Source: Alphaproteobacteria bacterium
Lineage (GTDB): Bacteria > Pseudomonadota > Alphaproteobacteria > UBA9655
Reading direction: 5' to 3'
DNA length: 36,712 nucleotides
Assembly: GCA_027459605.1 (NCBI GenBank)
Contig: DAIDHR010000020.1
Location: 1-36,712 of the forward strand
In this document: positions 1 through 36,712 of the stretch, one piece after another
How the letters are laid out: the number at the start of each line of letters is the position of its first letter
Position numbering within the stretch: position 1 is the first letter of the stretch
The notes under the pieces: model-generated
Databases searched by the model: none
Seen by the model: only the letters and a program-made list of their open reading frames with translations
Told to the model about the DNA's origin: nothing
Made by a program: the position numbers and the translations under genes

Positions 1-194
1 TATTTCCCTCCCTTCTTGTCAATTTTAACTCCCGCTCTAACCTCCTTCTTCATTCAAACACTTTTGCAGCAGGTTCTCTTATGTAAATCGGTTGGATTTG
101 TAGATGTTTTTTTATTTTCATAAGATTCAGGCATCCATTGTGCTTTCCGAGTCACACTTCAGTTTTATTTTTTCAAAGAAAACGTTTAATATTA

Positions 195-223
195 TTGCAA
201 TTTAATTCTTTAATAGTTAAATT
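195..223 (+). promoter_or_regulatory. possible promoter of the LysR/MHS unit
   Basis: TTGCAA at 195-200 and TAAATT at 218-223 are 17 bp apart in AT-rich DNA upstream of the LysR start at 257. The match to sigma-70 boxes is moderate, and other AT-rich hexamers nearby could serve as the -10. The rest of 1-194 shows no gene. Confidence 0.3.
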
Positions 224-256
224 ATCCTATATTAGTGGTATTTTCTCGAGACTCTT

Positions 257-1165
257 ATGGAAAAATTTAATGTTGATTGGGATAAATTAAGAATTTTCTA
301 TCAAATTGCCCAAGTTGGCAGTTTTAATGCTGCATCTGACGTTCTTAATATAAGTCAGCCAGCTTTAAGCAGGAGTGTTAGTATCTTAGAAAATCAAATA
401 GGAATTCGTCTCTTTGAGAGGCTCCCTCGAGGTTTGGCTTTAACACGTCAGGGAGAGGTTCTTTTTGAAACTATTGAAAAAATGTCTTCAGAATTATCCC
501 TAGCTAAGATTTCCCTCGACGAGGAAGAAAATGAACCCCTTGGCACTATCAGAATTGCGGCAACGTCGACCTTTGCTACTCTATATTTATCTATTCTTAT
601 GCCAGAATTTTTGAAAAAGTATCCTAAAATTCAGTTAGCCATTTTTGGAAGTGATGTAATTCCCAACCTTCATTCTGATCAAGCAGATGCTGCTATTTCG
701 CCCTTTATTGCTTCAGATGATTCCTTGCTTCAAACTTATATTACAACCTTTCATTTGAAGCTTTATGCCAGCAAAGAGTATTTAAAAACCTTTGGAATTC
801 CGCAAAACATTTCTGACTTGAACAATCATCGATTACTAGCTTACGGAGACCCAAAAACGGTTCATCCTTTTAATCAAGCCAATTGGCATCTTACCCTGGG
901 ACTTGAAAAAGGAGAGGTCCGAGAACCATATATAATGATCAATTCTGCTATCGGCCTCTTTAACCTTGCCGAAGCTGGAATGGGCATTGCTCCTTTATCA
1001 AAAGAGCATCCTCAGTTGGATGGCTCCTCTCTTCTTGAAGTTCTTCCAGAGGAAAACGGCCCTACAATCGATGCTTATTATATTTATTCAGCTCGAAATA
1101 AAAAAATAAAAAGGATAGAGTTGTTAAAAACTTTTCTTTTAAACCATTTTAAAAATAATTTGTAA
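257..1165 (+). CDS. LysR-family transcriptional regulator
   Basis: This is a 302-aa protein of normal LysR length. Residues about 8-65 form the N-terminal winged helix-turn-helix: the scanning helix covers SFNAASDVLNISQPALSRS, followed by LENQIGIRLFERL and the wing TRQGE. Residues about 92-295 are the periplasmic-binding-like effector domain. It lies 45 bp upstream of the MHS transporter on the same strand, so it may control transport of that transporter's substrate. LysR regulators are more often divergent from their targets, so a target elsewhere is possible. The effector cannot be read from sequence. The ATG at 257 places the HTH at the usual distance from the N-terminus. Confidence 0.9.
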   Translation: MEKFNVDWDKLRIFYQIAQVGSFNAASDVLNISQPALSRSVSILENQIGIRLFERLPRGLALTRQGEVLFETIEKMSSELSLAKISLDEEENEPLGTIRIAATSTFATLYLSILMPEFLKKYPKIQLAIFGSDVIPNLHSDQADAAISPFIASDDSLLQTYITTFHLKLYASKEYLKTFGIPQNISDLNNHRLLAYGDPKTVHPFNQANWHLTLGLEKGEVREPYIMINSAIGLFNLAEAGMGIAPLSKEHPQLDGSSLLEVLPEENGPTIDAYYIYSARNKKIKRIELLKTFLLNHFKNNL

Positions 1166-1210
1166 ATATCTAATGTGTAGTGCTGTCTATTTTAGAAGTT
1201 GAGGGATTTT

Positions 1211-2482
1211 ATGTATATAAATAATAAGAAGAACATCGCGGTTATACTTGGGAATGCCCTTGAGTATTACGATTTTATGCTCTATGGTTTTTTTGCCACT
1301 ATCTTAGCCCCTCTGTTTTTTCCTAGTGAAAATCCTAGCCTCTCTCTCATTGCTAGCATGGGAAGCTATGGGGTTGGATTTTTAGCAAGACCTCTCGGGG
1401 GGATTGTTTTCGGTCATCTTGGGGACCGTTGGGGACGAAAAAATACCCTCTCTCTTTCAATCCTGCTTGTTACGATTCCAACCTTAAGTATTGCTTTACT
1501 CCCTACCTATGATCAAATTGGCATTTGGGCCCCCTTTCTTTTAATTTTATTCAGAACTATTCAAGGGTTATGTGTTGGAGGGGAATCGAGTGGGGCTGCC
1601 ACGTACATCATTGAAAGCGCTAGCCCCACTGAAAAAGATAAGGCTAGTGCTTGGCTTGTCCTCTCTTGTTATTTTGGAACCCTTTTAGGAACAGTATTCG
1701 GAGCCATTTTTACATCTTCTTTTATGCCAAGTTGGGGGTGGAGACTCACTTTTGTCATGGGTTCTTTAATTGCTTTTATTGGATATTACATCAGAAAACA
1801 ATTAAAAGAGAGCCCCGAGTTTATTAAAAATAAAGAACAAGGAAAAATTCTTAAAGCCCCCTTCCTTGATCTTCTAAGGAATGAAAAAATTAATCTTTTT
1901 TATGCTGCTAGCACTTCGGCAGGAGTTGCGATTCCCTTCTTTATTATCTTTATTTACCTAAATGGGATTTTCACAAAGAAACTTAATTTAGAACCTCAAT
2001 TAGTTCTCACTTTAAATGCTGGGCTAATGGCTTTTTGGATAGTGTTACTCCCTCAATTTGGAGCGCTAGCACAACGTTATGGGCGACAAATTGTTATGTT
2101 TGGTGGTCTTTTAGGAATGCTCCTTTTTTCATATCCTCTTTTTCTTTTCATTGGATCCGAACCAAGTTTTGGAAGTATATTTTTCACTCAGCTTATCTTA
2201 AGCCTTTTCGCAATGGCCTATGCTGCTCCAACAAGTGCACTATTAGTTGAGCTCTTTCCGGTGAATGAACGATATAGTGGGATTGCCTTTGGATATTCTT
2301 TAGGCCATGCAATTTTTGGAGGATTCACTCCCATTATTTTAACAACCCTCGTTGAATCTCTTCAATTCTATTTAGCTCCAGTAGCTTGCCTTGTCTTTGG
2401 CTGCATTCTTGGATCGATACCCCTTCAAAAAAACCATTTGACGAAACTTTCCAAACAAATCTTGAAGGCTGAAAGTCATTAA
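1211..2482 (+). CDS. MFS transporter, MHS (ProP/KgtP-like) family
   Basis: This is an inner-membrane transporter of the metabolite:H+ symporter subgroup of the major facilitator superfamily. It has about 12 hydrophobic segments and the family start GNALEYYDFMLYGFFA. The loop 2-3 signature reads GHLGDRWGRKNTL, followed by RTIQGLCVGGESSGAATYI. ProP-like proteins of this group move osmolytes, dicarboxylates or citrate; the substrate here is unknown. The open frame extends back to a TTG at 1199, but the ATG at 1211 is preferred because GAGGG (1201-1205) lies about 6 nt before it. The result is 423 aa, a normal length. Probably cotranscribed with the LysR gene upstream. Confidence 0.9.
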   Translation: MYINNKKNIAVILGNALEYYDFMLYGFFATILAPLFFPSENPSLSLIASMGSYGVGFLARPLGGIVFGHLGDRWGRKNTLSLSILLVTIPTLSIALLPTYDQIGIWAPFLLILFRTIQGLCVGGESSGAATYIIESASPTEKDKASAWLVLSCYFGTLLGTVFGAIFTSSFMPSWGWRLTFVMGSLIAFIGYYIRKQLKESPEFIKNKEQGKILKAPFLDLLRNEKINLFYAASTSAGVAIPFFIIFIYLNGIFTKKLNLEPQLVLTLNAGLMAFWIVLLPQFGALAQRYGRQIVMFGGLLGMLLFSYPLFLFIGSEPSFGSIFFTQLILSLFAMAYAAPTSALLVELFPVNERYSGIAFGYSLGHAIFGGFTPIILTTLVESLQFYLAPVACLVFGCILGSIPLQKNHLTKLSKQILKAESH

Positions 2483-2724
2483 AAGAATGTAATACGACTT
2501 TTTTGGTTAATTAAATGGTCTTTAGTTCCAGAGTCGTCTAACGAAAATTTACGGAAGAATTAAGATCCTTTTAACCTTTCCCTTTGTGGGGGACATAATT
2601 TATCCTATGCGCAAAATATAAGTTTGTCATTGCCAAAATGGCTGGAAATTTTCATAAGATGAGCCTGACTATAACTCCTTTCCTCTTGAACCTTTTTTTT
2701 ACCTCCGTTAGCTTCAACAAACGC

Positions 2725-2814
2725 GGAGGGATGCCAGAGCGGTCGAATGGGGCGGTCTCGAAAACCGTTGTGCGCGCAAGCGTACCGTGGGTTCGAATCC
2801 CACTCCCTCCGCCA
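2725..2814 (+). tRNA. tRNA-Ser (anticodon CGA), CCA encoded
   Basis: The acceptor stem GGAGGGA (2725-2731) pairs with TCCCTCC (2804-2810), followed by G and CCA. The anticodon stem-loop reads GCGGT-CTCGAAA-ACCGT, so the anticodon is CGA, decoding UCG. A long variable arm (GTGCGC...GCGTAC) is diagnostic of a class II tRNA-Ser, and the T arm is GTGGG-TTCGAAT-CCCAC. The gene is complete. Its 3' 60 bp recur at 31684-31743, and an integrase follows 300 bp downstream, so it is an integration site. Confidence 0.97.
2755..2814 (+). repeat. attL-like copy of the tRNA-Ser 3' end
   Basis: These 60 bp, from the anticodon stem to CCA, match 31684-31743 at 58 of 60 positions, with both differences in the variable arm. 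Similarity stops at once outside the block (GTTTCAGT versus TTTTAATA). With an integrase immediately downstream in each case, this is the usual signature of tRNA 3'-end attachment sites. Confidence 0.8.
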
Positions 2815-2862
2815 GTTTCAGTGGTTTTTAGATAAGAAATTTCCCTCTTTAAATTGCCATTT

Positions 2863-2985
2863 GGGACACTCACGGGACACTTGAGAATAACAAAAGACAT
2901 ATGATGAACGTCATTGATGATCCTCTATTCATTCCTTAATTGGAGGATTCCGTTGAACTTCTTTAAACTGTCCCTCGGTTGTCCC
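2863..2985. promoter_or_regulatory. GGGACA repeats, likely arm sites of integrase 1
   Basis: GGGACA lies at 2863-2868 and 2874-2879, and inverted TGTCCC at 2969-2974 and 2980-2985. Each pair is spaced exactly 11 bp. The same hexamer at 10-11 bp spacing occurs at 31551-31577, just inside the other tRNA-Ser 3' end. Helically phased repeats beside att cores are what arm-type sites of a tyrosine integrase look like. The assignment to integrase 1 is inference from position. Confidence 0.6.
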
Positions 2986-3113
2986 ATGTCAAAATAGAGA
3001 TCATATATTTTGGCCGACTTTCTATAAAAATATAAGGATATGGAACGGTTTGAGGCTCTGTTGCCATTGTTTATGTTTCGCTATAGACTTCTCTCATCAT
3101 TAAGGGATGGACG

Positions 3114-4193
3114 ATGGCAACGATTGAAACACGACGCACTGCTGATGGAACAACAGGGTACAGAGCGAAAGTTCGCCTGAAAGGATTTCCCTCCCAATCG
3201 GCTACCTTTGAGCGTAAGACAGATGCAAAGGAATGGGCAAAACAAACAGAGGCCAGCATACGAGAAGGCAGATACTTTAAAACTATAGAAGCTAAGAAAC
3301 ACACTGTTTCAGATTTTATTGACAGGTATCTTCGTGAGATTGAGAAGAAAAATCCTAAGCGTTATGTAGATGTCAAAAAGTTACTAAATTGGTGGAGAAA
3401 AGAAATTGGATCTTACCTTTTATCTGATCTCACCAGGGCTCTTATTGTGGAGCAACGCGATAAGCTTCTAACCTCTACAGGCAAGAAGATTTCAAAAGAG
3501 AATAAGAACGCATACCGCAGCCCTTCTACTGTCAATCGTTACATGGTGGCCTTAGGCCATGCTCTCGCTATAGCGACCAATGAGTGGGAATGGATTCATG
3601 AAAACCCCATGAGAAAGATTTCCAAATTATCGGAACCCCGAGGACGGGTACGTTTTCTTGATGATGATGAGCGGGAGCGACTTTTAGAAGCCTGTAAAGT
3701 CTCAACGAATCCCCAACTCCACACACTTGTAGTGCTGGCCCTCAGCACGGGAGCAAGGCATGGGGAACTCATCAACCTACGCTGGGGTGATGTTGATTTG
3801 CAGCGCCGTGTCATTACCTTGCATGATACAAAGAACAAGGAAAGACGCCTGTTGCCTCTCGCTCATTATGCTTTGCAGCTCATGGAAGAACACAACAAGA
3901 TGAGGAATATTGCGTCCGATTTGGTCTTCCCAGCGCCTTCAAAGCCGCAAAGACCTTGGGATAGCCGTTCGGCATGGGAAGCAGCCTTAAAACGAGCCAA
4001 TATCGACAATTTCCGCTTTCATGACCTTCGTCATAGTTGTGCCAGTTATCTGGCCATGAACGGTGCTTCTCTTGCCGAAATCGCTGAAGTTCTAGGGCAC
4101 AAAACGTTGCAGATGGTAAAACGCTATGCTCACCTGAGTGAAGCTCATACAGCCAAAGTGGTTCAACGTATGAATGAAAGGATCTTTGGGTGA
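3114..4193 (+). CDS. tyrosine recombinase / phage-type integrase (element 1)
   Basis: This 359-aa site-specific recombinase should catalyse integration and excision at the adjacent tRNA-Ser. The N-terminal ~60 residues (GTTGYRAKVRLKGFPSQSAT) resemble the arm-binding domain, about 65-165 is the SAM-like core-binding domain, and about 175-355 is catalytic. Catalytic residues are R215 (TGARHGEL), H303 and R306 (FHDLRH), H329 (LGHK) and the nucleophile Y338 (KRYAHLS). All are present, so the enzyme looks intact. The ATG at 3114 has AAGGGA at 3102-3107. Its stop overlaps the GTG of the next gene, so the two are translationally coupled. Confidence 0.95.
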   Translation: MATIETRRTADGTTGYRAKVRLKGFPSQSATFERKTDAKEWAKQTEASIREGRYFKTIEAKKHTVSDFIDRYLREIEKKNPKRYVDVKKLLNWWRKEIGSYLLSDLTRALIVEQRDKLLTSTGKKISKENKNAYRSPSTVNRYMVALGHALAIATNEWEWIHENPMRKISKLSEPRGRVRFLDDDERERLLEACKVSTNPQLHTLVVLALSTGARHGELINLRWGDVDLQRRVITLHDTKNKERRLLPLAHYALQLMEEHNKMRNIASDLVFPAPSKPQRPWDSRSAWEAALKRANIDNFRFHDLRHSCASYLAMNGASLAEIAEVLGHKTLQMVKRYAHLSEAHTAKVVQRMNERIFG

Positions 4194-5266
4194 ATAAGCC
4201 GTTTGCACAAAAGTTACATGAACAGGATGTTGAGTCTTGGAAAAGGTGGCTATGTGACCCGAGTCCCATAAGTGTTCTCCAAGGAGTGGATGATATACTC
4301 TCCCACAACAGTCCACCTTCTGTATTGAAGGAAATGCAAATAAGACACTTAGGAAGTAAGCTGAAGGAAAATATTCTTTTTGCAAGGCCCTCAATTAGAA
4401 ATGAAGATGGGTTTGAAAAACTAGAGGATATTATCAAAGTAGATAATATTGTCACCCTCCTATCAAATTTTAATACTCCTGGGATGTTGGGATCTACGAT
4501 TAAGTCTCGCCCCCAATTTTTAAAACTTATTTATCAATTCCTATCATATTTTCCCATTGCACTTCTCAAAGCCTACACAGAAATCACAGGAGAGAAATTA
4601 ATATTAGATGACCTTTCTGAAGTAAGAGAATTTTATGAAAGTTGCACTAAATTTGATTTATGGACTGGCCACGAGCTCTGCGCCTATCTCAGTCATTGTG
4701 ATCCAGAAGTTCTCGATTTCATATCAGAACATCCCGAAGCACAGGATTATATATCCGATGATTCCAAAAATCGAAATTTCAGGCTAGATAAACTAGAAAT
4801 ACTACTCCCTAAAAAATTCTCTCGTATCTTTCTGAGGCCAGATCTTTATGAGAAGAATTTGTCTCTCGTGAAAGCTGCTATTCTTGGAGGGGCTTTTGAG
4901 CTTATCCATGCTGATCGCGATAATTGGGCACAAAGCACCCTAAAGCCTCGGAAGGGATTGGAATGGGCAAGGCAGAAAGGGATTGATTATCACCCTGTGC
5001 TTAATGAGTATCTTCTTACTTTACATACAGAACCTGCGATTTCTTCCACGTATACCACTCCCTACCTCGAGATGATGCAAGAGGTGATAAGGGAGTTGGA
5101 AATTACGAGAAAAAATCAAAGCAAAAAAGAAGCCATAGCTGCCGTATTTGAAAGAAAACTAGCTGATCATAAGGAGACTCCTCCAAGCCAAAAATTAGCC
5201 GATGCAATGGCAACTTTAGTACGTCTTCCTGAATCGCAACAAGGACGAGCCAAATATAAGGGGTGA
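4190..5266 (+). CDS. hypothetical protein coupled to integrase 1
   Basis: I do not recognise this 358-aa protein. It is soluble and mostly charged helix, without a signal peptide or membrane span. The last 80 residues are rich in K, E and Q (MQEVIRELEITRKNQSKKEA) and probably form a long helix. The GTG start at 4190 overlaps the integrase stop (GTGA), and AAAGGA ends 7-8 nt upstream, so the two proteins are made together. Element 2 also has an unknown protein of nearly the same size (355 aa) directly after its integrase. I see no clear sequence similarity between them by eye. A role in recombination control or element maintenance is inference from position only. Confidence 0.8.
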   Translation: MNKPFAQKLHEQDVESWKRWLCDPSPISVLQGVDDILSHNSPPSVLKEMQIRHLGSKLKENILFARPSIRNEDGFEKLEDIIKVDNIVTLLSNFNTPGMLGSTIKSRPQFLKLIYQFLSYFPIALLKAYTEITGEKLILDDLSEVREFYESCTKFDLWTGHELCAYLSHCDPEVLDFISEHPEAQDYISDDSKNRNFRLDKLEILLPKKFSRIFLRPDLYEKNLSLVKAAILGGAFELIHADRDNWAQSTLKPRKGLEWARQKGIDYHPVLNEYLLTLHTEPAISSTYTTPYLEMMQEVIRELEITRKNQSKKEAIAAVFERKLADHKETPPSQKLADAMATLVRLPESQQGRAKYKG

Positions 5267-5318
5267 CCCCATCGGAAATCGCTTCTTCCTATCTTATTGA
5301 ATTTGTTTGTATTTATAT

Positions 5319-5341
5319 GGGGGAATGGGATTCTCCCTTTT
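5319..5341 (+). terminator. intrinsic terminator after the integrase 1 operon
   Basis: GGGGGAAT (5319-5326) pairs with ATTCTCCC (5330-5337) through one G-U pair across a GGG loop, followed by TTTT. It sits 53 bp after the stop of the 358-aa gene and before the next operon. A wider 9-bp inverted repeat, ATCGGAAAT at 5272-5280 and ATTTCCGAT at 5353-5361 followed by T7, encloses it and may form a second terminator. Confidence 0.5.
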
Positions 5342-5442
5342 GCCTTGACCCCATTTCCGATTTTTTTCTTCACAAAATTCACGTTTACTTCATGAGGAAG
5401 CGGCAATTGTGCTGCTTCTTATAACTCAAAGGAGTAAAAAGA

Positions 5443-5685
5443 ATGCAAATTCATAACCAACCTACACATCCCTCTATGCATAGAGACGTAGACGACTACA
5501 TCACCATCAGACAACTCACCACGAGTAACCCGGCGTTTACCGAAGGAGGGATTCGAGCCCTTATTTTCCGCGCTAACGATAACGGCTTTAATAGTTGTAT
5601 CCGTCGGATAGGGCGAAAGATCCTTATTTCTAAGAGTGCGTTTTCTCGTTGGATTGAAGCCCAAAATGAAGGAGGAAACTCATAA
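5443..5685 (+). CDS. small helix-turn-helix (excisionase/AlpA-like) DNA-binding protein
   Basis: This 80-aa protein has the outline of a small MerR/excisionase-type DNA-binding domain: YITIRQLTTSNPAFTEGG, a turn, then CIRRIGRKILISKSAFSRWI near the C-terminus. Such proteins lie between integrase and replication genes of integrative elements, where they direct excision or activate replication transcription. A frameshifted AlpA-like gene holds the equivalent place in element 2 (34314-34549). The ATG at 5443 has a strong AAAGGAG at 5428-5434. Its stop overlaps the next ATG (TAATG), beginning a chain of coupled genes that runs to 8249. The HTH call is from pattern only. Confidence 0.75.
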   Translation: MQIHNQPTHPSMHRDVDDYITIRQLTTSNPAFTEGGIRALIFRANDNGFNSCIRRIGRKILISKSAFSRWIEAQNEGGNS

Positions 5686-5849
5686 TGAACTGGAAAAAAG
5701 AAAAGCCCCTCCGTGGTGGGAAGGGGCTTATTAAGCTTTCGTATTTTATTTCTAACATTGTTAATCATACGGATCAACAGATTTGTCGTCCCATTTGTGG
5801 TCGTGCAAAAAGGCGTATCCGCAGTCGGTCTAAGGAGGTGTCTAAATGA
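5685..5849 (+). CDS. 54-aa basic small protein, coupled on both sides
   Basis: An open frame starts at ATG 5685, overlapping the upstream stop as TAATG with GGAGGA at 5671-5676 as ribosome site. It ends at TGA 5847-5849, overlapping the primase ATG. It encodes 54 residues, starting MNWKKEKPLRGGKGLIKLSY and ending in a strongly basic tail (RAKRRIRSRSKEVSK), with two cysteines in QICRPICGR. The perfect junctions argue that it is translated. I do not recognise it; a nucleic-acid-binding role is suggested only by charge. It could instead be mainly a translated leader carrying the hairpin at 5703-5729. Confidence 0.5.
   Translation: MNWKKEKPLRGGKGLIKLSYFISNIVNHTDQQICRPICGRAKRRIRSRSKEVSK
5703..5729 (+). 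promoter_or_regulatory. GC-rich hairpin within the 54-aa ORF
   Basis: AAGCCCCT (5703-5710) and AGGGGCTT (5722-5729) form an 8-bp perfect stem with an 11-nt loop. No clean T run follows, though the DNA just downstream is AT-rich. Lying inside a small coupled gene just before the primase, it could attenuate or pause transcription, or protect the mRNA. No function is shown. Confidence 0.45.
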
Positions 5850-6697
5850 TGATTCCTCCCATTGACTTGATCGCAAAACAGCTGGGCAAAGCAACCCGTA
5901 CCGGAAACGGTTGGTCATGTCTTTGTCCTGCTCATGATGATCATAAGCCCAGCCTCTCTTTATCCTTAAGCGAGGAAGGAGTCTTATTAGCGCATTGTTA
6001 TGCAGGGTGTTCTTTTCCTGACATTCTCTCTGCCTTACGCAGGAGAGGATTGCTAGAAAAGAATGATTCTCTCCAACAAAGAGACAGGCTCCCTATGGCG
6101 TCAAATGAAATGGCGTTAAGGATATGGCGGGAATCTGTTCGCGCAGAGGGCACCTACGTTGAGACATACTTGAGATCACGGGATATTCAAGGATCTATCC
6201 CCCCAACTCTTAGATTTCATCCGAGTCTTTTTCATACCTCCAGGACCTACCATCCGGCTATGGTGGCTGCCATTGCTGTATGGCCAAACAAAACCATTGC
6301 TGGTGTCCATAGAACATACCTCACGGCTGAGGGAACGGATAAAGCCACCCTATCGCCAAACAAGATGATGTTGGGATCTACAAAAGGGGGAGCCGTAAGG
6401 CTCTCCCCAATAGGGGCGAAACTGATTTTGGCAGAAGGCATCGAGACGGCGTTGAGTTGTTTTACTGCAACCAACATATCCACCTGGTCCTGCCTTTCTA
6501 GCTCAGGGATGATTGATATTGTGGTGCCTCCCTTGGAGATAACACAAGAAATCATCATCTGTGCTGATGGAGATGGTGCAGGGCAAAACGCCGCAAATAA
6601 ATTAGCAAAAAGACTGGATGGGGCTGGGTATATCGTACGGATTGCCCCATCCCCTCAAGGTCAAGATTTCAACGACATTTTAAGGGAACAACTATGA
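5846..6697 (+). CDS. Toprim-domain primase with CHC2-like zinc finger (element 1)
   Basis: This 283-aa protein probably makes RNA primers for replication of the element. Residues 25-55 form a zinc-binding primase motif: C25, C27 and H30 in CLCPAHDDHKPSLSL, then C51 and C55 in HCYAGC. Residues about 190-275 form the Toprim fold: LILAEGIETALS (catalytic Glu), then IIICADGDGAGQNAANKLA (DxD) and the closing DFNDIL. Length and order match primase-like proteins of alphaproteobacterial plasmids and phages. The ATG at 5846 has AAGGAGG at 5832-5838. The stop overlaps the helicase gene by ATGA. The N-terminal third of the element 2 fused protein is clearly homologous. Confidence 0.9.
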   Translation: MMIPPIDLIAKQLGKATRTGNGWSCLCPAHDDHKPSLSLSLSEEGVLLAHCYAGCSFPDILSALRRRGLLEKNDSLQQRDRLPMASNEMALRIWRESVRAEGTYVETYLRSRDIQGSIPPTLRFHPSLFHTSRTYHPAMVAAIAVWPNKTIAGVHRTYLTAEGTDKATLSPNKMMLGSTKGGAVRLSPIGAKLILAEGIETALSCFTATNISTWSCLSSSGMIDIVVPPLEITQEIIICADGDGAGQNAANKLAKRLDGAGYIVRIAPSPQGQDFNDILREQL

Positions 6698-7674
6698 GCG
6701 TGATCAATGTACAAGAGAGAATCCATCGAGCGGAGCCATATGTGGTCCCTAAAACGGAACAAACAAGGCCTCCTTTACGGGCCTTGAATGTGAGAGAACT
6801 CTTAGAATTAGAGATCCCTCCGCGTGAGATGATCCTCAATCCCATCCTTCCAGAACAGGGGCTTGTGATGCTCTACGCACCCCGTGGGGTTGGGAAGACC
6901 CATGTTGCCCTCTGGATGGCTTATACAATTGCTTGTGGGGACACGATGTTTGGCAATAAGTGGCAGTGTGAGAAACCCCGAAAGGTACTATTTGTAGATG
7001 GAGAAATGCCCTCTAGCACATTGCAGGAGAGACTCTCCAGTATCGTTGCTAGCTCAGAGAAAGAAATAGAAGATGTTGATAACTTAAAAATTATCACACC
7101 CGACTATCAAGAGTTAGGAATTCCTGATCTATGCACCTCTTCAGGCCAAGAATGGCTTGAACCTCATTTAAAGAATACCAATCTGCTGATTTTAGACAAC
7201 CTTTCATCCCTGTGCCGAAGCGGCAGAGAGAATGAATCGGAAAGCTGGAACCCCTTGCAGGGCTGGTTGTTGAAGCTGCGGAAAGCGGGCATATCCGTTC
7301 TTTTCGTTCACCACGCAGGCAAAGGAGGCAATCAGCGAGGGACATCTAAGAAAGAAGATATTTTGGATACAGTTATCGTTCTTCGTAAACCCAATGATTA
7401 TGATCAAAGAGAAGGCGCACGCTTTGAGGTTCATTATGAAAAGGCACGCGGTTTTTATGGAGAAGAGGCAAGACCCTTCGAAGCTCGATTACAGGAGGAA
7501 AATGGGAAAAGGACTTGGCAAGTCCAAGAAATAGAGGATCTTCAATTGAACAGAGTGATCAACCTTCATAAAGACGGTTTGAAACAAAGAGAGATAGCGC
7601 AAGAACTCGGGCTTGGTCTGGGCACGGTGAATCGTTGGGTCAAACGCGCCAAAGAGGAAGGTAAGGTCCAATGA
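6694..7674 (+). CDS. RepA-like RecA-fold replicative helicase (element 1)
   Basis: This 326-aa AAA/RecA-superfamily ATPase resembles RSF1010 RepA-type hexameric helicases. Walker A is APRGVGKTH (about 62-70), Walker B is LLILDNLSSL (about 165-174), and VLFVHHAGKGGNQRGTS follows as the sensor/H motif typical of the family. The C-terminal 40 residues carry a helix-turn-helix (KQREIAQELGLGLGTVNRWV), suggesting DNA recognition. It overlaps the primase upstream and the 192-aa gene downstream, each by ATGA. It would unwind DNA for the primase at an origin, for which the array at 7697-8491 is a candidate. That role is known for the family, not shown here. Confidence 0.88.
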   Translation: MSVINVQERIHRAEPYVVPKTEQTRPPLRALNVRELLELEIPPREMILNPILPEQGLVMLYAPRGVGKTHVALWMAYTIACGDTMFGNKWQCEKPRKVLFVDGEMPSSTLQERLSSIVASSEKEIEDVDNLKIITPDYQELGIPDLCTSSGQEWLEPHLKNTNLLILDNLSSLCRSGRENESESWNPLQGWLLKLRKAGISVLFVHHAGKGGNQRGTSKKEDILDTVIVLRKPNDYDQREGARFEVHYEKARGFYGEEARPFEARLQEENGKRTWQVQEIEDLQLNRVINLHKDGLKQREIAQELGLGLGTVNRWVKRAKEEGKVQ

Positions 7675-7915
7675 CATTTCCTTCTCACCAATCCTCTGTT
7701 CCACTGTTCCATTCCCTAGGGTGTGGAACAGTGGAACAAGACCAGAATTTACGGAACAACCCACGGAACAGAAACGGAACATGCTCTCTCAAAGCCTTAG
7801 CAAACAAGGTTTTGGAGCGAAACAAAGGGTGGAACAAACCTGGAACAGGGGAATCAGAACCTGTTCCACAACCTGATCAGCTTGTTCCATTGCATGGAAC
7901 AGAAAACAAAGAGAG
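7671..7915 (+). repeat. GGAACA array, copy 1 (direct repeat of 8258-8503)
   Basis: This is an approximately 240-bp unit starting at the ATG of the 192-aa frame. It holds 12 exact GGAACA or TGTTCC hexamers: 7697, 7705, 7725, 7733, 7753, 7765, 7776, 7831, 7842, 7862, 7883 and 7896. It includes an almost perfect palindrome at 7697-7738 centred on CCCTAGGG. The same order of hexamers and the block CTCTCAAAGCCTTAGCAAAC recur in copy 2. Confidence 0.9.
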
Positions 7916-8249
7916 AATATTTCCAGAAGAAAAGGAAACGAGCACTGACAACACTGACAAGTTCAAAATGGGCGCGAATATGTCAGTACTGTCAGTTCCC
8001 CCTGGAGATCCTGTTGATAAAGAGTATCTCCTTTATGACTACGAAGAACGCCTTGCCATCGCAGAATATGATGGCCAGCAAACACCTGCTCAAGCTGAGC
8101 GTATTGCCTATCAGGATGCTTTTATCAGTAGTTTAACGACGCTTCCTCAAGAATTTTATGAGAACTCTACTGGAGAAGATTGGTTAGATTCTCGAATCAT
8201 GGCGGCCAAAGATTGGCTCCAGGATCAAAACCTTTTTCAGCCGAAATAA
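7671..8249 (+). CDS. hypothetical protein; repeat-derived N-terminus, conserved-looking C-terminus
   Basis: This 192-aa frame overlaps the helicase stop by ATGA. The first ~80 residues are the translation of a GGAACA/palindrome repeat (VPLFHSLGCGTVEQ, then RNNPRNRNGTCSLKALANK) that is repeated downstream at 8258-8503. The last ~75 residues (YLLYDYEERLAIAEYDGQQ to WLQDQNLFQPK) are a different, acidic helical segment that looks like an ordinary protein domain. It may be that only the C-terminal part is ancient and the repeat was added at the 5' end. I do not recognise a family. A role in replication is inferred from the operon. Confidence 0.65.
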   Translation: MTFPSHQSSVPLFHSLGCGTVEQDQNLRNNPRNRNGTCSLKALANKVLERNKGWNKPGTGESEPVPQPDQLVPLHGTENKERIFPEEKETSTDNTDKFKMGANMSVLSVPPGDPVDKEYLLYDYEERLAIAEYDGQQTPAQAERIAYQDAFISSLTTLPQEFYENSTGEDWLDSRIMAAKDWLQDQNLFQPK

Positions 8250-8257
8250 ATGCATGA

Positions 8258-8503
8258 ATGACTTTTCCTACGACATTCAACCTTTGTGTTCCACTGTTCC
8301 ACTCCCTAGGGAGTGGAACAGTGGAACAAACCTTCAATCAGCGGAACAGCTCACGGAACAGAGGCGGAACATGTTCTCTCAAAGCCTTAGCAAACAAGAT
8401 GTTGGAGCGGAACAAAGGGTGGAACAACCTTGGAACAGCGGCATCAAAATCTGTTCCATCACTAACTGATAGTTCCATTGCTTGTGGAACAATAAACAAC
8501 TAG
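8258..8503 (+). CDS. 81-aa truncated paralogue of the preceding N-terminus
   Basis: The frame starts at ATG 8258 and aligns with the first ~80 residues of the 192-aa protein (VPLFHSLGSGTVEQ, GTCSLKALANKMLERNKGWN), then stops without the C-terminal domain. An alternative start in another frame (8254) exists. No good ribosome-binding site is seen. It may be a real small protein, or simply an open frame that follows from duplication of the GGAACA array. I lean to the second reading, because the palindrome gives the same peptide motif on both strands. Confidence 0.35.
   Translation: MTFPTTFNLCVPLFHSLGSGTVEQTFNQRNSSRNRGGTCSLKALANKMLERNKGWNNLGTAASKSVPSLTDSSIACGTINN
8258..8503 (+). repeat. GGAACA array, copy 2, with 42-bp perfect palindrome
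   Basis: Twelve exact GGAACA/TGTTCC hexamers start at 8287, 8295, 8315, 8323, 8343, 8355, 8366, 8409, 8421, 8432, 8452 and 8486. Positions 8287-8328 form a perfect palindrome with 21-bp arms and no loop, centred on CCCT/AGGG and beginning TGTTCCACTGTTCC. It is a direct repeat of 7671-7915, shifted 587 bp. It resembles iterons plus a cruciform or single-strand initiation site, next to primase and helicase genes. Confidence 0.9.
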
Positions 8504-8553
8504 GAAATTAACCCGGAAGTCTTGACGCATATTTTGCTTCCTGGTTCCCCATC

Positions 8554-10023
8554 TTACTCTCTTCGGAATAAATCATCCAGAGTCACTAACCCATCCACCA
8601 TATCTTCCGAGTAAATTGTTTTTTTAAGCCCATTGGCAGAGATAATGGCAAGGAAGATTTGTTTCTTAGTTCGTGTTCTTTCCTTAAATACAGCAATCTT
8701 GCGTTTTAAAAGGGTCGCTTCTTGTTTGTCTATAACGTAAGGTTGGTCTGTATACTTAATCTCACATATGGTGATGGCATCATCATCTCGATCAAATAAA
8801 AGATCAATCTGTGCCCCTTCCTTTTTCTCCCCATTTCTGGGGACATAGCGCCATGTATTTGGAACGGCTGTGGGGCTCATGTTAAGAGTTTGGCTGATTT
8901 GCGAAAGATGTTTGTAACACACAGCTTCAAAAGCATACCCTGCCCAACTATGCCAAGAAGCTGAGCTTTGCTGCTTCTGCCAATATCCGCTCATAGCCCC
9001 CTTTGTGAGTAATGTTGATTTTATGGGCTCAATCCAATCAAGGTAGAAAAGCGTATATTCATCAATAACTTGATAATAGATTCCTCGCTTAGTGTGAAAG
9101 TGCGACTTAAAGCTAATGATGAAGTTAGAATCTTGAAGATCCTTTAATTTTTTTAATCCCATTTTTCCATACTGAGATTTGCCCATATGTTTCAGGATTT
9201 CCTCTTGTCCTATCCCGTACCGGCGACTTGCGATGAATCGGACAATGTCGGCATAATCTCCGTGGTTCTCATAAAGAGAGGAGAATAAATTATCAAATTC
9301 CTCTGCTAAAAAGCTCTTACGTTGAAAGGCCAGTTTTTCAATATTTTGAGCAGCTGATAGCCCTCGTTCAACTTTTGAGAGATAATAGGGGATTCCCCCT
9401 GTCACCATATATATTTGGAGGACTTGTTCGTCGTTTAACTTAACGCCCAAAGAGGTTAAAAACCTTCTGGTATCTTTTAAATTAAAGGGCTCTAGATAGA
9501 TGTTCCGTGTGAGGCGGTTATAAAGTCCCCCCTTGTTATTTACAATTTTTTCGATGATCCATGAAGCGGATGATCCGCAAATAACAAGTTTAATTCTCTT
9601 ATCTCGAGACCAATGCTGGTTCCAATAATATTCAAGGGTTTGAAGAAGCTTGGAGTTTTTACTTGCCATCCAGGGGAATTCATCAAAGAAAAGAACTATT
9701 TTCTTAGCTTTGGGAACGGCCTTAAAAGCTTCTGTAAGTATCTCAAAAGTAGCATCCCAGTCTTTGGGTTCCTTTAGCTGGACGCCTTTATAAAACACTC
9801 TTCCTATTTCTTTTGTAAAATGGCGGATTTGTTCTGCTAAAAGCCCATCCTTAGCTCCCGTCGTATTAAAAAAAAGAACGTTCTGTTCCTCAAAGAAGCT
9901 TCGGATAAGAAAGGTCTTCCCCACCCTTCGTCGCCCATAAATAGCTAAAAATTCAGAAACCTTAGAAGAGAGCATTTGCTTTAAAATGGCTAATTCTTTT
10001 TTTCGACCTACGATGGACATCAT
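8554..10023 (-). CDS. AAA ATPase with C-terminal DUF234 nuclease-like domain
   Basis: This 489-aa protein belongs to the large archaeal/bacterial AAA ATPase-DUF234 family, whose function is not established. The N-terminal ATPase shows IVGRKKELAIL, Walker A YGRRRVGKTF, Walker B IVLFFDEFPWMA and a sensor CGSSASWI. A winged-helix region follows. The last ~120 residues hold a PD-(D/E)xK-like pattern (IDLLFDRDD, then ITICEIKYTDQP), the DUF234 hallmark. It is opposite in strand to its neighbours and between the array and the transfer genes, so it looks like an independently acquired cassette. The ATG at 10023 is followed by a second in-frame ATG at 10020. Confidence 0.9.
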   Translation of the reverse strand: MMSIVGRKKELAILKQMLSSKVSEFLAIYGRRRVGKTFLIRSFFEEQNVLFFNTTGAKDGLLAEQIRHFTKEIGRVFYKGVQLKEPKDWDATFEILTEAFKAVPKAKKIVLFFDEFPWMASKNSKLLQTLEYYWNQHWSRDKRIKLVICGSSASWIIEKIVNNKGGLYNRLTRNIYLEPFNLKDTRRFLTSLGVKLNDEQVLQIYMVTGGIPYYLSKVERGLSAAQNIEKLAFQRKSFLAEEFDNLFSSLYENHGDYADIVRFIASRRYGIGQEEILKHMGKSQYGKMGLKKLKDLQDSNFIISFKSHFHTKRGIYYQVIDEYTLFYLDWIEPIKSTLLTKGAMSGYWQKQQSSASWHSWAGYAFEAVCYKHLSQISQTLNMSPTAVPNTWRYVPRNGEKKEGAQIDLLFDRDDDAITICEIKYTDQPYVIDKQEATLLKRKIAVFKERTRTKKQIFLAIISANGLKKTIYSEDMVDGLVTLDDLFRRE

Positions 10024-10343
10024 AATCCCATATGTTGTTCTTCACTTTGGATTTATATTCCAAAGAGAAGGATAATGCAATAATTTTATCTTATTCTGCT
10101 TCTAAGAATATCATTTAAAAGAGAAGGAGAAGTCTTAAAAAACGAATATTGCCGTTGAAATTATTATGTTTTTAGTATCATAAGCGTTTAGAAAACAAAA
10201 ATGCATTCCATTTTTTATAATTCTTCTTGATTTCTTTTTTAATCCAATTTAATCTAAGAAAGCTATCTTATAATGAGATGGCGTGGAACAAGAGCACGGG
10301 AATGCTCTTGCCCCACTAATCATCATAACTGATTGGAGTTACA
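10024..10343. other. 320-bp AT-rich divergent spacer
   Basis: No gene is visible. The left part should hold the promoter of the AAA-DUF234 gene (minus strand). The right part holds a TATAAT at 10269-10274 and the hairpin at 10290-10309 ahead of the small-protein pair. Confidence 0.6.
10269..10309 (+). promoter_or_regulatory. TATAAT box and hairpin upstream of the small-protein pair
   Basis: TATAAT at 10269-10274 is a perfect -10, though no good -35 lies 16-18 bp upstream. It is followed by AAGAGCA (10290-10296) and TGCTCTT (10303-10309), a 7-bp hairpin in the 5' untranslated region, 34 bp before the ATG. GGAACA at 10285-10290 is a further copy of the array hexamer. Confidence 0.4.
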
Positions 10344-10532
10344 ATGACTGATATGAACTTAGTACAACTCGAGCGTTCAGCTCAACACCTAACTCGCCGA
10401 TTTAAACGTCTTGAAAATTTAATGGATGAAGCTTGGCTTGAACACGAGCTGATTCGCAGAGATCTCAGGGATATGTTTACAGCTTATTATGGCTGGCTAG
10501 GCAAGGAAGGGGTTGATCATGAACGACATTAA
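10344..10532 (+). CDS. 62-aa helical small protein
   Basis: The sequence is short, charged and almost entirely helical (LERSAQHLTRRFKRLENLMD then ELIRRDLRDMFTAYYGWLG), suggesting a coiled coil. I do not recognise a family. TTGGAG at 10334-10338 supports the ATG at 10344. The next small gene starts inside its 3' end in another frame, so the two are coupled. Position next to traC/traD suggests a transfer accessory or regulatory role, but nothing in the sequence proves it. Confidence 0.6.
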   Translation: MTDMNLVQLERSAQHLTRRFKRLENLMDEAWLEHELIRRDLRDMFTAYYGWLGKEGVDHERH

Positions 10533-10701
10533 TCCGCTTACTTACTCAAAGCATCTTTTAAAGCGTCTTGAAAGAGATGTCCGGGATGTTCATACCCAAA
10601 TGGGCCTGTTGGAACTTACTTTTAAGAATCTTCAGGGTTCTTGGCTCGCTATCAACTTGGCGCATAAGATTATAAAGGATGAAACAGCAGCAGAACGTTA
10701 G
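10519..10701 (+). CDS. 60-aa helical small protein
   Basis: This second small helical protein (SKHLLKRLERDVRDVHTQMG, LELTFKNLQGSWLAINLAHK) is similar in size and style to the one before and may be a distant duplicate. The ATG at 10519 is preferred over the upstream TTG at 10513 because AAGGAAGGGG (10503-10512) ends 6 nt before it. Function is unknown. Confidence 0.6.
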   Translation: MNDINPLTYSKHLLKRLERDVRDVHTQMGLLELTFKNLQGSWLAINLAHKIIKDETAAER

Positions 10702-10723
10702 TGAAATGGTCTGATGAAGGATG

Positions 10724-10750
10724 GTGGAAAGATCTTTCAGATTTTTCCAC
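10724..10750. terminator. possible bidirectional terminator between converging genes
   Basis: GTGGAAA (10724-10730) pairs with TTTCCAC (10744-10750) around a 13-nt loop. It lies between the end of the plus-strand small genes (10701) and the end of minus-strand traD (10760). T runs are short, so the call is weak. Confidence 0.35.
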
Positions 10751-10759
10751 TTTCTTTAT

Positions 10760-11107
10760 CTAAAGTGTTAGATTTTTCAATTTGCAAAGTTCTTCCAACC
10801 CTTGCTGCGTCCATAAGGGAAGGTGAGCTTCTCCACTTTCAACCATCTCATTCAAAACAAGCAGCCCCTTGTATAAAGCTGCTATTGGATCCCTCATTTC
10901 TGGATCTCGTTGAAGATCTTTTCCTAGGGTGATACCAAAAGTTTCGACTAATCCTGCGGTAGAAATGAGAGCTCCAAGCTGGATCATAGAGCGAGTCCTT
11001 GCCTTTTGATGCTTATGAGAAGTGAGTTCAAGGGTATCCATGAGTTTATACTTTTGTGCTTTAGTTCTGTTGAGGTATTGATTTAATCGGTGAAGTGTTC
11101 TTCCCAT
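10760..11107 (-). CDS. traD: TraD-like conjugal transfer protein
   Basis: This 115-aa protein has the short TraD signature of Ti-type transfer systems: a basic helix, then KARTRSMIQLGALISTAGLV, and a C-terminal helix predicted to pack on the relaxosome. It is unrelated to the F-plasmid TraD coupling ATPase. It follows traC on the minus strand and overlaps it by 47 nt from the ATG at 11107. An internal ATG at 11041 would avoid the overlap but lacks a better ribosome site. The traCD pair divergent from traA is the classic rhizobial/Ti plasmid arrangement. It probably assists the TraA relaxase at oriT. Confidence 0.6.
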   Translation of the reverse strand: MGRTLHRLNQYLNRTKAQKYKLMDTLELTSHKHQKARTRSMIQLGALISTAGLVETFGITLGKDLQRDPEMRDPIAALYKGLLVLNEMVESGEAHLPLWTQQGLEELCKLKNLTL

Positions 11108-11351
11108 TCTTATGAGGGGGTGATGGGCGAAAAGAATGACCGTGTTTTTTCCACTCCTCTTTGTGTATTTCAGAGGAGATTGTCTTCAGGTGGTCTAACA
11201 TTTCTAAGATCAACTGTAGAGAAAACTCCTTTCCAAAAATCCTTTCGGTTTCTTTTAAATAGGCAACAGCGATCTGCGTATAGAGCTTCTCTTTCCTCTT
11301 CTTGAGGAGTTGAATTCTTTGATCAAGTCGAGCCAGTTTATTATCAATCAT
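11061..11351 (-). CDS. traC: TraC-like conjugal transfer protein
   Basis: This 96-aa protein begins with a long coiled-coil-like helix (KLARLDQRIQLLKKRKEKLY), then AVAYLKETERIFGKEFSLQ, and ends in a Pro/Lys-rich tail. This fits TraC of Ti-type plasmids, a small relaxosome accessory protein. The assignment rests on size, helix pattern and the traC-traD//traA arrangement, not on a strict motif. The ATG at 11351 is preceded by AAGAAGA on the minus strand. The divergent spacer to traA contains the TACATA repeats and the oriT-like sequence. Confidence 0.55.
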   Translation of the reverse strand: MIDNKLARLDQRIQLLKKRKEKLYTQIAVAYLKETERIFGKEFSLQLILEMLDHLKTISSEIHKEEWKKHGHSFRPSPPHKNGKNTSPIKSIPQQN

Positions 11352-11427
11352 GAATATCTTCTTCTTTTACTAATGACTTAATCTATCAAATTTGTTATTA
11401 TAAATCAACATAATTTATTGATATTGT

Positions 11428-11463
11428 TACATAAAACTACATATGATTATGTATTTTTACATA
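11428..11463. promoter_or_regulatory. TACATA repeats with 10-bp period in the traC-traA spacer
   Basis: TACATA occurs at 11428-11433, 11438-11443 and 11458-11463, with the inverted TATGTA at 11448-11453. All four start exactly 10 bp apart, one helical turn, so a protein could bind one DNA face cooperatively. The middle pair forms a 16-bp inverted repeat. This is a likely operator for the divergent traCD and traA promoters, or a relaxosome-protein binding site. Confidence 0.55.
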
Positions 11464-11504
11464 TAAAACCCCTTCGTGAGTAACTGATAGGCCTGTCTTG
11501 ATAA

Positions 11505-11575
11505 GCTTTTTTAAAAGCGAAACAAGCGCGCTTATACATTCTGGCGAATGGCGCTGTGTCTCAGGCGACGCAGAC
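11505..11575. other. putative origin of transfer (oriT) with nic-like sequence
   Basis: On the minus strand 11537-11523 reads GTATAAGCGCGCTTG, close to the IncQ/Ti-type nic consensus TAAGTGCGCCCT cleaved by MobA/TraA relaxases. It contains the palindrome AAGCGCGCTT (11524-11533). Inverted GCTTTT/AAAAGC (11505-11518) lies beside it, and GC-rich DNA (11540-11575) follows. It sits 65 bp before traA, where Ti-type oriT sites are found. The exact nick is not determined. Confidence 0.5.
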
Positions 11576-11602
11576 CACTTTTGGAGGAGTTGAGTAGGCG
11601 CA

Positions 11603-14600
11603 GTGGCCCTCTATCATTTCAGTGCAAAAGTTCTCTCAAGAAGCAGCCGGAATACGGTGAGGGCTCTAGCCTATCGTGCTGGCTGTAAATTGTATGATGA
11701 ACGCACGGGCGAGAGCTTTAATTACCAGAACAAATCTGTTCAACATGTGGAATTGGTATTGCCAAAAGATGCTCCTGAGTGGGCTCATCATATTCAGAAA
11801 CTCATGGCTGAGGATCGGCGGCAGGGTGTGCAAGCTTTATCCGATATGGTTGAAGCTGCTGAGAAAAGAATGGATGCCCAAGTCTATCGAGAATTCGAAT
11901 TTGCGCTCCATCGGGAACTCACAGAAGAACAAAACACGGTTCTCGCTCGCGAGTTTGTGGAAGATCAAATTGCTTCTCGCGGTATGGCGGCTCAGTTGAA
12001 CTTTCACTTTGATGTGGACTCAGAAACAGGTGAAGAAAAACCCCACTGCCATGTAGTCACTCTTCTACGGCGGCTGGATGAACATGGGTTGAGTTCTAAG
12101 AAAGAAAGGGAATGGAACCGGAAAGAGTTCCTCTCTGAGTTACGGCGGCAGTGGCAGGATTATTCTAACTTCCACCTCAAGCTTCATGGCCATGATATTC
12201 AAATTGATCATCGCTCCAATATTGAACGGGGCATTGAGCTGGAGCCCCAGCCCAAATTAAGCCGAGGGGTAAGGGAACAGGAAAAGCGTCTTCAACAGCT
12301 TGAAGGAAGAGATGAGGCCCCCCTTACAGATCGGGCTCGGATCTTTCACGAGGCTCAATTGCGGAATCTCTATCGGGTTGTTAGGAATCCAGAGGTTATT
12401 TTTGATATTGTCACTAAACACCACGCCACCTTCATGTGGGCGGATGTACGACAAGTGCTACACCGCTATGCAGATGAAGTCCCCCTGTTTCAAAGGCTTG
12501 AAACTAAGCTTAAGAATTCCAATGAGCTCCTTCTCTTACGGTCTGATGAAAAGTCAGGAAATATCTACACAACCCATACCATGCTTAAAGCAGAGAAACA
12601 GCTTATTGAGACAGCAGAAAGCTTAAATCAGGTCAAATCCCATGGGGTTGAGGTTGTCCATATTGGACATTGTATTGAAAAAGCCAATCAAGCTTTAGAG
12701 GGCAAGGGAGGCCTTTCTGAGGACCAAATCAAAGCCATCCATCACCTTGTGGATGAGGGCCAGATTAAATGCGTGGTGGGTATTGCAGGTGCTGGCAAAA
12801 CAACGGCTCTAGGTGTGTGTCATGATATCTGGCAAGCAGAAGGGTATAATGTGTATGGGCTTGCTCCTACAGGAAAAGCAGCCCAAAATCTTGAACAGAG
12901 CGGGATCAATTCTAGCACCGTCCACAAGTTTCTAAAATCATTTGAGGAAGGGCGATGCCAATATAATGGTAAAAGTGTCCTTGTTTTGGATGAAGCGGGA
13001 ATGGTGGATGTGGAACGGTTTGGAAAGCTTTTAGGGGCTGTTCAACAGCTGGGTGTTAAGCTCATCGTTGTTGGGGATGGCGCTCAACTGCAACCTGTGG
13101 AAGCTGGCCCTGCGTTTCGACTTGTGACAGAAAGATTGGGAAAAATAGAACTAAATACGGTTATCCGTCAAAAAGAAGACTGGCAACGAGAAGCAACAGT
13201 CCTATTTGGTCAGCAGAAAACAGCTAAGGCAATTCAAACATATGGGGACAAAGGCTTTGTGCATATTGTTGAGGAGAAGCTTCCTTCATTAGAGGAGGCT
13301 TTGGCGAATAATGATAACGCAGCCCTGACACAGCTTTATCATATTTCTAAACGTGTCTCTTCTTTGATGTACAGAGAAATGATTAAGGATTGTCATCGTG
13401 AACACGGGGAATCAGGGGGAGTGTCTTATGATCTTATCAAACAACATCCTGACTTTGAAAAATACCAGGAATGGAAAGGCTTAGAAGAGAAAGCGAAAAC
13501 CTTTGTATCGGATATTCCTGAGGCTCAAAAAGCAGATGTGAGGCAAAAAACAAAGGAAACGCTCATTAAGGAATGGCATTCTTCCTATCTGCAATCTCCT
13601 GAGAAGAGCAGTCTTATACTGGCTTACAGCAACAGAGATATAAACGACCTGAATCGGTTGACTCGATCGATTCTTAAGGAATCAGGGCACCTTTCAAACA
13701 ACGATTTTATCTACACTGTTAAGAAAGTGGTTGAAGATGATTTTGGTAAGAATCACATCCTCCAAGAAGACCAACCCTTTTCGAAAGGTGACCGTATTGT
13801 CTTTACCCGCAACAACTATGGACTTGGGGTGAAGAATGGAACCATGGGAACCATCATTGACCTCAACAATCAAAAGGTTCAGGTTAAGTTGGATGAAGGA
13901 AATACAATCTCCTTTGCCTCTAAGCTCAATCCTCATTTTAACCAAGGATGGGCGATTACCATTCATAAATCTCAAGGAACGACGGTCGATCAAACGTATG
14001 TATTAGCCTCCTATGAAATGACCCAGAACTTAACTTATGTTGCCATGACTCGGCATAGAGAAGATGTGAAGATCTATGGCAGTTCCCTTGATTTCTGGAG
14101 ACCTGACAAACTTCCAGAAGTTCTTTCTAAATCAGGGGAAAAACTTGGCCCTGCGGATTATCTTGATGGGGACTCCCTGAAGAAGCTTATGGAACGCGAA
14201 GATAAAATCCTCACCAAAATATTTGAACGCGTCTCCAATGAATTGGAAGCTATGGGAGCCGTTGCAAAGAAAGCTTTCTGGCAAGTGGCTAATCATTTTC
14301 TAGACCGAACACAAGAAAAGGTAGCTCTGATAATCCAGTCAAGCGTTCGTGAAGAAGTACGCGCTGAGCAAATTTTACAGGAAAAACAACAAGCTCATAC
14401 ACCAACTGAACATTCAATCTCACCAAACCAAGAAAAGATTAGCCCAGCTCTCGAGGCCATCTATGAAGAAATGAAACATCCTGCCTATACTAATGCTACC
14501 ATTATGAAACGGGCCTTTGAAAAGGGTTTAAAGGCTTATGGAGAAGAACAAGCCATTGCTTATTGGGAAAGTAAAAAAGATGACTATATGAATGTCTATC

Positions 14601-15067
14601 AACAGAATTTGGGAAAGGTGGAGACTGAACTCAATTCGCCTGTCTTAAAGAATTTTTCACAGAAGTGGAAAACCCAAGCCTTTGAGTCAGCCAAAGACAA
14701 TCCCCTAAAAGCTCTAGATTTTCTCCATCAATTTAAGGAAAAGGAATTGGTACGCCAGGAAAAGGCCGTAGCTGCTGCCCAAGCAGAAGCACAAAAAGAG
14801 CATATTACAGACCTCTACCAGAAATATTGGACCACCCAAGAGATGATTAAGGATCACCCCTCAGTCCACGCTCTTTATCATGATTATCTCGAAGGTTTAG
14901 CCAAAGAAATTTATCTTGATAAATCTTTCATGAAAGCCCTCAAGATCTCGGATGCAAAAGATGCTCGGGATATTGAGTCTCTTGCCCGAGGAAAAGAATA
15001 CCAACAGTTGCAAGAACAAAAACACTTTCATTCATTGGACAGAGGAAGAGGTGGCCTCTCACTTTGA
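11603..15067 (+). CDS. traA: TraA-type conjugative relaxase-helicase
   Basis: This 1154-aa bifunctional protein nicks oriT and unwinds DNA for transfer. Residues 1-~220 are the MobA/MobL relaxase: the start LYHFSAKVLSRSSRN, candidate catalytic Y24 in AYRAG, and the metal-binding HxH in KPHCHVV (H148, H150). Residues ~365-830 are a RecD-like superfamily 1 helicase: Walker A GIAGAGKTT (K399), Walker B LDEAGMVD, VVGDGAQLQPVE, and the late motif ITIHKSQGTTVDQ near 780. The rest is a helical, charged tail. The GTG at 11603 is chosen because the family begins this way; GGAGGAG lies 13 nt upstream. It is divergent from traCD and intact. No mating-pore genes are present in the window. Confidence 0.95.
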   Translation: MALYHFSAKVLSRSSRNTVRALAYRAGCKLYDERTGESFNYQNKSVQHVELVLPKDAPEWAHHIQKLMAEDRRQGVQALSDMVEAAEKRMDAQVYREFEFALHRELTEEQNTVLAREFVEDQIASRGMAAQLNFHFDVDSETGEEKPHCHVVTLLRRLDEHGLSSKKEREWNRKEFLSELRRQWQDYSNFHLKLHGHDIQIDHRSNIERGIELEPQPKLSRGVREQEKRLQQLEGRDEAPLTDRARIFHEAQLRNLYRVVRNPEVIFDIVTKHHATFMWADVRQVLHRYADEVPLFQRLETKLKNSNELLLLRSDEKSGNIYTTHTMLKAEKQLIETAESLNQVKSHGVEVVHIGHCIEKANQALEGKGGLSEDQIKAIHHLVDEGQIKCVVGIAGAGKTTALGVCHDIWQAEGYNVYGLAPTGKAAQNLEQSGINSSTVHKFLKSFEEGRCQYNGKSVLVLDEAGMVDVERFGKLLGAVQQLGVKLIVVGDGAQLQPVEAGPAFRLVTERLGKIELNTVIRQKEDWQREATVLFGQQKTAKAIQTYGDKGFVHIVEEKLPSLEEALANNDNAALTQLYHISKRVSSLMYREMIKDCHREHGESGGVSYDLIKQHPDFEKYQEWKGLEEKAKTFVSDIPEAQKADVRQKTKETLIKEWHSSYLQSPEKSSLILAYSNRDINDLNRLTRSILKESGHLSNNDFIYTVKKVVEDDFGKNHILQEDQPFSKGDRIVFTRNNYGLGVKNGTMGTIIDLNNQKVQVKLDEGNTISFASKLNPHFNQGWAITIHKSQGTTVDQTYVLASYEMTQNLTYVAMTRHREDVKIYGSSLDFWRPDKLPEVLSKSGEKLGPADYLDGDSLKKLMEREDKILTKIFERVSNELEAMGAVAKKAFWQVANHFLDRTQEKVALIIQSSVREEVRAEQILQEKQQAHTPTEHSISPNQEKISPALEAIYEEMKHPAYTNATIMKRAFEKGLKAYGEEQAIAYWESKKDDYMNVYQQNLGKVETELNSPVLKNFSQKWKTQAFESAKDNPLKALDFLHQFKEKELVRQEKAVAAAQAEAQKEHITDLYQKYWTTQEMIKDHPSVHALYHDYLEGLAKEIYLDKSFMKALKISDAKDARDIESLARGKEYQQLQEQKHFHSLDRGRGGLSL

Positions 15068-15709
15068 TTTTTTCTTTTTGGGTTTGGGATGGTTGGAATT
15101 CTCTGGAGTTTTTTGAATTTCTACGGCTTTCTGTTCTAGTGATTGGGCTTCAAGTTCTCTCCTCAGTTCTAAAGTACGAGCGCCAGTTTCATAGGCTTCT
15201 CGTGTATACTCATTCATAAAAAACACAGAAACCGATGGGATTTGCAACAAGAATAGTAAGAGACCCATCCAAGCTCCTGCAAAACCTGCTGAAAGTGTAA
15301 GAGCAAAGAAAGGTCTACTCCATCTCAGAGCATATTGAGCTTCAATCTTCTGGCAAAATTCCTGTACTTTATTGATGGCAGTAGTGAGTTGGTTAACATC
15401 ACCCTCAGCTCGTTTCATAAGAGGAGACAGAATTTTTGATATATCAGCTTGGTAAGATTGAACTACCTTTTGAAAATGCTTATCCAGTTGATTTTGAATG
15501 TGCTTTTCAAGGCCATCTTTAATTTCCTTGGTGCAATGCGCTTCAATTGTGGAAATGCGATTCGCAACATCTGTCATATTTTTCTGGTGAAGCTGTTCTA
15601 GAGATTTCTTAAGGTCTGATTTGATGATGTCCAATGAAATCTCTTTCAAAGCTTCTTTCTCAAGACCTGAGAAATCTTGCAAATCCTTGGACTCTAAATT
15701 TAAATGCAT
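15059..15709 (-). CDS. coiled-coil membrane protein beside traA
   Basis: This protein of about 216 aa has a long helical region (LEKHIQNQLDKHFQKVVQSY, then NQLTTAINKVQEFCQKIEAQ). A hydrophobic span near residues 135-160 follows (FFALTLSAGFAGAWMGLLLF), then a charged tail ending KPKKKKSK. It converges with traA and their ends overlap by 9 bp. The ATG at 15709 is chosen because AAAGAGGAAC precedes it directly; an in-frame ATG at 15772 would add 21 residues. It could anchor the relaxosome to the membrane or be a transfer accessory protein, but I do not recognise a family. Confidence 0.7.
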   Translation of the reverse strand: MHLNLESKDLQDFSGLEKEALKEISLDIIKSDLKKSLEQLHQKNMTDVANRISTIEAHCTKEIKDGLEKHIQNQLDKHFQKVVQSYQADISKILSPLMKRAEGDVNQLTTAINKVQEFCQKIEAQYALRWSRPFFALTLSAGFAGAWMGLLLFLLQIPSVSVFFMNEYTREAYETGARTLELRRELEAQSLEQKAVEIQKTPENSNHPKPKKKKSK

Positions 15710-15932
15710 AAGTTCCTCTTTAATGAAGATATTTAAAATCATACTCTTATTTTTTCTTACATACAAAGGCATTAATGATGATTTGTAAGCTCCTAAAGGG
15801 GCATATAGCTCAATTGGGTTTTCCTCTGTCTAATTTTTTGTCACAAGATCATGGTTTACTTTTTAAAGCATCACGACCAATGTTATTAGGCGCTTTTGCC
15901 GTTGTTGCCTTTCAAAAAGGAATTTTATATTT

Positions 15933-16769
15933 ATGCCTGAGCTTCCTGAAGTTGAAGTTACCTGCCAAGCCTTAAAAGCTGTACTTGAAGGATTCTCAAT
16001 CACTGAGATCCAGCTTAATCGACCGGATTTGCGCTACCCGCTTCCCCCAAATCTTGAGAACGAGATTTGTTTATATTCTATTCAATCTGTGCAGAGGAGA
16101 GCAAAATATCTCTTAATTGATTTTGAACATGGCAAGACTCTTATCTGGCATTTGGGCATGTCAGGTCGTGTGATTGTCGAAACCCCTGAAATTCCTTTCT
16201 TGAAGGCAAGTCCTCATGATCATGTTATTTTTAGGACTTCAAATAATCACAAGATTACCTACCGCGACCCCCGACGTTTTGGGTTTATACAACTTACTCC
16301 AACAAGCCAATTAGCTAGCGTAAATCCTTTTAATACACTAGGACCTGAGCCACTCAATAACCCAGAATTAAATGTTTTGATATTTCATAATCGAATGAAA
16401 AAGCATACTAAGCCTATAAAAAACGCTCTTCTTGATCAAAAAATCATTGCAGGAATTGGCAACATTTACGCTTCTGAAGCCTTGTGGCAGGCTAGAATTT
16501 CCCCCTTACGGGCAGCAAATTCACTTACACAACCCGAATCCGCTCTTTTATTAAAAGAACTCCAAGATGTGTTAAAACGTGCCATTGCTGCTGGAGGATC
16601 GACATTACGTGATTACGTTCGCCCTAATGGAGAAGTCGGGTACTTTCAATATATCTTTAAAGTTTACGACCGAGAAAATAAGCTATGTGAACATTGTGAG
16701 GTTACAAATCTTAGCAAAATAATCCAGTGCGGAAGGGCGACATATTATTGCAAAATATGCCAAAAATAG
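15933..16769 (+). CDS. mutM: formamidopyrimidine-DNA glycosylase (Fpg/MutM)
   Basis: This 278-aa base-excision repair enzyme removes 8-oxoguanine and other oxidised purines and cleaves the abasic site. It begins MPELPEVEV, giving catalytic Pro and Glu after Met removal. It has the beta-hairpin Lys in RRAKYLLIDF and the helix-two-turn-helix segment KIIAGIGNIYASEALW. The C-terminal zinc finger is CEHC...CGRATYYCKIC with all four cysteines and the essential Arg. AAAAAGGAA at 15914-15922 precedes the ATG. Length and motifs are normal. It is the first gene after the transfer module, and it marks the change from mobile-element to housekeeping-like content. Confidence 0.96.
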   Translation: MPELPEVEVTCQALKAVLEGFSITEIQLNRPDLRYPLPPNLENEICLYSIQSVQRRAKYLLIDFEHGKTLIWHLGMSGRVIVETPEIPFLKASPHDHVIFRTSNNHKITYRDPRRFGFIQLTPTSQLASVNPFNTLGPEPLNNPELNVLIFHNRMKKHTKPIKNALLDQKIIAGIGNIYASEALWQARISPLRAANSLTQPESALLLKELQDVLKRAIAAGGSTLRDYVRPNGEVGYFQYIFKVYDRENKLCEHCEVTNLSKIIQCGRATYYCKICQK

Positions 16770-17254
16770 AAGTTTTTTATCGAGCAACAATTAAAAAATG
16801 ATTAACTCCAGAATTAACTCTGAAATAAGAGGATAGAGCCAGAGATTAATTAAGTATTTCGAGCGATTTCATAATAACTATAGAGCATCATCTAAACTGA
16901 GGAAGTTATTGGAACTTATTCTGGTCAATACCAAGAGATCTTTCAACCCTTATGGAAGTCAGCCCACGTAGAAGAGTGCTGTTCTTTGCCTACTTAGGCT
17001 ATAAATCACTCGCTCTCAAGGTCCTTAACTAAGGGCAAGAATCTACCCCAAAAGAGTATCTCTTAGATTAAATTACCAACTCATCATCAGAATAACTTCT
17101 TACCCACTTTTGGTTCATAAAACGGAAACTAGGCAAGAGAAGTCTGTAAACTTTATTAGAAATTCTTCTTAAGTGCATTAAAATTATTAATTTTTCTTAT
17201 TATCAAGAAAATTTTAGAATGTGATTCAAAAGAAATGTGTAAGACGGTCTTGTT
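16770..17254. other. 485-bp spacer without recognised gene
   Basis: Only short open stretches occur, the longest I read being about 40 codons ending near 16980 (plus strand) with no recognisable motif. AT-rich DNA at 17170-17230 probably holds the promoter of the transporter. It may be decayed coding sequence. Confidence 0.5.
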
Positions 17255-18226
17255 ATGATTATTTTTTCTCTATTCATAGAAAATGTTCTATCTCCTGTTA
17301 TCTTGTTTTTTTTGCTGGGATGTTTAGCCGGCTTTATTAAGTCAGATCTTGTTATTCCGGATAGTATAAGTCGATATCTTTCTCTTTATTTAATGATGGC
17401 AATTGGCTTTAAAGGGGGTGTTGCCCTCGCTGAAATACGCTTTTTTAACTTACAAATTATTTTCACACTTTTGACGGGATTAGGAATTGGTTTTTTACAA
17501 CCCTTTATTGGATATATAATGTTGAAATTCACTACCAGATTGGACCGTGAAACTGCTGCTGCGGTTGCAGCCCATTACGGATCTATAAGCGTGGTTACTT
17601 TTTTAGCAGCTGCAAATTTTTTACAAGACAATCAGGTTTTCTATGCGGGCTATATCGTAGCCGTATTAGCTTTAATGGAAGCGCCAGCTATTTTATCCGG
17701 GCTATTCATTGCAAACCAAGGATCAATAAAAAATTTTAAAAACTCGAACAACCTAAGAGATATCTTTACGAATGGAAGTCTTTTGCTCCTTCTTGGCTCT
17801 TTTTTGATTGGTCTGTTAACTGGGAGAGGAGGGTTAGAAAAGATGGAAGGTTTTCTCGGAGCTCCTTTTCAGGGAATTTTAGCTTTCTTTCTTTTGGATA
17901 TGGGACTGATGATATCTAAACAACGGCATCATCTAAAGGATTTTACATTTGGCCTATTTCTCTTTGGGGTTTATATGCCTTTAATCGGAGGAATGGTGGG
18001 CGTCTGTGCAAGTAAAATTTTGAATTTAGAGGTTGGCACAGGGACTCTATTTACTGTTCTTTGTGCGAGTGCATCCTATATTGCCGTTCCTGCAGCCATG
18101 CGGATTGCAATACCCCAGGCGAAAGCCGCCATCTATCTTCCTATGTCTCTTGCAATTACTTTTCCTTTCAATATTACTCTCGGTATTCCTCTGTATTTTA
18201 TAATATGTAGGCATATCTTGGGTTAA
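17255..18226 (+). CDS. SbtA-family sodium-dependent bicarbonate transporter homologue
   Basis: This 323-aa integral membrane protein has about ten hydrophobic spans. Family hallmarks are the pseudo-symmetric start (LGCLAGFIKSDLVIPDSIS), YLMMAIGFKGGVAL, and AAAVAAHYGSISVVTFLAA. Residues near 270-290 (LCASASYIAVPAAMRIAIPQ) form the matching C-terminal repeat. Cyanobacterial SbtA imports HCO3- with Na+; in heterotrophs the substrate and purpose are less certain. No strong ribosome site is visible before the ATG at 17255. The DUF6671 gene starts 17 bp after its stop, so the two form an operon. Cyanobacterial SbtA is usually paired with the PII-like SbtB, which is absent here. Confidence 0.88.
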   Translation: MIIFSLFIENVLSPVILFFLLGCLAGFIKSDLVIPDSISRYLSLYLMMAIGFKGGVALAEIRFFNLQIIFTLLTGLGIGFLQPFIGYIMLKFTTRLDRETAAAVAAHYGSISVVTFLAAANFLQDNQVFYAGYIVAVLALMEAPAILSGLFIANQGSIKNFKNSNNLRDIFTNGSLLLLLGSFLIGLLTGRGGLEKMEGFLGAPFQGILAFFLLDMGLMISKQRHHLKDFTFGLFLFGVYMPLIGGMVGVCASKILNLEVGTGTLFTVLCASASYIAVPAAMRIAIPQAKAAIYLPMSLAITFPFNITLGIPLYFIICRHILG

Positions 18227-18243
18227 ATATATGGAAATCTAGT

Positions 18244-19080
18244 ATGATCTATAAAGATAGGAGCTGCGTTCTTACGACAATTCATAATAAATTTCACGCT
18301 ATTTCTGAGCCTTTTTCAAAAATTTTAGGCCTTCAAATTGTCGAATGTAATGAAAACACAGACCAGCTAGGAACTTTCTCTGGAGAAGTGGAACGAACAG
18401 GAACGATATTTGAAGTCTTAAGAAAAAAATGTGAATTAGGGATGGAGGCTAGTGGTTTTACTCTCGGTATAGCAAGTGAGGGAAGTTTTGGATCTCATCC
18501 TTCTCTTTTTTTTCTTCCCTGCGATCACGAGGAGCTGATCTTTATAGACAAAGAAAAAGATTTTTACCTTAGGCAGGAACTTTCAAGCTTGGAGACAAAT
18601 TACAAGTTGAAAGATATTTGTTATGAGAATGAATTTCTAGAATTTGCGAAAGCAATAAAATTTCCATCTCATGGTGTCATAGTCCGCCCTTCTGATTGGG
18701 GCGATAAATCTATAATTTTCAAAGGCATTCAATCAATTGAAGCATTTAAAGAAGCTTTTTACACCTGTAAGAGTGTTTCACCCAATAAAATGGTCAGAGT
18801 CGAATCAGACATGCGTGCTCATATGAATCCAACCCGTATGACGGTTATTGGTCAATTAGCAGAAAAGTTAGCTCAACGTCTCTCTACCCTTTGTCCTAAT
18901 TGTAAGATCCCAGGATGGGGGTTGGTACGTTTACTAAAAGGCCTTAAGTGTGCGGAATGTGACTTCCCAACGGAAAAGTTAAAAGAAGAAGTTTTTGGAT
19001 GCGTAAAATGTGATTTTGAGCAATCTTTTAGAAAAGGTCTTAACACTGGTTCAGAAAATTGTGCTATTTGCAGCCCATAA
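18244..19080 (+). CDS. DUF6671-like zinc-ribbon protein
   Basis: This is a 278-aa soluble protein. The motif DMRAHMNPTRMTVIGQLAEK followed by a C-terminal array of four CxxC pairs (CPNC, CAEC, CVKC, CAIC) matches what I recall as DUF6671. The cysteines probably bind one or two zinc ions. The N-terminal half (TTIHNKFHAISEPFSKILG, then GTFSGEVERTGT) suggests an alpha/beta fold. Function is unknown. It starts 17 bp after the SbtA-like gene, so it could regulate or support that transporter; this is inference. All cysteine pairs are intact. Confidence 0.75.
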   Translation: MIYKDRSCVLTTIHNKFHAISEPFSKILGLQIVECNENTDQLGTFSGEVERTGTIFEVLRKKCELGMEASGFTLGIASEGSFGSHPSLFFLPCDHEELIFIDKEKDFYLRQELSSLETNYKLKDICYENEFLEFAKAIKFPSHGVIVRPSDWGDKSIIFKGIQSIEAFKEAFYTCKSVSPNKMVRVESDMRAHMNPTRMTVIGQLAEKLAQRLSTLCPNCKIPGWGLVRLLKGLKCAECDFPTEKLKEEVFGCVKCDFEQSFRKGLNTGSENCAICSP

Positions 19081-19165
19081 CCTATTCGCTTAACCTAAAA
19101 AAATAAAAGCCATATTTTTAAATTTGTACTAAAAAAATATTAACAGGTGTCTGAGGAATAAAAAA

Positions 19166-20590
19166 ATGCCTTCTTCTATAGTCTGGTTTCGTCAAGATTT
19201 ACGTCTTTCCGACAATCCTGGTTTATATGAGGCTTCCCAGAACGGTGAGATATTTCCTATTTATATTTTAGATGATGTGAATTCATCCTCTTTTAAAATG
19301 GGGGGAGCGAGCCGATGGTGGTTGCATAACTCCTTGAAGAAACTTAACGCAACATTGAATAATAAATTAAACGTTTATCAAGGCGATTCAAAAGAGATTA
19401 TTATTAAACTTCTCCAGGAACTTGATATTAACGCCGTGTATTGGAACCGGTGCTATGAACCTTGGCGTATTCGTGTCGACTCAGAAATCAAAGCTATCCT
19501 TAAAAAAATGGGTTTAGACTGCAAGAGTTTTAACGCTTCTTTGCTTTGGGAACCCATGAATATCCTTAAAAACGATAATACTCCTTATAAAGTGTTTACC
19601 CCCTTCTTCCAAAAGGGATGCATGAAGGGTATGATCCCGCATCAACCCTTGCCAAAACCTCAAAAACTAAATCTTATAAAAGATGCTAAAAATTCTATAG
19701 AAATCGATGATTTAAAACTTTTGGATTCGATTCCCTGGTATGTATCTATGAAACCTTATTGGGATATTGGAGAAGAAGGCGCGCGCGCCAGATTAAATGA
19801 ATTTTTAGAAAAAGGCTTGAGAAACTATAAGGAAGGGCGCAATTATCCCGCCAAAGAACATGTGTCGCGCTTATCGCCTTATTTACACTTCGGAGAAATA
19901 TCTCCTCACCAAGTTTGGTTTGCTGTACAAGACCACTGTGTGGATGATCCTATGAGCCTTGGAGATGCTGCCTGTTTTTTTAGTGAACTTGGATGGCGTG
20001 AATTTTCTTATTACTTGCTTTACCATTTTCCAGATTTGCCTCAAAAAAACTTTCAAAACAAATTTAATCATTTCCCATGGTTAACCGATTCAGAAGCATT
20101 AAAAGCCTGGAAAACAGGGAGAACAGGCTACCCTATTGTTGACGCTGGCATGAGAGAGTTGTGGCAAACAGGGTATATGCACAATCGGGTGCGAATGATA
20201 GTTGGTTCTTTCTTGGTAAAAAATCTCCTTATTCATTGGCACCATGGTGAGGAGTGGTTTTGGGATTGCCTGGTTGATGCTGATCTTGCAAATAATAGTG
20301 CGAGTTGGCAATGGATAGCAGGTTCAGGTGCCGATGCTGCACCCTACTTCAGAATATTTAACCCCATCACGCAAGGGGAAAAATTTGATCCAGAGGGGGA
20401 TTACACGCGGAAGTTCATTCCAGAGCTTTCCCATTTGCCTAATAGATATCTTTTTCAACCTTGGGAAGCTCCAGAATCTATTTTAAAAGAGGCCGGAGTA
20501 GAATTAGGTGCGACCTATCCTAAGCCAATTATTGATCTCGCATTTTCAAGAAAAAGAGCTCTTGAAGCTTTCAAGTCTTTACCTAAATAA
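19166..20590 (+). CDS. phrB: deoxyribodipyrimidine photolyase (class I, PhrB type)
   Basis: This 474-aa light-driven flavoenzyme splits cyclobutane pyrimidine dimers. The N-terminal Rossmann-like antenna domain starts SIVWFRQDLRLSDNPGL. The C-terminal FAD domain shows GYPIVDAGMRELWQTGYMHN, NRVRMIVGSFLVKNLL and the signature NNSASWQWIAGSGADAAPYF. This fits class I CPD photolyases; a cryptochrome is less likely in this context. The ATG at 19166 has GAGGAA about 9 nt upstream. It is 85 bp after the DUF6671 gene and may have its own promoter. With mutM it makes two DNA-damage repair genes in this stretch. Confidence 0.95.
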   Translation: MPSSIVWFRQDLRLSDNPGLYEASQNGEIFPIYILDDVNSSSFKMGGASRWWLHNSLKKLNATLNNKLNVYQGDSKEIIIKLLQELDINAVYWNRCYEPWRIRVDSEIKAILKKMGLDCKSFNASLLWEPMNILKNDNTPYKVFTPFFQKGCMKGMIPHQPLPKPQKLNLIKDAKNSIEIDDLKLLDSIPWYVSMKPYWDIGEEGARARLNEFLEKGLRNYKEGRNYPAKEHVSRLSPYLHFGEISPHQVWFAVQDHCVDDPMSLGDAACFFSELGWREFSYYLLYHFPDLPQKNFQNKFNHFPWLTDSEALKAWKTGRTGYPIVDAGMRELWQTGYMHNRVRMIVGSFLVKNLLIHWHHGEEWFWDCLVDADLANNSASWQWIAGSGADAAPYFRIFNPITQGEKFDPEGDYTRKFIPELSHLPNRYLFQPWEAPESILKEAGVELGATYPKPIIDLAFSRKRALEAFKSLPK

Positions 20591-20669
20591 CATAATTAAT
20601 AGCTTATTGATTCCTCAAATGACTTTCTTAGTAAATTTATTGGGCTATAACAAATACAGCTAAAAATAG

Positions 20670-21527
20670 TTATATTTTTTTGTTCTCAAGGCTGTGCATA
20701 ATATGTTCGGCCAGCATTTCTCCCGCCTTAGATAAATTCTCGCATTTCATGAGTGCAATTTCAGCATCAGCAAGTTCCGGCAGCTTGATTTCTTTAAGAA
20801 TAGGATGAATGCCGGCTGGTAGCATATTGGCCGGCAACACCGTGATACCGAAACCCGCTTTGACGGCAGCAATAGTTCCTGCGAGGCTGGGACTTGTATA
20901 GCTGATGTACCATGGCTTTCGTGCACGGTCGAGGGCGGCCAAGGCGCGTGCCCGGTAAATACAAGGTTGTGGAGAAAGAACTAAAGATAAAGGTTTTTCT
21001 GGTCGATAATAATCTGCTGCTGCCCACACAAGTGGTTCTCGCCATACTTTACTTCCTCCTTTTACCCTTTGAGGATCTCGCTTTACCAGAATTAAATCAA
21101 AATTGCCTTGCTGAAAACCGTCCACAAGATTAAGCGTTAAATCGCAAGCGACATTTAATTGTACTTGAGGGTGATTCTTTCTAAAGTTTGCTAAAACATC
21201 AGGCAAGTAATGAGAAGCAAAATCTTCTGGTGTCCCTAGACGTATCTCTCCCGTGATTTCCGGTTCTTTGATACGGCTATAAACCTCTCTTTGCAGTTGA
21301 ATAATCTGTGTTGCATAGCCTAAAAAAATTTCCCCTTCTTGGGTTAGAGTTATCTTCCGATTGGTTCGATTAAATAACAAACACCCTAACTCTTGCTCAA
21401 GGTTTTTAATCTGAAGACTAAGAGCAGATTGGGTACGGCCAACAGATCTTCCCGCTTGACTAAAGCTACCGGTTTCGGCAATGGCTATAAAGCTCTTGAG
21501 GTGCAAAGTATCAATGTTAAAAGGCAT
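20670..21527 (-). CDS. LysR-family transcriptional regulator
   Basis: This 285-aa protein has an N-terminal winged HTH (FIAIAETGSFSQAGRSVGR, TQSALSLQIKNLEQELG, then NRTNRKITLTQEGE). The effector domain opens with GEIRLGTPEDFASHYLPDVL, reminiscent of the LrhA/PecT branch, though this is only a resemblance. It converges with the photolyase gene, 79 bp away, so it is unlikely to be cotranscribed with it. Its target is not evident; the nearest gene upstream on its strand is tspO, 313 bp away. It is intact and of normal length. Confidence 0.9.
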   Translation of the reverse strand: MPFNIDTLHLKSFIAIAETGSFSQAGRSVGRTQSALSLQIKNLEQELGCLLFNRTNRKITLTQEGEIFLGYATQIIQLQREVYSRIKEPEITGEIRLGTPEDFASHYLPDVLANFRKNHPQVQLNVACDLTLNLVDGFQQGNFDLILVKRDPQRVKGGSKVWREPLVWAAADYYRPEKPLSLVLSPQPCIYRARALAALDRARKPWYISYTSPSLAGTIAAVKAGFGITVLPANMLPAGIHPILKEIKLPELADAEIALMKCENLSKAGEMLAEHIMHSLENKKI

Positions 21528-21840
21528 TTCTTATAAAGAATCCTTATAGATTTTACAAAGAATATTAATTTTATATATACATCTTTCAGCAGCAAGATAA
21601 AAGAAAAATGAAGATCAAAGTGTTTAAAGGATATCTCTAAATATTACTGCAACATCTGAATCAAAAGAGGTACAATTTTAGGTCTAGCAATACCTCTCAC
21701 GTTTCTTTTAAATCTTAAATTCTTAGGAATTTAAATTTTAGACAACTCGTCATAAACTTAATTAAAGCTTTATAAACTTTTAAAAAGAAACATATCTTTG
21801 TGGTAGATGAGGAGATCATTCATCTCCCTCCCCAAAGTAT
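21528..21840. other. 313-bp AT-rich spacer between tspO and lysR
   Basis: No gene is seen. It should contain the promoter of the minus-strand LysR gene. A candidate hairpin (GAGGAGAT at 21809-21816 with ATCTCCCTC at 21822-21830, one bulge) lies just after the tspO stop and could end tspO transcription, though no T run follows directly. Confidence 0.45.
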
Positions 21841-22311
21841 TTAGTTGAGGATCCAAATAGCGCCATTTAAATAGGCTGCAAACACTAACCATAGAAAGTA
21901 TGGGATAAGCATTATACTAATTAATTTGAATTTATCCTTGGTAAGATAAATCGTTACAAGAGTGAATCCGGCTATTATGATGATCCAAAAGAAGCTTAAG
22001 CCAATAAAATGAAAATAAAAGAAGAGCGGTGTCCATAACCAATTCATCAAAATCTGTGCACCATAAAAAAATGTTGCTGTCCTAATAATTGATCGATGAC
22101 GCTGTTGCCAGAGCAAATAACCAGCTAATGCAAGCATTATATATAAGCTAGGCCAGATGATAGAAAAAACTATATTGGGAGGAGTAAAAATTGGTTTATT
22201 AAGCAATTGATACCAAGGGCTGATGTTTGCCTTAGTAATAAGGCCAAGGTAAAAGCCTATAACCTCAAAAATTAAAATCCAACTTGCAATTTGAATTATT
22301 TTTTTTCGCAT
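21841..22311 (-). CDS. tspO: TspO/MBR family tryptophan-rich sensory protein
   Basis: This 156-aa protein has five membrane helices. Conserved features include SPWYQLLNKPIFTPPNIVF, IIWPSLYIMLALAGYLLW, MNWLWTPLFFYF and the C-terminal FAAYLNGAIW. TspO binds porphyrins and related ligands and acts in tetrapyrrole or stress signalling; the exact role varies. Its start overlaps the end of the SDR-like gene upstream by 16 bp, so the two are translationally coupled, a sign of joint function or chance compaction. The ATG at 22311 has only a weak ribosome site, consistent with coupling. Confidence 0.92.
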   Translation of the reverse strand: MRKKIIQIASWILIFEVIGFYLGLITKANISPWYQLLNKPIFTPPNIVFSIIWPSLYIMLALAGYLLWQQRHRSIIRTATFFYGAQILMNWLWTPLFFYFHFIGLSFFWIIIIAGFTLVTIYLTKDKFKLISIMLIPYFLWLVFAAYLNGAIWILN

Positions 22312-23183
22312 AATAAATAAACTTCGTCTTTCAAAAGTTGGTTTAATCCTTCCCTATAAGTAGGGTATTTTAATTTAACTAAAAGATCTTTTTTCATCTT
22401 AAAATTACATACTCGCCGGTTATGTGAATAAAATTCTTTTTGGACTGGGGATAATTTAGCTGTCTCAAATAGGATTGTAGCAATTGAAGACATATTGAGT
22501 AAAGATGCTGCATAAGCATCTACAACATATGAAGGAGTTGGCTCATCATCAGCAATATTGTAAACAGATAAAGGATCAGGCCTCTTTACAGAAGCAACAA
22601 GAGTAGATGCAATATCTTCCACATGAATCCTTGAAAAAAAATGACCTTTCTTATAAATAGTTTCTTTCTTGCCACTTAAAAGTTTCACTAAAGCATTTCT
22701 TGTGGGACCATAAATGCCAGCTAATCTAAAGATATGAAGAGGCAGCCGATAATCATTTGCTAAAGAAAGCCATGCTTTCTCAGCATCCAACCTTAATAAT
22801 CCCTGCTTACTAGGCGATATTGAATTTGAAGTTTCGTCAACCCAATCTCCCTGATGATCTCCATAAACACTAGTAGACGAAAGATATCCTAGCCATTGAA
22901 TTTGATGAGAGAATTTTTTAATTAAGTCACAAAAATTTGCAAGGATGAGATCACCTTTTTCCTCTGTAGGTGGAATGCTAATTAAAATATGTGTGGCCCT
23001 CTTTAGATATTTTTCAATATTAAATGCTGAAAAATTCACGAGCTCATAATTGGAGTGAGGGTAGAATCCAATTTTCTCGCGGCTCCTTGTTGTCCCGATA
23101 ACTTGCAAATCAAATTCTATGAGTTCTTTTACTAAAAACTCAGCTGTATAACCAAACCCAAGTATAAAAAAACAACCTTTCAT
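22296..23183 (-). CDS. NAD(P)-dependent epimerase/dehydratase (extended SDR, YeeZ-like)
   Basis: This 295-aa protein opens with a Rossmann motif (FFILGFGYTAEFLVKEL) like the YeeZ-type atypical SDRs. It has THILISIPPTEEKGD, then the SDR site LGYLSSTSVYGDHQGDWVDE (Ser and Tyr of the catalytic region) and FRLAGIYGP. A later segment IHVEDIASTLVAS is typical of NAD-dependent epimerases. The canonical YxxxK is not clear, as in other YeeZ-like members, so catalysis is uncertain. It is coupled to tspO downstream. Function in the cell is unknown. Confidence 0.85.
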   Translation of the reverse strand: MKGCFFILGFGYTAEFLVKELIEFDLQVIGTTRSREKIGFYPHSNYELVNFSAFNIEKYLKRATHILISIPPTEEKGDLILANFCDLIKKFSHQIQWLGYLSSTSVYGDHQGDWVDETSNSISPSKQGLLRLDAEKAWLSLANDYRLPLHIFRLAGIYGPTRNALVKLLSGKKETIYKKGHFFSRIHVEDIASTLVASVKRPDPLSVYNIADDEPTPSYVVDAYAASLLNMSSIATILFETAKLSPVQKEFYSHNRRVCNFKMKKDLLVKLKYPTYREGLNQLLKDEVYLLCEKK

Positions 23184-23291
23184 TTTTTTTATTATTAATT
23201 TTTTATAAATTTAAATATACATTATTTATTTTATATTATGAACTGTATTATTCAAAAATTAATTCCTAAATTCTAAACATTCCAGGTTTAT

Positions 23292-23390
23292 TCAATTTGC
23301 TAAGAATCTACTGTACAACAAAGCCACAGCTTTTCCTACGCCCAAGGTTGCTCCAGTAATGATGATTTACTTGTCCTTAAGTCTTTGCAT
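23292..23390 (-). pseudogene. remnant of a classical short-chain dehydrogenase N-terminus
   Basis: On the minus strand, ATG at 23390 begins MQRLKDK, then a TAA (23369-23367), then IIITGATLGVGKAVALLYSR and FLAN before a TGA (23294-23292). TGATxGxGxA is the NAD(P)-binding signature of classical SDRs, and the lead MxRLKDK-x-IIITGA is typical of their starts. Only ~32 codons remain, with an in-frame stop, so this is a decayed gene fragment. It lies downstream of batD and upstream of the other SDR gene. Confidence 0.7.
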
Positions 23391-23473
23391 TAAATATTCC
23401 CCGTTTTTTATACTTATTCAAGTACTATACTAAATTGTCAATATGCACGAGTGCTGATGTTGCAACTGCATCT

Positions 23474-25285
23474 TCAGGTTGGGTTCAAATCAGGAAGGGT
23501 TTTCGGTTTATGGCTTCCTTTTTTCTCTCTATTTTTTATAGACAATATTAAACTTAAACACCGGTTTTTTACCTCGTCTAAAGGAACGTCTTTTTCAGCG
23601 TAGAGGGCATCTTGTAAATTTCTTACCACAAAATCAATATCCTCCTGAGAAAGATCAGCATACTGATTTTTTGCAGTAGCAAATAGAACCTCTAAAGATG
23701 CGTTTTGAGGCGCCTTCCAATGACCGTGCCCATAGGCTTGTAAGAAATGGTATAATTTTTCTGGTGTATTTGTTTTGAGAAGATCTTTGCTATTTGCATC
23801 AGAAGCCATTCTTTTAGATATCTCATCAGTCAAGATAGGTTCTCTTCTATCTTTTGTGGTTTCACGGGGAGATTTCTCCTTCTTAAGTTTAAAAATCCAT
23901 AAAAGGGCGAGTGCAACCAGGAGGGTAAGTCCTCCTATAATTACATAGAGCACATTATTGTTTTTGCTAGTCCCCCCAGAAGTTTGAGTAATAGGTGAAA
24001 CTGGGGTTTTATCCTCAGGTTTTTGAGATTTCACAGATTGAGTTATTTGGGAAGAGGATGGGGGAGTATGGATTCCAGGCATCACCTCTATGGTACGTTC
24101 TGCTATGGTTGCATAAGCAATTTTATTTTCTTTGACGTTCCACCAAGACACAGAAATTTCAGGAAGAGTCAATTTCCCAGGCTGCTGAGGTACAAGTGTA
24201 TAGCTTTCTTCTCGCCAACTGGTGAGTTTGTCCTGTTTAAAACTTTCTTCTGTTACAGGCTTATCTCCATAAATTTTTACATGGGCTCCTTTACCCTGTT
24301 GGTCTTTTAAATTTGGCAGTTGATTGGCCGTAATACCTTCTCCTACAATTGTAAAACTCCGTGTAAACGCCTCTCCCACTTTAAAGGATTGATTTTCAGG
24401 TAGGCTTTCTGAAATTTCAAGGGATTCTGCAGGAAGCCAAACGGAAAGATTCTGAGGCGGGCTTTTAACATCCAAAACAACTTCATTGCTTATGAGAGTA
24501 AAAGGTTCTAAGCGCTCAATACCAAGGTTTTCAAATCCTTTCAAAATAGAAGAAAAGCCCTCCTCCCGGCCAAACATGGAGTCAAAAGGACTTTTATCCT
24601 GAACCACTTTTTGTCCTTGGATAAGGAAGCCAGGAATCTTAACTGAGCCTGGTTTTAGAGGAGTTATAATATATTTTGCTTCAAGAATTTTGGTAGGAAT
24701 TCCATTATCCACACGTTCAATAACTTCAGGCTTTCTTATTGTTTTAATCACTGCACCGTCGACGGGAGACTCTCCCAATTGGATATTGACGAGATTTTCT
24801 TGTGATGTGAAGCGCACTGTATAAATGATCGGTTCGTTCTTATAAGGAGTTCTCTTGTTGACACTCGCCGAAAAGGTGATGCTCTTATCTGGATTAGTTG
24901 AAGGACCTGAGCCTTTTTCAACAGATAGGGAAATTGGCTGACTTGTAAGAACTCCTTCAGAACTCTCAATTTTGATGGGGGAGATTGTATATTTCCCTTC
25001 TTTTTTAGGAGCAAGCCTGTATTGCCAACTCGTACTTGATGAAACATTCCCATTGATAATGGTTGTATTGGAGAGTTGTTGCTTTCCTAAAATAGTGAAG
25101 TCTTTTTTAAGCTCAGAAGTATCAGGGTAACCTTCTGGAGAGGCGTCGGAGAGTTTCAACTGCAACGTAAAACTATCCCCAACGTTAATCTGATTATGAT
25201 CCAAACTGGCTATAAACTCCGCAGCAAAGGAAGCTATGGGGAAAAATATATTTATTAAAAACGTTATCAGTCTGCTTTTTACCAT
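23474..25285 (-). CDS. batD: BatD-like oxygen-tolerance/envelope protein
   Basis: This 603-aa protein ends the Bat operon. Residues 1-~22 form a signal peptide (MVKSRLITFLINIFFPIASF). Then come repeated beta-sandwich segments (FIASLDHNQINVGDSFTLQL, ITFSASVNKRTPYKNEPII). A membrane span near 450-470 follows (VLYVIIGGLTLLVALALLWI), with a cytoplasmic tail. The open frame runs back to 25381, but the ATG at 25285 is preferred: it starts the signal peptide, has GGAGGG upstream, and overlaps the batB stop by 7 nt. Bat proteins were linked to aerotolerance in Bacteroides and to MoxR-dependent envelope processes elsewhere; the molecular role is not settled. Confidence 0.9.
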   Translation of the reverse strand: MVKSRLITFLINIFFPIASFAAEFIASLDHNQINVGDSFTLQLKLSDASPEGYPDTSELKKDFTILGKQQLSNTTIINGNVSSSTSWQYRLAPKKEGKYTISPIKIESSEGVLTSQPISLSVEKGSGPSTNPDKSITFSASVNKRTPYKNEPIIYTVRFTSQENLVNIQLGESPVDGAVIKTIRKPEVIERVDNGIPTKILEAKYIITPLKPGSVKIPGFLIQGQKVVQDKSPFDSMFGREEGFSSILKGFENLGIERLEPFTLISNEVVLDVKSPPQNLSVWLPAESLEISESLPENQSFKVGEAFTRSFTIVGEGITANQLPNLKDQQGKGAHVKIYGDKPVTEESFKQDKLTSWREESYTLVPQQPGKLTLPEISVSWWNVKENKIAYATIAERTIEVMPGIHTPPSSSQITQSVKSQKPEDKTPVSPITQTSGGTSKNNNVLYVIIGGLTLLVALALLWIFKLKKEKSPRETTKDRREPILTDEISKRMASDANSKDLLKTNTPEKLYHFLQAYGHGHWKAPQNASLEVLFATAKNQYADLSQEDIDFVVRNLQDALYAEKDVPLDEVKNRCLSLILSIKNREKKGSHKPKTLPDLNPT

Positions 25286-27141
25286 GGTTCCGTTCCCTCC
25301 TTTGAACCATTTTGTTGAGATTCCATATAAAATTGATTTTTTAAAAAGGATTTTTGGTCGTCTGTCATTTGGTTCAGCCATTGGTCAGCATCGATATCTT
25401 TTTGGGTTTTTACAGAGCGTGCTTGAGAAGAAGATAGGCCTTTTGACTCTTTTTCCTCACCCGGTTTTGTTTCCTGATCATGGGGTTCCTTTTTCTCATT
25501 TCCATGGTTATCTGAATGTTTTTGTTCACCTTCTTGTTTTTCCTTTTCTTTTGATTCGTTGCTTATATTGTTGTTTTGTTTAGTGTTCTCCTTATTGTCC
25601 TTTTCAGACTCATTCTTATCTGAAGGACTATCATTATTTTGATCCACTTGATCTTTGGATTCTTGCTGATCTTCAGATTTTGAGTTATCTTTGTTTTGAT
25701 CGCTCTGATTGGAGCTATTGTCTTTCTTTTTTTCTTGCTCTTGCTTCTTCTTCTGCTCCAGTAACTTCTTCACTATCTCTAAATTATGTTTCGCTTTGGC
25801 ATGATCTGGGCTTTTCTCAAGAACTTTCTCATAAGCCGCAAGCGCTTGTTCTAACTTTTGTTGATTTGCAAGCGCATTCCCAAGATTATAAAGCGCATCC
25901 GTTGCTACTTCTGAACGATGGGATCTTTGGAATAATTTTTCAGCCTCGGCAAAGCGGCCAGCCTTATATTGGGCAACACCTTGGCGATAAGGATCCCTGA
26001 AATATTCTATTGCTTTCTCATAGTTTCCTTGTTCCAAAGCTTCTTTTCCAAGTTGATCCTTATTTTTAAGGTACTCTTGAAGATTAGATGCGCTACTTTG
26101 TTGGTTAGAAAAGAATAAAAGCGACAGAACAAGACAAAAAACAAACCCTCGCCGAAACCAGAAAAGAAGAATGGTTATTATGGGAAAGACAAGTAGGTAA
26201 AACCGTTCTTCCCATTGGCGAATTTTTTGCTGTGTTTTTTCTTGAGAGGTTGAGTTTTCTTTAATCTGTCGCAAAAGCCCTTGAATTTGTTGATCGGAAT
26301 AAAGGGCTTCTAGATATTGCCCTTTTCCTGCTTGGCTAAGCTCACGCAATTTATCTTTCTCTAATTTTGATAGGATTGGGGTTCCTTGTTTTTTAATGGT
26401 GTTTCCTTGTCTGTCCTGGATGGGCGAACCTTCCTCTGTTCCAACGCCCATAGCATAAATTCTTATCCCTTCTTGCCCTAGTTTATGGGCCTGGGCAATG
26501 GCGCTCTCATCTTCAAACCCTCCATCAGAAAGCACAAGAATCGACTTGTTATGCCCAGAGGAAGCACTTAACAAACGCGATGCCATCAGAAGAGCGGGAG
26601 AAAGTCTGCTTCCTTGCACATAGACGATATCTGTCCCCAAAGAGGGCAGAAGATTACGAATCATTTCCATATCATCGGTTAAGGGGGTGATCATATGAGG
26701 ATCAGCGGCAAAAATAATTAAGCTGATTTTTATTCCTTGTGCCAAATTTAAAATATCTTCAATAATTTGACGAGACCTTACTAAGCGAGATGGTTTTACA
26801 TCTTGTGCATCCATGGATTGGGAGACATCTAAAAGAATGCATAGGCTTTGATCAGGAGTAAAAGTTTCAATGTCACGATAATCCCATTGAGGTCCTGCCA
26901 GAGCAGAGATCAATAAGGTCCATAAAACCGACCATGTTAACAAAGTTTTCCAGAAAGAATTTTTCCTCTTATCATGATTGATAAGCAAGTGAGGCAAAAG
27001 ATCTTTGTCGATAAAGGTTTCAAGCCGCGAGACGTTCATGTGCTTTTGAGCAAAAAGAAGCGTAATCCCCCATACAAGAGGAATGAGAAGCAGTCCCCAA
27101 AACCAGAGTGGTGTTTCAAAATGAAAGTCATTAAGTTCCAT
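25279..27141 (-). CDS. batB: BatB/BatC-like fusion: vWA domain plus TPR repeats
   Basis: This 620-aa membrane protein has two N-terminal spans (LWFWGLLLIPLVWGITLLF and one near residue 70). A von Willebrand A domain follows, with the metal site LLDVSQSMD (MIDAS DxSxS) near residue 105. Two more hydrophobic spans lie near 318-350. TPR-like repeats follow at about 365-460 (NYEKAIEYFRDPYRQGVAQY, ALYNLGNALANQQKLEQALA), then a long low-complexity K/E/Q/N/S linker (about 465-570) and a conserved end (DADQWLNQM, QKSFLKNQFYMES). In many bacteria the vWA and TPR parts are separate batB and batC. The start overlaps batA by 11 nt. Confidence 0.92.
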   Translation of the reverse strand: MELNDFHFETPLWFWGLLLIPLVWGITLLFAQKHMNVSRLETFIDKDLLPHLLINHDKRKNSFWKTLLTWSVLWTLLISALAGPQWDYRDIETFTPDQSLCILLDVSQSMDAQDVKPSRLVRSRQIIEDILNLAQGIKISLIIFAADPHMITPLTDDMEMIRNLLPSLGTDIVYVQGSRLSPALLMASRLLSASSGHNKSILVLSDGGFEDESAIAQAHKLGQEGIRIYAMGVGTEEGSPIQDRQGNTIKKQGTPILSKLEKDKLRELSQAGKGQYLEALYSDQQIQGLLRQIKENSTSQEKTQQKIRQWEERFYLLVFPIITILLFWFRRGFVFCLVLSLLFFSNQQSSASNLQEYLKNKDQLGKEALEQGNYEKAIEYFRDPYRQGVAQYKAGRFAEAEKLFQRSHRSEVATDALYNLGNALANQQKLEQALAAYEKVLEKSPDHAKAKHNLEIVKKLLEQKKKQEQEKKKDNSSNQSDQNKDNSKSEDQQESKDQVDQNNDSPSDKNESEKDNKENTKQNNNISNESKEKEKQEGEQKHSDNHGNEKKEPHDQETKPGEEKESKGLSSSQARSVKTQKDIDADQWLNQMTDDQKSFLKNQFYMESQQNGSKEGTEPW

Positions 27142-28144
27142 AGGTCATTCTTCTATAAAGCGTGATGGCAAATAAAATGAATAAAAGAATAGCAGCGGCT
27201 CCCAATGGGTATTGGTACAAAGCTTGTCGAATGGCATATGTACGGACATCCGCTTTTGTTTTCTCAAGCTGATTAATTTTATCATAAATCGCTTTTAAGG
27301 CATTTTGATCTGTCGCTCGAAAATATTGTCCTTCCGTTAGGGAAGCAATTTCTTTCAGAAGAGATTCGTCCATGGGAACTTCAACGATGTCTATTCCTCC
27401 TTTGTCGTTGGGGTAAGGCACAGGCCCTTTTTTGCCCACACCAATGGTATAAATGCGAATTCCATATTGCTTAGCAATTTTGGCGGCTTCTAAAGGAGGA
27501 ATAGAACTTGCTGTATCCATACCATCTGTGAGAAGTATGATAACCCGTGATTCTTCCGGTCGGTTTCGCAAGCTCCTGATAGAAAGCCCAATAGCATCGC
27601 CAATTGCTGTTCCAAAACCCGCTACCCCTGAAACCGCATTATTCAGCATATGACTTATAGATAGAGCGTCCAAGGTAAGGGGGACGCGGAGAAAAGCATT
27701 CTCACCAAATAAAATGAGTCCTATGCGATCGCCTTGCCTTCCATTGACAAATTTTCCAACCACATCTTTTGTGACATCAAGACGACTGACCATTTTTTCT
27801 TTTGTTGAAAAGTCAAGGGTACGCATCGAACCGGAAATATCTACAGCCAACATTAAATCATATCCTTCGTGTTGAACTTGCGTATATTGATCCACTAATT
27901 GGGGGCGCATGACAGCAAGGACTAAGCAGAGCCAAAGTAAGCAGAGAATGGGCAGAAATAAACCGTTTGAGGGATTTCCGTTCAGTTTGGATTCTGAAAA
28001 GCACATTTGCAAACGATGTAGTGAGGGAAAGTACACTTCTGGAATTGCGTTCGTTCCTCTTTCTTTATTTGCAGGCAAAAAAAACCGCACAATGAGGGGA
28101 AGAGGAAGTAAGAGAATCAACCATGGCCAATAAAACATAAACAT
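27131..28144 (-). CDS. batA: BatA-like vWA-domain membrane protein
   Basis: This 337-aa protein has an N-terminal span (MFMFYWPWLILLLPLPLIVR), a second span (FLPILCLLWLCLVLAVM), then a vWA domain with an intact MIDAS DISGS near residue 100 and LLTDGMD for the distal site. A last span lies at the C-terminus (YPLGAAAILLFILFAITLYR). The ATG at 28144 is chosen because it overlaps the upstream stop as TGATG; the frame could start four codons earlier at 28156. BatA and BatB probably form a membrane-bound complex with MoxR-family ATPase partners, as known for related operons. Confidence 0.92.
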   Translation of the reverse strand: MFMFYWPWLILLLPLPLIVRFFLPANKERGTNAIPEVYFPSLHRLQMCFSESKLNGNPSNGLFLPILCLLWLCLVLAVMRPQLVDQYTQVQHEGYDLMLAVDISGSMRTLDFSTKEKMVSRLDVTKDVVGKFVNGRQGDRIGLILFGENAFLRVPLTLDALSISHMLNNAVSGVAGFGTAIGDAIGLSIRSLRNRPEESRVIILLTDGMDTASSIPPLEAAKIAKQYGIRIYTIGVGKKGPVPYPNDKGGIDIVEVPMDESLLKEIASLTEGQYFRATDQNALKAIYDKINQLEKTKADVRTYAIRQALYQYPLGAAAILLFILFAITLYRRMTYGT

Positions 28145-28614
28145 CACTTCACCCATTTCCTTATGGCCTTGATAAGGCCAAGAACATCTTCATTGGGAAT
28201 GCCCTTATAAGAAGGAGCGTAAGGTGCTTCTATTAAATATTTACCTTTTGTCTCCCAATCAAATTGATAAGGATCATGGTTTTTTAGCCAACGAAGCCAG
28301 GATTTTCCTTCAAGACCTGCACATTCAATGCGAGAATATTGATGGATCGCAATGCGGCGGATCAGTTCCGAGAGTTCTATAAGGGTAGGCTGAGTCTCTC
28401 CTTTCTTAGAATTTTGTTCCAGGTGAGAGAGCTGATTTAAAATACGATATTGCCAACTATTTTTAAAAGTGCACTTTCGGTAATAATAGATAACCAAACC
28501 AAGCAAACTTAGGGCTAGAAATAAAATTAGGACCCACCATCCAGGAGCAAGGGGCCACCAGTTAATAGGGTCAATTCCTTCAATGTCATAAAGCTGATCG
28601 AGGAGATTATTCAT
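28144..28614 (-). CDS. DUF4381 membrane protein of the Bat operon
   Basis: This 156-aa protein has the DUF4381 pattern: a short Pro/Trp-rich start (GIDPINWWPLAPGWWVL), one membrane span (ILFLALSLLGLVIYYYRK) and a soluble tail with LSELIRRIAIHQYSRIECAG and GKSWLRWL. DUF4381 genes lie between DUF58 and vWA genes in Bat operons, as here. It overlaps the DUF58 gene by ATGA and batA by TGATG. Function is unknown beyond membership of the complex. Confidence 0.88.
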   Translation of the reverse strand: MNNLLDQLYDIEGIDPINWWPLAPGWWVLILFLALSLLGLVIYYYRKCTFKNSWQYRILNQLSHLEQNSKKGETQPTLIELSELIRRIAIHQYSRIECAGLEGKSWLRWLKNHDPYQFDWETKGKYLIEAPYAPSYKGIPNEDVLGLIKAIRKWVK

Positions 28615-29525
28615 CTTCTCCTCATTTTGTGAATTTTTTTGAGACCCAAAAATAATTCTGAGACCACGTTGGCGTTCGTTGCTATGGGAATTATCGGAAT
28701 TTTAAGTTTACTCGCAAGTTTTTGAAGAGATTCTCGAGTCTGTTGCCATTGATCAGTATAAGCCTCCCTTCCGGCTTTATTCTCTGTATTGATATAAATC
28801 TTATTTTTACCGTCCTTAGAAAAGAAGAGAGGTCCTATGGGTGGAATAAATCTATCCGCTGGATCATCAATAGGAATTAAAACCACATCACACCGTTTCC
28901 GAAGAAGGGTCAGTTGCTTTTCTAAGGCTGGATTCATAGAACTAAAGTCACTCATTATATAAACGAGCACTCCCGTCGGTAAGGCATGACTGATATTAGT
29001 GAGCATTTCTTCCATTGGCAGAAAACTTGGGCCTTCATTAAGATCTGGATGGCATAACTTCTGAAACATTTTCCATAAGGTTTTACGAGATCGTTGAGGT
29101 TTAAAAAACTCAATTCCACTGGGCACATCACCAAAGAAACAAAATCCAAGCTTGTCATGGTTCATATACGCCTTCCATCCCAGGAGGGCCACGATTCTTG
29201 CCGCTTGGATAGATTTGAATGTGCCTCTTGTTCCAAAACGCATCGTTTCATTAACATCCAGACAAAGGATAACGCTGCGTTCCCGATCTTCTCGGAAGAT
29301 TTTTGTATGGGCTTTCCCTGTACGAGCTGTCACCCGCCAGTCAATGGCACGGATATCATCCCCTGGAGCGTATTCACGCACTTCTTCCAAGTCTAATCCC
29401 TGCCCTCGAAATGGGGAGCGAAAATTTCCCCCAGCGATGGATGATACCTTTTGGTCAGAGGAGAATAGCAATTGGGAAGCTTTGTGCTTGAGGGCAACTA
29501 ACTCGTCAAAAGAAGGATATAACAT
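28611..29525 (-). CDS. DUF58 domain protein (vWA-like) of the Bat operon
   Basis: This 304-aa protein has the DUF58 core: FRGQGLDLEEVREYAPGDDI, RAIDWRVTARTGKAHTKIF, then FREDRERSVILCLDVNETM, which begins a vWA-like fold. DVNET replaces the canonical DxSxS, so metal binding may be weakened. No membrane span is seen. It acts with MoxR ATPases in the family. It starts 9 nt after moxR, with AAGGTGAT as ribosome site, and overlaps the DUF4381 gene by 4 nt. Confidence 0.92.
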   Translation of the reverse strand: MLYPSFDELVALKHKASQLLFSSDQKVSSIAGGNFRSPFRGQGLDLEEVREYAPGDDIRAIDWRVTARTGKAHTKIFREDRERSVILCLDVNETMRFGTRGTFKSIQAARIVALLGWKAYMNHDKLGFCFFGDVPSGIEFFKPQRSRKTLWKMFQKLCHPDLNEGPSFLPMEEMLTNISHALPTGVLVYIMSDFSSMNPALEKQLTLLRKRCDVVLIPIDDPADRFIPPIGPLFFSKDGKNKIYINTENKAGREAYTDQWQQTRESLQKLASKLKIPIIPIATNANVVSELFLGLKKIHKMRRR

Positions 29526-29534
29526 AATATCACC

Positions 29535-30530
29535 TTAGGGAACGGCTACAACCTCAAGTAATCTCTTAATAATTTTTTCTCGCCCAATTCCTTCCATATC
29601 TGCTTCTGCTGAAGAAATAATACGATGCCGAAGAATAGGAAGAACTAGGGTTTGGACATGATGAGGAGTCACATATTCATCGCCCCTGAGCCAGGCAAAA
29701 GCTTTCGCACAACGAATCATCGCCAAGGTTGCTCGTGGAGATGCCCCATAGTCAATCCATTGAGCGAGCTTCTCATCATACTTTTCAGGAGAACGTGTTG
29801 CTGTTACAAGGGAGACAACATAATCTTTTAGTTTATTATTCATAGGCATTTCAGAGGCGGCTTTGCGAGCATTTAGTATTTCTTCTTGTGTCGTGATGGG
29901 GAGGAAGGGAGACGTATGCTGGCCTTCAGCAAGATCGATAATTTGACGCTCTTCTTGTGGAGTGGGGTAACCCACAACGATGTGCATCAAGAAACGATCC
30001 TGTTGTGCCTCAGGAAGGCTATAGGTTCCTTCCTGTTCAATAGGATTCTGAGTTGCAAGTACCATGTATAGATCAGGAAGCTTATAACTGTGATGACCCA
30101 CCGTAATCTGTTTTTCTTCCATGGCTTCTAGGAGGGCAGACTGAACTTTGGCGGGAGCACGATTTATTTCATCAGCTAAAACAATATGATTAAAAAGAGG
30201 ACCCTTGCGGAAAGTAAAATTACTTTTCTCGTGTACATAAATTTCCGTACCTATTAAATCAGAGGGTAATAAATCAGGTGTGAACTGGATACGGTGGAAG
30301 TCTGCTTGTATGCCTTGAGCAATAGCCTTGGCAGCTGTTGTTTTAGCAAGGCCTGGCATACCTTCGATAAGCACATGCCCATCTGCCAAAAGCGCAACCA
30401 ATAAATTTTCTATCAGATTATGTTGGCCAATAATATGGCTTTCAATCATTTTTTTTAGTTTAACAAGGTTCACTTGTTCCTTTGACTTATGACTTAAGTT
30501 GTCATCCAATTGAGCTGTTTTTGTAGCCAT
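29535..30530 (-). CDS. moxR: MoxR-family AAA+ ATPase
   Basis: This 331-aa chaperone-like ATPase leads the Bat operon. Walker A is EGMPGLAKTT and Walker B is HIVLADEINRAPAKVQSALL. Sensor 1 is MVLATQNPIEQEGTY, followed by LPEAQQDRFLMHI, all typical of MoxR. MoxR proteins are thought to help assemble or activate vWA partners, here BatA and BatB. The frame extends to a TTG at 30551, but the ATG at 30530 with GAGAGGAAG upstream is preferred. It is divergent from the heat-shock gene. Confidence 0.95.
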   Translation of the reverse strand: MATKTAQLDDNLSHKSKEQVNLVKLKKMIESHIIGQHNLIENLLVALLADGHVLIEGMPGLAKTTAAKAIAQGIQADFHRIQFTPDLLPSDLIGTEIYVHEKSNFTFRKGPLFNHIVLADEINRAPAKVQSALLEAMEEKQITVGHHSYKLPDLYMVLATQNPIEQEGTYSLPEAQQDRFLMHIVVGYPTPQEERQIIDLAEGQHTSPFLPITTQEEILNARKAASEMPMNNKLKDYVVSLVTATRSPEKYDEKLAQWIDYGASPRATLAMIRCAKAFAWLRGDEYVTPHHVQTLVLPILRHRIISSAEADMEGIGREKIIKRLLEVVAVP

Positions 30531-30630
30531 TGTCTTTTCGCTTCCTCTCAATAAATATTAATCTCCTTCACAAAACAAACTTGTTGCAAAATTTATTTGG
30601 TCATCGAATTCTGCCATTTCAAGTGGCGCA

Positions 30631-30654
30631 TTCAAAAAATGGTGAATTTTTGAA
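30631..30654. repeat. 8-bp inverted repeat overlapping the hsp20 -35 region
   Basis: TTCAAAAA (30631-30638) and TTTTTGAA (30647-30654) are perfect inverted copies with an 8-nt spacer. The right arm includes the putative -35, so a repressor bound here could block the promoter. It is not a CIRCE element. Confidence 0.4.
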
Positions 30655-30676
30655 CCGAAATTTGTAACCCCCATAT
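30649..30676 (+). promoter_or_regulatory. sigma-32 (RpoH)-like promoter of hsp20
   Basis: TTTGAA at 30649-30654 (consensus CTTGAA) and CCCCATAT at 30669-30676 (consensus CCCCATNT) are separated by 14 bp, within the 13-17 bp used by the heat-shock sigma factor. It lies 80 bp before the hsp20 ATG on the same strand. Function (heat-shock gene) and motif agree. Confidence 0.7.
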
Positions 30677-30755
30677 GTTGAAAACTACAAAATTCGTTCT
30701 TATATGAAAATATGAAGCTAAGTCTTTATAAACTTTATAAAAAAGGAGATTTAAA

Positions 30756-31199
30756 ATGAAAACACGTTTAGTTCCTGTCTCTCAACGTCACTTTGTTAGC
30801 GATCCTTTTAGCTTCTTACGGGAAGAGATAGATCGTCTTTTTGATAAAAATAATATGGTGCAAGGCATTCGGCCACAATTTGAAGTGATTGAAAACAAGG
30901 ATGGACTTAGGGTTACAGCAGAACTTCCAGGTCTTTCCCAAAACGACATAGACATTACTCTTGTTGAAGATGTCTTAACCATCAGTGGTGAAAAAAAATC
31001 GGAATCAACAACAGAAGATCACACTTACCACATTACAGAACGGCAATATGGATCCTTTTCAAGGTCTTTAAAACTGCCTTACGAACCTGACCAAGATAAC
31101 GTCAATGCCTCATTCAAAGATGGTCTTTTAACTTTAAAAATACCTCGCCCCACCACAGTGAAAGAAAATGTCCATAAGATAGCCATTCAAAACGAATAA
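30756..31199 (+). CDS. small heat-shock protein, Hsp20/alpha-crystallin family
   Basis: This 147-aa ATP-independent holdase binds unfolding proteins. A short N-terminal arm (PFSFLREEIDRLFDKN) is followed by the alpha-crystallin domain, about 38-135: GLRVTAELPGLSQNDIDITL, LTISGEKK, ERQYGSFSRSLKLP and FKDGLLTLKIPR, which contains the A/G-x-L motif. The C-terminal IXI-type motif is replaced by KIAI. The ATG at 30756 has AAAGGAG upstream. A sigma-32-like promoter and a strong terminator bracket it as a single-gene unit. Confidence 0.95.
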   Translation: MKTRLVPVSQRHFVSDPFSFLREEIDRLFDKNNMVQGIRPQFEVIENKDGLRVTAELPGLSQNDIDITLVEDVLTISGEKKSESTTEDHTYHITERQYGSFSRSLKLPYEPDQDNVNASFKDGLLTLKIPRPTTVKENVHKIAIQNE

Positions 31200-31206
31200 G
31201 CTGAAT

Positions 31207-31241
31207 AAGGAGGAGGAATAAACCCTCCTCCTTTTCTTTTT
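31207..31241 (+). terminator. strong intrinsic terminator after hsp20
   Basis: AAGGAGGAGG (31207-31216) pairs perfectly with CCTCCTCCTT (31224-31233) across a 7-nt loop, followed by a T-rich tract TTCTTTTT. It begins 8 bp after the hsp20 stop. Confidence 0.9.
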
Positions 31242-31347
31242 ATGGCTTGCTAGCTTCACATCTTACTGCAGCTTCAGCGACTCGTTGACCCAAACTATTG
31301 GCTGTTAGTCTATCTGATTCGGGAACGGCTCCAATAAAGGAAAAAAC
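31240..31347 (-). pseudogene. C-terminal fragment of an unidentified protein
   Basis: The minus strand reads open for 36 codons (VFSFIGAVPESDRLTANSLG, QRVAEAAVRCEASKP, then TAA at 31242-31240), with a stop just upstream at 31350-31348. The composition looks like real protein, perhaps a Rossmann or flavodoxin-like C-terminus, but I cannot name it. No start codon or ribosome site is present, so it would be a remnant. Confidence 0.3.
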
Positions 31348-31461
31348 TTAATTTATAACTTTCTTGAAGAAAGATTTGCAAAAAACAAAGAAAAAGCTCA
31401 TGTTGTTCTATATTATCGACCGAAATATGTTGAAATTTATACTAAAAATGATAAACGCTAA
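31318..31461 (+). pseudogene. open fragment of 47 codons, possible gene remnant
   Basis: Between stops at 31315-31317 and 31459-31461 the plus strand encodes a protein-like stretch (KGKNLIYNFLEERFAKNKEK, AHVVLYYRPKYVEIYTKNDK). There is no start codon or ribosome site. It may be the end of a gene cut by insertion or deletion near the element boundary. The family is not recognised. Confidence 0.3.
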
Positions 31462-31683
31462 AAAGTTATAAAGAATATCAGCAAATGCTTAAGTCCTCAG
31501 CTTGGCATGGGGTGTCCTCGGCAGTTGATACCAATAGCCCCACCTACCATGGGACACTCATGGGACATTTGGGGACAAAAAACGATAACTTATCTCAGCA
31601 AGTAGTAACACCAGAAGCCATACAAGTTATTGATTTTCCTTTTATAGTCTGTTAGCATTTGTTATTAGTGAAACGTTGGGACC
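31462..31683. other. right end of element 1 before the tRNA-Ser fragment
   Basis: This 222-bp non-coding stretch holds the GGGACA repeats at 31551-31577 and otherwise shows no gene. Its match to the attL side is limited to the repeat block: GGGACACTCA-(C/T)-GGGACA occurs in both. Confidence 0.6.
31551..31577. promoter_or_regulatory. GGGACA repeats at the right end (arm sites)
   Basis: GGGACA at 31551-31556, 31562-31567 and 31572-31577, spaced 11 and 10 bp, repeats the attL-side block (2863-2879) in the same orientation. It supports pairing of this end with integrase 1. Confidence 0.6.
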
Positions 31684-31743
31684 GTCTCGAAAACCGTTGT
31701 GCGTGTAAGCGTACCGTGGGTTCGAATCCCACTCCCTCCGCCA
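31684..31743 (+). repeat. tRNA-Ser 3' fragment (attR of element 1 / attL of element 2)
   Basis: These 60 bp match 2755-2814 at 58 positions, ending in CCA. The 5' half of the tRNA is missing, so this is not a functional tRNA gene. A P4-type integrase starts 167 bp downstream. Just after it, TTTGATGACGTTCATCAAA (31752-31770) is an inverted repeat with 8-bp arms; 13 bp of it recur inverted at 2901-2913 beside attL. Confidence 0.85.
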
Positions 31744-31847
31744 TTTTAATATTTGATGACGTTCATCAAAGTTCAAAAATCAAGGCATAAAAAGGAAAAA
31801 TGGCTAACTTATTGTTCAATAAGATTCTCTAAACTCCATTGACAGTC

Positions 31848-31906
31848 GGGGGTACATAGGGGTACTTTTGGGGGTATAAAATAGATAACTTTAGAAAAAT
31901 ACCCCC
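31848..31906. promoter_or_regulatory. GGGGTA repeats, likely arm sites of integrase 2
   Basis: GGGGGTA at 31848-31854, GGGGTAC at 31859-31865 and GGGGGTA at 31870-31876 are direct repeats at 10-12 bp spacing. TACCCCC at 31900-31906 is inverted and ends 3 bp before the integrase ATG. They differ from the GGGACA repeats of element 1, so each integrase seems to have its own set. The inverted site could also let the integrase repress itself. Confidence 0.6.
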
Positions 31907-31909
31907 AAT

Positions 31910-33100
31910 ATGGCACTCTCTTATATTACTATTCGCAATGCCAAACCTAAGGAAAAGCCTTACAAACTAGCCGATACTGAAGGCATGTACCTTTACATAC
32001 AGCCAAATGGCAGAAAATACTGGCGGTTTAAATATCGGTTTTCTGGAAAGGAAAAAACGCTGGCATTAGGAGTATATCCTGACGTGTCCCTTGCGGAAGC
32101 CCGTGAAAAAAGAGCTCAAGCTCGTAAGTTGTTAGCGACAAAAAATGATCCGTCCCAGGTTAAAAAAGAACAAAAACGCCAAGCAGTTATACGTGATAAA
32201 AATAATTTTGAGGCTGTTGCACGTGAATGGCACGAAAGTCGCAAATTTGGATGGACTGAACGTCACAGCCATTATGTTTTACGCCGATTAGAGGCTGATA
32301 TATTTCCCGTTATTGGTTTACGGCCACTCTTAGAGATTACCGCGCCAGAGTTACTTGCAGTCGTCCGTAACATTGAAAATCGAGGAGCGTTGGATATAGC
32401 ACACAGAGCCTTGCAAACCTGTGGGCAGATTTTTCGCTATGCTGTAGCTACAGGAAGAGCGGAGCGAGATATTTCAGGAGATTTGCGCGGAGCCCTTAAA
32501 ACAAAAAAGACAACTCACTATGCCTCTATAAAAGCCAGTGACCTTCCAGAGTTCTTGAGGAATCTTGAATCATATGATGGCCATCTACAAACGAGGCTTG
32601 CTTTACGCCTATTACTCCTAACCTTTGTCCGTACAACTGAATTAAGGGCTGCCCAGTGGGAAGAATTCAATTTTGATGCTGCGGAATGGAGGATACCTGC
32701 GGAGCGGATGAAAATGCGGGAACTCCATATTGTTCCCCTCTCTACACAAACAATTTCAGTATTAAAAGAACTCGAGACGCTAAATGGGGGACGACAGTTT
32801 GTTTTTCCCAATCAAGCCAATCCACAAAAATGTATGAGCGAGAATACTATTCTCTATGCCCTTTACCGCATGGGATACCACTCTCGGGCCACAGGACATG
32901 GCTTTCGTGCAACGGCCTCAACCATTCTCAATGAGCAAGGCTTCCGCCCTGATGTTATTGAACGCCAGCTCGCTCATGCAGAACGTAACAAGATACGCGC
33001 CAGCTATAACCATGCTGAATATCTCCCCGAGCGCCGCCAAATGATGCAGCACTGGGCTGACTACTTGGAGGAGGTTCGTGAAACAACAAGCAATCTCTAA
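31910..33100 (+). CDS. P4-type tyrosine integrase (DUF4102 arm-binding domain), element 2
   Basis: This 396-aa integrase has an N-terminal DUF4102 domain (IRNAKPKEKPYKLADTEGMY, then KYRFSGKEKTLALGVYPDVS). A central SAM-like domain follows at about 100-200, then a catalytic domain with R241 (FVRTTELRAAQWEEF), H330 and R333 (GHGFRATAST), H356 (LAHAERNK) and nucleophile Y366 (SYNHAEY). All are intact. Such enzymes insert at tRNA 3' ends. It is not closely related to integrase 1. No ribosome site is seen before the ATG at 31910; translation may be leaderless or weak. Confidence 0.95.
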   Translation: MALSYITIRNAKPKEKPYKLADTEGMYLYIQPNGRKYWRFKYRFSGKEKTLALGVYPDVSLAEAREKRAQARKLLATKNDPSQVKKEQKRQAVIRDKNNFEAVAREWHESRKFGWTERHSHYVLRRLEADIFPVIGLRPLLEITAPELLAVVRNIENRGALDIAHRALQTCGQIFRYAVATGRAERDISGDLRGALKTKKTTHYASIKASDLPEFLRNLESYDGHLQTRLALRLLLLTFVRTTELRAAQWEEFNFDAAEWRIPAERMKMRELHIVPLSTQTISVLKELETLNGGRQFVFPNQANPQKCMSENTILYALYRMGYHSRATGHGFRATASTILNEQGFRPDVIERQLAHAERNKIRASYNHAEYLPERRQMMQHWADYLEEVRETTSNL

Positions 33101-33129
33101 CTCTCAGATTAACATAACCGGAAGAAGAC

Positions 33130-34197
33130 ATGTTTTCAAACTCTTACCACGATCCAATAGAATTTTTAGTTAATAGAAAATATCCAGATTTTCCATTTTT
33201 AACCGTCCTTAAAAAACAGGGAAAAGAAATTAATCCAGAACAAAAGGAGCGTTATACAAAAGCTGATGCCTATCAAAAGGTGCTTCGGTCTAAAACAACT
33301 GAAGAAATCGCTGAACTGTATAAGAATGAGCAACGAAAGTGGTTTAGTGAAATGGAATTAAAAAATGAAATGGCTTTACAACGACTTTTAGAAGCAAGGG
33401 CTGATTACGGAATTTGGAGTAAAGTAGCTTACTGGACATTAGACGAAGCAATTTCGCTCTCTTTTGGACTAAACCCTAATATCGTAAATTGGGAAACAAT
33501 TAAGTCACATATAAATACTTCACCTTTCGCTAAAAAGTATGAGGAAATAAGGTTTTTAGCTTATAGAGCAAAAATAGCGCAACAACTTGGTGACCCAACT
33601 CTTCCAGAATCTTTCATAGTTTGGGCGAAAGATAATGAAATTGAATTTCCAGAAGAATTAGAAGAAAAAATTATAGCTAGAGGGGGTAATACAGAGTCTT
33701 GGAAAACTCGATATAAGGAGTTGTTTGAGAAATATAAAAAGCGCACCGAAGAGTACGAAGAACTTCTCAACTTAAATATTTCCTCAAATAAAGAGATTGA
33801 AGATCTTCGAAATCAGTTAAATGAGATCAAAGAGAGAGACAAAAGGAAAGAAATTAATAAACAACCAAATAATACCAGTGGCGTAACAAGGTCTAGAAAT
33901 GTGGCCCGAATTTGTTTTGCGGCAGTTTGTATTGACAAATTTAATTGGGACGAAGATCCTTCAGCAGTTGGAAAAATCAGAACCCGCATCCTTAATAACG
34001 TTATGAACGGTAAAGTTAAAGGAGATGATGAGACAATTCGCGGATATCTTGAAAAAGGCCGCGAAGATATAAAAAAAATCAGACTCCTCTATGAAGGAGA
34101 AGAAATAAGTGATCAAGAGATACTAGAACTTCTTCTAGAAGGTAGTAAGGACTTTAAAAACAGACTGTGGACCTATCAGCTAAAAAACACGTTTTAA
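33130..34197 (+). CDS. hypothetical coiled-coil protein after integrase 2
   Basis: I do not recognise a family for this 355-aa soluble protein. Residues about 90-120 include YWTLDEAISLSFGLNPNIVN, a motif that looks conserved. About 205-245 is a coiled coil (KKRTEEYEELLNLN, KEIEDLRNQLNEIKERDKRK). The last ~100 residues hold a helical domain (ARICFAAVCIDKFNWDEDPS, TIRGYLEKGREDIKKI). GGAAGAAG precedes the ATG at 33130, 29 bp after the integrase stop, and a strong terminator follows. It is the positional counterpart of the 358-aa protein in element 1. Confidence 0.8.
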   Translation: MFSNSYHDPIEFLVNRKYPDFPFLTVLKKQGKEINPEQKERYTKADAYQKVLRSKTTEEIAELYKNEQRKWFSEMELKNEMALQRLLEARADYGIWSKVAYWTLDEAISLSFGLNPNIVNWETIKSHINTSPFAKKYEEIRFLAYRAKIAQQLGDPTLPESFIVWAKDNEIEFPEELEEKIIARGGNTESWKTRYKELFEKYKKRTEEYEELLNLNISSNKEIEDLRNQLNEIKERDKRKEINKQPNNTSGVTRSRNVARICFAAVCIDKFNWDEDPSAVGKIRTRILNNVMNGKVKGDDETIRGYLEKGREDIKKIRLLYEGEEISDQEILELLLEGSKDFKNRLWTYQLKNTF

Positions 34198-34205
34198 AAT
34201 ACCTA

Positions 34206-34255
34206 GGCGATTTGATAAAAAAAGCGAAATCGCTTTTTTTATAGGTGAAATCGCC
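34206..34255. terminator. nested hairpin terminator, bidirectional
   Basis: The inner stem A7-GCG (34217-34226) pairs with CGC-T7 (34231-34240) around an AAAT loop, giving a terminator on both strands. An outer stem GGCGATTT (34206-34213) and AAATCGCC (34248-34255) encloses it. It separates the integrase operon from the AlpA-primase operon. Confidence 0.8.
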
Positions 34256-34313
34256 CGCAACCTTTTTAGAACGTTACAGAATGACTTCGTTAAACAATAA
34301 CGGAGTTAAATTC

Positions 34314-34549
34314 ATGACGAATCATATTATACCTGAAACTGGTTTTGTACGCCTTCCAGCCATTCTAAAAGTCATCCCTGTGGGGAAGACAACTTGGTGG
34401 GAGGGAGTAAATCTGGGCGTTTTCCACAATCTGTAAAGCTTGGGCCTCGTATTACTGCTTGGCGTGCAGAAGAGATACGGAAGCTGATTGATCAATACTC
34501 CGCTATTGATAATAAGCACATAACTCATTCTTCAAATAAAGTTAAATGA
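34314..34549 (+). pseudogene. AlpA-like regulator/excisionase with a one-base frameshift
   Basis: From ATG 34314 (GGAG at 34302-34305) the frame reads MTNHIIPETGFVRLPAILKV and IPVGKTTWWEGV, the first half of an AlpA HTH, then leaves the frame and stops at 34436. In the +1 frame from about 34408 the second half is intact: SGRFPQSVKLGPRITAWRAE, EIRKLIDQY, up to TGA 34547-34549. One base appears lost in the run GTAAATCTGGG (GTAAAATCTGGG would restore it). The restored end overlaps the primase ATG as ATGA, showing that the full frame was once functional. It could be a sequencing error, a true mutation, or slippage in the A run. Confidence 0.8.
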
Positions 34550-36666
34550 AGGCGGCCATGAATCACAACCAACCTCCCTTTCACCAAATAAATTATAGCA
34601 ACCTTCATACTTGGGCACCAGCAGAAATTCAACGCCTTGTACACTCTTTGGGAAAAGCACAGCGCTCAGGCCAAGGATGGGCCTGCCTTTGTCCTGCACA
34701 TGATGATCATGACCCAAGCCTTTCTGTTTCTGTAGGAGAAGATGGCAAGCTCTTACTCTACTGTCATGCAGGATGTTCATTTGAGAATATCCTTGGCGCG
34801 ATAGAAATGAGAGGGTTAATACCTTACAACCTTACAGATATTCAAAAAAGTAAGGAAATACATAAGGTTAAACCTGTAAGGTGGTCTGTAAAGTCTTGTA
34901 ATAACAGTGATGAACATTACAGCGCTCTTACAGATGACATTACAGACTCAAGTCCAAGTAATTCAAAGGATGATGATGAATCCTGTAAGGTTGTAAGGTC
35001 GGATATGGCTTATAAGATTTGGAGTACTTCAAGTGAAGTTTGGAAAACACCTGCTGAGGTCTATTTAACAAACAGAGGGATTGATACGTTCCTTTTAAGG
35101 GAATACATAAATAAGACTTTCAGGTACAAAGCTGCTTGTTGGCATGCACCTTCCGGAAAAGATTTGCAATGCTTAATTGCTCAAGTGACTAGTAAAGACG
35201 GGACTTTTATGGGTATCCATCGTCTCTTTTTAACTCCAGAAGGTAATAAAATACTTGGTCAGTCAAAGACATCCCTGGGAAAAATAAAAGGCGGAGCTGT
35301 CTATCTTACTCCTGTTAAAGAAAAAATGATCCTCACAGAAGGTCTTGAAGATGGTCTTATTTTGACACAGTGTTGCCCAGATTATGGGGTTTGCTCTTTC
35401 CTTGGAGGGAATTGCCTCGTTGATTTAGCTCCGAGTGTACAAGAAGTAGTCCTTGCAGCTGATAGTGATGAAGCAGGAAGAAAGCTTGCACGCCGGGTGG
35501 TGAGACACCTTCAATCGGATGAGAAAGCTGCAGGAATGTGTTATCCACCAATAGGTAAGGATTTTAACGAATATTTTTTGAAGACAGGGGATGCTGCAAC
35601 TATACAAGTAATTGTTGAAAAAACACAGCTAGAAGTGTCAGGAGTTATTACAAGAAAAACAGATGTAGAAGTCGCCTTTAAATATCAAACTCGAAAGACG
35701 GGATTTATTATCGAGGACATTCTTCCACAAATTGGCATATCTATTTTGGCGGGACATCCAAAAGTGGGTAAAAGTTGGCTTGTTCTTAATTTTGCTCTTG
35801 ATATTGCTTTGAAGAATAAGGTGTTAGGGCAATTCCCGACATCACAAGTAGGTGTATACTATATATCGCTCGAAGATAATCGCGCACGTTTATGGGAACG
35901 ATTTAAAAAGGTTCTGAATGGTAATAATCTCCCAGAGTTACTGTTATCCCTTAAAACTATTTGCCTTCCCCTTGATGAAAATGGACTCATCCTCTTAAGG
36001 AAAGAAATAGAAGAAGATCCCAAGATAAAGTTTATTATTATTGATCCTTTTGAGCGGGTTAGACCAAAAGGAAAAGTAAATCAAAACTCTTATCAAAGTG
36101 ATTACAGTCATTTTGGGGCCATTAAAGCTTTAGCAGAAGAGTTAGAAGTCCAAATTCTACTCATTCACCATCTTAAGAAAAATACAACCGGGAATGCAGT
36201 AACTGATTTGAATGGCTCTATGGGCCTTGCAGGAGCGGCAGATACAATCTTAACCCTTCATAAATCCGAAAATGAGGGTGTTTTTAAACTTAACATAACT
36301 GGAAAAGACGTTGAAGAAAGAGATTTAGAGTTGGAATTTGAAAGGGAGATGGGTCGCTTTTTAATAAGCGAAAAACAAGAAAACTTAAATCAAACCCTTC
36401 AGGCAGAGATCTTGCGCTCCATACAAACATCGTCAAAGCCTTGCTCCCCAAAAGAAATTAGCAAAGCCCTTGGAAAGACCACAAACAGTGAGCAAACAGT
36501 AGTTCGGCAACAATTGGCTGCTCTTCTTAAAAAAGGAAAATTACATCAATCACAAAAAGGACTCTATGAAATTAAAAAGGATAAAACTTCCTTACCTTTC
36601 AAAGAGGCCAACAATCTAATTTTAGAAAACTCTTTTGAACCTGCTGCAAAAGTCCTAGAGATGTGA
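34546..36666 (+). CDS. fused Toprim primase - RecA-fold helicase (element 2)
   Basis: This 706-aa protein joins the two activities that are separate in element 1. Residues ~40-85 carry the zinc motif (CLCPAHDDHDPSLSVSV, YCHAGCSFENIL). Residues ~260-345 are Toprim (MILTEGLEDGLIL, VVLAADSDEAGRKLA, DFNEYF). Residues ~385-600 are the helicase: Walker A GHPKVGKSW near 403-411, Walker B FIIIDPFERVR, then ILLIHHLKKN. A winged-helix-like end closes it (SPKEISKALGKTT, EQTVVRQQLAALLKKGKLHQ). The ATG at 34558 has AAGG at 34549-34552 and may be the true start; 34546 overlaps the AlpA stop. It replicates the element, by analogy to plasmid primase-helicases. Confidence 0.92.
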   Translation: MKAAMNHNQPPFHQINYSNLHTWAPAEIQRLVHSLGKAQRSGQGWACLCPAHDDHDPSLSVSVGEDGKLLLYCHAGCSFENILGAIEMRGLIPYNLTDIQKSKEIHKVKPVRWSVKSCNNSDEHYSALTDDITDSSPSNSKDDDESCKVVRSDMAYKIWSTSSEVWKTPAEVYLTNRGIDTFLLREYINKTFRYKAACWHAPSGKDLQCLIAQVTSKDGTFMGIHRLFLTPEGNKILGQSKTSLGKIKGGAVYLTPVKEKMILTEGLEDGLILTQCCPDYGVCSFLGGNCLVDLAPSVQEVVLAADSDEAGRKLARRVVRHLQSDEKAAGMCYPPIGKDFNEYFLKTGDAATIQVIVEKTQLEVSGVITRKTDVEVAFKYQTRKTGFIIEDILPQIGISILAGHPKVGKSWLVLNFALDIALKNKVLGQFPTSQVGVYYISLEDNRARLWERFKKVLNGNNLPELLLSLKTICLPLDENGLILLRKEIEEDPKIKFIIIDPFERVRPKGKVNQNSYQSDYSHFGAIKALAEELEVQILLIHHLKKNTTGNAVTDLNGSMGLAGAADTILTLHKSENEGVFKLNITGKDVEERDLELEFEREMGRFLISEKQENLNQTLQAEILRSIQTSSKPCSPKEISKALGKTTNSEQTVVRQQLAALLKKGKLHQSQKGLYEIKKDKTSLPFKEANNLILENSFEPAAKVLEM

Positions 36667-36705
36667 TAGTCTAAGATTAGGCTAACTCACTGAAAAGGAT
36701 AAGAA

Positions 36706-36712
36706 ATGTCAT
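36706..36712 (+). CDS. possible start of a further gene, cut by the window end
   Basis: GAAAAGGAT (36692-36700) is a good ribosome-binding site before an ATG at 36706, 40 bp after the primase-helicase stop. Only the first two codons are in the window, so nothing can be said of the product. Confidence 0.3.

Follow-up and report, generated by a model that had tools for sequence, protein, structure and literature searches.

The two arrays of six-letter words (GGAACA or its complement, TGTTCC) behind a putative replicative helicase gene in a 36,712-nt stretch of alphaproteobacterial DNA (the window) are best read as the duplicated origin, or iteron region, of an integrative mobilizable element (IME), with the words recognized by a helix-turn-helix (HTH) domain of the helicase itself (probability roughly three in four, judged from comparative sequence analysis). 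Recognition of the array by the helicase's own HTH is highly probable, given the covariation described below, and use of the array as the element's replication origin is probable by analogy with characterized systems. Feature coordinates are given in Table 1.

Table 1. Features of the window, with strand and basis of assignment
Feature	Position	Strand	Basis or comment
tRNA-Ser(CGA), attachment site	2725..2814	+	Last 37 bp (2778-2814) repeated at 31707-31743
Tyrosine integrase beside tRNA-Ser	3114..4193	+	Pfam
Small protein of 80 aa, putatively DNA binding (called AlpA-like in the initial annotation)	5443..5685	+	ORF
Toprim primase (DUF7146 + Toprim_3)	5846..6697	+	Pfam; phrog_510 DNA primase
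RSF1010-RepA-like helicase, 326 aa	6694..7674	+	Pfam AAA_25, RecA fold; predicted reader and loader
C-terminal HTH of helicase, residues 280-321	7531..7656	+	AlphaFold; HTH_23 match
192-aa accessory ORF with SLKALANKVLERN segment	7671..8249	+	Segment coded in the gap between direct-repeat groups
Array 1	7697..7901	+	12 GGAACA/TGTTCC words, headed by near-perfect palindrome 7697-7738
81-aa ORF, a truncated copy of the first part of the 192-aa ORF, carrying array 2	8258..8503	+	
Array 2	8287..8491	+	12 words, headed by perfect 42-bp palindrome 8287-8328 around CCCTAGGG
MobA/MobL relaxase-helicase (TraA_Ti), mobilization gene	11603..15067	+	Pfam
Far attachment repeat, exact 37-bp copy of tRNA-Ser 3' end	31707..31743	+	

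The arrays and their host element

The duplicated arrays reported in the initial annotation were recovered, with 12 exact hexamers in each and head palindromes that were 90% complementary (7697-7738) and 100% complementary with 21-nt arms (8287-8328). The underlying direct repeats (7697-7868 and 8287-8458) matched at 86% over 172 nt with a spacing of 590, and no direct repeats besides the arrays were found in 2600-17000. The order of hexamers, which had been described as identical, was common to both arrays at 11 sites, but each array was without one different site: array 1 had GAAACA at 7819, and array 2 had AGTTCC in place of a counterpart to the site at 7883. Array 1 sits within the 5' part of the 192-aa ORF, where its hexamers were distributed 4/4/4 over the three reading frames and in both orientations. 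Within the window, 39 GGAACA/TGTTCC sites were observed compared to 18.7 expected (0/100 shuffles), and 24 of these 39 fell in 0.8 kb (7697-8491).

The integrase (3114-4193) lies at a tRNA gene and the element is bounded by direct repeats (2778-2814, identical to 31707-31743), consistent with an IME; a MobA/MobL-TraA relaxase was present among the part of the ORFs between the repeats that was scanned for transfer genes. A related element with both arrays was found in the same genome, on contig C14 at tRNA-Ser(TGA), its arrays being separated by an inserted gene. The paired motif GGAACA-N5/6-GGAACA occurred 18 times in the 1.9-Mb genome and 15 of these occurrences were in the arrays of the two elements, so that the word is not equally dense across the host genome, a check that had been proposed with the initial annotation. 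The gene inserted in the C14 element (L009:9004-9546) codes for 180 aa on the opposite strand, and a remnant of the end of the 192-aa gene precedes array 2 there.

A second integrase (31910-33100) and a fused Toprim-AAA_25 protein (34546-36666) were observed directly behind the far 37-bp repeat. Since the far tRNA repeat is followed by this second integrase, two elements are probably stacked in tandem at one tRNA-Ser gene. Between the attachment repeats, 15933-31199 carries chromosomal-looking genes (names read from translations only), including formamidopyrimidine-DNA glycosylase-like and photolyase-like genes, a vWA/MoxR/BatD-like run, and a small heat-shock protein, which could be element cargo or a sign of a more complex history.

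The primase ORF overlaps the downstream helicase ORF by 4 nt, and no words were found just upstream of this operon. Compared to structures in the PDB, the helicase was most similar to RSF1010 RepA (1g8y) by sequence profile (E = 5.5e-9) and by fold (Foldseek, E = 5.4e-12), and the AlphaFold model (pLDDT 89.5) aligned to 1g8y over 228 residues (VIA Z 22.4, rmsd 2.8, 20% identity). RSF1010 RepA is thus the nearest solved relative of this helicase. The modeled C-terminal HTH consists of helices at residues 280-293, 298-305, and 309-321, with the recognition helix encoded at 7618-7656 and the key residue G308 encoded at 7615-7617. The 80-aa protein (5443-5685) had no match in Pfam, PHROG, or NCBIfam.

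Arrays and words among helicase relatives

Helicase searches yielded 16 genome loci, then loci in viral contigs and further genomes; many of the resulting loci come from metagenome bins or viral contigs. An array directly downstream of the helicase was found in 50/92 nonredundant relatives at 0/300 dinucleotide shuffles, and in 59/92 at P ≤ 0.02, with a commonest maximum of 3 to 4 copies in the shuffled controls. About a third of the 92 relatives were without a significant array (P > 0.02), some of them retaining the palindrome only. The proposed tie between an origin-like array and a primase/helicase module was borne out by this position directly behind the helicase in most relatives, and sequence comparison shows the array to belong to the helicase. 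Related elements that share the helicase yet lack any array had been named as grounds for refutation, which the close relatives do not provide: at helicase identity ≥60%, five of six had the full array and the sixth retained the palindrome.

Close relatives carried GGAACA directly behind the helicase, and distant relatives carried a different word in the same place. The words found included GGAACA, GAAACA, GCAAC(A), GGGACA, GCGACA, GGTCCA, GGAAAC (as in locus L050), GTAAAC, GAATCA, and others, with all sites within an array changing word together. A palindromic head was present in 38 of 41 analyzed arrays, across eight different words. In the layout common to these dialects, the head comprises two inverted word pairs and is followed by direct repeats 11 to 12 bp apart; triplets at 10 to 13 bp were found in 26 analyzed arrays, and the commonest same-strand spacings were 11, 8, 12, and 7. 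The center of the head contained CTA or TAG in 32/38 cases, including the full CTAG in 18. Comparison of the arrays shows that this layout, a head of four words in palindromic arrangement and then direct repeats spaced by roughly one turn of the helix, is largely constant while the word switches. In an alignment of eight arrays, words and spacing were constant and most spacers had diverged; the SLKALANKVLERN-coding stretch that separates the two direct-repeat groups was also conserved.

A search of 398 genomes with the palindromic word pattern alone recovered G642:C35:4118-4159, in a genome new to the set, and the helicase search matched the adjoining 4223-5089. Searches for exact palindromes were too strict for prevalence counts. 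Plasmid and phage collections yielded weak relatives only, with no annotated free replicon carrying the module. At locus L017 (6909-7630), the accessory gene contained no words and was followed by two GAAACA arrays, indicating that the accessory gene and the array are separable and that array duplication also occurs outside GGAACA elements.

A peptide of the form SLKALAxKVLxRN is coded at 7790-7825, and a matching stretch was observed in many loci (e.g., L019, L020, and L174). Within 260 bp of the end of the helicase gene, it was coded in 19/114 loci, in several dialects, and in 0/114 controls, and it may be a small protein that partners the helicase.

Covariation of the word with the helicase HTH

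Among 264 columns of the helicase alignment, G308, at the start of the recognition helix, was the best predictor of the word, and HTH positions 298, 299, 309, 310, and 315 were also among the ten most strongly covarying columns. Four loci with doubtful words (L066, L140, L147, and L122) were excluded from tests after the column scan. GC-type words were associated with N, H, or D at the helix start (13/14, versus 1/28 for other words), GAAACA with S or T followed by L, P, A, or R (9/9 versus 1/33), and GGGACA with [SG][KR]S (10/11 versus 2/31), in groups chosen after the data had been seen and by rules derived from the same loci as their Fisher tests. When similar cores were excluded, the word was correctly predicted in 26/35 cases from the nine-residue helix stretch, compared to 8/35 from the core and 13/35 from the linker. 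The association between helix and word persisted when core and G+C content were controlled for (partial r = 0.345, P = 0.0005), and counts of independent pairs were nearly all in the same direction, being too few for significance alone.

A new set of seven gammaproteobacterial loci encoding full-length helicases had a repeated word behind the helicase in every case; the residue rule written beforehand was right for three of them, wrong for two, and silent for two, and prediction from the nearest helix was right in 4/6. A tree of 42 helicase cores, constructed with the HTH left out, required at least 18 word changes. At one fused locus, L016, the core and primase were closest to those of L017 (GAAACA), the helix was closest to that of L010 (GGAACA), and the array was GGAACA. 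Collectively, these comparisons show that the word changes with the recognition helix in the C-terminal HTH of the helicase, and does so more closely than with the core, the linker, or (in few cases) the primase. The primase was considered as a reader and rejected, as it predicted the word less well than the helix did (11 loci).

One helicase, L078 (same genus, G755), contained two tandem HTHs, of which one (SLATINRRL) resembles the HTH of L015 (GAAACA) and the other (GLGTINRKL) resembles that of L016 (GGAACA). Its array is reduced to a palindrome (2547-2604) in which GAAACA lies inside and GGAACA outside with symmetric spacing, reading TGTTCCA-TGTTTCA-GTTTCA ... TGAAAC-TGAAACA-TGGAACA. On the core tree L078 fell between L016 and L015/L017, on starred branches. 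It can be read as a word switch caught midway, and it is a single case; no further helicases with two HTHs were found in the viral-contig search. A switch would then begin with duplication of the HTH and divergence of one copy, pass through a bilingual stage, and end with loss of the old HTH and the old word.

In the proposed mechanism, helicase subunits would bind the words as double-stranded DNA through the C-terminal HTH and gather on the array as a hexamer, with no separate RepC or loader. The helicase would open and enter the DNA at the array, the Toprim primase would begin synthesis, and the host polymerase would replicate the excised circle. A wider proposal, as likely as not to be correct, is that these proteins are members of a widespread helicase family of RecA fold (RepA/DnaB-like) that load themselves, each with its own origin-reading HTH, and whose origins keep a fixed layout and switch their six-letter word freely. 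The pairs of helix and word would constitute a readable recognition code, and switching would proceed through bilingual two-HTH helicases and two-word origins. For an initiator and its origin to acquire a new specificity, both must change jointly, a difficult step where a dozen dispersed sites have to mutate together. With 18 or more word changes on the core tree, a short helix that predicts the word, and one protein/origin pair containing both words, the evolution of origin specificity becomes directly testable, and the elements supply replicon parts that are naturally distinct from one another.

Proposed origin function, alternatives, and known replication systems

Origin function is predicted from the linkage of the array to helicase and primase and from the precedent of the Rep proteins of SaPI elements. 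In SaPI Rep, it is the C-terminal domain that recognizes short iterons lying immediately past the rep gene (PMC7581432). SaPI Rep and the SCCmec proteins Cch and Cch2 resemble the present system in being island-encoded initiator helicases with a C-terminal origin-binding domain, a set of short repeats that immediately follows the helicase gene, and a primase in the same region (PMC7581432), and they are its closest functional counterparts, with unrelated helicases. In the present family, the short repeats that form the predicted origin likewise follow the helicase gene immediately (50/92 relatives at 0/300 shuffles), and their reading by a C-terminal domain is suggested by covariation and L078. 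SaPI-type helicases are of the DUF927 or D5 (Primase_Cterm) type, whereas this one is an AAA_25, RecA-fold protein of the RSF1010 RepA type with a small HTH, and the Cch2 site has three iterons, compared to about 10 to 13 words, a palindromic head, and often two arrays here.

Covariation identifies the reader of the word and not its purpose, and the arrays overlap the accessory ORF; the helicase HTH might therefore read them for regulation, copy control, or partition (as an operator or centromere) instead of initiation. This is unlikely, as the HTH reader is part of a replicative-type helicase encoded alongside a primase, words are lacking just upstream of the operon, and in SaPI Rep and Cch2 the same layout of downstream repeats is the origin (putative for Cch2) (PMC7581432).

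The initial annotation had drawn a parallel to RSF1010, in which the array could be an RSF1010-like origin or hairpin single-strand primase start sites, with a separate small protein (the AlpA-like, 54-aa, or 192-aa protein) as the candidate binder. The parallel held for the helicase, best matched to 1g8y by sequence and fold, and failed for the primase family and word length. Both systems have a RepA helicase fold (hexameric by prediction here), a separate primase, and a mobilizable element. The RSF1010 primase is RepB', whereas the primase here is of the Toprim/DnaG type (DUF7146 + Toprim_3); IncQ iterons are long direct iterons, and the words here are hexamers. RSF1010 has a separate RepC, and the HTH here is on the helicase, which would account for the absence of a RepC-like iteron binder among the module's main proteins as scanned with Pfam (the small ORFs had no family match). 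A RepA-like helicase and perfect or nearly perfect palindromes would suit hairpin start sites and a separate binder; however, the palindromes could equally be double-strand binding sites, because two inverted pairs of the same word are kept across dialects. Moreover, the word varies with the recognition helix of the helicase itself and is predicted less well by the primase (11 loci), L078 pairs two HTHs with two words, and the accessory gene of L017 is free of words. A separate binder is thus quite improbable, and the initial annotation appears, by analogy, to have been right about the origin and wrong about the likely reader, the evidence favoring the HTH fused to the C terminus of the helicase.

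Protein-coding repeats (VP/GT/RN/EQ), or a selfish palindrome spreading inside a gene, would explain why array 1 lies within an ORF and why the duplicate carrying array 2 includes the ORF start, but this very improbable reading is disfavored by the equal spread of words over three frames and the word-free accessory gene of L017, as well as by the retention of words and spacing where spacers diverge and by the occurrence of words in both orientations. The alphaproteobacterial LexA box is GTTC-N7-GTTC, and the least probable reading, sites for a host regulator of this kind, fits part of the GGAACA-array spacing (GAAC-N7-GAAC, spacing 11) but is disfavored by the frequent spacings of 12 and 8, by relatives with the same spacing of words that are not LexA boxes (GAAAC, GCAAC, GGGAC, GCGAC, and GTAAAC), and by the concentration of paired words in the arrays of the elements.

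Reading of the arrays as helicase-bound origins also invites comparison with the PLE satellites of Vibrio, in which the DNA-binding domain of RepA and the origin iterons covary and switch repeatedly, and in which the origin-directed Odn nuclease of phage ICP1 gives a selective reason for switching (PMC8263062). Covariation of initiator and origin, with its likely cause, is already known (PLE RepA and Odn; PMC8263062). The PLE initiator is a RepA_N protein and not a helicase, and it switches by module swapping, whereas the words here apparently change in place. Likely causes of switching to examine here are incompatibility between elements or nucleases directed at origin repeats, as in PLE/ICP1 (PMC8263062). 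In the literature searched, which covered few subscription papers, no description was found of this helicase family with its repeats, nor of a fixed layout with changing words and a bilingual intermediate. Lambdoid phage O/ori is similar in that the initiator binds iterons located inside a coding gene (PMC7466680); unlike the initiator proposed here, O is not a helicase, and the gene that holds its iterons is its own.

P4 alpha and ORF904 of pRN1 likewise combine primase, helicase, and DNA-binding domain, but they comprise an archaeo-eukaryotic primase and an SF3 helicase (PMC4234260), neither of which is found here, where the module pairs a Toprim primase with a RecA fold. Fused relatives (L015-L018, L053, L078, and L109) have a P4-alpha-like plan built from these other folds. 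Primase and helicase were observed as a single fused protein of ~620 to 670 aa with the HTH at its end in L015, L016, L017, L018, L032, L053, L078, and L109.
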